This document shows positions 1 to 64,000 of a stretch of 64,000 nucleotides of DNA, one piece after another. How positions within the stretch are numbered: the stretch's first letter is position 1; every line of letters starts with the position of its first letter. The position numbers were made by a program, and so were the translations under genes. A model generated the notes under the pieces. It did no database searches and was not told the DNA's origin. It was given only the letters and a program-made list of their open reading frames with translations. This stretch comes from Cronobacter universalis NCTC 9529. GTDB taxonomy: Bacteria; Pseudomonadota; Gammaproteobacteria; Enterobacterales; Enterobacteriaceae. The DNA is taken from positions 4,154,001 through 4,218,000 of the forward strand of contig NZ_CP012257.1 in the NCBI RefSeq assembly GCF_001277175.1, given 5' to 3'.

Positions 1-126
1 CGCTTTGTTGTACTGCTCATAGAATTCGCGCGTCGGATCGTAAGAGACGTTTAACAACTGCACGTCTTTCGCCAGTACGCCTGCTGAAGCCAACAGTAAA
101 GTAATGCCCACGCCCCACTTGTTCAT
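1..126 (-). CDS. sbp: Periplasmic sulfate-binding protein, N-terminal part
   Basis: Only the first 42 codons are inside the window; the gene continues past the left edge. The start [19 protein letters not shown] is a classic Sec signal peptide, and the mature part [20 protein letters not shown] matches the N-terminus of E. coli Sbp almost residue for residue. Sbp binds sulfate in the periplasm and passes it to the CysUWA ABC importer for cysteine synthesis. It lies downstream of pfkA on the same strand, as in E. coli. The 165-base gap and a hairpin after pfkA suggest its own promoter, presumably CysB-controlled, but I see no clear promoter boxes. Confidence 0.93.
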
Positions 127-251
127 CGCACGCTCTCTTTAAATATTCAGATGTGAATTGCAATAAAAGCAGCGTGCCAGAAAGCGCGGCGCGGACTAAA
201 GAATAAAAAAAAATTGGCTATAACTTTGGGGAATAACGCAGAGTAGAACAA

Positions 252-278
252 CGCCCGGCCGCGTTAGCGTACCGGGCG
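252..278 (-). terminator. Hairpin after pfkA
   Basis: CGCCCGG (252-258) pairs with CCGGGCG (272-278) just after the pfkA stop. The U-run that would follow on the minus strand is poor, so this is a probable rather than certain intrinsic terminator. Confidence 0.5.
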
Positions 279-291
279 CATAACGAGCGGC

Positions 292-1254
292 TTAGTAGAG
301 CTTTTTCGCGCAGTCCAGCCAGTCGCCTTTGAACGGACGCTTCATGTTTTCGATAGCGTCGATGATGTCGTGATGCACCATTTTTTCGTTCTGAATGCCG
401 ACGCAGCGGCCGCCGTAGCCCTGCAGCAGCAGTTCAATGGCGTAAGCGCCCATGCGGGAGGCCAGGATGCGGTCATAAGGCACCGGCGAGCCGCCGCGCT
501 GGATGTGGCCGAGAACGGTGGCGCGGGTTTCGCGCTTGGTTTCGGTTTCGATGTATTTCGCCAGCTCGTCGATGTCGCAGATGTGCTCGGTGATCGCAAC
601 GATAGCGTGTTTTTTGCCTTTCGCGATGCCCGCTTTGATTTCAGAGACCAGATCTTCGCGGTTGAACTCGACTTCCGGCAGAACGATAAATTCGCAACCG
701 CCGGCGATGGCTGCCGCCAGGGTCAGATCGCCGCAGTAGCGGCCCATGACTTCGACGATAGAAATACGCTGGTGCGAAGAGGAGGTGTCGCGCAGGCGGT
801 CAATCGCCTCAACCACGGTGTGCAGCGCGGTGAAGTAGCCGATGGTGTAATCGGTGCCCGCCACGTCGTTATCGATGGTGCCCGGCAGACCAATGCACGG
901 GAAGCCCATTTCGGTCAGGCGTTTGGCGCCCATGTAGGAGCCGTCGCCGCCGATCACCACCAGCGCATCGAGGCCGCGTTTCTTCATGTTCTCGATAGCC
1001 ACGGCGCGGATATGTTCTTCGCGGAATTCCGGGAAGCGCGCGGAACCGAGGAAGGTGCCGCCGCGGTTGATCATGTCGGAAACGCTGTAGCGGTCGAGCT
1101 GGATCATGCGGTCTTCATACAGGCCAAGATAGCCGTCGTACACGCCGAACACTTCCAGACCTTCTGTCAACGCCGCACGGACCACACCGCGGATGGCGGC
1201 GTTCATGCCTGGCGCATCACCGCCACTCGTCAACACACCGATTTTCTTAATCAT
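292..1254 (-). CDS. pfkA: 6-phosphofructokinase I
   Basis: This is the ATP-dependent phosphofructokinase that commits fructose 6-phosphate to glycolysis in the cytosol; the active enzyme is an allosteric homotetramer. The protein is 320 residues, the normal length. Visible signatures are the N-terminal nucleotide loop [18 protein letters not shown], the GGDGSY ATP/Mg motif near residue 103, and [17 protein letters not shown] around residues 124-140 with the catalytic aspartate. The fructose-phosphate site [10 protein letters not shown] is near 168. It lies between fieF and sbp on the same strand, as in E. coli. Nothing is broken or unusual. Confidence 0.97.
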
Positions 1255-1443
1255 GACTACCTCTGAACGTAGAATGCAAAAGGAATACTTTCGCCGGAAA
1301 CCGCCTGCGCAAGGGCGACAGGTGATCGACTATTGCTGCAAATAGTATATCAACAGCTTCCTGCTGAATTGATTCAGGTCAGCCCTCGTGGGGGTGGTAT
1401 ATACAAAAAATGCCTGACTGAACCACGCCTTTACAACGAATGC

Positions 1444-2346
1444 TTAACGCTCAAATTGCCCCTGCTGGAAACGCGGGACCACTGAGCATGGGTCCTGATG
1501 AATAATGACGTCCGACCCCGGAAACCGGAACAGGATCGCCTGCTCCACCTGTTCGGCGATAAGATGCGCCTGAACGAGCGGCAAGTTGTCTTCCATTTCG
1601 AGATGAAGCTGGATAAAGCGGGTCGGCCCTGACTGCCGCGTACGTAGATCGTGCGCGCCACGAACGCCTGGCCAGGCGGCGATAATGTCGACAATCGCCT
1701 GGCGCTCGTCATCGGGCAGAGCCCGGTCGAGCAGCGACTGTACCGCTTCATAGCCCATCCGTAACGCACTGTATAAAATCCAGACGCCAATCCCGAGCGC
1801 GAACAGCGCGTCGGCGCGGTGCAGGCCATACCATGAGAGGGCCAGCGCCACCAGAATAGCGGTGTTCATCATAACATCAGACTGATAATGAAGCATATCC
1901 GCCCGCACCGCCTGGCTGCGCGTTTTACGCACTACCCAGCGCTGGAAGGTGACTAACATCAGCGTGGTGACGAGCGCCGCCACCGTCACGACAATCCCGA
2001 CCAGCGGCGCGCGCATGGGCTCAGGCTCGACCAGGTGCTGAATGCCGGTCAGGAAAAGAAACAGCGCCGAGCCGGAAATAAACATGCTTTGCGCGAGCGC
2101 CGCCAGCGATTCCGCCTTTCCGTGACCAAACGTATGTTCTTTATCGGCAGGCTGAAGCGAATAGCGCACCACTAAAAGATTGGTCAGCGACGCGGCGATA
2201 TCCACCAGAGAATCCACAAGGGCGGCGAGAATACTGACCGACCCGGTATACCACCAGGCGAAGATTTTGATGATCAGCAGTAAGGTTGCCACAAGCGTTG
2301 CGGCGAGCGCCGCCCGACTTACCAGACGGGCATAGTCATGATTCAT
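1444..2346 (-). CDS. fieF: Cation-efflux pump FieF (CDF family)
   Basis: This inner-membrane cation diffusion facilitator exports Fe2+/Zn2+ in exchange for protons and works as a homodimer. The 300-residue protein has about six hydrophobic segments up to residue 210 and a hydrophilic cytosolic domain after that. The transport-site residues are present: D45 and D49 ([11 protein letters not shown]) and H153 and D157 (HYQSDVMMN). [10 protein letters not shown] (71-80) is the typical CDF loop. It is transcribed toward pfkA, about 190 bases upstream of it. The call rests on close overall match to E. coli FieF (YiiP). Confidence 0.96.
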
Positions 2347-2456
2347 AACGACTCCTGCAAAGACATGTTGCCAGTATAACCAACCGTTCGCAGGAGTTTG
2401 ATGAAATTCGTCTGACGCACGCCGGTATTGAAAAAGGACGCAGGGTGAAAAAAGGC

Positions 2457-2483
2457 AAAAAAAACCCCCACATCATGTGGGGG
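2457..2483 (-). terminator. cpxP/cpxQ intrinsic terminator
   Basis: CCCCCACAT (2465-2473) and ATGTGGGGG (2475-2483) form a perfect 9-bp stem. On the minus strand it is followed by eight U residues (A-run 2457-2464). It ends both cpxP mRNA and CpxQ. Confidence 0.93.
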
Positions 2484-2514
2484 AAGACAGGGATGGTGTC
2501 TATGGCAAGGAAAA
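2457..2514 (-). ncRNA. cpxQ: CpxQ small RNA from the cpxP 3' UTR
   Basis: The minus strand from 2514 begins TTTTCCTTGCCATAGACACC and ends in a strong hairpin with eight U residues. From memory this matches the Salmonella/E. coli CpxQ sRNA, which RNase E releases from cpxP mRNA and which acts with Hfq to repress envelope mRNAs when Cpx is induced. It starts a few bases past the cpxP stop codon, as expected for a 3'-UTR sRNA. The 5' end is inferred from that similarity; the 3' end follows from the terminator. The AT-rich 5' seed region is unusually conserved for non-coding sequence. Confidence 0.85.
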
Positions 2515-2522
2515 CAGGGTTC

Positions 2523-3029
2523 TTACTGGTTACTACGGGTACTGCTACTAAAGAGCGGCAGCGCAGACTGGCGCTGCATTTGCGCAACCTCACGGAACTG
2601 TTCCATGCGTTGCTGGTGTTTCTTGTTCAAAACCGCTTGCTGCTCGGGCGTTAACAGGCGATACATCTGGTTTCTCACCTTCGCCATTTCAACCTGGCGA
2701 GCCACTTGCTCCTGGGCCATTTTTTCCGCCTGGGCGCGCACAGCGTTTTCATCAAAATTTTCTGCGGTGACCAGCCTGTGCATGGCCTCCATTTCGCTAA
2801 CATTAACAGGGGGCTGCTCATGTCGCGCTCGCTGCATCAAATCGCGCATTTGCTGGCGCTGATGCTCTGTTAAGTTAATGCCGTCAAACATATGGCTTTG
2901 CACACTGTTGCGCTGCGTCAGCATGTCCGCTGGATGCCAGCTTTCGTCCGTCGGGACCTGTGCCGCCTGGCTGGTTAACGCACCGACAGCCAGCGTTGAG
3001 GCCATGACGGCGGCGGTAACTTTGCGCAT
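2523..3029 (-). CDS. cpxP: Periplasmic Cpx inhibitor / adaptor CpxP
   Basis: CpxP is a small periplasmic helical protein. It binds the CpxA sensor domain to damp the Cpx response and delivers misfolded proteins, including pilins, to DegP. The N-terminus [20 protein letters not shown] is a signal peptide. Two LTxxQ motifs (LTEHQRQQ and LTPEQQAV) define the Spy/CpxP family. Length is 168 residues from the ATG at 3029, placed six bases after AGGAG. A GTG one codon upstream is possible but sits closer to that site than usual. It is divergent from cpxRA, with a CpxR box between them, so it should be strongly Cpx-induced. Confidence 0.96.
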
Positions 3030-3109
3030 CACTGACTCCTGGAAACTTATGTGCTGCGGTTCAACGAAATCCAGTCTACGATTCGGGCTGCAAACATGCG
3101 TCAGGGGGT

Positions 3110-3124
3110 GTAAAACAACGTAAA
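3110..3124. promoter_or_regulatory. CpxR binding box
   Basis: GTAAA (3110-3114), five bases ACAAC, then GTAAA (3120-3124) is a perfect match to the CpxR consensus GTAAA-N5-GTAAA. It sits in the cpxP/cpxRA divergent intergenic region, where E. coli also carries a CpxR site, and should drive cpxP and autoregulate cpxRA. Confidence 0.92.
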
Positions 3125-3177
3125 GTCATGGATTAGCGCGCCTTGATGACGTAATTTCTGCCTCGGAGGTACTGAAA

Positions 3178-3876
3178 ATGAATAAAATCCTGTTAGTTGA
3201 TGATGACCGCGAGCTGACGTCCCTGTTAAAGGAATTGCTCGACATGGAAGGGTTTAATGTCCTCGTTGCCCATGATGGCGAACAGGCGCTTGACCTCCTG
3301 GATGACAGCATCGACCTGCTTTTGCTCGACGTGATGATGCCGAAGAAAAACGGCATTGATACTTTGAAAGAGCTTCGCCAGACACACCAGACACCCGTTA
3401 TTATGTTGACCGCGCGCGGCAGCGAGCTGGATCGCGTGCTCGGCCTTGAGCTGGGCGCCGATGACTACCTGCCGAAACCGTTTAACGACCGCGAACTCGT
3501 GGCCCGTATTCGCGCGATTTTGCGCCGTTCGCACTGGAGCGAACAGCAGCAGAACAGCGACAGCGGTTCGCCGACGCTGGAAGTGGACGCGCTGAGCTTG
3601 AATCCTGGCCGCCAGGAAGCGAGCTTCGATGGCCAGACGCTGGAGCTCACCGGTACCGAATTCACGCTGCTTTACCTGCTGGCGCAGCACCTGGGCCAGG
3701 TGGTATCGCGCGAACATTTAAGCCAGGAAGTGCTCGGCAAACGTCTGACGCCGTTCGATCGCGCGATCGATATGCACATTTCCAACCTGCGCCGTAAATT
3801 GCCGGAGCGTAAAGACGGCCATCCGTGGTTTAAAACCCTGCGCGGACGCGGCTATCTGATGGTTTCCGCTTCATGA
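3178..3876 (+). CDS. cpxR: Response regulator CpxR
   Basis: This OmpR/PhoB-family regulator, phosphorylated by CpxA, controls envelope protein-folding and repair genes. It is 232 residues long. The receiver domain (1-120) has the acidic pair in LLVDDDREL, the phospho-acceptor D51 in LLLLDVMMPKKNG, the switch threonine in VIMLTARG and the conserved lysine in YLPKPFNDREL. The C-terminal winged helix ends in WFKTLRGRGYLMV. A good ribosome site (CGGAGG) precedes the ATG. The stop overlaps the cpxA start in ATGA, so the two are translationally coupled. Confidence 0.98.
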   Translation: MNKILLVDDDRELTSLLKELLDMEGFNVLVAHDGEQALDLLDDSIDLLLLDVMMPKKNGIDTLKELRQTHQTPVIMLTARGSELDRVLGLELGADDYLPKPFNDRELVARIRAILRRSHWSEQQQNSDSGSPTLEVDALSLNPGRQEASFDGQTLELTGTEFTLLYLLAQHLGQVVSREHLSQEVLGKRLTPFDRAIDMHISNLRRKLPERKDGHPWFKTLRGRGYLMVSAS

Positions 3877-5246
3877 TAGGCAGCCTTACCGCCCGCATCT
3901 TCGCCATTTTCTGGCTGACGCTGGCGCTGGTGTTAATGCTGGTGCTGATGCTGCCTAAGCTCGACAGCCGTCAGATGACGGAACTGCTGGAGAGCGAGCA
4001 GCGTCAGGGCACGATGATTGAACAGCATGTCGAGGCTGAACTGGCGAGCGACCCGCCCAACGATCTGATGTGGTGGCGGCGGCTGTTCCGCGCTATCGAC
4101 AAGTGGGCGCCGCCGGGACAGCGGCTGCTGCTGGTCACCAGCGAAGGTCGCGTCATCGGCGCTGAGCGCAACGAAATGCAGATCATCCGCAATTTTATCG
4201 GCCAGTCTGATAACTCCGATCATCCGCAGAAGAAAAAGTATGGCCGCGTTGAGCTGGTCGGGCCGTTTTCCGTGCGCGACGGCGAGGATAACTACCAGCT
4301 TTACCTGATCCGCCCGGCGAGCAATTCGCAGTCCGATTTTATCAACCTGCTGTTTGACCGCCCGCTGTTGCTGCTGATTGTCACGATGCTGGTCAGCTCG
4401 CCGCTGCTGTTGTGGCTGGCATGGAGCCTGGCGCGTCCGGCGCGTAAGCTTAAAAACGCCGCCGATGAAGTGGCCCAGGGCAACCTGCGCCAGCACCCGG
4501 AACTGGAAGCCGGGCCGCAGGAGTTTATCGCCGCAGGGGCGAGCTTTAACCAGATGGTGACGGCGCTGGAACGCATGATGACGACCCAGCAGCGGCTGCT
4601 CTCTGATATCTCCCATGAGCTGCGCACGCCGCTCACGCGTCTGCAACTGGGCACCGCGCTGCTGCGCCGCCGCAGCGGAGAGAGCAAGGAACTTGAGCGC
4701 ATCGAAACCGAAGCCCACCGGCTCGACAGCATGATTAACGATCTCCTGGTGATGTCGCGTAATCAGCAGAAAAACGCGCTGGTGAGCGAGACCATGAAGG
4801 CGAATCAGCTCTGGAGCGAGGTGCTTGATAACGCCGCGTTTGAAGCCGAGCAGATGGGCAAATCGTTTGAGGTGGCCTATCCGCCTGGCCCGTGGCTGCT
4901 TTATGGCAACCCGAACGCGCTGGAAAGCGCGCTGGAGAATATCGTGCGTAACGCGCTGCGCTACTCGCACAGCAAGATTTCCGTGAGTTTCGCGGTGGAT
5001 AAAGAAGGCATTACGATTAATGTCGATGATGACGGCCCGGGCGTAAGCCAGACCGATCGGGAACAGATTTTCCGTCCGTTCTATCGCACCGATGAGGCGC
5101 GCGACCGGGAATCCGGCGGTACGGGGCTGGGCCTCGCTATCGTGGAAACCGCCGTGCAGCAGCATCGCGGCTGGGTGAAGGCGGACGACAGCCCGCTGGG
5201 CGGCCTGCGCCTGACGCTCTGGCTGCCGCTCTATCACCGCTCCTGA
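3873..5246 (+). CDS. cpxA: Sensor histidine kinase CpxA
   Basis: This is the inner-membrane sensor of envelope stress and the partner of CpxR, with kinase and phosphatase activity. At 457 residues it has a first membrane helix (about 7-28), a periplasmic sensor domain (30-163) and a second helix (164-185). A HAMP region follows, then the dimerisation box with H248 in [17 protein letters not shown]. The ATPase domain has an N-box ([11 protein letters not shown]), G1 (DDDGPGV) and G2 ([10 protein letters not shown]). It overlaps cpxR by four bases. CpxA also responds to misfolded pilins, which is relevant to the fimbrial island in this window. Confidence 0.98.
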
Positions 5247-5250
5247 CCGA

Positions 5251-5270
5251 GCCCTCCCGCGCGGGAGGGC
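5251..5270 (+). terminator. Terminator after cpxA
   Basis: GCCCTCCCGC and GCGGGAGGGC form a perfect 20-base palindrome directly after the cpxA stop. The following GTTGCTTCTC is only moderately U-rich. Confidence 0.6.
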
Positions 5271-5347
5271 GTTGCTTCTCCCGCGCCCGCTGTTTTTACC
5301 CACCGGCAATTCTGTTATTCTGCGCGCCTCTGCACAAGGGGAGCCGT

Positions 5348-5821
5348 ATGCTGAACATCGTCCTGTTTGAACCTGAAATTCCGCCCAACACCGGTAATAT
5401 CATTCGTCTTTGCGCCAACACGGGCTTTCGCCTGCACATTATCGAGCCGATGGGGTTTACCTGGGACGATAAGCGCCTGCGCCGCGCGGGGCTGGATTAT
5501 CACGAGTTTACCGCCGTGACGCGCCATGCCGACTATGCCGCGTTTCTGGAGGCGGAAACGCCGCAGCGCCTGTTCGCGCTGACGACCAAAGGCACGCCCG
5601 CGCACAGCGCGGTCAGCTATCAGGACGGCGATTATCTGATGTTCGGCCCGGAAACGCGGGGCCTGCCCGCCTCGATTCTGGACGTACTGCCGCCTGAGCA
5701 GAAGATCCGCATCCCGATGATGCCGGACAGCCGCAGCATGAACCTCTCCAACGCCGTGTCCGTTGTAGTGTATGAGGCCTGGCGACAGCTTGGTTACCCA
5801 GGCGCGGTATTGCGCAGCTAA
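5348..5821 (+). CDS. trmL: tRNA (cytidine/uridine-34-2'-O)-methyltransferase TrmL
   Basis: TrmL methylates the 2'-OH of the wobble base of two leucine tRNAs. The 157-residue protein is a bare SPOUT methyltransferase with a C-terminal trefoil knot. [21 protein letters not shown] is the typical start, [11 protein letters not shown] is the knot loop that binds S-adenosylmethionine, and [22 protein letters not shown] is motif 3. It is monocistronic between the cpxA and cysE terminators. In E. coli trmL is followed by cysE but is not next to cpxA, so the left junction reflects a rearrangement between the two lineages. Confidence 0.95.
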
Positions 5822-5844
5822 GCGACAACCGTCAGAAACAACAA

Positions 5845-5868
5845 AGCCGCGCAATGCGCGGCTTTTTT
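5845..5868 (+). terminator. Terminator after trmL
   Basis: AGCCGCGC (5845-5852), loop AAT, GCGCGGCT (5856-5863), then six T residues to 5868. It lies between the convergent trmL and cysE and may also work weakly for cysE. Confidence 0.9.
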
Positions 5869-5887
5869 ATGCGAAACCCCGGCGGGA

Positions 5888-6709
5888 TCAGATGCCGTCG
5901 CCGTACTCAAACCCGTGGTTGATGCCGTTGAAGTGCTGATCCATATCCATCGACGGTTTATCGCTTTCAGGCTTGCCGACAATGCGCGCCGGGACGCCCG
6001 CCGCCGTGGTGTGCGGCGGCACGGGCTGAAGCACCACCGAGCCCGCGCCGATTTTCGCGCCGCGCCCGACTTCGATATTGCCAAGAATTTTCGCGCCCGC
6101 GCCAATCATCACGCCTTCGCGGATTTTCGGGTGGCGATCGCCGCTGGTTTTACCGGTACCGCCCAGGGTCACCGACTGGAGGATAGAGACGTCATCTTCC
6201 ACCACGGCGGTTTCGCCGATCACAATACCCGTCGCATGATCGAGCATGATCCCGCGGCCAATGGTCGCCGCCGGATGAATATCGACCTGAAAAGAAACCG
6301 ACACCTGATTTTGCAGGAAAATCGCCAGCGCCTGACGGCCTTGCTTCCAGAGCCAGTGGCCGATGCGATAGGCCTGCAGGGCATGAAAACCTTTGAGATA
6401 GAGCAGCGGCGTGGAGTATTTATCCACCGCCGGATCGCGGGTGCGGACGGCCTGGATATCGCAGGCGGCGGAAGCGATCATTTCCGGGTCCGCCCGGTAG
6501 GCCTCTTCCACCACTTCACGAATGGCGATCGCCGGCATAATCGGCGACGCCAGTTTGTTCGCCAGCATGTAGCTTAACGCGCTGCCCAGATTTTCGTGCT
6601 TAAGTAATGTCGCATGGTAAAAACTGGCCAGCATCGGCTCACAATCGGCCAGCTGACGGGCTTCGGCTTTAATATTCTTCCACACCAGATCCAGTTCTTC
6701 ACACGGCAT
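5888..6709 (-). CDS. cysE: Serine O-acetyltransferase
   Basis: CysE makes O-acetylserine from serine and acetyl-CoA, the first committed step of cysteine synthesis, and is feedback-inhibited by cysteine. The helical N-terminal domain (about 1-140) precedes a left-handed beta-helix of hexapeptide repeats (IHPAATIGRGIMLDHATG, then IGAGAKILGNIEVGRGAKIG). HATG and GGTGK are typical active-site stretches. The C-terminal tail ends EYGDGI, the segment that docks into CysK. I chose the ATG at 6709, giving 273 residues as in E. coli and preceded by GGAG; the reading frame stays open 19 codons further upstream without family support. Confidence 0.97.
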   Translation of the reverse strand: MPCEELDLVWKNIKAEARQLADCEPMLASFYHATLLKHENLGSALSYMLANKLASPIMPAIAIREVVEEAYRADPEMIASAACDIQAVRTRDPAVDKYSTPLLYLKGFHALQAYRIGHWLWKQGRQALAIFLQNQVSVSFQVDIHPAATIGRGIMLDHATGIVIGETAVVEDDVSILQSVTLGGTGKTSGDRHPKIREGVMIGAGAKILGNIEVGRGAKIGAGSVVLQPVPPHTTAAGVPARIVGKPESDKPSMDMDQHFNGINHGFEYGDGI

Positions 6710-6785
6710 TGCTTTCTCCAGACAAACAAACAGCGGCCGACAAAACGGTTTGTCGGCACGCATCAATCATTACGGGCGCTCGTCC

Positions 6786-7805
6786 TTACTGGCTGCTTCG
6801 CTCATCCTTGCGGGTACGGCCCAGCAGCGTTAATGCTGCCTCGCGCGCATTTTTTCCGCAATAGAGTACCTGATAAATTTCCTCGGTTATTGGCATTTCC
6901 ACGCCAACACGCGCCGCCAGCTCGCGCACCTCTTTGGTGTTGCGATAGCCTTCCACCACCTGACCGATCTTCTCCTGCGCGCTCAGAACGTCCATTCCCT
7001 GGCCGAGCATCATGCCGAAACGACGGTTGCGCGACTGGTTGTCGGTACAAGTCAGCACCAGATCGCCGAGGCCCGCCATACCCATAAAAGTGGTCGGGTC
7101 AGCGCCGAGCGCCGCGCCCAGACGGGACATCTCCGCCAGACCGCGCGTAATCAGCGCCGTGCGGGCATTCGCGCCGAAGCCGATGCCATCAGACATCCCC
7201 GCGCCGATAGCGATAACGTTTTTCACCGCGCCGCCAAGCTGCACGCCGATAAAATCCGGGTTGCTGTAGACGCGAAAGCTTTTGCCGCAGTGCAGAAGCT
7301 GCTGGAGATCGTCTGCGAATGTGTCGTCCGTCGCCGCCAGCGCAATCGCCGTCGGCAGCCCTGCCGCCAGCTCTTTGGCGAACGTCGGGCCGGAGATGAC
7401 CGCGAGCGGGATAGTATCGCCTAACGCCTCGCGCGCGACATCCTGCAACAGCCTGCCGGTTTCCGCTTCCAGGCCTTTCGTCGCCCATACTACACGGGCA
7501 TCCGGGCGCATCAGCGGTTTAATCTGGCGCAGCACCTGCCCAAACACATGGCTTGGCACCACCACCAGAATGTTGCGGCTGGCGGCCAGCGCAGTGGCTA
7601 AGTCGCTTTCAAGGTGAAGCGTGTCGGGGAAAGGCACATCAGGAAGGAAAGCCACGTTGCAGCGGTCAGCCTGCAGCGTCGCGATATGCGCGGGATCATG
7701 ACCCCACAGCACGACGTGATGGCCGTTTCTTGCCAGTGTGATGGCAAGAGCGGTGCCGTAAGAACCGGCACCGATAACTGTCATTGACGCATTAATGGTG
7801 TTCAT
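6786..7805 (-). CDS. gpsA: Glycerol-3-phosphate dehydrogenase [NAD(P)+]
   Basis: GpsA reduces dihydroxyacetone phosphate to sn-glycerol 3-phosphate, the backbone for phospholipids. It is 339 residues long. The N-terminal Rossmann fold shows [18 protein letters not shown], the middle has the ATKGLE and SGPTFAKE motifs, and [20 protein letters not shown] carries the catalytic lysine. The start overlaps the secB stop by one base in TGATG, so translation is probably coupled in the order yibN-grxC-secB-gpsA, as in E. coli. Confidence 0.97.
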
Positions 7806-8272
7806 CAGGCATCCTGATGGTTTGGCGCACCTTCAGCAGCCTGCTGCTGCAGATAGTTCATGAACAGCGCGTCGAAGTTAACCGGCGCAAGGTTCAGCTG
7901 CGGGAAAGTGCCGCGGGAAACCAGGTTGGTGATGCATTCGCGAGCGTACGGGAACAGGCTGTTCGGGCAGTAAGCGCCGAGGCAATGCGCCATCTGGGTG
8001 CCTTCAATGCCGGTAATGTTGAAAATACCCGCCTGCTGCACTTCGCACAGGAAAGCGGTCTCTTCGCCCAACGACGCGGTGACCGTCACGCGCAGTACCA
8101 CTTCGTAGACATCGTCAGCGAGCTGGCTGGAGGCAGTATCCAGATCCAGTTTCACTTCCGGTTGCCAGTCTTTCTGAAACACATGCGGCGCATTCGGTGC
8201 TTCGAAAGAGATATCTTTGGTGTAGATGCGCAGAAGCTGAAAATTCATTTCAGTGTTGTTTTGTTCTGACAT
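7805..8272 (-). CDS. secB: Export chaperone SecB
   Basis: SecB is a cytosolic homotetrameric chaperone that holds preproteins unfolded and delivers them to SecA. From the ATG at 8272 it is 155 residues, the E. coli length, starting [20 protein letters not shown]. The acidic and hydrophobic patches typical of SecB are visible, including [12 protein letters not shown] and the region [20 protein letters not shown]. The frame is open 19 codons further upstream, but that part has no family match. It lies in one operon with grxC and gpsA. Confidence 0.97.
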
Positions 8273-8328
8273 GAGCGAAAACCCTTTGTATGTAATGTCC
8301 TTAAATGTGCCGTCACGGCTAAAGCGCA

Positions 8329-8580
8329 CTAGCGCAGCAGAGGATCGAGTCCGCCGCGCGCATCCAGTGCATGCAGGTCGTCGCAGCCGCCGATGTGCTG
8401 ACCGTCGATAAAGATCTGCGGTACAGTGGTGCGGCCACTACGCTGAATCATCTCTTCCCTTTTGGCGGTATCGCCATCAATGGGCAGCTCGAGGAAAGCG
8501 GCGCCTTTGCTGTTCAGCAGGGCCTTCGCACGATGGCAATACGGGCAGGTTGCTTTGGTATACATTTCGATATTAGCCAT
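8329..8580 (-). CDS. grxC: Glutaredoxin 3
   Basis: GrxC is a small glutathione-dependent thiol-disulfide oxidoreductase of the cytosol that supplies electrons to, among others, ribonucleotide reductase. At 83 residues it has the redox motif CPYC at positions 12-15, the cis-proline segment [10 protein letters not shown] and the glutathione-binding end [18 protein letters not shown]. It lies between yibN and secB on the same strand. Confidence 0.96.
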
Positions 8581-8600
8581 GTCGTTACCTCTTATGAAAA

Positions 8601-9032
8601 TTATTTACCACGCACCAGCGGCAGGTTTTCACCACTCCAGCCGGCGACGCCCTCTTTCAGCACATACACCTGTTCAAACCCGGCGTTCGTCAGCGCCGTC
8701 GCTGATTCCTGCGCCGACAGCCCGTTGCCGTCAACCACGATAACCGGCTTCGCTTTATGCTTGTCCAGCTCGCCGACGTTGTTGGCTTTGATATCGGCAG
8801 GCAGCAGGTTCATCGCGGTGGCGATATGGCCTTTGCGGAAGTCGTCGCGCTGGCGGATATCCACTACCACGGCATCTTCTTTGTTGATAAGACGCGTCGC
8901 TTCACCACGCGTAATCACCTTCACTTTAGAGGTCAGGCTCTTGAAAGTGGTGTAAATCACCGCCGCGAGTAACGCAATCCACGCGATACTAAGTATGGGG
9001 TGGCGGCCAACGAATTGCATAATTTCTTGCAT
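8601..9032 (-). CDS. yibN: Membrane-anchored rhodanese-like protein YibN
   Basis: YibN carries one N-terminal membrane helix (about residues 11-26, [17 protein letters not shown]) and a cytosolic rhodanese fold (about 40-140). It is the first gene of the yibN-grxC-secB-gpsA run. The rhodanese active-site cysteine is missing: the usual position reads VVVDGNG, and the protein contains no cysteine at all. It therefore cannot be a sulfurtransferase by the standard mechanism and more likely has a binding or scaffold role at the membrane. I chose the ATG at 9032 (143 residues, as in E. coli). A run of eight C residues lies directly in front of this ATG on the coding strand, separating it from the nearest GGAG by 13 bases. 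Confidence 0.9.
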
Positions 9033-9276
9033 GGGGGGGGTCAAACTCCCGACTCAGTAAAAAAACCAGGTGAGGAGTATACCTGCGCGCTGTGTCAATT
9101 ACAGCCAGTACAAGGAAGGTTATGCGTTTTCTGCGGCGCGTTACGTAAAAAAGGATGAAATGCGCCGTTGCGCTTGCACGCCCCGGCCTGTTCTTTGATC
9201 TTCCGCGGCTATTTGCCCTCGGGCGGTGTAGTAAAGTTACGCCAATTTTTTCGTCTTTGACGCATGAGGTTCTGCA

Positions 9277-10824
9277 ATGTCGCTTACTAAAAAACCTGTC
9301 GTATTAGTGATACTGGATGGCTATGGCTACCGTGAAGACAACCAGGATAACGCTATTTCCGCCGCCAAAACGCCTGTGATGGATAGCCTGTGGGCGAGCC
9401 GTCCGCACACCTTGATTGATGCTTCTGGCCTTGAAGTGGGCCTGCCGGACCGTCAGATGGGCAACTCGGAAGTCGGTCACGTTAACCTGGGCGCCGGGCG
9501 CATCGTCTACCAGGATCTCACGCGTCTCGATGTGGAAATCAAAGAGCGCACTTTCTTTGAAAACCCGGTGCTGACCGCCGCTGTGGATAACGCCGTCGCG
9601 GCAGGCAAAGCCGTACATATCATGGGTCTGGCGTCGCCGGGCGGCGTGCACAGCCATGAAGATCATATTCTGGCGATGATTGAACTGGCCGCCGCTCGCG
9701 GGGCAGAGAAAATTTATCTGCACGCGTTCCTGGACGGCCGCGATACGCCGCCGCGCAGCGCGAAGGCCACGCTTGAGAAGTTCGCGGCGAAATTCGCCGA
9801 ACTGGGCAAAGGCCGCGTCGCGTCCATTATTGGTCGTTATTTCGCCATGGATCGCGACAACCGCTGGGACCGCGTGGAGCAGGCGTATGACTTGCTGACG
9901 CTGGCGCAAGGCGAATATGAAGCGCCAAACGCCGTGGCAGGCCTTGAAGCCGCCTACGCGCGCGATGAAAACGATGAATTCGTTAAAGCGACGGTGATTC
10001 GTGCCGAAGGTGAAGCTTCTGCCGCGATGGAAGATGGCGACGCGCTGATTTTCATGAACTTCCGCGCCGACCGCGCTCGTCAGATCACCCGCGCTTTCGT
10101 CAACCGCGATTTCGATGGCTTTAACCGTAAAAAAGTCGTGAAGTTCGCCGATTTTGTCATGCTGACGGAATATGCGGCAGATATCCGCACCGCCTGCGCT
10201 TACCCGCCGGCCTCGCTGCTGAACACCTTCGGCGAGTGGATGGCGAAACATGACAAAACCCAGCTGCGCATCTCCGAAACCGAGAAATACGCGCATGTGA
10301 CCTTCTTCTTTAACGGCGGCGTGGAAGAGCCGTTCCCGGGCGAAGATCGTATTCTGATTAATTCGCCGAAAGTGGCGACCTACGATCTACAGCCGGAAAT
10401 GAGCTCCGCCGAGCTGACCGAAAAACTGGTCGGCGCCATCAACAGCGGCAAGTACGACGCCATTATCTGTAACTACCCGAACGGCGATATGGTCGGCCAT
10501 ACCGGCGTATTTGACGCGGCGGTCGCGGCGGTGGAAGCGCTCGATAACTGCATCGCGCAGGTGACCCGCGCCGTTGAGGCCGCAGGCGGCCAGATGCTTA
10601 TCACCGCCGACCACGGCAACGCCGAACAGATGCGCGATCCCGCGACGGGCCAGGCGCATACCGCGCACACCAACCTGCCGGTGCCGCTGATTTATGTGGG
10701 CGATAAAACGGTGAAAGCGGTAGACGGCGGTAAGCTCTCGGATATCGCGCCAACCCTGCTGACCCTGATGGGGATGGAAATCCCGCAAGAGATGACTGGC
10801 AAGCCGCTGTTCATCGTGGAATAA
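9277..10824 (+). CDS. gpmM: 2,3-bisphosphoglycerate-independent phosphoglycerate mutase
   Basis: GpmM interconverts 3- and 2-phosphoglycerate using two Mn2+ ions and a phosphoserine intermediate, with no need for 2,3-bisphosphoglycerate. The 515-residue length is normal. Metal-binding [10 protein letters not shown] lies at 12-21, the nucleophile S64 in [16 protein letters not shown], and the C-terminal metal site in [24 protein letters not shown] (about 149-161) is the substrate-binding stretch. It is followed after nine bases by envC, as in E. coli. Confidence 0.97.
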
Positions 10825-10833
10825 TCCCTCCCC

Positions 10834-12117
10834 ATGAGGGGAAAGGCGATTTTTTCAATAACATGGGGCAACAGGCCGTTTCGGTTCTCACTCAAGCCCC
10901 TGCTTTACGCCAGCGCGCTCAGCGCTGGCGTATTGTTATGCCCGCTTTCCGCCCACGCGGATGACCGCGATCAGCTTAAATCCATTCAGGATGACATCGC
11001 CGCCAAAGAGCGCGCCGTGCGCCAGCAGCAGCAGCAGCGCGCGAAGCTGCTCGCCCAGCTGAAAAGCCAGGAACAGGCGATCGCCGCCGCCAGCCGCAAG
11101 CTGCGCGAAACCCAGAATACGCTGGCGGATCTCAACCGTCAGATAGCCCAGATGAACGACTCCATCGCAAAGCTTGAAAAGCAAAAAGCGGCCCAGGAAC
11201 GCAACCTGGCGGCCCAGCTTGACGCGGCGTTTCGTCAGGGGCAGCACAGCGGCCTTCAGTTGATCCTGAGCGGCGAAGAGAGCCAGCGCGGCCAGCGTTT
11301 ACAGGCCTATTTCGGTTATCTCAACGAAGCGCGTCAGGAAACTATCGCCCAGCTCAAGCAAACGCGCGAAGAAGTCGCCACGCAAAAAGCGGAGCTTGAA
11401 GAGAAGCAGACGCAGCAGCAGACGCTGCTTTATGAGCAGCAGGCGCAGCAGGCGAAGCTGGAGCAGGCCCGCAACGAACGTAAGAAAACCCTCGGCGCGC
11501 TGGATTCGTCCATCCAGGAAGGTCAGCAGCAGTTAAGCGAACTGCGCGCCAACGAATCGCGCCTGCGCGATCGCATCGCCCGTGCGGAAGCGGCGGCCAA
11601 AGCCCGCGCCGAACGCGAAGCGCGTGAAGCCGAGCAGGTCCGTTCCCGTCAGAAAGAGGCGACGCGCAAAGGCACCACCTATAAACCTTCCGACAGCGAA
11701 CGTTCGCTGATGGCGCGCACCGGCGGGCTCGGTTCGCCGAACGGCCAGGCATTCTGGCCGGTACGCGGCCCGATGCTGCACCGTTATGGCGAACAGCTGC
11801 AAGGTGAACTACGTTGGAAAGGCATCGTTATCGGCGCCAGCGAAGGCACCGAGGTGAAAGCCATCGCCGACGGGCGCGTGATCCTGGCCGACTGGCTGCA
11901 GGGTTATGGCCTGGTCGTGGTGGTTGAACACGGAAAAGGCGACATGAGCCTTTACGGTTACAACCAGAGCGCGCTGGTCAACGTGGGCGCGCAGGTCCGC
12001 GCCGGTCAGCCCATCGCGCTGGTGGGCAACAGCGGCGGTCAGGGTCGGCCTTCACTCTATTTTGAAATTCGCCGTCAGGGTCAGGCGGTCAATCCACAAC
12101 CGTGGTTGGGAAGATAA
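10834..12117 (+). CDS. envC: Amidase activator EnvC (murein hydrolase activator)
   Basis: EnvC is a periplasmic divisome factor that, under FtsEX control, activates amidases AmiA and AmiB to split septal peptidoglycan. The N-terminus carries a signal peptide (FSLKPLLYASALSAGVLL...SAHA). A long coiled coil rich in Q, K, E and A follows (about residues 40-280), then a C-terminal LytM domain (about 310-427). The LytM domain lacks the zinc-binding histidines, as in known EnvC, so it is an activator rather than a hydrolase. The ATG at 10834 has a weak ribosome site but is the only in-frame ATG before the signal peptide. Confidence 0.94.
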   Translation: MRGKAIFSITWGNRPFRFSLKPLLYASALSAGVLLCPLSAHADDRDQLKSIQDDIAAKERAVRQQQQQRAKLLAQLKSQEQAIAAASRKLRETQNTLADLNRQIAQMNDSIAKLEKQKAAQERNLAAQLDAAFRQGQHSGLQLILSGEESQRGQRLQAYFGYLNEARQETIAQLKQTREEVATQKAELEEKQTQQQTLLYEQQAQQAKLEQARNERKKTLGALDSSIQEGQQQLSELRANESRLRDRIARAEAAAKARAEREAREAEQVRSRQKEATRKGTTYKPSDSERSLMARTGGLGSPNGQAFWPVRGPMLHRYGEQLQGELRWKGIVIGASEGTEVKAIADGRVILADWLQGYGLVVVVEHGKGDMSLYGYNQSALVNVGAQVRAGQPIALVGNSGGQGRPSLYFEIRRQGQAVNPQPWLGR

Positions 12118-12120
12118 GTT

Positions 12121-13062
12121 TTGCTTCAGTTGCGTCGTCTTGTTTTTGTTCTCGCCGGTTCGCTGGCGCTCGCCGCTCCCGCCCTTGCCGGCAAACTCGC
12201 TATCGTGATTGATGATTTCGGCTATCGCCCCAGCACCGAAAACCAGGTGCTGGCGATGCCCGCGGAAGTCTCCGTCGCCGTGCTCCCCAACGCGCCGCAC
12301 GCCCGAGAAATGGCGACCAAAGCCCATAATCAGGGGCATGACGTGCTCATTCACCTGCCGATGGCGCCGCTCAGCAAACAGCCGCTGGAGAAAGATACCC
12401 TGCGCCCGGACATGAGCGCCGATGAAATCTCGCGTATTATTCGCGAAGCGGTAAATAGCGTGCCTTACGCCATCGGCATGAATAACCATATGGGCAGCGC
12501 AATGACATCAAGTCTTCCCGGTATGCAGAAAGTGATGGCGTCGCTCGCGCACTACAATCTCTTTTTTCTCGACAGCATGACCATCGGCAACAGCCAGGCC
12601 ATGCGGGCCGCCGCAGGCACCGGCGTGAAGGTCATCAAACGCAAGGTGTTTCTGGACGATACCCAGAACGACGCGGACATCCGCTACCAGTTTAACCGCG
12701 CGGTCGCGCTGGCGCGCCGCAACGGCTCGGCCATCGCTATCGGCCACCCGCATCCGACCACGGTACGCGTGCTTCAGCAGATGCTCTACAGTCTGCCGCC
12801 TGATATTACGCTGGTACGCGCGAGCAGCCTGCTGAATGAGCCGCAGGTTGATACCTCCAGACCAAACGCCTCGCCGCCTTCGCAGACCGCGCCTGCCGCG
12901 CCGCGTAATCCGTTCCGGGGCGTGAAGATCTGCAAACCGAAACGCCAGCCTGAGCCGGTCTACGCCACCCGTTTCTTTACGGTGATTAGCGAAAGCGTCA
13001 GCGAGAGCCCGCTGGTGAGTTATCTGCGCCATCAGTGGCAGGGCTGGGGCAAACCGTCCTGA
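12121..13062 (+). CDS. yibQ: Divergent polysaccharide deacetylase-family protein YibQ
   Basis: This exported protein of 313 residues belongs to the divergent polysaccharide deacetylase family; its substrate is unknown. The start is TTG at 12121, three bases after the envC stop, and the resulting MLQLRRLVFVLAGSLALAAPALAG aligns with E. coli YibQ and forms a signal peptide. Conserved stretches include KLAIVIDDFGYRP, MPAEVSVAVLPNAPHA, HLPMAP, GMNNHMGSAMT and IAIGHPHP. The tight spacing to envC points to one transcript and a possible cell-wall role. It ends at a strong terminator. Confidence 0.92.
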   Translation: MLQLRRLVFVLAGSLALAAPALAGKLAIVIDDFGYRPSTENQVLAMPAEVSVAVLPNAPHAREMATKAHNQGHDVLIHLPMAPLSKQPLEKDTLRPDMSADEISRIIREAVNSVPYAIGMNNHMGSAMTSSLPGMQKVMASLAHYNLFFLDSMTIGNSQAMRAAAGTGVKVIKRKVFLDDTQNDADIRYQFNRAVALARRNGSAIAIGHPHPTTVRVLQQMLYSLPPDITLVRASSLLNEPQVDTSRPNASPPSQTAPAAPRNPFRGVKICKPKRQPEPVYATRFFTVISESVSESPLVSYLRHQWQGWGKPS

Positions 13063-13065
13063 ATA

Positions 13066-13093
13066 AAAAAACCCGCCTGAAGGCGGGTTTTTT
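13066..13093. terminator. Bidirectional terminator between yibQ and the GT2 gene
   Basis: CCCGCC (13072-13077), loop TGAA, GGCGGG (13082-13087), with an A-run on the left and a T-run on the right. It suits both the + strand yibQ transcript and the convergent minus-strand glycosyltransferase. Confidence 0.92.
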
Positions 13094-13094
13094 A

Positions 13095-13895
13095 TTAGCG
13101 TGGAAGCGGCGAGTCAGAATGTTTTTTTATCGGCAGCTTTTTTTTAGCGCCGTGCGCATACCAGGCTTTGAAATATTTCAGAAAGCTGTAAAAGGTGGCA
13201 TATAACCCCGTCACCAGCCCTACCCGGCCTTGCCGCCAGGCGCCGCTAAACAGATACCATTTAAAAAACGCGCCGATGGCGCTAATCACGCCGCGCAGCA
13301 GCGAAGGACGGACGGTTTTATATTTCACCAGCCGCGTGGTGTAGCTGTTTAACTTACTAAAAACCTCATGTAGCGAGTAAAACGTATCATGGCGGACATA
13401 GCCCGGGATCTTTACCGTCTCTGACGGGCCTTCAACTTTATCATCCACGGGGCGGTCATTAAAACGCGCCGCATGGCGGTTAAAAAGCCGGATCGGGAAA
13501 TCGGGTGACGAGATGGGGTAAATGGTGCGAACAGGCTCACCCAGCACATGCCAGTAACGCGAAATCCGCCAGGCCTGCTCAGGCCGCGGCTCGTCGCCGG
13601 CTTTAAGCGCCAGAATAAAATTAACGGTTTCATCATCGAGGATTTCGTCGCTGTCCATGCAGAGCACCCAGTCATGGGTGGCCAGGCTAATCGCATGGTT
13701 CATTTGCTGGCCGTGCATAGAATAAGAGTTATGGAAAGGTTTAACTCCATAACTTTCACATATATTTATAGTGTCGTCGCAACTCCCCGAATCAACGATA
13801 ATAAATTCATCAGCCACTTTTTTTAATGGCGCGATGACCTCATGTAAAAGACGCGCGGAATTACAGGTAAGCAAACACACCGAAATTTTAAACAT
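13095..13895 (-). CDS. Family 2 glycosyltransferase, WaaE-like
   Basis: This is a cytosolic-face GT-A sugar transferase of 266 residues. The N-terminal nucleotide-sugar domain shows ISVCLLTCNSA, FIIVDSGSCDDT and the metal-binding DWVLCMDSDEIL (around residue 95). The C-terminal part is basic and aromatic (AFFKWYLFSGAW...), as in WaaE/KdtX proteins that add sugars to the inner LPS core. A paralog of the same type lies at 33810-34577 beside waaA. The donor and acceptor are unknown. I chose the ATG at 13895; a TTG four codons upstream is possible. It occupies the yibQ-tdh interval, where E. coli has a different glycosyltransferase. Confidence 0.8.
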   Translation of the reverse strand: MFKISVCLLTCNSARLLHEVIAPLKKVADEFIIVDSGSCDDTINICESYGVKPFHNSYSMHGQQMNHAISLATHDWVLCMDSDEILDDETVNFILALKAGDEPRPEQAWRISRYWHVLGEPVRTIYPISSPDFPIRLFNRHAARFNDRPVDDKVEGPSETVKIPGYVRHDTFYSLHEVFSKLNSYTTRLVKYKTVRPSLLRGVISAIGAFFKWYLFSGAWRQGRVGLVTGLYATFYSFLKYFKAWYAHGAKKKLPIKKHSDSPLPR

Positions 13896-14063
13896 ATGAA
13901 TCGCCAACCGTTATCAACGAATATGCCTAAAGAGAATAACAATTATAGCGCTGATTTTTTGCTGCAAATCGCACACTGTTATCGTTTACCCCGTAATGTA
14001 ATTAAGCTCGCTTATTTGAAGTGCGCGTTTCATTGATTTAATGAATAAATTTGTTCGCAGGGC

Positions 14064-14092
14064 CTGTCATCAAAGAAAGATAATACTATAAT
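14064..14092 (+). promoter_or_regulatory. Probable sigma-70 promoter for the 14.1-16.3 kb gene pair
   Basis: A perfect -10 TATAAT lies at 14087-14092, with CTGTCA (four of six matches to TTGACA) at 14064-14069 and a 17-base spacer. Transcription would begin near 14099, about 28 bases before the start codon. Confidence 0.45.
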
Positions 14093-14126
14093 GCTGCCTC
14101 TGTAAGGATGAGATGAGCAGCGTTTT

Positions 14127-15359
14127 ATGGCTTCAGAGCAGCGTAAGATCCTCTTGCTGGATAATGGCAAAGAATGGGGCGGCGGCACCAACAGCATGCT
14201 TGAATTGCTAAAGCGCATCGATCGCCAGCGATTCGATATTACTTGTTGTTTTTATTACAACTATTCTCGTGGCGAGGGGCAAACTATCGAGTCCGTGCTT
14301 AACAGCATCGGCATACCTGTGATCTTCCATCCCCCTAAAAAGCAGCCTCTCTGGGCTAAAGTTGCGAAAGAAATGGGGCGCGCCTGCCTGTTTTTCAGCC
14401 GGGCCGGACGTAAAGCTGTTACCCGACAGATAGATTATTTCTGGCGTATCAAACCGGACGCGCTGGCGCTCAGAAATATGCTTAAAAGCGGCGGTTATGA
14501 CATCCTTTACATGAATAATCAGCCAGGTTCAAACATTGAAGGTTATGTTGCCGCCGCACCGCTGCCTGTCTCTGTGGTGCAGCATTGCCGTATCGAACCG
14601 GTTATGACGCCTGATATCGCCCGACGAGTAAACGAAACCGCAAGCGCGGTGATAGCGGTTTCTCATGGCGTGGAAAAAGTATTAGTGGCAAACGGCGTTA
14701 ACGCGTCGCTTTGTCATACCGTCACTAATGCTATTGATGTTAACCAGCCGCTGCCTGAGCGACAGGCGATGCGAAATGCTTTAGGCATTGATGATGAGAC
14801 ATTCCTGTTCGGCAGTATCGGCTCGCTGATCCCACGAAAATCACATCATCATACGCTTGAGGCGCTTTCCCGTTTTCATCTGGCTCATCCTGAAGCGAAA
14901 TGGAAAGTGATACTGACAGGAGACGGCCCTGAAAGGGGTAAGCTGGCAGAACTGGCACAGCGCTACGGATTACAGGATAAGGTCGTTTTCACCGGTTTTA
15001 GAAATAATCCTCTCGATTATCTGGCGGCCTTCGATACCTTTATTCTGGCCTCCAGCAGCGAAGGCTTGCCGCGCGTGGTGCTGGAATCCATGCTGCTGGG
15101 CACTGTTGTGATCGGCTCAGCGGTGACAGGCACGGCAGAACTGATAAACCATGAGCAAACGGGCCTGCTTTTCCCTTATGGCGACGTTGCGCTTCTCGCT
15201 TCTCTGATGGAGCGCGTCTGGCAGGATGCCGCTTTGCGCCAACGGTTAAAATCTGAGGCCGCTCTTCATGTCAGAGCGCATTACTCTATAGAACATTACG
15301 TTGCAGGCGTAGAAGCGATATTAAGTAACGTACAACCAATACGGAATTTCGATGTTTAA
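14127..15359 (+). CDS. Family 4 glycosyltransferase
   Basis: This is a GT-B retaining glycosyltransferase of 410 residues. The N-terminal acceptor domain starts with ILLLDNGKEWGGGTNSMLELL, a glycine-rich acceptor loop. The C-terminal donor domain has GSLIPRKSHHHTLEAL, VILTGDGPERGKL, VVFTGFRNNPLDYL and the EX7E-type motif SSSEGLPRVVLESMLLG (around residue 315). These are the hallmarks of GT4 enzymes that use NDP-sugars. It overlaps the next gene by eight bases, so the pair is translationally coupled. The sugar is not predictable from sequence. Neighbouring WaaE-like and phosphoethanolamine-transferase genes suggest cell-surface glycan, probably LPS core, decoration. Confidence 0.8.
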   Translation: MASEQRKILLLDNGKEWGGGTNSMLELLKRIDRQRFDITCCFYYNYSRGEGQTIESVLNSIGIPVIFHPPKKQPLWAKVAKEMGRACLFFSRAGRKAVTRQIDYFWRIKPDALALRNMLKSGGYDILYMNNQPGSNIEGYVAAAPLPVSVVQHCRIEPVMTPDIARRVNETASAVIAVSHGVEKVLVANGVNASLCHTVTNAIDVNQPLPERQAMRNALGIDDETFLFGSIGSLIPRKSHHHTLEALSRFHLAHPEAKWKVILTGDGPERGKLAELAQRYGLQDKVVFTGFRNNPLDYLAAFDTFILASSSEGLPRVVLESMLLGTVVIGSAVTGTAELINHEQTGLLFPYGDVALLASLMERVWQDAALRQRLKSEAALHVRAHYSIEHYVAGVEAILSNVQPIRNFDV

Positions 15360-16272
15360 ATTTTTGAATCCTCGCTACAGGCATGTCTCTTCCCGCCATA
15401 ACATCCCCTATTCTGAAGCCGCTACGGGTGCGAAAACTATTCCTGTCACCTCTGTCGTGATTCCATGTGCAGGCAGTGATTATATAGAAGAAGGTAAACT
15501 CTCCGCGGAGTTCGCCGCTCGTTTCGCGCCGGAACTGACGGAGATTGTTATTGTTTCCGATCAAAGCGCGCAAGCGTTCGGCGCCTTACCTGCCAAAGTC
15601 CGGGTCGCCACGCTGAATGTGCCGGAACGGGAAGAAAGCTACCGCTATAAGCAAATTTATCGCAGTCGGCTTATCAAAATTCAGGCGCCTTTACAGGCGA
15701 AAACCGACGGCATTTTGATGATCGATTCCGATCTTAATCTGCTGCAATCGCCCAATATTCATGTGGAAGAACAGACGCTCTATTCCAGCTTCCGCCAGGG
15801 CAAAATGATTGCCAAGCTTGACGGAGTGCCTGAAGGCAAAGCACCGGCTTATTATCAACATACTGTGCGGCCTTATCTGGTCGATCATGTGAACGGCGCA
15901 TATCTTGCCGCGTCCCGCCAGACCTGGCGCCGCATTTGTCCGTTCTGGCTGACGCTGTTTCAGGATACCTGGGAATTAATGGACGATACGCAACCGCCAA
16001 CCGATCAACTCCCGTTGGCGGCGCTGATTGATATGCTGGATTTGCGTACGGTAAACCTGGGGCCGTGGGCAAACTGGCCGGTTTCGAAAAAGATAGGCGG
16101 TACGCCGTCAGTCATCCCCAAAGAGGTGATCGGCGCGCATGGCGGTTTTCCGCTTTCCGAGTGGCAAAAATATCTGGTTTCGCCAGATGCCCCGTTGCTC
16201 TTTAAAGGTCAGGATTATACCCGTAAGGTGCGCTACCTGACCGATGAAGAAAAATCTCAGGCTCAAAAATAG
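15352..16272 (+). CDS. Putative GT-A-fold glycosyltransferase, unrecognised family
   Basis: I do not recognise a named homolog for this 306-residue protein. SVVIPCAGSDYI near residue 35 and KTDGILMIDSDLNLL near 120 look like the start strand and the metal-binding DxD motif of a GT-A sugar transferase, so the function is inferred from fold motifs. There is no signal peptide or membrane helix, fitting a cytosolic enzyme. Its start codon lies inside the end of the preceding GT4 gene, so they almost certainly act in one pathway. An intrinsic terminator follows. It could also be a sugar-binding partner without catalysis. Confidence 0.6.
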   Translation: MFKFLNPRYRHVSSRHNIPYSEAATGAKTIPVTSVVIPCAGSDYIEEGKLSAEFAARFAPELTEIVIVSDQSAQAFGALPAKVRVATLNVPEREESYRYKQIYRSRLIKIQAPLQAKTDGILMIDSDLNLLQSPNIHVEEQTLYSSFRQGKMIAKLDGVPEGKAPAYYQHTVRPYLVDHVNGAYLAASRQTWRRICPFWLTLFQDTWELMDDTQPPTDQLPLAALIDMLDLRTVNLGPWANWPVSKKIGGTPSVIPKEVIGAHGGFPLSEWQKYLVSPDAPLLFKGQDYTRKVRYLTDEEKSQAQK

Positions 16273-16290
16273 TCGGGGCATTCCTATAAA

Positions 16291-16312
16291 AAGCGCCTGA
16301 TGGCGCTTTTTT
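16291..16312 (+). terminator. Terminator after the GT4/GT-A pair
   Basis: AAGCGCC (16291-16297), loop TGAT, GGCGCTT (16302-16308), then a T-run to 16312; A residues precede the stem. Confidence 0.9.
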
Positions 16313-16362
16313 AATAGGCAGAATAAGCCGTGAAAGGCCAGCTAATAAAATATACCGCTGCC

Positions 16363-17943
16363 TTAACGAATATTATCCCACTCATAGACTTTACCTGTGG
16401 TATCCATAACCGCGACATCCTTATTATACTGCGCCAGCCAGGACGACAAGGAATGTGTCTCTTCGCCTTCTCGATGAATGCCTAACCATAACTCAGCAAG
16501 CGTATTCACATCATCGGTAGACCACATGCGGTCATACTCCCCGGTCAGTTTGTCCTTCGCTGCGACCGGTTGCGCATACCAGATGAACATCGGAACCTGT
16601 AGCGCTTCCCGGGGCGGCCTGGCGCCGCCATGCGAATACACCACGGCGCGGGAAGGATCGCGTATCAGGGCGTGATCGGAGAAGTAGAGAACGGAAGAGC
16701 GGCTGTTGCCCAGCGCGCGAAAAACCTGGCCCATGATGGTATCAGTAAAGCGCACCGAATTATCGTAACAGTCGTCAGCTTTATTACCGCTGTTGAAAAC
16801 CGTCTGATCCACCGGAAAACGTTGGCAGGCAGGTTCATGGCTGCCGTACAGATGTAAAACGATCAGTTTTTTACCCGGTGTTTTTAATGCCTCGTTAAGG
16901 CGCGGCAGCAGAGCATCATCATATCCCTCGTCTGTCCATGCGCTTTGATGCGCGTTCAGGGCGATAGCCGTAATAATATTATTATGCGCGCCGCCTTTTC
17001 CCTGACGGCTGAACCAGTAGGTGTCGTAACCCGCTTTGTTGGCGATATTAATGATGTTGTCACCATATTTACGCGGATCGCGCGCTTTTACGGTATCCGC
17101 CGTCAAAGCCATCGGCACCGCCATAATGGTGACCGGGGCCGGAGCCACCGCGTTGCGAAACAGCAGAAGACGATCTTTTTGGGCATCCAGCTCTGGCGTG
17201 GTGTCACGCTCATAACCGTAAATGCCCATATTTTTTGTGCGTTCAGATTCGCCGACAATCAGAACATAATTTTCAATGCCGGTATCTGCAACGGCGATTT
17301 TATAATCAGGAATAGTATTACCCACGCTCGCTACCACAGCGTTATCTTCCGCCGCCTGCATAAAGACTTTGGCGGTGCTGACCGGCGTTGATTGCATGAA
17401 ACGCTGCGTCAGGCTTTCTACATTGCTTTTACGAATCTGATGTAACCACGCCTGCGTAAAAAAGCCGAATAATGTCAGGCCCAGGATAATAGCAGGCCAG
17501 CGCCTGAACCGGAGAGGTATCGGCCATGCCCCGCTATTCGCCGTAAAAATAAACAGCGCCGAAAGAGCAATAAATAACAGGCCGTCACGCCAGTAGAGTC
17601 CGAGCATCGATTTTGCTTCAGCCGGCGTGGTATTAAGCACACTTAAGGCAAATCCATAACTAAATGCTGAATTAAAGTTTGTCCATGCATAAAGCTGAAG
17701 CGTCACGTCCGCCGCCATTGGCACTAAAAAAAGCGCGGCCAGCAGGTTTCTGAAGCCTTTGTTACTGATGGTTTTAATCGCAAATACCAGCAAGGCAAAA
17801 ACCAGCGCCCGGTTGATGACCGTATTATATTTTTCATTTAATACATTAGCGTAGATAACGATTAACAGCGAAATAACCAGCGGTACGACGCTCGAAATAC
17901 GGAAACCATATTTCGTCGCCTTTTGTTCTAACAGAATAGACAT
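16363..17943 (-). CDS. Phosphoethanolamine transferase-like membrane enzyme
   Basis: This inner-membrane enzyme of 526 residues has five N-terminal helices (about the first 180 residues) and a large periplasmic alkaline-phosphatase-fold domain. It belongs to the EptA/EptB/CptA group, which moves phosphoethanolamine from phosphatidylethanolamine onto LPS or other glycans. Metal-site motifs visible are VGESERTKNMGIYGYERDTTP, LYFSDHALI and VYSHGGARPP; the likely nucleophile threonine is in APAPVTIMAVP. The usual SCGT sequence around the nucleophile is replaced by APVT, so it is not a close EptA. I chose the ATG at 17943; a TTG further upstream has no family support. The context suggests core heptose or sugar modification. 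Confidence 0.8.
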   Translation of the reverse strand: MSILLEQKATKYGFRISSVVPLVISLLIVIYANVLNEKYNTVINRALVFALLVFAIKTISNKGFRNLLAALFLVPMAADVTLQLYAWTNFNSAFSYGFALSVLNTTPAEAKSMLGLYWRDGLLFIALSALFIFTANSGAWPIPLRFRRWPAIILGLTLFGFFTQAWLHQIRKSNVESLTQRFMQSTPVSTAKVFMQAAEDNAVVASVGNTIPDYKIAVADTGIENYVLIVGESERTKNMGIYGYERDTTPELDAQKDRLLLFRNAVAPAPVTIMAVPMALTADTVKARDPRKYGDNIINIANKAGYDTYWFSRQGKGGAHNNIITAIALNAHQSAWTDEGYDDALLPRLNEALKTPGKKLIVLHLYGSHEPACQRFPVDQTVFNSGNKADDCYDNSVRFTDTIMGQVFRALGNSRSSVLYFSDHALIRDPSRAVVYSHGGARPPREALQVPMFIWYAQPVAAKDKLTGEYDRMWSTDDVNTLAELWLGIHREGEETHSLSSWLAQYNKDVAVMDTTGKVYEWDNIR

Positions 17944-18166
17944 GACTACCCGGACAGTATTTAACTCTTTCCTGACGACACCCTTATCACCGGACAAAAG
18001 AAGACCGACCCTCTTTCAAATAAAAGAGAGCCAGGTATCGGCGTGATACTGGGCGTAAAAAAGAAGCGTTATTAAAATTTGGGCAGACGGTAGCAACTCG
18101 TCTTTATTAAGTCAAACCACTGAAAATAGTAGCAGCGCCCGAATAATCAGGCGCCGCAGTTAATGG

Positions 18167-19192
18167 TTAATCCCAGCTCAGGATCACCTTGCCAGACTGG
18201 CCGGAACGCATAGCGTCAAAGCCTTTCTGGAAATCGTCGATGGTGAAGCGGTGCGTAATAATCGGCGACAGATCCAGGCCGGACTGAATGAGCGCCGCCA
18301 TTTTGTACCAGGTTTCAAACATCTCGCGGCCATAAATACCTTTGATGAAGAGCCCTTTAAAAATGACTTTGTTCCAGTCGATGGACATATCGGAGGGCGG
18401 AATACCCAGCATCGCAATACGTCCGCCGTGGTTCATGGTATCCAGCATGGTGCGAAATGCCGGCGGCGCGCCGGACATCTCCAGACCCACATCGAAGCCT
18501 TCGGTCATGCCCAGTTCGTTCATCACGTCCTGCAGGCTTTCGTTCGCCACGTTCACCGCGCGGGTGACGCCCATTTTGCGCGCCAGGGACAGACGGTATT
18601 CGTTCACGTCGGTGATCACGACGTTGCGCGCGCCGACATGTTTCGCCACCGCTGCCGCCATAATGCCAATCGGGCCTGCGCCAGAAACCAGCACATCTTC
18701 ACCGACCAGATCAAACGAGAGCGCCGTGTGGACGGCGTTGCCGAACGGGTCGAAGATGGAGGCCAGATCGTCGGAAATGTTGTCCGGGATTTTGAACGCG
18801 TTAAAGGCCGGGATCACCAGATACTCGGCGAAACAGCCCGGACGGTTGACACCCACGCCAACGGTGTTGCGGCACAGATGCGTGCGCCCGCCGCGGCAGT
18901 TACGGCAGTGGCCGCAGGTAATGTGCCCTTCGCCGCTGACGCGGTCGCCGATTTTAAAGCCTTTCACTTCCTGCCCGATGCCGACCACTTCGCCGACATA
19001 TTCATGCCCGACGACCATCGGTACCGGAATGGTCTTCTGCGACCAGTCGTCCCAGTTGTAAATATGCACGTCGGTGCCGCAAATCGCGGTTTTGCGAATT
19101 TTGATCAGCAGATCGTTGTGACCCACTTCTGGCTCCGGCACATCGGTCATCCAGATGCCTTCTGCCGGTTGCAGTTTTGATAATGCTTTCAT
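18167..19192 (-). CDS. tdh: L-threonine 3-dehydrogenase
   Basis: Tdh oxidises threonine with NAD+ to 2-amino-3-ketobutyrate, which Kbl then cleaves to glycine and acetyl-CoA. It is a 341-residue zinc alcohol-dehydrogenase-type enzyme. The catalytic zinc site is in [14 protein letters not shown] and [10 protein letters not shown], the structural zinc cysteines in [15 protein letters not shown], and the NAD site in [20 protein letters not shown]. It lies nine bases after kbl on the same strand, an operon conserved in enterics. Confidence 0.97.
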
Positions 19193-19201
19193 TCCACGCC
19201 C

Positions 19202-20398
19202 TCAGGCAATCACGCCTAACTGTTTACCGATGCGGGTAAACGCATCGACCGCACGTTCAATTTGTTCAGGAGTATGCGCCGCCGACATCTGGGTGCGAAT
19301 ACGCGCCTGGCCTTTTGGCACCACCGGATAGAAGAAGCCGGTAACGTAAATGCCCTCTTTTTGCAGCTCGCGGGCGAATGCCTGCGCGACAACCGCATCG
19401 CCCAGCATCACCGGGATAATGGCGTGATCGGCGCCCGCCAGCGTAAAGCCTGCCGCCGTCATCTTCTCGCGGAACAGACGCGCGTTGGACCACAGACGCG
19501 CGCGCAGCTCAGCCCCGGACTCCACCATCTCCAGCACTTTAATGGAGGCCGCGACAATCGCCGGCGCCAGCGAATTTGAGAAGAGATACGGACGCGAACG
19601 CTGACGCAGCCATTCGACGACCTCTTTACGCGCCGCGGTATAGCCGCCCGACGCGCCGCCAAGCGCTTTGCCCAGCGTGCCGGTGATAATGTCCACGCGG
19701 CCCATCACGTCACAATATTCGTGCGAACCGCGCCCGTTCTCGCCGACAAAACCAACCGCGTGAGAGTCATCCACCATCACCAGCGCGTCATATTTATCCG
19801 CCAGATCGCACACGCCCTTCAGGTTGGCAATCACGCCGTCCATCGAGAACACGCCGTCAGTCGCGATAAGAATATGGCGCGCGCCCGCTTCACGGGCTTC
19901 TTTCAGGCGCGCTTCCAGCTCCTGCATATCGTTATTGGCGTAACGGAAACGCTTTGCTTTGCACAGGCGCACGCCGTCAATGATGGAGGCGTGGTTCAGC
20001 GCATCGGAGATAATCGCGTCTTCCGCGCCGAGCAGCGTCTCAAACAGCCCGCCGTTAGCGTCAAAGCAGGAAGAGTAAAGAATGGCGTCTTCCATGCCGA
20101 GGAACGCGGCCAGTTTGTTTTCCAGCAGCTTGTGGCTGTCCTGGGTGCCGCAGATAAAGCGCACCGACGCCATGCCGAAGCCGTGAGTGTCCATGCCCTG
20201 CTTCGCCGCGGCGATAAGCTCAGGGTGGTTCGCCAGACCAAGATAGTTGTTGGCGCAAAAGTTAATGACGTGGCTGCCGTCTGCCACCTGGATATCCGCC
20301 TGCTGGGCGGAGGTGATGATTCGTTCTTCCTTAAACAAGCCTTCGGCGCGCGCCGTTTCTAAATCGGCGGAAAGCTGTTGGTAAAAATCCCCTCGCAT
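19202..20398 (-). CDS. kbl: 2-amino-3-ketobutyrate CoA ligase
   Basis: Kbl cleaves 2-amino-3-ketobutyrate with CoA to glycine and acetyl-CoA, the second step of threonine breakdown. The 398-residue PLP enzyme of the alpha-oxoamine synthase family shows [15 protein letters not shown] near residue 45, the [16 protein letters not shown] cofactor stretch, and the PLP lysine in [16 protein letters not shown] (around 244). It is the first gene of the kbl-tdh operon and is divergent from hldD across a 228-base gap. Confidence 0.97.
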
Positions 20399-20626
20399 TG
20401 CATTTCTCCAGACATGAGCCAGTTCGGCACATATTATTACCCAAAGCTATGGACAGAGACGAGATGACGAAGCACCGATTCTTTGTTTTGCAGCATAAAT
20501 CACGCGAGACGGGCAAAGTTGCTGCGGCTGAAACGGCCAATGGCTGTAGGGCAACCAATGTGATGGTATGATTGATACTATTCACGCCGGAGATTTTTCC
20601 CGGCTCACATTCTGAAGGACAGGCTT

Positions 20627-21559
20627 ATGATTATCGTTACCGGCGGCGCGGGTTTTATCGGCAGCAACATTGTTAAGGCTCTGAACGACATCGGCTATAC
20701 CGACATCCTGGTGGTGGACAACCTGAAAGACGGCACCAAGTTCGTCAACCTGGTGGATCTCAATATCGCCGATTACATGGATAAAGAAGATTTCCAGGTG
20801 CAGATCATGTCCGGCGAGGAGTTCGGCGAGGTTGAAGCCGTGTTCCACGAAGGCGCCTGCTCCTCTACCACCGAGTGGGACGGCAAGTACATGATGGACA
20901 ACAACTATCAGTACTCCAAAGAGCTGCTGCACTACTGCCTGGAGCGTGAAATCCCGTTCCTGTACGCCTCTTCCGCCGCTACCTACGGCGGCCGCACCTC
21001 TGACTTCATCGAATCACGCGAATATGAGAAGCCGCTGAACGTGTACGGCTACTCGAAATTCCTGTTCGACGAATATGTCCGCCAGATCCTGCCGGAAGCA
21101 AACTCGCAGATCACCGGCTTCCGTTACTTCAACGTTTATGGCCCGCGCGAAGGCCACAAAGGCAGCATGGCGAGCGTGGCGTTCCACCTCAACACCCAGC
21201 TGAACAACGGCGAAAGCCCGAAACTGTTTGAAGGCAGCGATAACTTCAAGCGCGACTTCATCTACGTGGGCGACGTGGCCGCGGTGAACCTGTGGTTCTG
21301 GCAGAACGGCGTATCCGGCATTTTCAACTGCGGCACCGGTCGTGCGGAGTCGTTCCAGGCCGTGGCGGATGCCGCGCTGGCCTTCCATAAAAAAGGCAGC
21401 ATCGAGTACATCCCGTTCCCGGAAAAACTCAAAGGCCGCTATCAGGCGTTCACCCAGGCCGATCTCACTAACCTGCGCGCGGCGGGCTACGACAAGCCGT
21501 TTAAAACCGTTGCCGAAGGGGTCGCAGAGTACATGGCCTGGCTGAGCCGCGACGCATAA
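20627..21559 (+). CDS. hldD: ADP-L-glycero-D-manno-heptose-6-epimerase
   Basis: HldD (RfaD) epimerises ADP-D,D-heptose to the ADP-L,D-heptose used by WaaC and WaaF for the LPS inner core. It is a 310-residue short-chain dehydrogenase/reductase. The NADP-binding motif [16 protein letters not shown] is at the N-terminus, the catalytic region is SSAATYGG, and the active-site YxxxK is in [12 protein letters not shown] near residue 140. It starts the hldD-waaF-waaC run, with 12 bases to waaF. Confidence 0.98.
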
Positions 21560-21571
21560 GCAGGCTGATGC

Positions 21572-22618
21572 ATGAAAATACTGGTGATCGGCCCGTCATG
21601 GGTGGGCGACATGATGATGTCGCAAAGTCTCTATCGCACGCTCCGGGCCCGTTATCCGCAGGCGGTGATTGACGTGATGGCGCCCGCGTGGTGCCGTCCG
21701 CTGCTGTCGCGTATGCCGGAGGTGAACGAGGCGATCCCCATGCCCCTCGGCCACGGCGCGCTGGGCATTGGCGAGCGCCGCCGTCTGGGTCACAGCCTCC
21801 GTGAGCGTCGTTACGATCGCGCATATGTGCTGCCAAACTCATTTAAATCGGCGCTGGTGCCGTTTTTTGCGGGTATCCCGCACCGCACCGGCTGGCGCGG
21901 CGAGATGCGCTACGGCCTGCTGAATGATATTCGCACGCTGGATAAACAGGCGTGGCCGCTGATGGTCGAGCGTTATGTCGCGCTGGCCTACGATAAGGGC
22001 GTGATGCAGTCGGCGAAAGATCTGCCGCAGCCCTTACTCTGGCCGCAACTGCTGGTCACGGACGCGGAAAAAAGCCAGACCTGCGCGCAGTTCGCGCTTT
22101 CCGCCGAGCGTCCGGTCATCGGGTTCTGTCCCGGCGCCGAGTTCGGCCCGGCGAAACGCTGGCCGCATTATCACTACGCAGAACTGGCAAAACAGCTGAT
22201 TGACGAAGGTTATCAGGTGGCGCTGTTCGGCTCGGCGAAAGATCACGAAGCGGGCAATGAAATCCTCGCGGCGCTGAGCGTTGAGCAGCAGGCGTGGTGC
22301 CGTAATCTCGCGGGCGAAACCCAGCTTGAGCAAGCCGTGGTGCTGATTGCCGCCTGTAAGGCCGTAGTGACCAATGATTCCGGCCTGATGCATGTGGCCG
22401 CCGCGCTCGATCGCCCGCTGGTGGCGCTGTACGGCCCGAGCAGCCCGGATTTCACGCCGCCGCTGTCGCATAAGGCGAAAGTGATCCGCCTTATCACCGG
22501 CTACCATAAAGTACGCAAAGGCGACGCCGCCGAAGGCTACCACCAGAGTCTCATCGACATTACGCCCGCGCGCGTACTGGAGACGCTCAACGAACTGCTG
22601 CTGAACGAGGAAGCCTGA
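21572..22618 (+). CDS. waaF: ADP-heptose:LPS heptosyltransferase II
   Basis: WaaF adds the second heptose of the inner core, using ADP-heptose. It is a GT9 (GT-B) enzyme of 348 residues. The start MKILVIGPSWVGDMMMSQSLYR is family-typical. The donor side has GFCPGAEFGPAKRWPHYHYAELA near residue 190 and VTNDSGLMHVAAALDRPLVALYGPSSPDFTPP near 265. It is separated from waaC by only three bases, in the standard hldD-waaF-waaC order. Confidence 0.97.
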   Translation: MKILVIGPSWVGDMMMSQSLYRTLRARYPQAVIDVMAPAWCRPLLSRMPEVNEAIPMPLGHGALGIGERRRLGHSLRERRYDRAYVLPNSFKSALVPFFAGIPHRTGWRGEMRYGLLNDIRTLDKQAWPLMVERYVALAYDKGVMQSAKDLPQPLLWPQLLVTDAEKSQTCAQFALSAERPVIGFCPGAEFGPAKRWPHYHYAELAKQLIDEGYQVALFGSAKDHEAGNEILAALSVEQQAWCRNLAGETQLEQAVVLIAACKAVVTNDSGLMHVAAALDRPLVALYGPSSPDFTPPLSHKAKVIRLITGYHKVRKGDAAEGYHQSLIDITPARVLETLNELLLNEEA

Positions 22619-22621
22619 CGG

Positions 22622-23611
22622 ATGCGGGTGCTTGTTGTGAAAACCTCCTCGATGGGCGACGTGCTTCATACGCTGCCCGCGTTAACCGACGCCATGCAGG
22701 CGATGCCGGATATTCGATTCGACTGGGTGGTGGAGGAAGGCTTCGCGCAGATCCCGTCATGGCATCCGGCGGTTGAGCGTGTATTGCCGGTGGCGATTCG
22801 CCGCTGGCGTAAGGCGTGGTTTTCCGCGCCGGTTAAAGCCGAGCGCCGCGCCTTTCGCGACGCGCTGCGTGCGGTGAATTATGATGCGGTGATCGACGCG
22901 CAGGGGCTTGTCAAAAGCGCGGCCCTGGTGACGCGCCTGGCGCGTGGCGTTAAGCATGGTATGGACTGGCAGACGGCGCGCGAACCGCTTGCCAGTCTCT
23001 TCTATAACCGCCGTCACCATATTGCGAAAGCGCAGCACGCCGTGGAGCGCACCCGCGAGCTGTTCGCGAAAAGCCTGGGTTATGCAAAGCCCGCCGCGCA
23101 GGGCGATTACGCCATCGCGCAGCACTTTTTACGCCAGCCTGCGGACGACGCCGGGCGTTATGTCGTGTTCCTGCATGCCACCACGCGCGATGAAAAACAC
23201 TGGCCGGAAGCGCACTGGCGCGAGCTGATTGAATTAATGCAGCCAACCGGATTACATATTAAACTGCCGTGGGGTGCAGAACATGAGCGCCAGCGCGCCG
23301 AACGTCTGGCTGCCGGTTTTTCTTATGTCGAGGTTTTACCGAAGCTAACACTTGATCAGGTGGCGTCAGAGCTCGCAGGAGCTCGTGCGGTTGTCTCTGT
23401 TGATACGGGATTAAGTCACCTTACCGCTGCGCTGGCCCGCCCTAACATTACCCTTTTCGGCCCTACGGACCCCGGATTGATTGGCGGGTATGGTGAAAAC
23501 CAGTTTCAAATCATCAGCGATACGAAAGAGATGAAAAATATCACAGCCAGCAACGTATTAAACCGCTTAAACGAACATGCGCTTATAAATGCCGTGGATT
23601 CGGAAAGATGA
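22622..23611 (+). CDS. waaC: LPS heptosyltransferase I
   Basis: WaaC transfers the first heptose onto Kdo2-lipid A. It is a GT9 enzyme of 329 residues with the expected start MRVLVVKTSSMGDVLHTLPALTDA, including the catalytic aspartate region. The donor-binding part has FLHATTRDEKHWPEAHWREL and VSVDTGLSHLTAALARPNITLFGPTDPGLIGG. The last 15 or so codons are visibly AT-richer than the body, marking the move into the variable part of the locus. The stop overlaps the next gene by four bases (ATGA). Confidence 0.96.
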   Translation: MRVLVVKTSSMGDVLHTLPALTDAMQAMPDIRFDWVVEEGFAQIPSWHPAVERVLPVAIRRWRKAWFSAPVKAERRAFRDALRAVNYDAVIDAQGLVKSAALVTRLARGVKHGMDWQTAREPLASLFYNRRHHIAKAQHAVERTRELFAKSLGYAKPAAQGDYAIAQHFLRQPADDAGRYVVFLHATTRDEKHWPEAHWRELIELMQPTGLHIKLPWGAEHERQRAERLAAGFSYVEVLPKLTLDQVASELAGARAVVSVDTGLSHLTAALARPNITLFGPTDPGLIGGYGENQFQIISDTKEMKNITASNVLNRLNEHALINAVDSER

Positions 23612-24702
23612 GTTATATACTTCTTTTTGTCATTTTTTTGCCTGCAAAACTGATCGGCAAGCTGTTCCGAAAGCCGACAGGGCGCAACCTCGTCATCCAG
23701 ACGGCGAAAATCGGCGATTTCGTGAATGCGACGCCGTTACTGGCTTATCTGGGTAAGAGCGACATGCTGATTAGCCGCGCTGTAGCGCCGCTGGCCAGCC
23801 ATGATGACACTATTGAGCGTTTTTATTTAATTGAACCGAATAAGCGCAGCCTGTGGGCAAAGCTGCGCTTTGCTTTTATTTTGATGAACCGCTATGACAA
23901 CGTTTATCTCTTACACCCTAACAGCACCAACCTCTTTTTTGCCGCGATCTGCAACGCTCCCAATAAACAGTTTTTGAGTATTTATACGCGCCGCTGGTAC
24001 CATCGTCTCTTTTATGCGGCGGCGACAGGTGTTGTTAAACATACTAAAACGACGTTATCAGTGACCAATTACCTGAAGCTTGCCGACCGTTCCCTCGACT
24101 GGAAAGACGCCCCCAAGCACGCGACGCATCCTCTTTATTGTCCTTCTCACTACCCGCCTCTCTTTAACGAAGGCAAAAGTCTGAAGATAGGCCTGAGTAT
24201 CTCAGCGGGAAATAAGGCAAAAACAGTACCACCGGCTATCTGGAAACGTATATTTACGCATCTTTCCGATTTACCTTGCACCTATTACGTTTTTGGCTCC
24301 AGTAATGAACAACCCTGGCTCGATGACTTATTAAGAGAGACAGGTGAAATGCCCAATATGATTAATATGATAGGCAAGCTTAACCTGGAAGATGTTCCCT
24401 GGGCATTATCCAGGATGGATGCCTATATCGCCTCGGATTCCGGCAATGTGTATATTGCCGATGCGGTAGGTGTGCCCGTTGTACTGCTTTTCGGCCCTTG
24501 CTGTCATTACGAACAGCGTCCTCTTGGAAAAACGCTTTTAGTGGGTGATGACGCTAATATTTGCTCATATGTTTTTGAAACCCGATATTATTTTAATAAA
24601 GATCGGGAAGAGCTTTTTGCGGTAAGTGAAAAGGACCTTGAGGCTATTTATAATTTTATCAGTAGCTGCCAGTCATCTCAAAATTCGTCAGTTGCGGGTT
24701 AA
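23608..24702 (+). CDS. Family 9 glycosyltransferase, heptosyltransferase-like
   Basis: This 364-residue GT9-family protein is distinct from WaaC, WaaF and WaaQ. GRNLVIQTAKIGDFVNATPLLAYLG at the N-terminus and AYIASDSGNVYIADAVGVPVVLLFGPC toward the C-terminus are diverged versions of the GT9 acceptor and ADP-sugar motifs. It has a hydrophobic N-terminus that may associate with the membrane. It overlaps waaC by four bases and precedes a GT2 gene and waaL, so a role in outer-core assembly is likely; the sugar added is unknown. It is AT-richer than waaC, in line with the variable part of core loci. Confidence 0.78.
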   Translation: MSYILLFVIFLPAKLIGKLFRKPTGRNLVIQTAKIGDFVNATPLLAYLGKSDMLISRAVAPLASHDDTIERFYLIEPNKRSLWAKLRFAFILMNRYDNVYLLHPNSTNLFFAAICNAPNKQFLSIYTRRWYHRLFYAAATGVVKHTKTTLSVTNYLKLADRSLDWKDAPKHATHPLYCPSHYPPLFNEGKSLKIGLSISAGNKAKTVPPAIWKRIFTHLSDLPCTYYVFGSSNEQPWLDDLLRETGEMPNMINMIGKLNLEDVPWALSRMDAYIASDSGNVYIADAVGVPVVLLFGPCCHYEQRPLGKTLLVGDDANICSYVFETRYYFNKDREELFAVSEKDLEAIYNFISSCQSSQNSSVAG

Positions 24703-24718
24703 TGCAATGGAGTATTCA

Positions 24719-25624
24719 ATGCCTTTTTTAAGCATTATTATTGCCGGCCACAATTGCGGTGAAACACTGGCAAAAACGCTGGACAGTTTAATTTCAGCGT
24801 TAAGTGGCGCACATGATTATGAAGTAATAATAATCAATGACGCGTCAGATGATAATACACAAGACATCATTAACAATTACAGCGAAACGTGGTCTCATTA
24901 TCAAAGTGTTGAGGTTGCTTTCAATAATGTCGGCAAAGTCAGAAATAAAGCGATCAGTATTGCCAAAGGCCAGTATATCACAATGCTGGATAGCGATGAT
25001 TTGCTAAAGCCTGGATGTCTCGATAGATATATTGAGTTTTTAAAAAACCAGCGCCCCGACATGTTAATAACACGGTTAATTGAAATACGCGATTTAAAAA
25101 AAATGAGTCCAGAATGGGATGGCCTCCACCCACAAGCGCTTTCAAGGGAAGAAGCCATCAGGCGTTTCCTGATTCACAAAGATTTCCAGGCACATCTGAT
25201 AGGCCAGTTCATCAGCAAGGATCTTTATAATCAGGCCCCCATACCTGCCATGACATGCTATGAAGATTTTGCAATCTTCCCGAAACTCCTGATGTGCTCC
25301 AGTAAACTTTTTTTTCAAAGTCAGGGCCATTACTATTATGTTAAAAGGCAGGGCAGCTTATCCAGCACGCCAGACGATGAAAAAACAACTAATCTGGTGA
25401 ACTGCACCAGGGAGATGGAAAGGTTATTTCCAGATAAATTCAGATGGCTTGTTTATTGCCACTGGCTGGATATCTATCTCAAATTTCGCCACCGTCTGAA
25501 TGCTTCGCAGTATGCAGAAGTCTATCGCAGAGTGGTAAAAACCCGGTCTGCTGGATTCCTGTTCTCCCCCGACATTCGTTTCAGTTATAAAAAGAAGGCT
25601 ATTAAATCATTATGGATAAAGTAA
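24719..25624 (+). CDS. Family 2 glycosyltransferase (LPS outer core)
   Basis: This is a GT-A sugar transferase of 301 residues. FLSIIIAGHNCGETLAKTL and EVIIINDASDDNTQDI form the nucleotide-binding part, and ITMLDSDDLLKPGCLDRY near residue 87 carries the DxD metal site. I chose the ATG at 24719 because GGAG lies six bases upstream; an ATG at 24707 and longer forms overlapping the previous gene are possible. Its end overlaps the waaL start by 13 bases. The acceptor and donor are not predictable. Base composition is low in GC compared with the flanking core genes. Confidence 0.78.
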   Translation: MPFLSIIIAGHNCGETLAKTLDSLISALSGAHDYEVIIINDASDDNTQDIINNYSETWSHYQSVEVAFNNVGKVRNKAISIAKGQYITMLDSDDLLKPGCLDRYIEFLKNQRPDMLITRLIEIRDLKKMSPEWDGLHPQALSREEAIRRFLIHKDFQAHLIGQFISKDLYNQAPIPAMTCYEDFAIFPKLLMCSSKLFFQSQGHYYYVKRQGSLSSTPDDEKTTNLVNCTREMERLFPDKFRWLVYCHWLDIYLKFRHRLNASQYAEVYRRVVKTRSAGFLFSPDIRFSYKKKAIKSLWIK

Positions 25625-26841
25625 AACGCAGAGTATATGCATTAACCTTCTTATTGACATTAGGTTCTCTATTACTCGTACTGCTTAATTCAGGGCGCCA
25701 ACGAGAATTTTTTTATATCGCAACCTATCTTAGTATTATTGGTTTGTTACTTGACCATAGAAATATTAACCTGCGTCGTTTTTCAATCGCTTATCCTTTG
25801 CTGCTAATCGGTGTGGCGAAGGTCATCTGGTATCTGATTTTTGAACTTCACCATGAAGGTATCAATTTTTATAGCGATCACCTGAGCGCGGGGAAAAAGA
25901 TTATTCTTGGCAGTATTCTTGTCTTTTATCTTGAACAGTTCAGGCGCTATCTCTCAGTAGCGATGGCTAAAAAAGGGGTATTGCTGGCCACCGGCGCAAG
26001 CGTTTTGCTGGCCACCGCTTATGGTTTTTGGCAGCACTATCAGGGCATGGGCCGCGTTGAGATGGGTATCAACCGTGCGACAATTTCCGCCTACATCTAC
26101 TCTGCTATCTCATTAACTTTCATCTGGTCATTATATAGCCTTAAGAACAAGAGTGCTTATATTATCGCAGCAGCAATGATTCTGCTGACTTATGCATTAA
26201 TCCTGGCGACGGGCACCCGTTCTGTTATTGGGCTCTATCTTATTTTTATTATCCTGATGACACTCAATCACTTCAAAAAAATCCATATTAAATCGACAGT
26301 CGTGATGCTTGCATTGCTGGCTGGAATAGTGGCTCTGGCTTATAAGCCATTTATTTCGCCTAAAATTAATCAGACTCTTAACGAGGTGACGCTTTATCAG
26401 AAGGGTAATGACAAGACCTCATTGGGCGCCAGATTCTCTATGTGGGCGGTTGGCATACATAATGGTATAACGGCGCCTTTGGGGCAGTCTATGGAACAGC
26501 GTCAGGTTGTTTCTCAGCATTATGTTGAACACAATCCGCTCTATGCATCAGCGATGACTTACATCAACGTGCATATGCACAACGAAACGATTGATACATT
26601 TTCTTTGCAGGGTATAGCAGGCGCCATTGTATTACTTTTCTTCTATATCTCTCTCATAACACATGCTGCGCGAAATAATAATACCGTTTTGCTTTTCGCG
26701 ACTATCATGCTCGTGATGTATGGCTTTACAGATGTGTTATTAATTAGCGCTGAAGCCGTGACTTTCTTCATTACTCTCTTTGGCGTCAGTACGCTTTTAG
26801 TCGAACGCCAGGCCTCTGTTAAACCGAACACCCTGGGCTGA
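25612..26841 (+). CDS. waaL: O-antigen ligase
   Basis: WaaL joins undecaprenyl-diphosphate-linked O-antigen to the lipid A-core on the periplasmic side of the inner membrane. The 409-residue protein has about 11 or 12 hydrophobic segments and a larger periplasmic loop near residues 245-325. An arginine in ALILATGTRSVIGLYL (R203) and a histidine-containing stretch VHMHNETIDTF (about 320-330) match the conserved Wzy/WaaL functional positions. WaaL proteins are poorly conserved, so the call relies on topology, these motifs and the position in the core locus. It overlaps the preceding GT2 gene and ends at a terminator. Confidence 0.85.
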   Translation: MDKVKRRVYALTFLLTLGSLLLVLLNSGRQREFFYIATYLSIIGLLLDHRNINLRRFSIAYPLLLIGVAKVIWYLIFELHHEGINFYSDHLSAGKKIILGSILVFYLEQFRRYLSVAMAKKGVLLATGASVLLATAYGFWQHYQGMGRVEMGINRATISAYIYSAISLTFIWSLYSLKNKSAYIIAAAMILLTYALILATGTRSVIGLYLIFIILMTLNHFKKIHIKSTVVMLALLAGIVALAYKPFISPKINQTLNEVTLYQKGNDKTSLGARFSMWAVGIHNGITAPLGQSMEQRQVVSQHYVEHNPLYASAMTYINVHMHNETIDTFSLQGIAGAIVLLFFYISLITHAARNNNTVLLFATIMLVMYGFTDVLLISAEAVTFFITLFGVSTLLVERQASVKPNTLG

Positions 26842-26847
26842 GTTAAC

Positions 26848-26870
26848 AACGCCGGTTATCCGGCGTTTTT
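26848..26870 (+). terminator. Terminator after waaL
   Basis: AACGCCGG (26848-26855), loop TTAT, CCGGCGTT (26860-26867), then T residues to 26870. It overlaps the 3' end of the convergent deacetylase gene. Confidence 0.88.
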
Positions 26871-27818
26871 CTTGTAGTGATAGTATTCTGTCAGCGTCAT
26901 CCCCTGGGTACGCGGAGCAAGCCAGGCGAATAACGTTTCCAGATCTTGATACAGCCCTTCAATAGCGGCCTCATCTTTAAAGGTGGGGCTACCGCCTGGC
27001 ATAAACTCCGATGAATGCAGCATAAATTCTACGTAATCGCATCCCTGCGCGAGGCATTTCTGCGCGACCTGAATCATCTGTTGCGCATTCCCTCCCGCAG
27101 GCCGCAGCCAGTTAACTGACGGACTACGGTATTTTCCGCGTAAGCTATCGTAACGTTGCTTAAGCGAGTTCAGCCAGGCCGGATGTTTATACTGGATGCT
27201 CATCGGGACCTCCAGCAGCGTGCTGTTCCCCGGACGGGCAATATATTCTGGATCGATAAAATAGGCCCGATCGGGAAAATGCTGGTAATCGGTACCCCCC
27301 TGACCATCAGGCGCGCCTTTGGCGTTACGCCAGTTTACCCGCGGCGTCACGGAACAATCGCTTTCATAACCCAACTCAATCAGTAACTGGGCATAACGAC
27401 TGTCAAATGCCCACCGTCCGGCGCGATGGCTACGCATTTTAGTCTGAAAAGTTTGCTCCAGCAGATCGGTCATAAAAACGACTTTTTCACGCATGATGTT
27501 ATCAGGAAATTCAATCAGATAAGGCTGCCAGCGCCAGTCATCGCCGGTTAAGTCATGTTCGGGCGGGCTGTTCCAGGCATGGAGATGCATGCCCACTTCA
27601 CCTTGTCCTCGGGCGATAACGTCTCGTGCAAAGTCGATATAAACCGGCTCAATAGCCATCTCATAGTTAGTCAACCAGACCGGTTTAAATGAAAAGCGCT
27701 CGCAAAGTGCCTGAAAACGAGACAAATAACGGGCATTTTCAGTTTTTATCTGACGATGATTTTGCCAGAGGTTATCGCCTTCTGTATCAATGGTAATGAT
27801 GAATGCAGGTTTGGACAT
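26856..27818 (-). CDS. Polysaccharide deacetylase-like protein (WabN-like)
   Basis: This 320-residue protein has a NodB-type deacetylase layout: the metal-binding aspartate in FIITIDTEGDN (about 8-16), a histidine pair in GEVGMHLHAWN (about 73-83) and SHRAGRWAFD near 130. There is no signal peptide, so it should work on the cytosolic side. Klebsiella core loci carry the deacetylase WabN, which converts the core GlcNAc added by WabH to glucosamine. A WabH-like gene lies at 30168-31271, so the same two-step chemistry is a good inference here. It is the only minus-strand gene inside the 20.6-35 kb LPS locus. Confidence 0.75.
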   Translation of the reverse strand: MSKPAFIITIDTEGDNLWQNHRQIKTENARYLSRFQALCERFSFKPVWLTNYEMAIEPVYIDFARDVIARGQGEVGMHLHAWNSPPEHDLTGDDWRWQPYLIEFPDNIMREKVVFMTDLLEQTFQTKMRSHRAGRWAFDSRYAQLLIELGYESDCSVTPRVNWRNAKGAPDGQGGTDYQHFPDRAYFIDPEYIARPGNSTLLEVPMSIQYKHPAWLNSLKQRYDSLRGKYRSPSVNWLRPAGGNAQQMIQVAQKCLAQGCDYVEFMLHSSEFMPGGSPTFKDEAAIEGLYQDLETLFAWLAPRTQGMTLTEYYHYKKNAG

Positions 27819-27961
27819 AACGGCCCCGAAGTGAACGACATAGCGCTATGTTACGCAGCCTCTTCATTAAGGGCAAACGAGGGTACGGCCGCAGAAAGAG
27901 AGTGAGTGCAAGGTAACAGCAGGTCTATTAGAATTGATAATAGTCTGAACTAACGAAAATC

Positions 27962-29041
27962 ATGATGAATAACGCCCTGACTTCACTTACCGCTAATCCT
28001 GATCCTCGTATTCTTATCATTAAGCTGCGCCATCACGGCGATATGCTGCTGACGACCCCGGTTATCAACTCCTTACATCAACGCTGGCCGCAAGCGCAAA
28101 TCGACGTGCTGCTTTATGAGGAGACCAGGGACATGCTGGCGGCAAATCCGTTTATTCATCATATCTACGGTATAGATCGCAAATGGAAGCAGCTCGGCGC
28201 GCGTCAGCACTTACAAAAAGAGTGGCAGCTTCTTAAGGCACTGCGTGACCGTCATTACGATCTCGTCATTAATCTCGCCGATCAATGGCGCAGCGCGCTC
28301 CTCACCCGTTTTACCGGCGCCCCGGCACGTATCGGTTTTGCATTTAACAAACGTAAGAACGCGTTATGGCGCTATTGTCATACTGAGCTCGCTTCCGTCG
28401 AGGGGCATAAAGCCATGCATACGGTTGAACAGAATTTGTCTGTTCTGGCGCCGCTTAAGGTTGCCCCCGTACCGGTAGTAACGATGAGTTACCAGCCCGA
28501 AGACTGGCAGACTGCCCGCAGTAAGCTTGAAGCCTGCGCTGTCACCGATTCCTATATCGTTATCCAGCCGACCTCCCGCTGGTTTTATAAATGCTGGGAT
28601 GAAAGCAAAATGGCGCAAACCATCGCTGCGCTGCAACGTGAAGGCCACACTATCGTGCTCACTTCCGGCCCTGATAAAAAAGAGAAAGCGATGATTGAAC
28701 GTATACTGGCTGAGTGCCCCACTGAACGCGTGGTATCTCTGGCAGGCGCGCTCACCCTTCGCCAGCTTGCTTCGCTTATTGATCACGCGGCGCTTTTTAT
28801 CGGCGTCGATTCAGTACCGATGCACATGGCCGCCGCGCTGAAAACGCCCTGTGTGGCGCTTTTTGGTCCATCCAAACTTGTCTTCTGGCGACCATGGCAG
28901 GTTGTCGGCGAAGTTATCTGGGCTGGAGATTATGCCCCCCTCCCCGATCCGGACAGCATTGATACCAGTACCAGTGAACGTTATCTCAACGCTATCCCGG
29001 TGGATGCCGTGGTGGCCGCAGCGAGGAAGCATTTGTCATGA
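27962..29041 (+). CDS. waaQ: LPS core heptosyltransferase III
   Basis: WaaQ adds the third heptose as a branch on heptose II. The 359-residue GT9 protein starts with a short polar leader, then RILIIKLRHHGDMLLTTPVINSL, the typical acceptor-side motif. The donor side has IVIQPTSRWFYKCWDESKMAQ and FIGVDSVPMHMAAALKTPCVALFGPS. Two ATGs lie side by side at 27962 and 27965. It opens a new transcription unit divergent from the deacetylase, and its end overlaps the next gene by four bases (ATGA). Confidence 0.92.
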   Translation: MMNNALTSLTANPDPRILIIKLRHHGDMLLTTPVINSLHQRWPQAQIDVLLYEETRDMLAANPFIHHIYGIDRKWKQLGARQHLQKEWQLLKALRDRHYDLVINLADQWRSALLTRFTGAPARIGFAFNKRKNALWRYCHTELASVEGHKAMHTVEQNLSVLAPLKVAPVPVVTMSYQPEDWQTARSKLEACAVTDSYIVIQPTSRWFYKCWDESKMAQTIAALQREGHTIVLTSGPDKKEKAMIERILAECPTERVVSLAGALTLRQLASLIDHAALFIGVDSVPMHMAAALKTPCVALFGPSKLVFWRPWQVVGEVIWAGDYAPLPDPDSIDTSTSERYLNAIPVDAVVAAARKHLS

Positions 29042-30171
29042 AACCCTTCCGGCTGGCCATTGTGCGCCAGAAATACCGTCCCGATGGCGGCGCGGAGCGC
29101 TTTGTGTCGCGAGCATTGACGGCATTAAGCGATAACGCTCCCAACCTTGAACTCAATGTCATTACTCGTGAATGGCAAGGTGAAACCCAACCGGAATGGC
29201 ATATCCATATCTGTAACCCGCGCAAGTGGGGCCGCATTAGCCGCGAGCGCGGCTTCGCGGAGGAAGCGCGTAAGCTATGGATCAAAGAGCGGTTTGATCT
29301 CGTGCAGAGCCATGAGCGTATCCCTGGCTGTGATATCTATCGGGCCGGGGATGGCGTCCACCGACGCTGGCTTTTGCAACGGTCACGCATTTTACCGGCC
29401 TGGCGCAGAACGTTATTGATGAACGATCGTTATCATCGCTATGTTATGCAGGCGGAAAAATCCATGTATGAAGCTTCTGAGCTAAAGGCCGTCATATGTA
29501 ATGCCGAAATGGTTAAGCATGAGATCATGGAGGATTTCGGCGTCTCAGAAAGTAAAATTCATGTCATTTATAATGCTATTGATACAAAACGCTTTTTTCC
29601 TGCGAATGAAGCGCAAAGGCAGGTACTCAGGACGCGTTTAGACATACCACAGAGTGCCGTCACGCTTATCTTTGTCGGATCCGGATTTGAGCGTAAAGGC
29701 CTGGCCCCGGCGCTGCATGCAATTGCGCAAACCGACCGTTATTTAATCGTGGTAGGCCAGGACAAAGCTGAAAAAGAGTATCGCGACTTAGCCGCACAAT
29801 TAGGCTGCGCTTCGCGTGTACGCTTTGTTGGATTACAAAAAGAGACGTTGCCGTGGTATCAGACCGCAGATGGTTTGCTGTTACCCACGCTGTATGATCC
29901 ATTCCCAAATGTTATTCTTGAAGCAATGGCGTGTGGCTTACCCGTCATCACGACGCCAGGCTGTGGTGGCTCAGAATTTATAACAACAGAAAAAACGGGA
30001 TTCATTGGCGATGCTCTGGACTTTCGACGGCTAAGAGATTACGTCATGGCCATCCCATCAAGGCTTGAAAACCAACAGATGGGCGATACAGCGAGAGAAA
30101 GGGTGTCAGAAAATACACCCGCCAGGCTTTCACAGCAATTGTTGTCGTTGTATCAAAACTTACTGGAATGA
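29038..30171 (+). CDS. wabG: Family 4 glycosyltransferase, WabG-like
   Basis: This 377-residue GT4 enzyme starts FRLAIVRQKYRPDGGAERFV, with the glycine-rich acceptor loop. VQSHERIPGCDIYRAGDGVH (about 100) and the donor motifs FVGSGFERKGLAPAL and PTLYDPFPNVILEAMACGLPV (about 285) follow. In place of E. coli WaaG this resembles, from memory, WabG of Klebsiella and Serratia, which transfers galacturonic acid to heptose II. If so, the core carries negative charge from a sugar acid here. It is coupled to both waaQ and the next gene by ATGA-type overlaps. The symbol is given from recalled similarity. Confidence 0.78.
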   Translation: MKPFRLAIVRQKYRPDGGAERFVSRALTALSDNAPNLELNVITREWQGETQPEWHIHICNPRKWGRISRERGFAEEARKLWIKERFDLVQSHERIPGCDIYRAGDGVHRRWLLQRSRILPAWRRTLLMNDRYHRYVMQAEKSMYEASELKAVICNAEMVKHEIMEDFGVSESKIHVIYNAIDTKRFFPANEAQRQVLRTRLDIPQSAVTLIFVGSGFERKGLAPALHAIAQTDRYLIVVGQDKAEKEYRDLAAQLGCASRVRFVGLQKETLPWYQTADGLLLPTLYDPFPNVILEAMACGLPVITTPGCGGSEFITTEKTGFIGDALDFRRLRDYVMAIPSRLENQQMGDTARERVSENTPARLSQQLLSLYQNLLE

Positions 30172-31271
30172 TGATGCGAATCCTGATGATTATTGACGGC
30201 CTGCCAGGGGGTGGCGCCGAAAAGACGGTTTTAACGCTTGCGAGAGGCATGACGGAGATGGGGCATCATGTCTCGGTGTTCTCATTACGCCGCGTATGTG
30301 ACTACACCATCCCGGAAGGCGTTGATTATCAGGTCGTATTAGATACCTGCAAAAAACCATGGCGTAAGCTGACTGAATTATCGCGTCGCGCCCGGCTTCT
30401 CGATGGCGCCATCAGGCAGGCAGAGCGCGGGGGTAAGTTCGATCTTATTCTTTCTCACCTGCACAAAACTGACCGCATAGTGGCGCACAGTAAGGTCATA
30501 GACCCGGCTAAGCTCTGGTTTTGCATACATGGCATGTTTTCGTTTTCATACCTTATGCATCGAAAAGGGTTCGCGCGTTGGCTGAAAAGGACAAAGATTC
30601 GTCGCATCTATCAAAACAGCAACGTGGTGGCAGTTTCACAAGCGGTTTTGCATGACCTGACTGATAATGTCGGCATTAGCCTTCGCCATAGCCAGGTTAT
30701 CCATAATCCTTTTGATATTGAGGCTATCCAGCAACAGGCTGCGGCGCCCTGCGAAATGGAAGGGCAACCTTATCTGATTCATGTTGGCCGTTTTCATCAC
30801 CATAAACGCCACGATCGCCTGCTGCACGCTTTTGCTCAAAGCGGTATCAAAGATGCCTCGCTGGTACTGATGGGGAATGGATCAGATGAAAAAATCGCAT
30901 CGCTTGCGTCGTTGGCTGAGAAGCTAAATATCGCCGAACGTGTGATCTTTAAACCTTTTGCCGCGAATCCTTATCCCTGGATTCGCAACGCGCGGCTACT
31001 CGCCCTGAGCTCCGACTGCGAAGGCTTCGGAAATGTGCTGGTTGAGGCCATTATCTGCGGCACTCCGGTTGTAAGTACAAACTGTCCCGGAGGTCCGAAA
31101 GAGATTATGACCGGCGATCTGGCTCGCGGGCTGTCCGGGATGGATGCTGACTCTCTGGCGCAGACGTTAGCTGAAATTTACCATAATCCGCCTGTAGTTG
31201 ACCGCGATACGATTGTCTCTTATGGTGTCGACGCTATTTGCAGGCAGTATCTGGCGCTTGCCTCCCGGTAA
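30168..31271 (+). CDS. wabH: Family 4 glycosyltransferase, WabH-like
   Basis: This GT4 enzyme of 367 residues has LMIIDGLPGGGAEKTVLTLARGM at the N-terminus, ILSHLHKTDRIVAHSKVI (about 87), and donor motifs YLIHVGRFHHHKRHDRLLHAF and SSDCEGFGNVLVEAIICGTPVV (about 280). In Klebsiella the gene at this position is wabH, a GlcNAc transferase acting after WabG. The assignment rests on order and recalled similarity; the donor is not proven. Three ATGs occur in a row at the start, the first overlapping the previous stop. The WabN-like deacetylase nearby is consistent with a GlcNAc being placed here. Confidence 0.72.
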   Translation: MMMRILMIIDGLPGGGAEKTVLTLARGMTEMGHHVSVFSLRRVCDYTIPEGVDYQVVLDTCKKPWRKLTELSRRARLLDGAIRQAERGGKFDLILSHLHKTDRIVAHSKVIDPAKLWFCIHGMFSFSYLMHRKGFARWLKRTKIRRIYQNSNVVAVSQAVLHDLTDNVGISLRHSQVIHNPFDIEAIQQQAAAPCEMEGQPYLIHVGRFHHHKRHDRLLHAFAQSGIKDASLVLMGNGSDEKIASLASLAEKLNIAERVIFKPFAANPYPWIRNARLLALSSDCEGFGNVLVEAIICGTPVVSTNCPGGPKEIMTGDLARGLSGMDADSLAQTLAEIYHNPPVVDRDTIVSYGVDAICRQYLALASR

Positions 31272-31292
31272 TGAAATGATTCAGGTTGGTCT

Positions 31293-32285
31293 ATGCAACA
31301 ACATTCTTCTCCGCTACTAAGCGTGGTGGCTGCCGTTTATAACGGCGAGGCGTTTCTGAACCAATTTTTTGAATGCCTTGCGGCCCAAAAAATTACCGAT
31401 CTGGAAGTGATCATTGTTAACGATGGCTCTACCGACGGTTCGATGAGTATTGTTGAAGAGTGGCGTCGCCATTTTCCGACCATGATAGTGCTTGAACAGG
31501 AAAATCAGGGCGTTTCGGTGGCGCGTAATACCGGGCTGGCCGCGGCATCAGGACAATATCTCTCTTTCCCGGATATCGATGATTTCTTTCGTCCGGGCAT
31601 GTATCAACGCCTACTGGATCTGGCGTTAAAGAACGATCTTGATGTCGTAACCTGCAACGGCAATTACGTGTGGGAGAATGATAAAAAACCGACACGGCCG
31701 ATTTTTCCTTTAGATAAGCTGCAATCCACCGATGTTATGCAGGGCGCGGCATGGCTCAAGCGAGCCCTGGATTCGCGTAAGTTTCTCCATGTCACATGGT
31801 TAAATCTTTATCGCCACGCCTTCATAAAAGAACATGGGTTTCGTTTTGAACCTGGATTACGCCATCAGGATATCCCATGGACGACTGAAGTCCTGCTGGC
31901 AGCGGATCGCGTCCAGTATACTGACGAACAGTTTTATGATTACTACATCCACTCCGCGTCCGTATCCCATAAGCCTGACAATGACGACACGCTGATCCGT
32001 TCAGCGCGTCATTATATGAAGATCCTGCAAATGCTGGAGGCTATCAATCAGCGTTACCCGGACAAAGTGAAGGATATCCCGGCCTGCCACTGGCAAATTG
32101 CGAAAGAAGGCCTGGGTATCCTGCACACCTTTAACAACATACAAGATCCGCTTAAAAAGCAGCAGATTGTTAAAGAATTTTTTGACCAGGGCGTCTGGGG
32201 TCTTATCTGGAAAAACGCGCGTAACCTGCGTTTGCGCTGGCGCCTGGGCCGTCGTTACTTCCGCCTGAAAAAAATCGCAGGCTAA
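31293..32285 (+). CDS. Family 2 glycosyltransferase (LPS core)
   Basis: This GT-A transferase of 330 residues shows LLSVVAAVYNGEAFLNQFF, VIIVNDGSTDGSMSI and a metal site in YLSFPDIDDFFRPGMYQRL near residue 95. The C-terminal third is basic and may bind membrane or acceptor. It is 21 bases after the WabH-like gene and is the last gene of the waaQ unit. It should add a terminal core sugar; the identity cannot be read from sequence. Confidence 0.78.
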   Translation: MQQHSSPLLSVVAAVYNGEAFLNQFFECLAAQKITDLEVIIVNDGSTDGSMSIVEEWRRHFPTMIVLEQENQGVSVARNTGLAAASGQYLSFPDIDDFFRPGMYQRLLDLALKNDLDVVTCNGNYVWENDKKPTRPIFPLDKLQSTDVMQGAAWLKRALDSRKFLHVTWLNLYRHAFIKEHGFRFEPGLRHQDIPWTTEVLLAADRVQYTDEQFYDYYIHSASVSHKPDNDDTLIRSARHYMKILQMLEAINQRYPDKVKDIPACHWQIAKEGLGILHTFNNIQDPLKKQQIVKEFFDQGVWGLIWKNARNLRLRWRLGRRYFRLKKIAG

Positions 32286-32384
32286 AAATGCATTTACAGG
32301 CGCGCTTTCGGAACGAATGGCGCCGTATCCGGATGCGATAAAACCGCCTGTACCCTGGCGTTTTTTCTGATAGTTCCTGATGCC

Positions 32385-32406
32385 GCGGGCGGTGGCCGCC
32401 GCCCGC
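32385..32406 (+). terminator. GC-rich hairpin between the core GT operon and waaA
   Basis: GCGGGCGG (32385-32392), loop TGGCCG, CCGCCCGC (32399-32406), followed by a pyrimidine-rich but not U-only tract. It probably ends the waaQ unit; a perfect U-run is lacking. Confidence 0.45.
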
Positions 32407-32535
32407 TTCTTCCTCTCTCTGCTTCTCTGTATACTGCCGGCAGGCAAAACTCTCCTGTTGGCGCCAAAACAATAGCTTTACCCCGGTGAAATGCTTAGAA
32501 TTTGCCCGCCGATACAGAAAATAACGGATATTAGC

Positions 32536-33809
32536 TTGGAATCGTTGTATACCGCTCTGCTCTACCTGATACAGCCTTTTGTCTGGGTGCGGCTTTTGCT
32601 CCGCAGCCGTAAAGCCCCTGCCTATCGCAAACGATGGGGGGAACGCTACGGCTTTTGTCAGGGAAAAGTATTGCCGGACGGTATCCTGCTGCACTCGGTG
32701 TCAGTGGGCGAAACCCTGGCCGCTATCCCGCTGGTGCGCGCGCTGCGCCACCGCTATCCGTCGCTGCCGATTACCGTCACCACGATGACGCCGACGGGCT
32801 CTGAGCGCGTACAGTCGGCGTTCGGCAAAGATGTGCATCACGTTTATCTGCCTTACGATCTGCCCTGCGCCATGAACCGTTTTCTGGAAACCGTGCGCCC
32901 GAAACTGGTGATCGTCATGGAAACCGAGCTGTGGCCGAATATGATTGCCGCGCTGCACCAGCGCAAAATTCCGCTGATTATCGCCAACGCCCGTCTCTCT
33001 GAACGCTCCGCCAAAGGCTATCAAAAGCTTGGCGGGTTTATGCGCCGCCTGCTCGCGAAAATTACGCTGATCGCCGCGCAAAATGATGAAGACGCCAGCC
33101 GCTTTACCGCGCTGGGTCTGAAGCGCAACCAGCTGGCGGTCACCGGCAGCCTGAAATTCGATATCTCCGTAACGCCGGAGCTTGCCGCGCGCGCGATTAC
33201 GCTGCGTCGCCAGTGGGCGCCGCGCCGTCAGGTGTGGATCGCCACCAGCACCCATGATGGCGAAGAAGCGATTATTCTGCAGGCGCACCGCCAGCTGCTG
33301 GAAACTTTTCCCGATCTGCTGCTGATTCTTGTGCCGCGCCATCCGGAGCGCTTTAAAGACGCGCGCGATTTAGTACAGAAAGCTGGGTTTAGCTTTACGC
33401 TGCGCAGCACTGGCGAAATTCCGTCCGGCAGCACGCAGGTGGTGATTGGCGACACAATGGGCGAGCTGATGCTGTTATACGGCATTGCCGATCTCGCGTT
33501 TGTCGGCGGCAGCCTTGTCGAGCGCGGCGGCCACAACCCACTGGAGCCTGCCGCACATGCCATCCCTGTGCTGATGGGCCCGCATACCTTTAACTTCAAA
33601 GATATCTGCGCCAAATTGCAGGAAGCCGACGGACTCATCACCGTGACCGGCGCCGATTCGCTGGTGAAAGAGATCGCCACGCTTTTGACCGACGAAGACT
33701 ATCGTCTCTGGTATGGCCGTCACGCGGTGGAAGTGCTGCACCAGAATCAGGGCGCGCTACAGCGTCTGTTGCAGCTGCTGCAGCCCTACCTTCCGCAGCG
33801 GAGCCACTG

Positions 33810-33810
<1 letters not shown>
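32536..33810 (+). CDS. waaA: Kdo transferase
   Basis: WaaA (KdtA) adds two Kdo residues to lipid IVA, the essential first step of core assembly, at the inner membrane. The N-terminal hydrophobic stretch [18 protein letters not shown] anchors it. [23 protein letters not shown] carries the catalytic glutamate, and [24 protein letters not shown] is the CMP-Kdo-binding end. I chose TTG at 32536 (424 residues), which aligns with the E. coli start; the frame is open from ATG 32491, which would add 15 residues. The stop overlaps the next start by one base (TGATG). Confidence 0.9.
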
Positions 33811-35061
<1,251 letters not shown>

Positions 35062-35871
35062 TCACTTCTGACAGCGTCGACACCAGTAGGTGCGGCGCTG
35101 GGCATGTTTCCCCGCCAGAATCGGCGTGCCGCACACCCGGCAAGGTTCGCCTTCGCGCCCGTAGACCTGCAACTGTTGCGCAAAATAGCCCGGTTTGCCG
35201 TCGCTTTGCAGAAAATCGCGAAGCGTAGTGCCGCCCTGCTCAATCGATCGTAACAGCACCGCTTTGATCGCCTGCGCCAGCAGTTCGCACTCTTTTTCCG
35301 ACAGCGACGAGGCCAGCCGATCGGGATGGATCCCGGCGGCAAACAGCGACTCGCTGGCGTAGATGTTGCCGACGCCCACCACCAGCTTGTTATCCATCAG
35401 CCAGGGTTTAATCGCGACTTTCTTTTTCGCGCATTTATCACGCAGGTACGCGCCGTTAAAGGCGTCGCTTAGCGGCTCCGGCCCCAGATGCGCCAGCACA
35501 TTGTGGCCTTCGAGTTCACGCGTCCACAGCCAGGCGCCGAAACGGCGCGGATCGGTGTAGCGCAGCACTTTGCCATTGCTCATCACCAGGTCGACATGAT
35601 CGTGCTTCTCGGCTGGCCGCTCCTCGGGGAGGATGCGCAGGCTGCCGGACATACCAAGGTGGATGATTATCCAGCCGTCAGGGAGTTCCAGCAGCAGGTA
35701 TTTGGCGCGACGCTGCACGCTGAGAATGGGTTTATCGCTTAACGCATGGATTTCATCGGATACCGGCCAGCGCAGGCGGCCGTTACGTACAACAGCATGC
35801 AATATCGTTTCGCCAACCAGATGCGGTTCAATCCCGCGACGGCTGGTTTCCACCTCAGGTAATTCAGGCAT
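35062..35871 (-). CDS. mutM: Formamidopyrimidine-DNA glycosylase
   Basis: MutM (Fpg) removes 8-oxoguanine and other oxidised purines and cuts the abasic site. It is 269 residues. The N-terminal [13 protein letters not shown] provides the catalytic proline and glutamate after Met removal. The H2TH region is near 150-190, and the C-terminal zinc finger has four cysteines in CRVCGTP and YWCRRCQK. It follows rpmBG on the same strand beyond a strong hairpin. Confidence 0.98.
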
Positions 35872-35940
35872 AGCGTCTCTCGCGTGAGTTCATTAACAGG
35901 GAGCGGTAATAAAAGATATGAGGGCGGATCGGAAAACAAA

Positions 35941-35965
35941 AAACCCCGCCGAAGCGGGGTTTTTG
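35941..35965 (-). terminator. Terminator after rpmG
   Basis: ACCCCGC (35943-35949), loop CGAA, GCGGGGT (35954-35960), flanked by A and T runs so it can act on either strand. It separates rpmBG from mutM. Confidence 0.9.
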
Positions 35966-35984
35966 TACAAATCAGACAAAAATC

Positions 35985-36155
<171 letters not shown>

Positions 36156-36172
36156 TTATTTCCTCTAAGTAC

Positions 36173-36430
<258 letters not shown>

Positions 36431-36623
36431 TTAGCTCGAGCTTCGTATAGGGTATTGGCAGCCTCGTCAGGCCTGATGGCCCAGTCTGGCGGTTCAATGG
36501 AACTCGCATTGCCAGGCCCACATGCCAAACCCGAGATTCTCAAAGGTGGCGTAGTATACGCTGCCGGGGCCGTCTGCTCAAGTCCCGAACAGATAAAGAT
36601 CGCTAAGGATCGCCACGTCTGGC

Positions 36624-37307
<684 letters not shown>

Positions 37308-37459
37308 CTACGCCATTATCCGCGGGCGGCCAGAGGCTGGCGACAGCGGTTTTTCATCCCTGCGCGACGTCTCGCAAAGTTTAAATTTCATACCGCCGCG
37401 CAGGTTTTGGGATTGTGATAAAATGCCCGCTTTCCAGAAAGTGACAGGAAGAGAAGACC

Positions 37460-38671
37460 ATGGGCCTTGCCGGTAAAAAAATCGTTCTGGGCGTCAGCGG
37501 CGGCATTGCGGCGTATAAAACGCCGGAGCTGGTGCGCCGTCTGCGCGAGCGCGGCGCGGAAGTACGCGTCGCAATGACCGAAGCAGCAAAAGCGTTTATT
37601 ACGCCGCTGAGCCTGCAGGCCGTTTCCGGCTACCCGGTGTCAGACAGTCTGCTTGACCCGGCCGCCGAAGCCGCAATGGGTCATATTGAACTCGGCAAAT
37701 GGGCGGATTTAGTGATTCTCGCGCCCGCCACCGCCGATCTCATCGCGCGCGTCGCCGCGGGCATGGCGAACGATCTGGTGACGACAATTTGTCTCGCCAC
37801 GCCGTCGCCTGTCGCCGTCGTCCCGGCCATGAATCAACAGATGTACCGTAATATCGCGACACAGCAGAATATCGAGCTGCTCGCTTCGCGCGGTCTGCGC
37901 ATCTGGGGACCAGACAGCGGCAGCCAGGCCTGCGGCGATGTGGGCCCCGGCCGTATGCTCGATCCGCTAGAGATTGTAGAGCTTGCCGCAAACCACTTCG
38001 CGCCTGTCAACGATCTGCAACATCTCAACATCATGATTACCGCGGGCCCGACCCGTGAGCGACTCGATCCGGTGCGCTACATCACTAACGACAGCTCCGG
38101 CAAAATGGGATTCGCGATTGCAGCAGCGGCCAGCGCCCGCGGCGCGCGCGTCACGCTGGTGGCGGGGCCGGTCGCCCTGCCGACGCCGCCAGGGGTGGAG
38201 AGAATCGATGTCGGGAGCGCGCTGGAGATGGAAGCCGCCGTGCAGCAACGCGCGCAGCAGCAGCAGATTTTCATAGGCTGCGCGGCCGTCGCGGACTACC
38301 GGGCCGAGACCATTTCTTCTGAAAAAATAAAAAAACAGGGCGATGAACTGACGCTGAAAATGGTGAAAAATCCCGATATTGTCGCAGGCGTCGCGGCGCT
38401 CTCGCAAAATCGCCCTTATGTTGTCGGGTTTGCTGCCGAAACAAATAATGTGGAAGAATATGCGCGGCAAAAACGCCTGCGCAAAAACCTTGATCTGATT
38501 TGCGCGAACGATGTGTCGCAAGCCGGTCATGGTTTTAACAGCGATACCAACGCTTTGCATCTTTTCTGGCAGGAGGGAGATAAAGTCTTACCGCTTGAGC
38601 GGAAGGCGCTCCTTGGCCAACGTTTACTGGACGAGATTGTTACCCGTTATGATGAAAAAAATCGACGTTAA
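37460..38671 (+). CDS. coaBC: Phosphopantothenoylcysteine synthetase/decarboxylase
   Basis: This bifunctional enzyme (Dfp) joins cysteine to 4'-phosphopantothenate using CTP (CoaB) and decarboxylates the product (CoaC), leading to CoA. It is 403 residues. The N-terminal FMN-binding CoaC domain has [12 protein letters not shown], catalytic H75 and C158 in [13 protein letters not shown]. The C-terminal CoaB domain has [25 protein letters not shown] and AAVADYR. It is followed by dut, which overlaps its end. Confidence 0.97.
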
Positions 38672-39107
38672 GATTCTGGACCCGCGCGTGGGCGAGCAAT
38701 TCCCGCTGCCGACGTATGCCACCTCTGGCTCAGCAGGCCTCGATCTGCGCGCCTGCCTGGACGAGTCCGTTGAACTGGCGCCGGGTGCGACGACGCTCCT
38801 GCCAACCGGTCTGGCTATTCATATTGCCGATCCTTCACTTGCCGCTGTTATTCTGCCGCGATCGGGTCTTGGGCATAAACATGGCGTTGTGCTGGGTAAC
38901 CTGGTCGGGCTTATCGATTCCGACTACCAGGGGCAGCTGATGGTTTCCGTCTGGAACCGCGGCCAGCAGAGCTTCACGATTGAACCTGGCGAACGCATCG
39001 CGCAGATGGTATTTGTGCCGGTCGTACAGGCGGAATTTAATCTGGTGGAAGACTTTACCGCCACCGATCGCGGCGACGGCGGTTTCGGGCACTCCGGGCG
39101 TAAATAA
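38649..39107 (+). CDS. dut: dUTP diphosphatase
   Basis: Dut hydrolyses dUTP to dUMP, keeping uracil out of DNA and feeding dTMP synthesis; it is a homotrimer. From ATG 38649 it is 152 residues (a second ATG follows directly). Motifs are [56 protein letters not shown] and the flexible-arm end [14 protein letters not shown] that closes over the nucleotide. The start lies inside the end of coaBC, so the two are coupled. Confidence 0.97.
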
Positions 39108-39157
39108 GCCGCCCGCGTAACCGCGCATTCCTTAAGTTAAATAAAGCGAACCGATTG

Positions 39158-39177
39158 CCGCAGGCGAAAGCCTGCGG
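39158..39177 (+). terminator. Hairpin between dut and slmA
   Basis: CCGCAGGC (39158-39165), GAAA tetraloop, GCCTGCGG (39170-39177) is a perfect and stable stem. No U-run follows, so it may attenuate or stabilise rather than terminate. Confidence 0.5.
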
Positions 39178-39232
39178 ACGCTTTGTGGATGCTCGCCTGG
39201 CAAGTGATTATTTTTCAGGGGTATTTTGAAAC

Positions 39233-39829
39233 ATGGCAGAAAAACAAACCGCGAAAAGGAACCGTCGCGAAGAAATACTTCAGTCTCTGGCGCAGATGCT
39301 TGAATCCAGCGATGGCAGCCAACGTATTACGACCGCAAAACTGGCGGCCTCCGTTGGCGTTTCCGAAGCGGCGCTTTATCGCCACTTCCCCAGCAAAACC
39401 CGCATGTTCGACAGCCTGATTGAGTTTATTGAAGACAGTCTGATTACCCGCATTAATCTGATTCTGAAAGATGAAAAAGAGACGCTTAACCGTCTGCGCC
39501 TGATTGTGCAGCTCATCCTCGGTTTCGGCGAGCGTAACCCGGGGCTGACCCGTATTCTCACCGGCCATGCGCTGATGTTTGAACAGGATCGTCTGCAGGG
39601 GCGTATTAACCAGCTGTTTGAGCGTATTGAAGCCCAGCTGCGCCAGGTATTGCGCGAGAAGAAAATGCGCGAAGGCGAAGGTTACGCGACTGATGAAGCG
39701 CTGCTGGCAAGCCAGCTGCTGGCGTTTTGTGAAGGGATGTTGTCGCGCTTTGTGCGCAGTGAATTCCGCTACAGCCCGACGGCGGATTTCGAAGCCCGCT
39801 GGCCACTGCTGGCCGCGCAACTGCAATAA
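39233..39829 (+). CDS. slmA: Nucleoid occlusion factor SlmA
   Basis: SlmA binds chromosomal SlmA sites and breaks FtsZ polymers over the nucleoid, keeping the septum off DNA. It is a 198-residue TetR-family dimer. The helix-turn-helix is in [31 protein letters not shown] (about 28-62). The C-terminal helical part matches E. coli SlmA closely. It is followed by a strong terminator facing pyrE. Confidence 0.97.
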
Positions 39830-39847
39830 CGTCGATGCAGTCAGAGA

Positions 39848-39876
39848 AAAAGGCCGGATATCCGGCCTTTTGTTTT
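39848..39876. terminator. Bidirectional terminator between slmA and pyrE
   Basis: AAGGCCGGA and TCCGGCCTT form a near-continuous palindrome (39850-39869), with A residues before and T residues after. Confidence 0.88.
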
Positions 39877-39880
39877 CCTG

Positions 39881-40522
39881 TCAGATACCGTATTGCTGGC
39901 GATACGCCTCTACCGCGGCCAGATGGTTGGCCATCTCCGGCTTCTCCGCAAGATACGCGATAAGCTCGTTAAGCGTAATAATCGCAATCACCTGACAGCC
40001 GTAATCGCGCTCCACCTCCTGAATGGCGGAAAGCTCGCCGCGTCCGCGCTCCTGCCTGTCGAGCGCAATCATCACGCCGGCAAGCGTCGCGCCGTTCGCC
40101 TGGATAACCTCCATCGATTCACGAATCGCGGTACCCGCGGTAATCACATCATCCACCAGCATAACGCGGCCCTGAAGCGGGCTGCCGACCAGGTTGCCGC
40201 CTTCGCCGTGGTTTTTAGCCTCTTTGCGGTTAAAGCAGTACGGCACGTCGCGTTCATGATGCTCTGATAACGCGACAGCCGTGGTGGTGGCGATTGGAAT
40301 GCCTTTATAAGCGGGGCCGAACAGCAGATCGAAATCGATACCGGAATCGACCAGCGCCTCAGCATAAAAACGGCCCAGCAACGCCAGATCGCGACCGGTG
40401 TTAAACAAACCGGCGTTAAAGAAGTAAGGGCTCTGGCGCCCGGATTTCAGCGTGAACTCACCAAATTTAAGCACCTGTTTGTTAAGGGCGAATTCAATAA
40501 ACTGGCGCTGATACGGTTTCAT
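39881..40522 (-). CDS. pyrE: Orotate phosphoribosyltransferase
   Basis: PyrE joins orotate to PRPP to give orotidine 5'-phosphate in pyrimidine synthesis. It is a 213-residue dimer. The PRPP motif [16 protein letters not shown] is near residue 120, and [15 protein letters not shown] is the other phosphate loop. It lies downstream of rph with the pyrE attenuator between them, so expression should fall when UTP is high. Confidence 0.98.
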
Positions 40523-40555
40523 GGCTTTGCTCCTCAGATAGCATTTTGCAGGCGT

Positions 40556-40580
40556 AAAAAAGGCGACTCTTCAGTCGCCT
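40556..40580 (-). promoter_or_regulatory. pyrE attenuator
   Basis: AGGCGACT (40561-40568), loop CTTC, AGTCGCCT (40573-40580), with A residues at 40556-40561 giving a U-run on the minus strand. It is an intrinsic terminator between rph and pyrE. In E. coli, low UTP slows RNA polymerase so that ribosomes translating the end of rph prevent this terminator, raising pyrE; the same layout is present here with an intact rph. Confidence 0.9.
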
Positions 40581-40586
40581 TAAAAA

Positions 40587-41303
40587 TCAGTTTGCTAACG
40601 CCGCCTTCTGCGACGCCACGATCGACTCGATTCCCCCACGGGCCAGGGCCAGCAAGTCGAGCAACTCCTCATGGGTGAAGGGCTCGCCTTCCGCCGTGCC
40701 CTGCACTTCAATCATGCGGCCGTCTTCCGTCATGACGACGTTCATATCGGTGTCGGCGGCGGAATCTTCCACATATTCCAGATCGCATACCGCTTCGCCG
40801 TTAACGATACCGACGGATACCGCCGCGACCATTCCTTTCATTGGGTTAGTTTTCAGCTTGCCTGCCGCGACCAGCGCGTTCAGCGCATCAGCCAGCGCAA
40901 CGCAGGCGCCGGTGATGGACGCCGTGCGGGTACCGCCGTCGGCCTGAATCACATCGCAGTCGAGGGTAATGGTAAATTCGCCCAGCGCTTTAAGATCCAC
41001 CGCCGCGCGCAGCGCCCGGGCAATCAGACGCTGAATTTCGAGTGTACGGCCGCCCTGCTTGCCTTTTGCCGCTTCACGGGCGTTACGGGTATGGGTCGCG
41101 CGCGGCAACATGCCATATTCGGCTGTGATCCAGCCTTGCCCCTGGCCTTTCAGGAAGCGCGGCACGCCTTCTTCAATGGAAGCGGTGCAAAGCACTTTGG
41201 TATCGCCAAACTCAACCAGCACGGAGCCTTCTGCGTGTTTAGTGTAATGACGGGTCAGGGTAACTGGGCGCACTTCTGATGCGCTACGGCCTGCTGGACG
41301 CAT
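40587..41303 (-). CDS. rph: Ribonuclease PH
   Basis: RNase PH is a phosphate-dependent 3'-5' exonuclease that trims tRNA precursors. The 238-residue product from ATG 41303 starts [38 protein letters not shown] is the phosphate-binding stretch. The frame is complete to QKAALAN, unlike E. coli K-12, whose rph carries a frameshift that starves pyrE of translation-coupled read-through. A start two codons further upstream is possible. It is cotranscribed with pyrE. Confidence 0.97.
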
Positions 41304-41428
41304 GGGCATATCTCCGGCTTGTTAACGAATGTGGCTGCGCATTATACGGGCTGAAAGCGCTTATTCCTATCCTGTCCGACCTGCGGTAGCTATAATCCCC
41401 ACATTCACATCAGAAAACGGGTACTTCT

Positions 41429-42292
41429 ATGATCCGCAGTATGACCGCCTACGCCCGGCGAGAAATTAAGGGTGACTGGGGCAGCGCCACCTGGGAGCTG
41501 CGTTCAGTAAACCAGCGCTACCTGGAAACCTATTTCCGTCTGCCGGAGCAGTTCCGCAGCCTTGAACCCGTGGTGCGCGAGCGCATCCGTACCCGTCTGA
41601 CACGCGGCAAAATCGAGTGTAGCCTGCGTTTTGAGCCCGATGCCAGCGCGCAGGGCGAGCTGATCCTCAACGAAAAACTGGCAAAGCAGCTGGTTTCCGC
41701 CGCTAACTGGGTAAAAATGCAAAGCGACGAGGGCGAAATCAACCCGGTCGATATTCTGCGCTGGCCGGGCGTAATGGCCGCTCAGGAGCAGGATCTTGAT
41801 GCCATCGCTGCAGATATTCTGGCGGCACTTGACGGCGCGCTTGACGATTTCATCGTGGCGCGCGAAACCGAGGGCCAGGCGCTGAAAGCGCTTATCGAAC
41901 AACGCCTCGAAGGCGTCAGCGCCGAAGTCGCTAAAGTACGCGCGCATATGCCGGAAATTCTTCAGTGGCAGCGTGAGCGCCTGGTGTCAAAGCTCGAAGA
42001 TGCGCAGGTGCAGCTTGAGAATAACCGCCTCGAGCAAGAACTGGTGATGATGGCGCAGCGTATTGATGTCGCTGAGGAGCTCGACCGCCTGGAAGCGCAC
42101 GTTAAAGAAACCTATAACATCCTGAAGAAAAAAGAGGCGGTAGGCCGTCGTCTGGACTTCATGATGCAGGAATTTAACCGCGAATCGAACACGCTGGCGT
42201 CTAAGTCAATTAACGCCGATGTGACCAATTCCGCTATTGAGCTCAAAGTGTTAATTGAGCAGATGCGCGAGCAGATCCAGAATATCGAATAA
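41429..42292 (+). CDS. yicC: YicC family endoribonuclease
   Basis: YicC is a conserved enteric protein reported to be an endoribonuclease that cuts certain sRNAs. It is 287 residues. The N-terminus MIRSMTAYARREIKGDWGSATWELRSVNQRY is typical, the middle is helical, and the C-terminal DUF1732-type end has EAVGRRLDFMMQEFNRESNTLASKS. It is divergent from rph and monocistronic, ending at a terminator. Confidence 0.95.
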   Translation: MIRSMTAYARREIKGDWGSATWELRSVNQRYLETYFRLPEQFRSLEPVVRERIRTRLTRGKIECSLRFEPDASAQGELILNEKLAKQLVSAANWVKMQSDEGEINPVDILRWPGVMAAQEQDLDAIAADILAALDGALDDFIVARETEGQALKALIEQRLEGVSAEVAKVRAHMPEILQWQRERLVSKLEDAQVQLENNRLEQELVMMAQRIDVAEELDRLEAHVKETYNILKKKEAVGRRLDFMMQEFNRESNTLASKSINADVTNSAIELKVLIEQMREQIQNIE

Positions 42293-42298
42293 GTTTTT

Positions 42299-42322
42299 AA
42301 AAGGCCCGTCAGGGCCTTTTTT
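42299..42322 (+). terminator. Terminator after yicC
   Basis: AAGGCCC (42301-42307), loop GTCA, GGGCCTT (42312-42318), then T residues to 42322. Confidence 0.92.
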
Positions 42323-42463
42323 CATGAAAGCCAGCCCGCACGTATCATGCATGCCCTGTTTTTTTGCCCTAAAAAAAATAATCCGAACCCTCTCGCCTTA
42401 GAAAATCTCAATCGTTGCATCATGCATGAATCGTTACCCTTTGCGACCTGTTTGGGGGGAACG

Positions 42464-43081
42464 ATGTTACTGCATGTACTTTATTTAATTGGCATTACCG
42501 CAGAGGCGATGACCGGCGCTCTGGCGGCCGGCCGTCGCCGCATGGATACTTTCGGCGTCATTATTATCGCGACGGCAACCGCGCTTGGCGGCGGCTCCGT
42601 CCGGGACATCTTGCTGGGCCATTACCCGCTGGGCTGGGTCAAGCACCCGGAGTATGTGGTGATCGTTGCCGCTGCTGCGGTGATCACGACATTTGTCGCC
42701 CCGGTGATGCCTCATTTGCGGCGTCTTTTCCTGGTGCTCGACGCGCTGGGGCTTGTCGTTTTCTCCATTATCGGCGCGCAAATCGCGCTGGATATGGGAG
42801 AAGGTCCTATCATCGCCTCGATAGCCGCTGTAGTAACGGGCGTCTTTGGCGGCGTATTACGAGACATGTTCTGTAAACGCATCCCGCTCGTCTTTCAAAA
42901 AGAGCTTTATGCAGGCATCTCTTTCGCCGCCGCGATGCTGTATATCGCTCTGGAGCACTACGTTTCAAGCCACGATGTTGTGGTGATAGCAACCCTGCTG
43001 TTCGGCTTTACGGCGCGGCTGCTGGCGCTGCGCTTTCGGCTCGGGCTGCCGGTTTTTCATTACCGCGCCGGAACGCACTGA
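42464..43081 (+). CDS. yicG: UPF0126 inner-membrane protein YicG
   Basis: This 205-residue inner-membrane protein has seven likely helices and two copies of the UPF0126 / TRIC-like fold (repeats around [11 protein letters not shown] and [14 protein letters not shown]). In E. coli it is implicated in glycine handling, but the transport role is not certain. I chose ATG 42464, preceded by GGGGGGA, giving the E. coli length; the frame is open 39 codons upstream without family match. It is convergent with ligB. Confidence 0.93.
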
Positions 43082-43110
43082 CGCGCTATACGTATCGTTA
43101 CGCCCACTGG

Positions 43111-44799
<1,689 letters not shown>

Positions 44800-44999
44800 T
44801 CACCCCCTTCGCTTTCCTGGCGAGACGGTAATACATGACGCCGCCTGGCGGCGAGGCCGGTTATTGCGTTTTACGAGTGGTTTTCCAGGCTTTTTCGCTG
44901 ATTGCATAAACGAGACAATTTTTCTGGATAATGCCTCGCAAAATTGCGCAAAGCGACGCGAACCCTGCGACAAAGACTGCGCCAGCGTAGCGCGACGTG

Positions 45000-45005
45000 T
45001 ATAAT
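45000..45005 (+). promoter_or_regulatory. Probable -10 box of the gmk-rpoZ-spoT promoter
   Basis: A perfect TATAAT lies 49 bases before the gmk start codon. No good -35 sits at the normal spacing, so the promoter is inferred mainly from the -10 and position. Confidence 0.4.
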
Positions 45006-45047
45006 AAGGCGGTATACGCACCTCTTTTCGCATACCAACAGACGTAA

Positions 45048-45677
<630 letters not shown>

Positions 45678-45731
45678 GCGTAGTTTCAGTATCATGCCCA
45701 GTCATTTCTTCACCTGTGGAGCTTTTTAAAT

Positions 45732-46007
45732 ATGGCACGCGTAACTGTTCAGGACGCTGTAGAGAAAATTGGTAACCGTTTTGACCTGGTGCTGGTCGCC
45801 GCGCGTCGCGCTCGTCAGATGCAGGTGGGCGGCAAAGATCCGCTGGTACCGGAAGAAAACGATAAAACCACCGTTATCGCGCTGCGTGAAATCGAAGAAG
45901 GTCTGATCAACAACCAGATCCTCGATGTACGTGAGCGCCAGGAGCAGCAGGAGCAGGAAGCCGCAGAACTGCAGGCCGTTACCGCTATCGCTGAAGGCCG
46001 TCGTTAA
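45732..46007 (+). CDS. rpoZ: RNA polymerase omega subunit
   Basis: Omega helps fold the beta' subunit and forms part of a ppGpp site on RNA polymerase. The 91-residue protein starts [21 protein letters not shown], with the conserved RRARQMQ and ALREIEEG stretches and an acidic, glutamine-rich tail. It lies 54 bases after gmk and 19 bases before spoT, so ppGpp synthesis and its target subunit are cotranscribed. Confidence 0.98.
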
Positions 46008-46026
46008 TCACTAGTGCGGGTAGCCC

Positions 46027-48147
46027 TTGTATCTGTTTGAAAGCCTGAATCAACTGATTCAACAATACCTGCCTGCGGACCAGATTAAGCGTCTGCAGCA
46101 GGCTTATCTCGTTGCACGTGATGCTCACGAGGGACAGACACGTTCAAGTGGCGAACCCTACATCACTCATCCAGTAGCCGTGGCCTGTATCCTGGCCGAA
46201 ATGAAGCTCGACTATGAAACCCTCATGGCTGCGCTACTGCATGATGTGATTGAAGATACGCCAGCCACCTACCAGGATATGGAACAGCTGTTCGGTAAAA
46301 GCGTCGCCGAACTGGTGGAAGGGGTATCGAAGCTTGATAAGCTGAAATTCCGCGATAAGAAAGAGGCGCAGGCCGAAAACTTTCGCAAAATGATCATGGC
46401 GATGGTGCAGGACATCCGCGTCATCCTGATCAAACTCGCTGACCGCACCCATAATATGCGCACGCTGGGCTCTCTGCGCCCGGACAAACGTCGCCGCATC
46501 GCCCGTGAAACCCTTGAAATCTATAGCCCACTGGCTCACCGCCTCGGTATTCATCATCTGAAAACCGAACTGGAAGAACTGGGGTTCGAGGCGCTTTACC
46601 CGAACCGCTACCGCGTCATTAAAGAGGTCGTTAAGGCCGCGCGCGGCAACCGTAAGGAGATGATTCAGAAGATCCTTTCTGAAATCGAAGGGCGCTTGCA
46701 GGAGGCGGGCATTCCCTGTCGCGTCAGTGGCCGCGAAAAACATCTTTACTCTATCTATTGCAAAATGGTGCTCAAAGAGCAGCGTTTTCACTCGATCATG
46801 GATATCTACGCGTTTCGCGTGATCGTAAAAGATGTCGACACCTGCTACCGCGTGCTTGGTCAGATGCACAGCCTTTACAAGCCGCGTCCCGGCCGCATGA
46901 AAGATTACATCGCGATCCCGAAGGCGAACGGCTATCAGTCGCTCCATACCTCAATGATTGGCCCGCATGGCGTACCGGTCGAAGTGCAGATTCGCACGGA
47001 AGATATGGACCAGATGGCAGAAATGGGCGTCGCGGCGCACTGGGCCTACAAAGAGCACGGCGAGAGCAGCACGACCGCGCAGATCCGCGCCCAGCGCTGG
47101 ATGCAAAGCCTGCTGGAACTCCAGCAGAGCGCGGGCAGTTCCTTTGAATTTATTGAGAGCGTTAAATCCGATCTCTTCCCGGATGAGATTTACGTTTTCA
47201 CGCCGGAAGGGCGCATCGTCGAGTTGCCTGCAGGCGCGACGCCGGTCGATTTCGCCTATGCGGTGCATACGGATATCGGCCACGCCTGCGTTGGCGCACG
47301 CGTTGACCGTCAGCCCTATCCGCTGTCCCAGTCGCTTGCCAGCGGCCAGACCGTCGAAATTATTACTGCGCCGGGCGCTCGCCCGAACGCCGCCTGGCTC
47401 AATTTTGTCGTCAGCTCCAAAGCGCGCGCCAAAATTCGTCAGATGCTGAAAAACCTGAAGCGTGATGACTCTGTGAGCCTTGGCCGCCGACTTCTGAATC
47501 ATGCGCTGGGCGGCAGCCGTAAACTGGCAGAAATCCCGCCGGAGCATATCCAGCGTGAGCTTGAGCGTATGAAGCTCGCCACGCTTGACGATCTGCTGGC
47601 GGAAATCGGCCTTGGCAACGCCATGAGCGTGGTGGTCGCGAAAAACCTGTTGCAAGGCGAAGCCGCTGCAAGCAGTCAGCCGAGCGTGCCGGCGTCCGGT
47701 CACAGCCATCTGCCTATCAAAGGCGCGGATGGCGTGTTGATTACCTTCGCTAAATGCTGTCGTCCTATTCCGGGCGATCCGATCGTGGCGCACGTCAGCC
47801 CTGGCAAAGGCCTCGTTATCCATCATGAATCCTGCCGGAACATCCGCGGCTATCAGAAAGAGCCGGAGAAGTTTATGGCGGTCGAGTGGGATAAAGAGAC
47901 CGAGCAGGAGTTTATCACCGAGATCAAGGTGGATATGTTTAACCACCAGGGCGCGCTGGCGAACCTGACGGCGGCGATTAACACTGCCGGTTCAAATATT
48001 CAGAGCCTGAATACCGAAGAGAAAGATGGCCGCGTGTACAGCGCCTTCATTCGCCTTACGGCGCGCGATCGCGTACATCTGGCGAATATCATGCGTAAAA
48101 TCCGCGTGATGCCGGACGTGATTAAAGTCACCCGTAACAGAAACTAA
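46027..48147 (+). CDS. spoT: Bifunctional (p)ppGpp synthase/hydrolase
   Basis: SpoT makes and, mainly, degrades (p)ppGpp under starvation and other stresses. It is 706 residues and starts with TTG at 46027 (MYLFESLNQLIQQYL), as in E. coli. The HD hydrolase domain shows HPVAVACILAEM and HDVIEDT (about 45-80), the synthetase domain has DIYAFRVIVKD and DYIAIPKANGYQSLHTS (about 260-310), then a TGS domain (about 390-450) and a C-terminal ACT domain. A serine/proline-rich linker near residue 550 is slightly longer than I recall for E. coli. Confidence 0.97.
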   Translation: MYLFESLNQLIQQYLPADQIKRLQQAYLVARDAHEGQTRSSGEPYITHPVAVACILAEMKLDYETLMAALLHDVIEDTPATYQDMEQLFGKSVAELVEGVSKLDKLKFRDKKEAQAENFRKMIMAMVQDIRVILIKLADRTHNMRTLGSLRPDKRRRIARETLEIYSPLAHRLGIHHLKTELEELGFEALYPNRYRVIKEVVKAARGNRKEMIQKILSEIEGRLQEAGIPCRVSGREKHLYSIYCKMVLKEQRFHSIMDIYAFRVIVKDVDTCYRVLGQMHSLYKPRPGRMKDYIAIPKANGYQSLHTSMIGPHGVPVEVQIRTEDMDQMAEMGVAAHWAYKEHGESSTTAQIRAQRWMQSLLELQQSAGSSFEFIESVKSDLFPDEIYVFTPEGRIVELPAGATPVDFAYAVHTDIGHACVGARVDRQPYPLSQSLASGQTVEIITAPGARPNAAWLNFVVSSKARAKIRQMLKNLKRDDSVSLGRRLLNHALGGSRKLAEIPPEHIQRELERMKLATLDDLLAEIGLGNAMSVVVAKNLLQGEAAASSQPSVPASGHSHLPIKGADGVLITFAKCCRPIPGDPIVAHVSPGKGLVIHHESCRNIRGYQKEPEKFMAVEWDKETEQEFITEIKVDMFNHQGALANLTAAINTAGSNIQSLNTEEKDGRVYSAFIRLTARDRVHLANIMRKIRVMPDVIKVTRNRN

Positions 48148-48151
48148 CCGT

Positions 48152-48841
48152 ATGAATTCTCAGCGTTACGCGCGTATCTGCGAGATGCTGGCCCGGCGTC
48201 AGCCCGATCTCACAGTCTGCATGGAGCAGGTGCATAAGCCGCATAATGTTTCGGCTATCATCCGCACCGCAGACGCGGTGGGCGTGCATGAAGTTCACGC
48301 CGTCTGGCCCGGAAACCGCATGCGTACCATGGCTTCTTCCGCCGCAGGCAGCAACAGCTGGGTGGAAGTGAAAACGCATCGCAACATCGGCGATGCGGTG
48401 GGCCATTTGAAAGCGCGCGGCATGCAAATCCTCGCGACTCATCTTTCTGACAAGGCCGTCGATTTTCGTGAAATCGACTATACGCGCCCGACCTGCATCC
48501 TGATGGGCCAGGAAAAAACCGGGATTACCGAAGAGGCGTTACGCCTGGCAGACCAGGACATCATCATTCCGATGATCGGCATGGTGCAGTCCCTTAACGT
48601 TTCCGTCGCCTCCGCGCTTATCCTTTACGAAGCGCAACGCCAGCGGCAGAACGCGGGCATGTACCAGCGCGCCAACAGCACCCTGCCTGAAGAAGAACAG
48701 CAGCGCCTGCTGTTTGAAGGCGGCTACCCGGTGCTGGCGAAAGTGGCGAAGCGTAAAGGCCTGCCCTACCCTCGCGTGAATGAGCATGGCGAAATCGACG
48801 CGCCGCAGGCCTGGTGGGCCACTATGCAGGCTGCGGAGTAA
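48152..48841 (+). CDS. trmH: tRNA (guanosine-18-2'-O)-methyltransferase
   Basis: TrmH (SpoU) methylates the 2'-OH of G18 in the D-loop of tRNA. It is a 229-residue SPOUT enzyme with KPHNVSAIIRTADAVGV (motif 1), ILMGQEKTGI (motif 2) and IPMIGMVQSLNVSVASALILYE (motif 3, trefoil knot). It lies four bases after spoT and three before recG. Confidence 0.97.
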   Translation: MNSQRYARICEMLARRQPDLTVCMEQVHKPHNVSAIIRTADAVGVHEVHAVWPGNRMRTMASSAAGSNSWVEVKTHRNIGDAVGHLKARGMQILATHLSDKAVDFREIDYTRPTCILMGQEKTGITEEALRLADQDIIIPMIGMVQSLNVSVASALILYEAQRQRQNAGMYQRANSTLPEEEQQRLLFEGGYPVLAKVAKRKGLPYPRVNEHGEIDAPQAWWATMQAAE

Positions 48842-48844
48842 ACG

Positions 48845-50926
48845 ATGCGCGGCCGTTTGCTGGATGCCGTACCGCTAAGCTCACTGACCGGCGTGGGCGC
48901 CAGCCAGAGCGCGAAGCTCGCAAAAATCGGCCTGCATACTATCCAGGATCTGCTGCTGCATTTTCCCCTGCGCTACGAAGACCGCACCCATCTTTATCCC
49001 ATTAACGACCTTCTGCCCGGCGTTTACGCCACGGTGGAAGGCGAAGTCCTGAACTGCAATATCACGTTTGGCGGCCGCCGCATGATGACCTGCCAGATAA
49101 GCGATGGCACCGGCATCCTGACGATGCGCTTTTTTAATTTCAATGCCGCGATGAAAAACAGCCTGGCGACGGGCCGCCGTGTGCTGGCGTATGGCGAAGC
49201 GAAACGCGGTAAATACGGCGCGGAAATGATCCACCCTGAGTACCGTATTCAGGGCGATGTCAGCACGCCGGAAATGCAGGAAACCCTGACGCCCGTTTAT
49301 CCGACCACCGAAGGCGTGCGTCAGGCGACGCTGCGTAAGCTGACCGATCAGGCGCTGGAACTGCTGGAAACCTGCGCCATTACCGAGCTGTTGCCGCTGG
49401 AGCTGTCTCAGGGGTTGATGAGCCTTCCGGAAGCGTTGCGTACACTGCATCGCCCGCCGCCGGATATGAAGCTCGAAGATTTAGAGAGCGGTCAGCACCC
49501 TGCGCAGCGTCGTTTAATTCTGGAAGAATTGCTGGCCCATAACCTCAGTATGCTGGCGCTACGCGCCGGCGCTCAGCGTTATCACGCGCTGTCTCTGGCT
49601 GCCCGTGATGAGCTAAAACAGCAGCTGCTCGCCTCGCTGCCTTTCAAACCCACCGGCGCGCAGGCGCGCGTGGTGGCGGAAATCGAGCGCGACATGGCGC
49701 TGGATATTCCGATGATGCGGCTGGTGCAGGGCGATGTCGGCTCCGGCAAAACGCTGGTGGCAGCGCTTGCCGCGCTGCGCGCTATCGCCAACGGCAAACA
49801 GGTCGCGCTGATGGCGCCCACGGAGCTGCTGGCCGAACAACACGCCAACAATTTCCGCAACTGGTTCGCCCCGCTCGGCATTGAAGTGGGCTGGCTGGCG
49901 GGCAAGCAAAAAGGAAAAGCGCGCCAGGCGCAGCAGGAGGTCATCGCCAGCGGCCAGGTCTCGATGATCGTCGGCACGCATGCGATTTTCCAGGAGCAGG
50001 TACAGTTTAATGGCCTGGCGCTGGTCATCATTGATGAACAGCACCGGTTTGGCGTGCATCAGCGTCTGGCGCTCTGGGAAAAGGGTCAGCAGCAAGGCTT
50101 TCATCCGCATCAGTTGATCATGACCGCCACGCCTATCCCCCGCACGCTGGCAATGACAGCGTATGCTGATCTGGATACGTCCGTTATCGACGAGCTCCCG
50201 CCTGGGCGTACGCCCGTCACCACCGTCGCCATTCCCGATACGCGTCGTAACGATATTATCGAACGCGTACGCAGCGCCTGTCTTGAAGAGGGCCGTCAGG
50301 CGTACTGGGTGTGTACGCTGATTGAAGAGTCGGAACTGCTGGAAGCGCAGGCGGCGGAAGCGACCTGGGAAGAGCTGAAAATCACGCTGCCTGAACTCAA
50401 CGTCGGGCTGGTACATGGGCGCATGAAACCCGCCGAAAAGCAGGCTGTGATGCAGGCGTTTAAGCAGGGCGAAATGCACCTTCTGGTCGCGACCACCGTT
50501 ATCGAAGTGGGTGTGGATGTTCCTAACGCCAGCTTAATGATTATCGAAAACCCGGAGCGGCTGGGCCTTGCGCAGCTTCATCAGCTGCGCGGACGCGTCG
50601 GGCGCGGCGCCGTTGCTTCCCATTGCGTGCTGCTCTACAAATCTCCGCTCTCGAAAACAGCGCAGATTCGCCTGCAGGTCCTGCGCGACAGCAACGACGG
50701 CTTTGTCATTGCCCAGAAAGATCTCGAAATTCGCGGGCCGGGAGAATTACTCGGCACCCGTCAGACGGGGAACGCCGAATTTAAGGTGGCGGATCTGCTG
50801 CGCGATCAGTCACTCATTCCCGAAGTGCAACGTATTGCACGCCACATTCATGAGCGTTATCCCGAGCAGGCAGCGGCATTAATTGAGCGCTGGATGCCGG
50901 AAACCGAACGTTATTCCAATGCGTAA
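48845..50926 (+). CDS. recG: ATP-dependent DNA helicase RecG
   Basis: RecG is a double-stranded DNA translocase that reverses stalled forks and processes Holliday junctions and R-loops. It is 693 residues. The N-terminal wedge domain with an OB fold (about 1-250) is followed by RecA-like domains. Walker A is VQGDVGSGKTLVAALAALR, the DEQH box is IIDEQHRFGVHQ, motif III is MTATPIPRTL, and motif VI is QLRGRVGRG. It is the last gene of the gmk operon and borders the fimbrial island. Confidence 0.98.
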   Translation: MRGRLLDAVPLSSLTGVGASQSAKLAKIGLHTIQDLLLHFPLRYEDRTHLYPINDLLPGVYATVEGEVLNCNITFGGRRMMTCQISDGTGILTMRFFNFNAAMKNSLATGRRVLAYGEAKRGKYGAEMIHPEYRIQGDVSTPEMQETLTPVYPTTEGVRQATLRKLTDQALELLETCAITELLPLELSQGLMSLPEALRTLHRPPPDMKLEDLESGQHPAQRRLILEELLAHNLSMLALRAGAQRYHALSLAARDELKQQLLASLPFKPTGAQARVVAEIERDMALDIPMMRLVQGDVGSGKTLVAALAALRAIANGKQVALMAPTELLAEQHANNFRNWFAPLGIEVGWLAGKQKGKARQAQQEVIASGQVSMIVGTHAIFQEQVQFNGLALVIIDEQHRFGVHQRLALWEKGQQQGFHPHQLIMTATPIPRTLAMTAYADLDTSVIDELPPGRTPVTTVAIPDTRRNDIIERVRSACLEEGRQAYWVCTLIEESELLEAQAAEATWEELKITLPELNVGLVHGRMKPAEKQAVMQAFKQGEMHLLVATTVIEVGVDVPNASLMIIENPERLGLAQLHQLRGRVGRGAVASHCVLLYKSPLSKTAQIRLQVLRDSNDGFVIAQKDLEIRGPGELLGTRQTGNAEFKVADLLRDQSLIPEVQRIARHIHERYPEQAAALIERWMPETERYSNA

Positions 50927-51338
50927 CGCCACGGTTTATCTCTCTTTTCTATGAAGACCGGACTTTTTAATCGCGTCCTTCCTCTTCCCGCCTCGCATGT
51001 TTTGACTCTGATATGTATATATGGCGCCACAAAAATTCACACAATGAATAACATTCTTTAACCCGCCCCTTTCACTATTTTTTATAAACGCCTGCTTATA
51101 AAAAATATCAACGTTATCTTGTACATTCATAATGCAATGACTACGGCAATTAAATCCTTCTAAAAAAGAAAAGGAATTTATATTTAAATAAAGTCTTCTG
51201 ATACACACATTGATGATGATAAAAGTAGCTGTAATATTCATGAAGAAAATAATGCATAAGCATTTTCTTTATTAATATTGAGGAGCACAATTAATCAAGA
51301 AAGATCCACCCTACACCTCCAATAATTTAAACCCAGGG

Positions 51339-51356
51339 TATTTTCATTTACCCTAA
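51339..51356 (+). promoter_or_regulatory. Upstream motif shared with other pilin leaders, copy 1
   Basis: TATTTTCATTTACCCTAA, 76 bases before the first pilin start. Similar strings precede three later pilin genes (56264-56279, 57107-57120, 61068-61083). Function unknown; it could be a promoter or regulator element copied with the genes. Confidence 0.35.
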
Positions 51357-51390
51357 AGTACGTATGGATCTGTACATAAGTTTTATTGTG

Positions 51391-51412
51391 GGAGTCACTT
51401 TAAAGTGCCTCC
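51391..51412. promoter_or_regulatory. 22-base palindrome just before the first pilin
   Basis: GGAGTCACTTT (51391-51401) and AAAGTGCCTCC (51402-51412) are reverse complements except for one mismatch. The palindrome ends about 20 bases before the start codon and before the AAGGA ribosome site. It could be an operator for a dimeric regulator or an RNA hairpin in the leader. Confidence 0.5.
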
Positions 51413-51431
51413 TGAAAAAGGATTGTTTATC

Positions 51432-51971
51432 ATGAAAAAAATCACATCAGCCCTGGCGCTGAGCACTCTTTTACTCGCTGGTTTTGCACAAGCAGAAACC
51501 AATGATGTCGCAGCTACAGTTGCGATTTCAGGCACCGTTCAAACAGCAACGCCTGGCTGTACTGTCGAATTTGTCGAACCGACGGTAGATATTGGTAGTC
51601 GTACTATTAGTTCTTTGCCATTCCAGGGACACAATGTCAATAAAGCACAGATCAGAGAAGTTACTGCCAAGTTGGTGGGTAATTGCACTGATGAAGGACA
51701 GCTGGTCGCTAATGTTTCCTTTACCGGGCCAGTCGCCAATGCAGAGGGCGATGCTCTGATGAATATGGCCACGGGTTCTGGCGCCGCTACAGGGCTAGGC
51801 GTAGGTATTTACAGCCTTGCTGGTAATGTCATTATCCCTGACGGTAGATTAATACCAGGAACCGGCACCGATAAAACAATCTTCTACGTTGGTATGGTCA
51901 AACTGAACGGTGCAACGCCGACCGCAGGTAAAGTGCAGTCTTCTTTAACCATGCAGGTTGAGTCTCTGTAA
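51432..51971 (+). CDS. FimA-type fimbrial subunit, first and most divergent (pilin 1)
   Basis: This is a 179-residue pilin of the FimA/PapA superfamily and the probable major shaft subunit, because it stands alone ahead of the chaperone and has a hairpin after it. It has a signal peptide (MKKITSALALSTLLLAGFAQA), a donor strand starting ETNDVAATVAISGTV, C43 and C85 forming the fold disulfide, the family stretch NAEGDALMNMA...GLGVGIY, and glycine 14 residues from the end. It ends QVESL, without a penultimate aromatic residue. I chose ATG 51432, nine bases after AAGGA; GTG 51405 is unlikely because it would hide the signal peptide. Confidence 0.9.
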   Translation: MKKITSALALSTLLLAGFAQAETNDVAATVAISGTVQTATPGCTVEFVEPTVDIGSRTISSLPFQGHNVNKAQIREVTAKLVGNCTDEGQLVANVSFTGPVANAEGDALMNMATGSGAATGLGVGIYSLAGNVIIPDGRLIPGTGTDKTIFYVGMVKLNGATPTAGKVQSSLTMQVESL

Positions 51972-51989
51972 TCATTTTAAAAGTAATAA

Positions 51990-52019
51990 AACCCGTTGAT
52001 ATGTATTTATCATCGGGTT
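51990..52019 (+). terminator. Hairpin between pilin 1 and the chaperone gene
   Basis: AACCCGTTGAT (51990-52000) and ATCATCGGGTT (52009-52019) pair over 11 positions with one mismatch; the loop is eight bases and no U-run follows. In other fimbrial operons a stem-loop here partly ends transcription or protects the pilin mRNA so pilin exceeds the assembly proteins. Confidence 0.6.
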
Positions 52020-52053
52020 ATTCCTCACTACAGGTAATATTAGGTTTTATCAA

Positions 52054-52761
52054 ATGAAAAAACTACTCCTGACAACAATCCTTGCCGCAAGTTGCTGGTC
52101 AGGAATATGTAATGCTGCGTTGACATTAAGCGCTGATCGCCTGGTGTATAATGAAAAAGACGGTGATGCCTCGATAACGATCCACAGTAATGAAGATCGC
52201 GCCTATTTAGTCCAGTCCTGGCTGGATGCTGGCGACAGCACGGTAAAAAAAGACTTACCGTTTGTTGTGACGCCACCGCTTTTTCGTCTCGCGCCTAAAA
52301 GCGATAACGTGATTCGTATTGTTTATCTGGGTAATGGTTTGCCAGCTGACCGCGAAAGCCTTTTCTGGCTTGATGTAAAAGGCGTACCGGGCCTGAACGA
52401 TGAAGAGTCGAAAGTCGAAAACCGCATGGTGCTGGCCATTAATAACCGTATTAAGTTTTTCTACCGCCCTGCTGGCCTGAAAGGCGATCCGGGCGAAGGC
52501 GTTAAAAATGCCCGCTGGAGCCGTTCCGGCAATAAGCTGACCGTAGATAACGCATCCCCTTATTACCTGGTATTAAGCAAAATTAATGCAGATAAAGAGG
52601 CTATCAAGGTTTCGGTTGTAGATAACAACACCGTTATTCCGCCATTTGGGAAAAAATCATACACGCTGAAACATACGCCAGCGAACGGTTCCAGCGTTGA
52701 GTGGGCCGGTATTAACGATTTTGGCGTGGCCTCTCAGACTTATTCTCAGCAGCTTGAATAA
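52054..52761 (+). CDS. Periplasmic fimbrial chaperone (PapD/FimC family)
   Basis: This periplasmic chaperone of 235 residues completes the fold of each pilin by donating its G1 strand and hands it to the usher. It has a signal peptide to about residue 21 (SWSGICNA), the conserved LSADRLVYNEKDGDASI with the arginine that grips the pilin carboxyl end, and NRIKFFYRP with the partner lysine (about 130-140). The F1-G1 loop is of the short type found with FimA-like pilins. It is the only chaperone gene in the island and so should serve all ten pilins and the tip. It is 13 bases before the usher. Confidence 0.93.
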   Translation: MKKLLLTTILAASCWSGICNAALTLSADRLVYNEKDGDASITIHSNEDRAYLVQSWLDAGDSTVKKDLPFVVTPPLFRLAPKSDNVIRIVYLGNGLPADRESLFWLDVKGVPGLNDEESKVENRMVLAINNRIKFFYRPAGLKGDPGEGVKNARWSRSGNKLTVDNASPYYLVLSKINADKEAIKVSVVDNNTVIPPFGKKSYTLKHTPANGSSVEWAGINDFGVASQTYSQQLE

Positions 52762-52774
52762 CTGAAAGGGCGCT

Positions 52775-55237
52775 ATGCGTGGTAGCAAAATAAAGTGGCT
52801 CGCCTCTTTTGTTATGTCGGCCATTTTCTGTCGAGCGGTGACAGCAGGCGAGTATTTCGATCCAGGCCTTCTTCAGGATGTGAATGGCAAAGCGGCATTA
52901 AGCGATACCAGCTTATTAAGCCAGGGGTACCAGCCCGCAGGGACGTACCGCGTTCATATTAACGTGAATGACAAGCCAGTGATGATAAGCAGCGTGCGGT
53001 TTGAACAGGGTAAAGACAAGCAGCTCATTGCCTGCCTTTCTTTCAAAGCCTACCAAAAGCTGGGGGTGGATATGAGCAAGGTCAGTTCTAAAGCAGAAGA
53101 TAACGAAGCCAAAAACAGCTGCGTTCCCATGGAAGAACAAGTTCCTGGTACTAAGCTGGCGTTTGACTTCTCGAAGCTGCAGCTGGATATCATCATTCCA
53201 CAAACGGTATTGCGTGATGAAAATGTGCAGGGTGTGCCTGAAGAAGAGTGGGACGAAGGTATTCCGGCACTGGTCAGTAATTACCAGCTCTCAGGTCAGC
53301 AATACCTAAAAAAAGGCGAAGGTGCCGCGAATACCGTGTATGCCAATCTGACCAACGGCGTGAACGTTGGGGCCTGGCGCTACCGTAATAATTCGACGCT
53401 CAGCAACGGCGAAGGCTGGCATAGCATCACTAATTATGTCGAAACGGCGATTCACACGCTGAAAAGCGAGCTGACCATTGGCGATTCCAGTACGCCTGGC
53501 GATGTATTCGATAGCCTGCTGGTCCGGGGCGTACAGCTTTCTTCAGACGATGACATGTTGCCCGATCAACTGAACGGCTTTGCGCCCATTATTCGTGGTA
53601 TCGCCAAAAGTAATGCGCGCGTCACGATACGTGAGAATGGTTATGTGATCTATCAGCGCTCCGTACCGCCGGGACCCTTTGTGATAAACGATCTCGCCTC
53701 GGTATCAGACGGCGGAAAACTGGAAGTTGTCGTGACGGAAGCGGACGGTTCAGAGACGCATAACACGCTCTCTTACTCCAGCGTACCGCAGCTGTTACGT
53801 ACCGGGCAGATAAAATACAACCTGTCAGTGGGACGCTATTTATCCGGTACCGGTTCGGTTGAAGATAAACCTGAAATTTTGCAGGCCGTCGTCAGCCGCG
53901 GTTTACCGCTGAACACCACGCTATATGGCGGCGCGCAATACCATGATCGCTACCATGCGTTGAGTCTGGGCCTGGGCGTTGATATGAAGAGTCTGGGCGG
54001 TATCGCAGCGGACATCACGCAGAGCAAAGGGCGTCGTGGCGACACGCAGGAAGGCTCCGGGAAAATGGTACGCCTGACGTACCGTAATTACCTCCCGGAT
54101 ACCGATACGCAGATTCAGATGGATAACCGCTATTACTCAGGCGATTACCTCTCTTTCAGCGACTGGGCCACGGCTGAAGATCTCTTCGCCGACACGCGTA
54201 AACGCCGGGAATACAACCTGACGGTGAACCAGTCGCTGGATGAGTCGAACAGTTTTTATACCACGCTGAGCCGTAGCGAAAACGTAGACAGCTCGGTATC
54301 GCGAATGTGGCAAATCGGCTGGAACGGCTCGGTAAAAAACGTCAGCTTCTCTCTTGCATACAGTATGTCCCGTAACGAGGGCGAGATTGACTGGGATAAA
54401 CAGTTGGCGCTAACGCTATCCATTCCGCTGAGCGAAACCTTTCCGACAGCACAGCCGATGGTGAACTATACGGCCACATCCGGCCTTGAAAGCGACATCA
54501 ATAACCAGTTGGGCATTACCGGGAAAATTGGCGACCACCAAAATATGACATGGAACTCACAGCTTTCCTATGCCGCTAAACACGGCGAGCCAGACACAAA
54601 ATCCGGCTCTGCCGGCCTGGATTATCAGGGCAATTACGGCGACATGAACGTCACCTATAACGCTGACGACAACCATTATATTTCGTGGAACGCCTCGGGC
54701 AGCATTGTTGGCCACCGTCATGGCGTGACGTTTGGTCGTAACTCGTCCGGTAGTATGGCGCTGGTCTCTATCCCAGGCGGCGCGGATATCCCGCTAAATA
54801 CCGGGCAGGATATGCATACCGATTCTCGCGGTTATGCGTTGATCACTGATTTACGTCCGTACCATCGTAATAGCCTGAGTATTGATACGCGCGCCGCAAG
54901 TAAAGATCTCGACTTTGCCAGCACATCAACCCAACTGGTGCCGACTAAAGACGCCGTCGTGCTCGCTGAATTCACCGCTATCAGAGGCCGTAAAGCGGTG
55001 ATCACAATTAAACACCACGGTGATGTACTGCCTTTTGGCACCCGGGCGCGGATCGAGGGCATGGATAATGTGTATTACGTGGGTGATAAAGGTCAGGTTT
55101 ACCTTAATGCCGTACCGGATAAAGGCACGCTGACATTCAAGTGGGGCGAAGACCAGACCTGCTCAACGCCATTTGAGATCCCGGTAAATCAGTCGCCTGC
55201 ATTACCGATTCTGCTGTTAACGCTTAACTGTCAATGA
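52775..55237 (+). CDS. Fimbrial outer-membrane usher (FimD/PapC family)
   Basis: The usher is the outer-membrane pore that assembles and exports the fimbria. It is 820 residues, normal size. After a signal peptide the N-terminal chaperone-binding domain begins EYFDPGLLQDVNGKAALSD. The middle is a 24-strand barrel with a plug region (VQLSSDDDMLPDQLNGFAP, about 245). Two C-terminal domains end with a disulfide pair (TCSTPFEIP and LTLNCQ). It overlaps the adhesin start by four bases. It is the only usher for the whole pilin array. Confidence 0.95.
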   Translation: MRGSKIKWLASFVMSAIFCRAVTAGEYFDPGLLQDVNGKAALSDTSLLSQGYQPAGTYRVHINVNDKPVMISSVRFEQGKDKQLIACLSFKAYQKLGVDMSKVSSKAEDNEAKNSCVPMEEQVPGTKLAFDFSKLQLDIIIPQTVLRDENVQGVPEEEWDEGIPALVSNYQLSGQQYLKKGEGAANTVYANLTNGVNVGAWRYRNNSTLSNGEGWHSITNYVETAIHTLKSELTIGDSSTPGDVFDSLLVRGVQLSSDDDMLPDQLNGFAPIIRGIAKSNARVTIRENGYVIYQRSVPPGPFVINDLASVSDGGKLEVVVTEADGSETHNTLSYSSVPQLLRTGQIKYNLSVGRYLSGTGSVEDKPEILQAVVSRGLPLNTTLYGGAQYHDRYHALSLGLGVDMKSLGGIAADITQSKGRRGDTQEGSGKMVRLTYRNYLPDTDTQIQMDNRYYSGDYLSFSDWATAEDLFADTRKRREYNLTVNQSLDESNSFYTTLSRSENVDSSVSRMWQIGWNGSVKNVSFSLAYSMSRNEGEIDWDKQLALTLSIPLSETFPTAQPMVNYTATSGLESDINNQLGITGKIGDHQNMTWNSQLSYAAKHGEPDTKSGSAGLDYQGNYGDMNVTYNADDNHYISWNASGSIVGHRHGVTFGRNSSGSMALVSIPGGADIPLNTGQDMHTDSRGYALITDLRPYHRNSLSIDTRAASKDLDFASTSTQLVPTKDAVVLAEFTAIRGRKAVITIKHHGDVLPFGTRARIEGMDNVYYVGDKGQVYLNAVPDKGTLTFKWGEDQTCSTPFEIPVNQSPALPILLLTLNCQ

Positions 55238-56217
55238 ACGCTATGAAAATCTGCTTTCGTCTGGCGCAAGCCGCCATTCTGGTGGTAACTGCAAAAAGCC
55301 TGTTGGCACCGGCTTTCGCAGAAGGCTGCAAAATTGAAAAGATGCCGTCTACGGTAACGGTGCCGGTTTCGGTTCCGTTGCAGGATAATATCAACACATT
55401 GCCGGTGGGCAGCGTGGTATACAAAAGAGAGGCGACGCTTGCACAATTAAGCGGTACGCATGACGTCATCACCTCTGAGTGCCAGACCAAAATCAGGAAA
55501 CGCCTGAACGGAAAAATGCCTGGCCAGCAGAGCGGGCAAAATACCTATGCCACCTCCTTGCCTGGCCTTGGTATTCGAATCACGTTGATTTATGACAAAC
55601 CTGGCTCGCCGCACAGGGAGTGGGTTCTGCCCTTCTCTGCGCAAACGCAGGATATCAGCCATAAATCCATTACGTCTGACGATATTAAACTGCGGCTTGA
55701 GGTCATCAAAACCGGGCCAATAGCTCAGGGCGGCGTGCTGAATTTCCGTATACCTTCCCTGATTGCGCTGAGCGACAACGCCTTTGTGGTGAACCTGGCC
55801 ATGACGCTTATTTCTCCAAAAGCGCACTGTACGATTCAGGTACTAACGCCGCAGGTTGAATTGCCGCCGGTAAAAATTAGCGAGCTGCAAAAAAACGGCG
55901 GCAAAACCGCCCAGCCTGTGAATGTGAATTTGCTGTGTATGAATACCAGCAAAGCCAGCATTAATATTGAAGGAGTGAATGATACCAGCTATCCCACGGT
56001 ATTCAGGAATGTAGCGCCAGAGCGCCCGGCAAAAAATGTGGGTATCGAGATGTTATTTAACGGCGTGGTCATGCGTCCTGACTCTCCGTTAGATCTATCG
56101 TTACCTAATCAAAATAGCTATGCCTTGCCGCTCTCTGTACGTTACGCCAAAACGGGCGACAACTTAACGGGCGGAAACGTCAAAGCACAAATAACGCTGA
56201 GAATAAATTACCTCTAA
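55234..56217 (+). CDS. Two-domain fimbrial tip adhesin
   Basis: This 327-residue exported protein is larger than a pilin and is placed right after the usher, the typical site for a tip adhesin. The first ~190 residues show no pilin motif and are the likely receptor-binding domain. The last ~135 residues have a pilin-like arrangement with two cysteines (KAHCTIQVL, VNLLCMNTS) and a glycine 14 residues from the end. It ends TLRINYL, with a penultimate tyrosine, unlike the pilins in this island. The receptor is unknown. A second ATG at 55243 is also possible. Confidence 0.82.
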   Translation: MNAMKICFRLAQAAILVVTAKSLLAPAFAEGCKIEKMPSTVTVPVSVPLQDNINTLPVGSVVYKREATLAQLSGTHDVITSECQTKIRKRLNGKMPGQQSGQNTYATSLPGLGIRITLIYDKPGSPHREWVLPFSAQTQDISHKSITSDDIKLRLEVIKTGPIAQGGVLNFRIPSLIALSDNAFVVNLAMTLISPKAHCTIQVLTPQVELPPVKISELQKNGGKTAQPVNVNLLCMNTSKASINIEGVNDTSYPTVFRNVAPERPAKNVGIEMLFNGVVMRPDSPLDLSLPNQNSYALPLSVRYAKTGDNLTGGNVKAQITLRINYL

Positions 56218-56263
56218 CATCGGGGTGGCAGTTACGTCTTGTTATTAGGGAAATATGGAAAAG

Positions 56264-56279
56264 TATTTTTACCCTTAAT
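56264..56279 (+). promoter_or_regulatory. Upstream motif shared with other pilin leaders, copy 2
   Basis: TATTTTTACCCTTAAT, 55 bases before pilin 2. It resembles copies before pilins 1, 3 and 9. Confidence 0.35.
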
Positions 56280-56333
56280 GGGAAGATTGCTTTTCGCCTA
56301 TTTTATTTCGAAAATTTAAAAGGATGTAAAATT

Positions 56334-56879
56334 ATGAAAAAGACGATTTTAAGCCTGGCAGTTTCCGCATTGTTCATGACGGGTATGGTGCATGCTGAGA
56401 CTAACCCGAACGACGTGTCTGCAACGCTGAGCGTCACCGGGACCGTTGTCGAAGATATTGCTGATGCCTGTACGGTGGTTACCAACAAACAGGCCGTCGC
56501 CCTGTCCGGCGATGTTACCGATCTGATTAACCAGGGCCAGGATTCGACGTCCGTTGAAACGGTGCAACTGAGTATTGTTGGTGAAAACTGCGCCAGCAAA
56601 GTGGAAGCCGGTACGATGGCTTACAAATTTACCGGTACCGCCGATAACGCAGATGGCACCGTCCTCGCTAACAGCGATGCTTCCTCAACGGCTGCAAAAG
56701 GCGTTGGTGTGGGTATTTTTACCGGCGCGAACAAACCTGTGAAAGTTAACAGCGCGGATCATGTCATCGCTTCTGCTTCCGGTACAATCATCGGTCTGCA
56801 GATGGTTAAACTGAACGGCCAGAATGCTGAAGCCGGTAACGTAACCAGCTCAGTAACCATTGAAATCGAACGTCTGTAA
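56334..56879 (+). CDS. FimA-type fimbrial subunit (pilin 2)
   Basis: This pilin is 181 residues, the first of nine in the downstream array. It has a signal peptide (MKKTILSLAVSALFMTGMVHA), the donor strand ETNPNDVSATLSVTGTV, cysteines in DACTVV and GENCAS, LINQGQDST, FTGTADNADGTVLANS and GVGVGIF, and the end SVTIEIERL. The leader AAAGGATGTAAAATT supplies the ribosome site and is shared almost unchanged with pilin 3, as is most of the protein. They look like the most recent duplicate pair. Its role as major, minor or alternate subunit is not known. Confidence 0.88.
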   Translation: MKKTILSLAVSALFMTGMVHAETNPNDVSATLSVTGTVVEDIADACTVVTNKQAVALSGDVTDLINQGQDSTSVETVQLSIVGENCASKVEAGTMAYKFTGTADNADGTVLANSDASSTAAKGVGVGIFTGANKPVKVNSADHVIASASGTIIGLQMVKLNGQNAEAGNVTSSVTIEIERL

Positions 56880-56931
56880 AAGCTATCTGCGCACCTGATA
56901 CAAGCGCGGCCGTCTTTAGTAGTTTTTATTC

Positions 56932-56953
56932 AGCCTCCTTTCAAAAGGGGGCT
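56932..56953 (+). terminator. Hairpin after pilin 2
   Basis: AGCCTCCTTT (56932-56941) and AAAGGGGGCT (56944-56953) pair with one G-T wobble. There is no following U-run, so it may be an mRNA end-stabiliser. Confidence 0.45.
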
Positions 56954-57106
56954 GCATATGCTGGAGATGCGGTAAAGATAGCTCTGCCATACCTGGTTAA
57001 TAAGCTTATTAGCGCGAAGCGCAGCATCGCTTTTTGCGTAATTGGGTATTACAGGTAAGCAAGCTGATTATTTACCGGGAGCGCGGATCGTTAAAAACAG
57101 GAAAGT

Positions 57107-57120
57107 AACATTACCTCTAA
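57107..57120 (+). promoter_or_regulatory. Upstream motif shared with other pilin leaders, copy 3
   Basis: AACATTACCTCTAA, 44 bases before pilin 3; a weaker relative of the copies before pilins 1, 2 and 9. It is followed, as at pilin 2, by a similar TTGCTTTT and TTTAAAGGATGTAAAAT leader. Confidence 0.3.
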
Positions 57121-57163
57121 AAGGTAAGTTGCTTTTTATCGGTTTAATTTTAAAGGATGTAAA

Positions 57164-57715
57164 ATGATGAAAAAGTCTATTTTAGGACTCGTCCTTTCCA
57201 CCGTTTTTGTCGCTGGCGCAGTACAGGCGGACACGAATCCGAACGATGTTTCCGCCACACTGAGCGTAACCGGTACGGTTGTGGAAGATGTGGTTGACGC
57301 ATGTACCGTTACGACGGATAAAGCATCAGTCGCTTTGATCGGAGATGCTGACAAGATGATTGAGCAGGGCAAAGACGCCAGCGTTGCAACGCCGGTACGC
57401 CTGAATATCACCGGTGCAAATTGCCTCGATAAAGTGATTGCCGGCAAAATTGCCTATAAATTCGTCGGCACCGCCGATAACGCTGGCGGTACCGTTCTCG
57501 CTAACAGCGACAACTCTGCGGAAGCGGCTAAAGGCGTTGGCGTCGGTGTTTTTAACGCCAGTACCGGGAAACCTTTAAAAATCAATTCCAGCGATCATCT
57601 GGAAGCCACGACCGGCGGAGACGTCATTGGTCTGACGATGGTCAGATTGACTGGTCAAAGCGTAGAAGCCGGGAATGTCACCAGCGCCTTAACGATTGAG
57701 ATCGAACGACTGTAA
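57164..57715 (+). CDS. FimA-type fimbrial subunit (pilin 3)
   Basis: This pilin is 183 residues, or 182 from the second ATG at 57167. It has a signal peptide ending AGAVQA, TNPNDVSATLSVTGTVVEDV, cysteines in DACTVT and GANCLD, MIEQGKDAS, FVGTADNAGGTVLANS, GVGVGVF and the end LTIEIERL. It is clearly the sister of pilin 2; differences cluster on surface-exposed stretches between conserved blocks. Leader and ribosome site match those of pilin 2. The 284-base gap before it holds the pilin 2 hairpin and copy 3 of the shared upstream motif. Confidence 0.88.
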   Translation: MMKKSILGLVLSTVFVAGAVQADTNPNDVSATLSVTGTVVEDVVDACTVTTDKASVALIGDADKMIEQGKDASVATPVRLNITGANCLDKVIAGKIAYKFVGTADNAGGTVLANSDNSAEAAKGVGVGVFNASTGKPLKINSSDHLEATTGGDVIGLTMVRLTGQSVEAGNVTSALTIEIERL

Positions 57716-57737
57716 GTCTGATACGTGATAGTTATAA

Positions 57738-57766
57738 ATGCAGATCCCCTCTTAAGCGATCTGCAT
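57738..57766 (+). terminator. Hairpin after pilin 3
   Basis: ATGCAGATC (57738-57746) and GATCTGCAT (57758-57766) form a perfect 9-bp stem with an 11-base loop; the following CTTTCATT is weakly U-rich. Confidence 0.5.
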
Positions 57767-57796
57767 CTTTCATTATTCAGCACAGGATCAAAAGAC

Positions 57797-58345
57797 ATGA
57801 AAATTTCATGTTACTGCCTTGCCACTGCTGTCGGTTTTCTCTGCATGACTGCCCATGCTGAGAACGCTGTGAAAGATATTTCTGCCACGCTGAACATTAC
57901 AGGAACCGTGGAGCAAAGCGCGCCAGCTTGCAGCGTCCTTCTGAGTCAGAATACGCTTCAGGTTACTGAAAATATGTCAGAAGTCATTGACCAGGGAAGC
58001 AGTAATTATGCGCTTACGGGCGGCACAATTACGATTAATGCGACCGGTGGTTCGCCATGCGTTTCTCTTATGGACCAGGGAAAAATGATTTATCGCTTTG
58101 TCGGTACAGCCGATGACGCGATGGGCACCGTATTGGCAAATGCCGATCGCTCAGCCACGGCGGCAAAAGGGATGGGTATAGGTATTTACGGAATGGATTC
58201 TTCACCCATTAGCGTTAATACCGATACCCTCACAGCCTCATCCAAAGGGAATCACGTAAACTTTACGATAGTAAAACTGGCAGGGCAGAATGCCGTCGCG
58301 GGTAATATTCAGACTACTGTGACGGTTCAAATAGAACGCTTGTAA
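57797..58345 (+). CDS. FimA-type fimbrial subunit (pilin 4)
   Basis: This pilin is 182 residues from ATG 57797, nine bases after AGGA; an upstream extension in frame would bury the signal peptide. Its signal (MKISCYCLATAVGFLCMTAHA) is unusual in holding three cysteines, which are removed on export. Mature features are KDISATLNITGTV, cysteines in APACSV and GSPCVS, VIDQGSS, FVGTADDAMGTVLANA, GMGIGIY and the end VTVQIERL. It is more divergent from pilins 2 and 3 than they are from each other. Confidence 0.87.
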   Translation: MKISCYCLATAVGFLCMTAHAENAVKDISATLNITGTVEQSAPACSVLLSQNTLQVTENMSEVIDQGSSNYALTGGTITINATGGSPCVSLMDQGKMIYRFVGTADDAMGTVLANADRSATAAKGMGIGIYGMDSSPISVNTDTLTASSKGNHVNFTIVKLAGQNAVAGNIQTTVTVQIERL

Positions 58346-58356
58346 TTTAAGCAGTA

Positions 58357-58383
58357 ATAAGCGGGTTAATTTGTCCCGCTTAT
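58357..58383 (+). terminator. Hairpin after pilin 4
   Basis: ATAAGCGGG (58357-58365) and CCCGCTTAT (58375-58383) form a perfect 9-bp stem with a nine-base loop; no U-run follows. Confidence 0.5.
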
Positions 58384-58411
58384 CATTCATGTTATGTATA
58401 GGATAATAAGC

Positions 58412-58963
58412 ATGAGAAAACCTATTTTATGCGCCATGATTTCTGCGCTTTTTGCCATGAGCGTTGCTCATGCGGAGCCAGTGGATAATGTAATGTCATC
58501 GTCTGATATTACTGTTGATGGCGCCATTACATCCGGCAACGGCGCATGCACGGTCTCTATGAATAAAAGCTCAATTAGCCTGTTGGCCGATAAGAGTACG
58601 ATTGTTCCGCAGAGCCAGATGAAAAGCGATCGTTTCAACGGTTCCCTTTCTGTTTCTCTGACCGGGGATGAGATCTGTAATCAGCGTATTCAGGAAGGTA
58701 AAATTGCCGTTCGTTTCATGGGCCCTGCCGATGACGTGGAAGGCAGTGTTTTTGCGAATACCGCCAACGGTGAAAATGCGGCAAAAGGTGTTGGCGTGGG
58801 ATTGTTTTTAAGTAATCGTGCGCGCATCACTATTAATCAGGGCGCTATTCCCGTCAGTATGAAGCCTTTAGATTTGAGCGCGCAAGTGGTGGGTCTTACC
58901 GGCCAGGATATCGTCGAAGGTAATGTTCAGGCGATGATCACGGTAGAAGTTGTTCGTCTTTAG
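58412..58963 (+). CDS. FimA-type fimbrial subunit (pilin 5), divergent
   Basis: This pilin is 183 residues from ATG 58412, with AGGAT upstream. Signal peptide MRKPILCAMISALFAMSVAHA. It is the least typical of the array. The donor-strand region reads MSSSDITVDGAI instead of the ATLSVTG pattern, the QG motif found in the other pilins is replaced by VPQSQMKSD, and it ends EVVRL rather than the IERL-type end. Both cysteines (GACTVS, DEICNQ) and GVGVGLF remain, as does glycine 14 from the end. The frame is intact, so it is probably functional. It may have a specialised position in the fibre. Confidence 0.85.
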   Translation: MRKPILCAMISALFAMSVAHAEPVDNVMSSSDITVDGAITSGNGACTVSMNKSSISLLADKSTIVPQSQMKSDRFNGSLSVSLTGDEICNQRIQEGKIAVRFMGPADDVEGSVFANTANGENAAKGVGVGLFLSNRARITINQGAIPVSMKPLDLSAQVVGLTGQDIVEGNVQAMITVEVVRL

Positions 58964-59099
58964 AAATAACCATCCTGAACATAATATTTAAAATCATTTG
59001 TTCTATTTATGATTTATATCAGGCCGTAATGCGTCGGTATAGTGAATTTAGTTTCTCAAAATTATCATTTTAATAGAACATTTGCTTTGGAGTTATAAT

Positions 59100-59648
59100 A
59101 TGAAATTATCTTTATCAGGGTTGATGATACCTGCTCTGTTCATGACGGCGATGGCGCACGCAGAAATTAATTCCTCTGATGTTCCCGCGACGCTTTCTGT
59201 TACCGGTAATGCCACCGCCGACGCGGAGGCGCTTTGTAATCTCAGTACGAGCGTGAGCGCAGTCTATTTACGCGGGGATGTTTCCAGTCTGATTAATCAG
59301 GGCGACGAAGCGAACAATATGACATTCGTGCCGCTTCGTATTGAAGGAAACACGCAATGTAATGATCTGATTGAGCAAGGGCGCCTGTCTTATCGGTTCT
59401 CAGGTAACGCAGATAGCAATCAGGGTAACGCTCTGGCGAATGCGAGTACCGGGGAAAATGCGGCAACAGGTGTTGCCATCGGGCTGTTCGATAACAAAGG
59501 TAAACCCATCACTATTAATAGCACCGCTATTACCGTCTTACCGAAAACAGGCCAGGGCGTCGGTTTTCAGGTCGTCAAACTTAAAGATCAGACAGTAACA
59601 GCAGGCACGATTCATGGTGTTCTGACGATCAACGTTGAACGATTGTAA
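59100..59648 (+). CDS. FimA-type fimbrial subunit (pilin 6)
   Basis: This pilin is 182 residues from ATG 59100, after TTTGGAG. Signal peptide MKLSLSGLMIPALFMTAMAHA. Mature features are SSDVPATLSVTGNA, cysteines in EALCNL and NTQCND, LINQGDEAN, FSGNADSNQGNALANA, TGVAIGLF and the end LTINVERL. Only 42 bases separate it from pilin 7, so the two are very probably on one transcript. No hairpin separates them. Confidence 0.87.
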   Translation: MKLSLSGLMIPALFMTAMAHAEINSSDVPATLSVTGNATADAEALCNLSTSVSAVYLRGDVSSLINQGDEANNMTFVPLRIEGNTQCNDLIEQGRLSYRFSGNADSNQGNALANASTGENAATGVAIGLFDNKGKPITINSTAITVLPKTGQGVGFQVVKLKDQTVTAGTIHGVLTINVERL

Positions 59649-59690
59649 GTGAAAAAACAACTGTAACTTTAGTTTATAAGGATGGTAACA

Positions 59691-60260
59691 ATGAAGAAAA
59701 TTATATCGGTTATGACAATTGCAGCGGCATGTTTCTCTGCAGGCGCCTATGCCGAAACACCCGCACAGGACGTTTCAGCGACGGTTGCTATTTCCGGTGT
59801 GTTGGTTGGTCCTCAAAATCACGCCTGTCAGATTGTGCTGAATAAGAACGTTATTAATCTTACTGGCTCGACAAAAAGCTTAATTGAACAGGGCCAGAAT
59901 GCTACCGCTCCCCAGGAAGTCACATTCAGCGTCTATAACGTCAACCTGCCTTATCAATCCCTGTGCGATAAAGACATTTATGATGGAAAAATCGCCGTCA
60001 GATTTACCGGCGTCTACGATAACGCTGATGGCACCGCGTTTGCTAATAGCGCTACAGGCGATAGCGCGGCAGCAGGCATAGGTATTGGCTTATTTAACCA
60101 TGATAAAACGCCTCTTGACGCCAGTGAAGTGTATAAGCTCGGTACCGGCGCAAATACCGCGACCAAAATTATCGGCTTGCAGCTCATTAAGTTAAAAGGT
60201 GAGACCGCTACAGCAGGCACCGTAGCAGGTAACATTACATTCCAGATTGAACGTTTGTAA
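59691..60260 (+). CDS. FimA-type fimbrial subunit (pilin 7)
   Basis: This pilin is 189 residues from ATG 59691, after AAGGA with an eight-base spacer. Signal peptide ends SAGAYA. Mature features are AQDVSATVAISGVL, cysteines in NHACQI and QSLCDK, LIEQGQNAT, FTGVYDNADGTAFANS, GIGIGLF and the end ITFQIERL. It is followed immediately by the best intrinsic terminator of the island, so transcription of pilins 2-7 should mostly end here. Confidence 0.87.
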   Translation: MKKIISVMTIAAACFSAGAYAETPAQDVSATVAISGVLVGPQNHACQIVLNKNVINLTGSTKSLIEQGQNATAPQEVTFSVYNVNLPYQSLCDKDIYDGKIAVRFTGVYDNADGTAFANSATGDSAAAGIGIGLFNHDKTPLDASEVYKLGTGANTATKIIGLQLIKLKGETATAGTVAGNITFQIERL

Positions 60261-60266
60261 TCGTAT

Positions 60267-60295
60267 GCGCTTACCTTCGGGTAAGCGCTTTTTTT
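60267..60295 (+). terminator. Strong intrinsic terminator inside the pilin array
   Basis: GCGCTTACC (60267-60275), TTCG tetraloop, GGTAAGCGC (60280-60288), then seven T residues to 60295. It splits the array into pilins 2-7 and pilins 8-10. Confidence 0.93.
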
Positions 60296-60316
60296 ACATA
60301 CAGCAACGGAAGCAAT

Positions 60317-60898
60317 ATGAAATCACATAATCTGATAAGTTTTATTATTCCGGGGTTGCTCTTCGCAGGAGCGGTGCAGGCCGAAACCGCTTCTCAGGAT
60401 ATACCAACGGCTCTTTCCATCACCGGAAAAATTTCTTCTGCCAGTGAGAGCTGCAGGGTTACGCTTTCGCAGGAGAGTCTCTATTTTACAATGAATGCCG
60501 ATGAGGTCATTTATCAGGGTAATGACGCCACACAACCTCAAATAGTGACCATTACCATTAAAGATGGTGATGTTAATCACTCCACCTGCTCTCAGGCAGT
60601 TCTCGACGGCCATATTGCAGTAAAATTTGTCGGCGAAGCGGATAACGCAGACGGCACTGCTCTTGCCAATGAATATGCCTTACAAAACGACGCTGCGACT
60701 GGCGTGGGTATCGGCTTTTTTAAAGAAGACCATTCGCCTGTTGCTGTTAATAAAGATGTTTTAAAAGTGAATACTGTTGGCCCGGTGACCAACGAGGGAA
60801 CCCTTAAATTTGGCGTACAACCTGTCAGGCTAACGAATCAGACCATCACAGGCGGCAGAATTTCCGCAAGCGCAACCGTCGAAATTGAACGTCTCTAA
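60317..60898 (+). CDS. FimA-type fimbrial subunit (pilin 8)
   Basis: This pilin is 193 residues from ATG 60317, with CGGAAG upstream. Signal peptide ends LLFAGAVQA. Mature features are SQDIPTALSITGKI, cysteines in SESCRV and HSTCSQ, VIYQGNDAT, FVGEADNADGTALANE, GVGIGFF and the end ATVEIERL. Pilins 8, 9 and 10 are similar in their longer middle loop and form a second subgroup. Only 21 bases separate the end of the preceding terminator from its start codon, so it must depend on read-through or an unseen promoter within pilin 7. Confidence 0.87.
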   Translation: MKSHNLISFIIPGLLFAGAVQAETASQDIPTALSITGKISSASESCRVTLSQESLYFTMNADEVIYQGNDATQPQIVTITIKDGDVNHSTCSQAVLDGHIAVKFVGEADNADGTALANEYALQNDAATGVGIGFFKEDHSPVAVNKDVLKVNTVGPVTNEGTLKFGVQPVRLTNQTITGGRISASATVEIERL

Positions 60899-60912
60899 GC
60901 TTTTAAAAGAGC

Positions 60913-60944
60913 TAACCGCCATTTCAACATGAATGAAATGGTTA
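60913..60944 (+). terminator. Hairpin after pilin 8
   Basis: CCATTTCA (60919-60926) pairs perfectly with TGAAATGG (60934-60941), extended by TAA/TTA across a small bulge; no U-run follows. Confidence 0.4.
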
Positions 60945-61067
60945 AGATCGCGTGTAAGTGGCAGGAAATAAACCCTGTCTGGCAATACGGCTTTATTTTC
61001 CTTATGTCGCAGGGAAATAATCGCCAGCAGCAGGGAGTATGTCTGATTCCGACGCCATCTTTGAGAC

Positions 61068-61083
61068 TATTTTCACCTTAATA
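61068..61083 (+). promoter_or_regulatory. Upstream motif shared with other pilin leaders, copy 4
   Basis: TATTTTCACCTTAATA, 23 bases before the pilin 9 start; it resembles the copies before pilins 1 and 2. Confidence 0.3.
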
Positions 61084-61105
61084 AATCAGCTTTAAGGGAA
61101 CAACG

Positions 61106-61687
61106 ATGAAAATCCGATCATTACATACCGTATTCGCCGCGCTGCTGATGGCAAGCACCGCACAGGCGATGGCGGATACACAGGATCAACCGGCACACTT
61201 GTCCATATCCGGCGTCATTGCGCCATCAGTCGCAGGCTGTAGCGTCTCTCTTGATAAGTCGGTTGTTTATATGCAGGAAAATATAAATCGCCTGCCCATG
61301 CAGGGTAACAATGCGGTGAATCCCACCGCCGTTATGGCTTATGTCTCCGGTATTAATCCGGCTGGTCAGGGAAGCGTGGAATGTAACGACGCGGTGAAAG
61401 AGGGACACATTGCGCTGAAGTTTACGGGTACGGCAGATAGCGCGGATGGCACCACGCTTGCGAATATGTATAACGAAAGCAATGGTGCTAAAGGCGTGGG
61501 TATCGGCATTTTCGGGCCAACAAAAGAACCTGTTGCCATCAACACGGGCTTACTGGAAAACCTGGCGCTCCTGCCCGATCTGAGAGGCGCCATTCAGTTT
61601 AACGTTGAAATGGTGAAACTCACCGATCGGCCGGTGAGCGCAGGTGTAGTCGCCTCTGCGCTCACCGTGCAAATCGAGCGCCTGTAG
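61106..61687 (+). CDS. FimA-type fimbrial subunit (pilin 9)
   Basis: This pilin is 193 residues from ATG 61106, with AGGGA upstream. Signal peptide MKIRSLHTVFAALLMASTAQA. Mature features are QDQPAHLSISGVI, cysteines in VAGCSV and SVECND, LPMQGNNAV, FTGTADSADGTTLANM, GVGIGIF and the end LTVQIERL. The LPMQG stretch resembles the LPFQG of pilin 1. A 207-base leader with the shared upstream motif suggests its own promoter. Confidence 0.87.
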   Translation: MKIRSLHTVFAALLMASTAQAMADTQDQPAHLSISGVIAPSVAGCSVSLDKSVVYMQENINRLPMQGNNAVNPTAVMAYVSGINPAGQGSVECNDAVKEGHIALKFTGTADSADGTTLANMYNESNGAKGVGIGIFGPTKEPVAINTGLLENLALLPDLRGAIQFNVEMVKLTDRPVSAGVVASALTVQIERL

Positions 61688-61693
61688 TATCAG

Positions 61694-61718
61694 TCTCCTC
61701 TCTATTTGGGAGAAGAGA
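61694..61718 (+). terminator. Hairpin after pilin 9
   Basis: TCTCCTCTC (61694-61702) and GAGAAGAGA (61710-61718) pair with one mismatch; no good U-run follows. Confidence 0.4.
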
Positions 61719-61854
61719 TTACATAAAAACGGAATGGATACCCGTTATTCCCGGCACTTTAAAATTCATTCTCCCGCTTTATGTATAAGACGCAACATCA
61801 GGATAAATGTCGCCCTGATTGATGCACCCTTTATTATTACATCAAGGAGTTATC

Positions 61855-62409
61855 ATGAATAAAAAGCATCTGACAGGATTGTTTTTCGCTACGCTCCTGT
61901 CTTCAGGCATAGCAAATGCCGCAACAAATGATATTCCGGCAACGGTATCGATAACCGGAAAGGTGAATGCAAAGCTGGATCGTTGCCAGGTCACGCTCAA
62001 TAAAGAGACGGTTTCACTTTATACCCATGTTTCAGAGTTGGTAAATCAAGGCAGTAACGCCACAGCGCCTGAAATGACGAATATTCACATCAGCAATGTC
62101 GGCGAAGGGGACTCCTGCGCTAAGGCCGCACAAGATGGTCATATTAGCGTGAGGTTTATCGGTAAAGCCGATGATGCGGATGGCACGACATTAGCCAATA
62201 GCTATCTCTCACAAAACAGCGCGAAAGGCATCGGCATGGGCATCTTCAGGGAAGATAACACACCGGTTGCTATTAATAGCGATACGTTGCTCGTCCCGGA
62301 TGCTACCGGAAAAACTGTTTTCGGTATCCAGGCTGTGAAATTAACTAATCAGACCGTGTCGCCGGGTACGCTTTACGGCAGTCTCATTGTCCAGATTGAG
62401 CGCCTTTAA
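61855..62409 (+). CDS. FimA-type fimbrial subunit (pilin 10)
   Basis: This pilin is 184 residues from ATG 61855, with the strong site AAGGAG. Signal peptide MNKKHLTGLFFATLLSSGIA. Mature features are TNDIPATVSITGKV, cysteines in LDRCQV and GDSCAK, LVNQGSNAT, FIGKADDADGTTLANS, GIGMGIF and the end LIVQIERL. It is the last gene of the array and is followed by a long perfect hairpin. It is closest in layout to pilin 8. Confidence 0.88.
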   Translation: MNKKHLTGLFFATLLSSGIANAATNDIPATVSITGKVNAKLDRCQVTLNKETVSLYTHVSELVNQGSNATAPEMTNIHISNVGEGDSCAKAAQDGHISVRFIGKADDADGTTLANSYLSQNSAKGIGMGIFREDNTPVAINSDTLLVPDATGKTVFGIQAVKLTNQTVSPGTLYGSLIVQIERL

Positions 62410-62414
62410 CAGAC

Positions 62415-62442
62415 TTTCCCCTCTCCTGCGGGAGAGGGGAAA
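62415..62442 (+). terminator. 12-bp hairpin at the end of the fimbrial island
   Basis: TTTCCCCTCTCC (62415-62426), TGCG loop, GGAGAGGGGAAA (62431-62442) is a perfect stem. No U-run follows, but its position after the last pilin fits an operon end. Confidence 0.65.
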
Positions 62443-62644
62443 TCGACACCACCCAGGCCTTTTCAGATCCTCTTTGAACACGCCTTCCTGACTCATCAAT
62501 GAGTGCTATCCGCCGGACGATATGCCTCGCTTTACCTGGTGGTCTCCAGTCTTCGCGGCGTCGCTAAGCATACCCGTATGCAATCGTTTGCTTTTGTGAT
62601 GCACTCCGCTAGAATGTCCGCTTTTCCACCGTGGGATTATGTCG

Positions 62645-64000
62645 ATGTCCGTTAACACCCTTGAGTCTGAAAATGCGCAAACGGTTGCGCCCGCGCAGAA
62701 TAGCGAACTGATTTACCGTCTGGAAGACCGGCCGCCCCTGCCGCAAACGCTGTTTGCCGCCTGCCAGCATCTTCTGGCGATGTTCGTTGCGGTGATCACA
62801 CCTGCGCTTTTGATCTGTCAGGCTCTGGGATTGCCCGCGCAGGACACCCAGCACATCATCAGCATGTCGCTGTTTGCCTCGGGCGTGGCATCGATTATTC
62901 AGATTAAAGCGTGGGGGCCGGTCGGCTCCGGGCTGCTTTCCATTCAGGGCACCAGCTTTAACTTCGTGGCGCCGCTTATTATGGGCGGTACGGCGCTGAA
63001 AACCGGCGGCGCGGACGTGCCGACCATGATGGCCGCGCTGTTTGGCACCCTGATGCTGGCGAGCTGCACTGAAATGGTTATCTCCCGCGTTCTGCACCTG
63101 GCGCGCCGCATTATCACACCGCTGGTTTCCGGCGTGGTGGTGATGATCATCGGTCTGTCGCTGATTCAGGTCGGGCTGACATCAATTGGCGGCGGCTATG
63201 CCGCGATGAGCGATCACACCTTCGGCGCGCCGAAAAACCTGCTGCTGGCGGGCGCGGTGCTGGCGGTGATTATTCTGCTTAACCGCCAGCGTAACCCGTA
63301 CCTGCGCGTCGCCTCGCTGGTAATTGCGATGGCGGTGGGTTATCTGCTGGCCTGGGCGATGGATATGTTGCCGCACACTGCGGCGCCTGCGCAAAGCGCG
63401 CTGATCATGATCCCCACACCGCTGCATTACGGGCTCGGCATCGACTGGAACCTGCTGTTGCCGCTGATGCTGGTCTTTATGATCACGTCGCTGGAAACCA
63501 TCGGCGATATCACCGCCACTTCTGACGTCTCCGAACAGCCGGTCTCCGGCCCGCTGTATATGAAACGCCTGAAAGGCGGCGTGCTGGCGAACGGTCTGAA
63601 CTCGTTTGTCTCCGCCGTGTTCAACACTTTCCCGAACTCCTGCTTCGGACAAAACAACGGCGTGATCCAGCTGACCGGCGTCGCCAGCCGCTATGTCGGT
63701 TTTGTGGTGGCGCTGATGCTGATTGCGCTTGGCCTGTTCCCGGCAGTGAGCGGTTTTGTTCAGCATATTCCTGAGCCGGTGCTGGGCGGCGCGACGATTG
63801 TGATGTTTGGCACCATCGCCGCCTCCGGCGTGCGTATCGTCTCCCGCGAGCCGTTAAACCGCCGCGCGATCATGATTATCGCGCTCTCGCTGGCGGTGGG
63901 CCTCGGCGTCTCGCAGCAGCCGCTGATCCTGCAGTTCGCGCCGGACTGGGTGAAAAACCTGCTCTCCTCCGGCATCGCCGCGGGCGGCATTACCGCCATT
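62645..64000 (+). CDS. xanP: Xanthine/H+ symporter XanP, C-terminus cut by window edge
   Basis: XanP (YicE) is an inner-membrane proton symporter for xanthine of the NAT/NCS2 family. The first 452 codons are present; from E. coli about 11 residues should be missing. It shows many membrane helices and the family motifs [30 protein letters not shown] and the NAT signature in [21 protein letters not shown] (about residue 335). I chose ATG 62645, eight bases after GGGA and matching the E. coli start; ATG 62639 is two codons upstream. It is the conserved flank on the right of the fimbrial island. Confidence 0.96.

Follow-up and report, generated by a model that had tools for sequence, protein, structure and literature searches.

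How does a fimbrial locus with a single assembly machine make use of ten pilin genes? In the window (the whole 64,000-nucleotide stretch of Cronobacter universalis NCTC 9529 analyzed here), a chaperone-usher cluster lies between recG and a permease gene and encodes a single chaperone, usher, and adhesin together with ten pilins, one of them (pilin U) upstream and nine (slots 1 to 9) in tandem downstream (Table 1). We propose, at a probability of roughly 0.6, that the locus combines one shaft pilin, whose mRNA would be favored by a hairpin leader, with a variable set of accessory pilins for the same fiber.

Composition of the locus and the pilin family

ORFs, Pfam matches, and the sequence agree that all genes lie on the plus strand with open frames, which confirms the original prediction of one chaperone, usher, and adhesin accompanied by ten intact pilins. 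That prediction had placed all ten pilins between 56334 and 62409; nine are found there, while pilin U precedes the chaperone gene. The usher contains PapC_N, barrel, and PapC_C domains and adjoins a PapD-type chaperone, identifying the pair as a chaperone-usher system. The adhesin combines a MrkDrd domain in its N-terminal half with PF00419 in its C-terminal half, as in a two-domain tip adhesin, and its predicted structure, of moderate quality (pLDDT 71), has FimH chains as its best Foldseek matches.

Table 1. Features of the fimbrial locus, in window coordinates
Feature	Position	Strand	Remarks
Pilin U, 5' of chaperone	51432-51971	+	PF00419 53 bits; CAI 0.451; least similar of the ten pilins to the rest
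Stem-loop, pilin U/chaperone gap	51990-52019	+	Read by eye in the sequence
Periplasmic PapD-type chaperone	52054-52761	+	PF00345 126 bits, PF02753 43 bits
Outer-membrane usher	52775-55237	+	PF00577 498 bits, PF13954, PF13953
Two-domain tip adhesin	55234-56217	+	PF00419; MrkD-like receptor domain PF22003 28.5 bits (cut-off 27)
RNA hairpin leader of putative major pilin	56246-56333; hairpin 56250-56304	+	Conserved; 3' end is the ribosome site
Pilin slot 1, putative major shaft pilin	56334-56879	+	CAI 0.618 (0.601 with cleaned reference)
Degenerate hairpin-leader copy 5' of slot 2	57090-57163	+	43.2 bits, E 2.5e-4; itself one of the 15 training rows
Pilin slot 2	57164 (or 57167)-57715	+	Closest to slot 1, 65% identical; second-highest CAI
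Pilin slot 3	57797-58345	+	PF00419 23.4 bits (cut-off 25.6); pilin fold predicted
Pilin slot 4	58412-58963	+	Donor strand differs
Pilin slot 5	59100-59648	+	ORF, Pfam
Pilin slot 6	59691-60260	+	PF00419 24.0 bits, under cut-off 25.6
Strong intrinsic-terminator-like hairpin, slot 6/slot 7 gap	60267-60295	+	
Pilin slot 7	60317-60898	+	PF00419 43.6 bits
Pilin slot 8	61106-61687	+	PF00419 30.8 bits
Pilin slot 9	61855-62409	+	PF00419 24.1 bits, under cut-off 25.6

Seven of the ten pilins exceed the PF00419 cut-off of 25.6 bits, and slots 3, 6, and 9 fall slightly under it (23.4 to 24.1 bits). As had been claimed for each pilin, all ten have two cysteines (here counted beyond residue 22), a start that by eye resembles a signal peptide, and a Shine-Dalgarno-like stretch ahead of the gene. 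The predicted structure of slot 3 (pLDDT 80) has no structure ahead of residue 46 and matches FimF and FimA in Foldseek. The PF00419 domain, disulfide pair, and free N-terminal extension that mark a pilin subunit are present. When each pilin was scored with a profile built from the other nine, it reached 90 to 185 bits, compared to at most 28 bits for the other fimbrial proteins of the genome, the rest of which holds 12 PF00419 places and six ushers. Array pilins resemble each other more than they resemble these other pilins, and the possibility that they are subunits of ushers elsewhere, which had been named as a refutation, was rejected.

Mean pairwise identity across the pilins is 52% in the donor strand and 50% at the C terminus but 34% in the body. 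Because the pilins are mutually close and are best conserved in these two segments, it is plausible that one assembly machine serves all ten. Most donor strands are alike, and that of slot 4 stands apart in a distinct N-terminal segment. The locus shares fold and machine with type 1 and P pili (fim, pap), with fold matches to FimF, FimA, FimI, PapH, and FimH. A penultimate tyrosine in the C-terminal strand is a hallmark of subunits like those of type 1 and P pili, and it is found in all nine ends examined from the genome's other pilins (nine of the 12 places). In contrast to fim and pap, none of 78 array pilins from 13 loci has a penultimate aromatic residue, and the cluster does not open with the putative major pilin.

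Judged by layout rather than by sequence comparison, the locus is very likely fimbrial cluster 6 of Cronobacter (ESA_04067-73). The seven genes of cluster 6 match the layout of locus G297, which has three downstream pilins, whereas the form in the window has nine. Passages on this cluster mark it as present in 12 of 12 tabulated strains covering seven species (PMC3500316) and list ESA_04071 as its usher and ESA_04072 as its chaperone (PMC7545074); a passage of PMC3680222 counts three gamma-1 clusters in the Cronobacter core. The original description of the system as poorly described holds only in part: the cluster is very likely a published one, but the passages on cluster 6 in PMC3500316 and PMC7545074 contain no description of the pilin array, slot structure, allele exchange, or a hairpin leader.

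Codon adaptation and the RNA leader of slot 1

Slot 1, the first pilin gene 3' of the adhesin gene, has a CAI of 0.601 with the cleaned reference, versus 0.472 for the next of the ten. It is the sole pilin with major-type codon bias and on this basis appears to be the principal subunit; the remaining nine resemble accessories of low abundance that are gained and lost between species. Within the window array, a strong hairpin leader is found at slot 1 alone, with a decayed copy at slot 2. In each of the 15 loci, the pilin with the highest CAI is preceded by the hairpin; this pilin is slot 1 in 14 loci and slot 6 in locus G062. These loci are related and do not amount to 15 independent trials. 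Codon bias serves as an indirect proxy, measured for all genera against the ribosomal genes of one species, and the gap is small in locus G108 (0.470 versus 0.457). Loci G019 and G250 (usher 38 to 39%, without a downstream pilin) were excluded from the 15-locus counts, and L001 and L002, which duplicate the contigs of L042 and L043, were counted once. G062 has the hairpin ahead of both slot 1 and slot 6, and its slot 1 has a modest CAI of 0.451; the hairpin alone is therefore insufficient for codon adaptation of a gene.

The hairpin comprises 19 pairs, with 93.0% of 284 cells paired and 30 cells changed on both sides. In a shuffle control, which carries no correction for kinship, none of 500 shuffles scored as high on four measures and 19 of 500 did so on a fifth. 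All 16 leaders form the ten basal pairs, of which nine are invariant, and the upper stem covaries. The fold of the single leader sequence has a z score of -3.35. Two of the 15 loci (L075 and L076) were outside the training set of the RNA model and were recovered by it, and one row of alignment A5 (G335) is one base out of register without effect on the pairs. Searching 50000 to 64000 against Rfam 15 gave no match at the gathering score, and the best score within the leader was 18.5 bits where 41.2 were needed. No Rfam family fits the leader, which is the part of the cluster with the most novelty. A 41.3-bit match of the RNA model in genome G002 lies at a dehydrogenase-type gene with no pilin evident by eye and was taken as chance.

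A precedent for such a leader is the F1845 (daa) operon, in which the major pilin gene comes late and processing yields a stable form of its mRNA. The daa processing site is inside a small gene, daaP, whereas the corresponding site in the present cluster would be a hairpin in noncoding sequence 3' of the adhesin gene. Under our proposal, a polycistronic mRNA would be cut or protected at the hairpin, leaving the slot 1 segment more stable or better translated, so that slot 1 would form most of the rod. Synthesis of pilin U and of slots 2 to 9 would be low, with the tail genes reached by read-through of hairpins and terminators; these minor pilins would join the same rod by the shared donor strand, altering its surface or end pieces. 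Passages of PMC11316696 contain nothing on processing of major-pilin mRNA.

The hairpin could instead be a transcription attenuator, a terminator, or a DNA operator. U-rich sequence follows the upper stem, and at the DNA level the invariant basal stem forms an inverted repeat as well. Such a role is nevertheless doubtful: the upper stem covaries, the half-site-to-half-site length ranges between 49 and 57 nt, and a terminator would be unexpected ahead of the gene with the strongest codon adaptation. Returning to an element that acts on the mRNA, we tentatively suggest that the leader may be a novel and portable cis-acting RNA element that contributes to making its pilin the shaft pilin. The carrier would be overproduced, and relocation or duplication of the element could alter fiber identity; slot 2 in the window and the pair of slots 1 and 6 in G062 would be stages of this turnover, with the remaining slots as standing minor pilins that give mixed fibers.

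The switching hypothesis and comparison with known multi-pilin systems

Many open paralogs beside one machine might also be alternative major pilins, one of ten being expressed at a time so that the fiber antigen is switched, as may be the case for fim2, fim3, and the fimX-locus pilins of Bordetella; a multi-pilin system under one chaperone-usher set is described in passages of PMC12952627. This is improbable here. From 50901 to 62640, there is no run of at least six G or C, at least eight A, or at least seven T and no stretch of five dinucleotide repeats, apart from one terminator T-run. Exact matches between paralogs do not exceed 15 nt, mosaic paralogs formed by recombination as in Bordetella were not seen, and no gene conversion among the pilins was found. 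Inverted repeats in the two stretches searched were 9 to 18 nt and of the chance type, with no convincing invertible element, and by eye no recombinase was noted among the ORFs of 48000 to 64000. One machine for all ten pilins is plausible, but ten alternative majors or a switch are unsupported, given one pilin with high CAI, one strong hairpin, and no repeat tract.

The search for promoters added little. A scan for sigma-70-like sites gave nine, against a shuffle mean of 16.4, and was uninformative. No promoter match ahead of slot 1 is common to all cluster types; a 9-of-12 match in three G296-type loci ends about 4 bases 5' of the start codon, too close to serve. Spacing of Dam-type GATC sites 5' of pilin U is unconserved.

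Arrays of this general kind are known, and the present one is a variant. As here, the Bordetella bronchiseptica fimX locus has adjacent pilin genes that vary in number and type between strains and are served by one chaperone-usher set, FimBCD (passages of PMC12952627). According to the same passages, the fimX pilins are not linked to fimBCD, contain poly(C) tracts, and are presumed to recombine, whereas those in the window adjoin their machine and have neither a poly(C)-like tract nor long shared stretches. The beta-fimbriae of C. sakazakii (ESA_03512-21), another locus likened here by description rather than by sequence, likewise pair a single chaperone and a single usher with seven genes for probable major subunits (passage of PMC7545074). 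They are given for C. sakazakii only in a table of PMC3500316 and also for one C. dublinensis subspecies in a passage of PMC3680222.

If our proposal is true, it offers a simple rule for one chaperone-usher machine with many pilins, in which an RNA leader rather than gene order sets stoichiometry. It would also account for gain and loss of pilins in such clusters without loss of the fiber and would add a conserved bacterial RNA element absent from Rfam. It would further caution against equating pilin copy number alone with antigenic switching.

Distribution, selection, and exchange of pilin slots

The cluster is present in seven of seven Cronobacter species, surveyed by one genome each, and in three neighboring genera. 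The comparison suggested with the original prediction, of copy number and dN/dS among relatives, yielded 1 to 9 downstream pilins and, in the pairs that allowed a test, no sign of relaxed selection. Most slots group by position across species and keep their order. Among 43 pilin pairs, one of them a paralog pair, 34 had finite dS (below 1 in 18 of these) and omega of 0 to 0.26; for window slots 6 and 7, dS was only saturated, and slot 3 had no orthologous DNA for comparison. By these measures, most pilins represent long-standing orthologous slots in collinear order, and purifying selection acts on them wherever a test was possible.

Conserved order and identity of most slots, like the distinct N-terminal segment of slot 4, would suit an ordered fiber of the Pap/Fim type, with each accessory pilin a dedicated adaptor, terminator, or anchor in a fixed place. 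We consider this unlikely, as 1 to 9 downstream pilins and mostly similar donor strands are ill-suited to a fixed adaptor chain. Slots are also readily lost; locus G288 lacks slots 5 and 6 of G215 and retains the tail end of slot 6. Such losses, and machinery that reads as broken in 3 of 15 loci, might suggest a graveyard or reservoir of duplicates with little present use, but this is very improbable with ten of ten window frames open, omega of 0 to 0.26 in the 34 pairs, and a single pilin remnant in the gaps of 13 loci.

For the usher, a single clade of the genus is rejected (p-AU = 9.7e-51), and recG keeps the genus together at 93/94, indicating that whole-cluster alleles have crossed species and genera. 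Carriage of the cluster on plasmids was rejected: 2275 records matched, none at 60% identity or above. A search with the downstream flank used a translation shifted by one base; what it hit is nevertheless matching DNA. With one shaft pilin and variable accessories, slots would be lost, duplicated, and exchanged with whole-cluster alleles over evolutionary time, giving fiber diversity without an on-board switch.

In the three loci with broken machinery, the pilins are still open. G295 has a broken chaperone frame and no pilin U, G296 has a stop within the usher gene, and L075 has a short usher frame; recG is split in L075 as well, so an assembly error is possible there. Three short slot 4 proteins from public data (P0055, P0058, and P0060) were rejected as truncations: P0060 is the end of an open gene in G295, and a wrong start is possible.

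Ten pilins and one assembly machine

The locus lies between recG and a gene of the xanthine/uracil permease family that continues past the window edge (see the table). Its gene order is pilin U, chaperone, usher, adhesin, and nine pilins, here numbered slots 1 to 9 downstream of the adhesin, and every frame is open on one strand. The original prediction of ten intact pilins sharing one machine holds for ten open, same-strand pilin genes, although one of them, pilin U, sits upstream of the chaperone. A profile of the ten pilins matched ten places in the window genome at an E value of 1e-8, all of them inside the locus (10/10; 34 candidates scored). Leave-one-out profiles gave each pilin 90 to 185 bits versus at most 28 bits for the fimbrial proteins encoded at the genome's 12 PF00419 places outside the locus, which at the sequence level argues against the pilins serving ushers elsewhere in the genome. 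Near relatives of the window pilins mostly carry Cronobacter names, and slot 2 is 97% identical to a protein named C. universalis.

As judged from their sequences, the array pilins are slots rather than fresh copies. A tree built from 80 pilins (weak support at 13 of its 76 inner branches) joins most of them to the same slot of other species, with collinear slot order, and separates three cluster types (genomes G000, the window genome, with G295, G108, G122, and G297; G296, G225, and G099; G215, G288, and G062). Pilin U is 26 to 38% identical to the other window pilins, and no exact DNA match longer than 15 nt was found between any two of the ten. Relaxed selection on the paralogs had been raised as a possible objection; selection is purifying where testable, with omega values of 0 to 0.26 in the 34 of 43 pilin pairs with finite dS and saturated dS in the other nine. 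Within the window, dS was finite for pilin U and slots 1, 2, 4, 5, 8, and 9 (several values >1) and saturated for slots 6 and 7, with slot 3 outside the comparison. For slot 6 of G295, an open gene whose GTG start was overlooked, the comparison covered only 133 codons. Strains differ in their slots: public records include a slot-4 protein from C. sakazakii, and G297 lacks slot 4, though its pilin U is that of C. sakazakii (99%).

The penultimate aromatic residue usual at pilin C termini was seen in none of 78 array pilins from 13 loci, all ten window pilins included. Nine of nine other pilin ends compared, from 9 of the 12 other PF00419 places of the window genome, have tyrosine at this position, and the locus adhesin, unlike the array pilins, retains an aromatic there. 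It is possible that the chaperone is coadapted to pilins without this residue.

A codon-adapted pilin and its hairpin leader

With codon adaptation (CAI) as a proxy, slot 1 would be the one major pilin and the nine others low-level subunits. Measured against the ribosomal operon, CAI was 0.618 for slot 1, 0.451 for pilin U, and 0.395 to 0.491 for the remaining eight; with the reference cleaned to 22 genes, the values were 0.601 for slot 1 and 0.472 for the runner-up. Slot 1 had the highest CAI in 14 of 15 loci, with a narrow gap to the next pilin in G108. The highest in G062 was slot 6, which groups in the 80-pilin tree, at moderate support, with pilins from slot 1 of the same cluster type; slot 1 of G062 has the hairpin described below and a modest CAI of 0.451.

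Conservation extends over about 90 bases ahead of slot 1 in the first 13 loci, and the same segment precedes slot 6 of G062. This leader forms a long hairpin of 19 pairs over 15 sequences (93.0% of 284 cells paired), with 8 pairs and 30 cells altered on both sides. Four of the five measures were reached by none of 500 shuffles and the fifth by 19, in a control uncorrected for the kinship of these sequences, and pairing fell to 44 to 58% when the alignment was slid by 1 to 3 columns. Ten basal pairs form in 16/16 leaders, nine of them invariant, and the upper stem varies with compensation (two of these leaders were outside model training; a decayed slot-2 copy was omitted). Folded by itself, the window leader reaches -18.3 kcal/mol (z = -3.35; 1/200 shuffles as good), and no Rfam family fits it.

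A covariance model built from 15 rows ranked its 15 training sites first over 21 stretches; of 15 further matches (E value, 0.012 to 5.1), 14 were reverse-strand readings of these hairpins, and the remaining match lay before slot 2 of G295. Among 295 family genomes, 11 matched at an E value of 0.01, namely, the ten usher-bearing genomes and G002, whose chance-like match was not taken as a real leader. Among 392 genomes, 13 matched at an E value of 0.001, every one in the four cluster-bearing genera. Of these, G389 and G335 were newly found; in each, the match stops where the first pilin behind an adhesin begins, in a cluster of the same kind, and this pilin has the top CAI of its locus (0.658 and 0.578). 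The filters in the large searches were strict, so weaker relatives of the leader may have been missed.

We propose that the hairpin serves to release the slot-1 mRNA by cleavage or to protect it, that the slot-1 product would form the rod, and that the tail slots would be read at a lower level. The daa operon, in which the major-pilin mRNA is processed, provides a precedent. The leader might instead be a DNA operator, but two features make this less likely: covariation in the upper stem and a half-site distance that ranges over 49 to 57 nt. In the proposed RNA-based arrangement, accessory pilins could enter the same rod since they have a common donor strand (mean identity of 52% versus 34% in the body), although their low-level look proves no fiber entry. 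A strong terminator-like hairpin follows slot 6; stem-loops follow slot 1 in many loci and other slots too. Expression of slots 7 to 9 would depend on read-through or on array-internal promoters.

Distribution, loss, and exchange of the cluster

An usher of at least 50% identity was found in 10 of 295 family genomes (up to three candidates scored in each genome), and a genus search placed the cluster in 7/7 Cronobacter species. Ushers at 56 to 65% identity, known from usher sequences alone, are also named from Lelliottia, Citrobacter, Enterobacter, Scandinavium, and Salmonella. The copy-number comparison proposed with the original prediction revealed 1 to 9 downstream pilins across 15 fetched loci annotated by script: nine in G000; eight in G215; seven in G062 and L075; six in G295, G296, G288, and G225 (a Siccibacter colletis contig); five in G099 and L076; four in G108 and G122 (a Siccibacter turicensis contig); three in G297; and one in G210 and G264. 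L075 and L076 are the two loci from G389 and G335. Two distant relatives (usher identity, 38 to 39%) have none. The cluster directly follows recG in 12 of 15 loci; the G225 contig ends at the recG side and shares the downstream flank of other loci, the G264 stretch includes neither flank, and the upstream view of L076 is limited to 1.7 kb.

By layout, the locus very probably corresponds to cluster 6 of PMC3500316; if so, the locus usher would be ESA_04071 of PMC7545074. Pilin arrays for one machine already have two published examples, Bordetella fimX (PMC12952627) and C. sakazakii beta-fimbriae (PMC7545074). No published description of this array or its leader was found in the accessible text of the open-license literature.

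G288 resembles G215 minus a 1,189-base segment carrying slots 5 and 6; because the final codons of slot 6 are still present, the difference is a loss in G288. The gap between slots 1 and 6 in G297 (stretch L037) holds an element that we take to be IS1-like and that may have caused slots 2 to 5 to be lost. G000 and G108 are 94 to 96% identical in the flanks versus 74% in the cluster. Synonymous divergence (dS) is 0.70 in recG versus 0.18 in the usher for G215 and G288 and 1.12 in recG versus 0.42 in the adhesin for G108 and G122, which belong to two genera. The recG tree holds Cronobacter together (support, 93/94, unstarred), whereas the usher tree rejects it as one group (p-AU = 9.7e-51). Together, these contrasts indicate that the cluster is a set of deep alleles exchanged between species and genera. 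Usher sequence clusters named C. dublinensis are 62% and 67 to 72% identical to the window usher.

In G225 (stretch L043), usher and pilins side with different cluster types (86/90 for the usher), a hint of intracluster recombination. As read, one part of the machinery is broken in three loci, which speaks against the proposed arrangement, as do the narrow CAI gap in G108 and the modest CAI of the hairpin-bearing slot 1 of G062.

Coordinates of features in the window and in fetched locus stretches
Feature	Stretch	Coordinates	Observation
recG	window	end 50926	upstream boundary
Ten pilins	window	51432-62409	
Strong terminator-like hairpin	window	60267-60295	~20 bases before slot 7, scant room for promoter
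Permease-family gene	window	start 62639	downstream boundary
Pilin U and chaperone	L036 (G295)	3160-4671	pilin U missing, chaperone frame broken; six downstream pilins still open
Usher	L039 (G296)	12603-15066	interrupted by TAG stop; C-terminal part in different open frame
Second pilin U	L044 (G099)	~3826-3995	C-terminal fragment right behind pilin U
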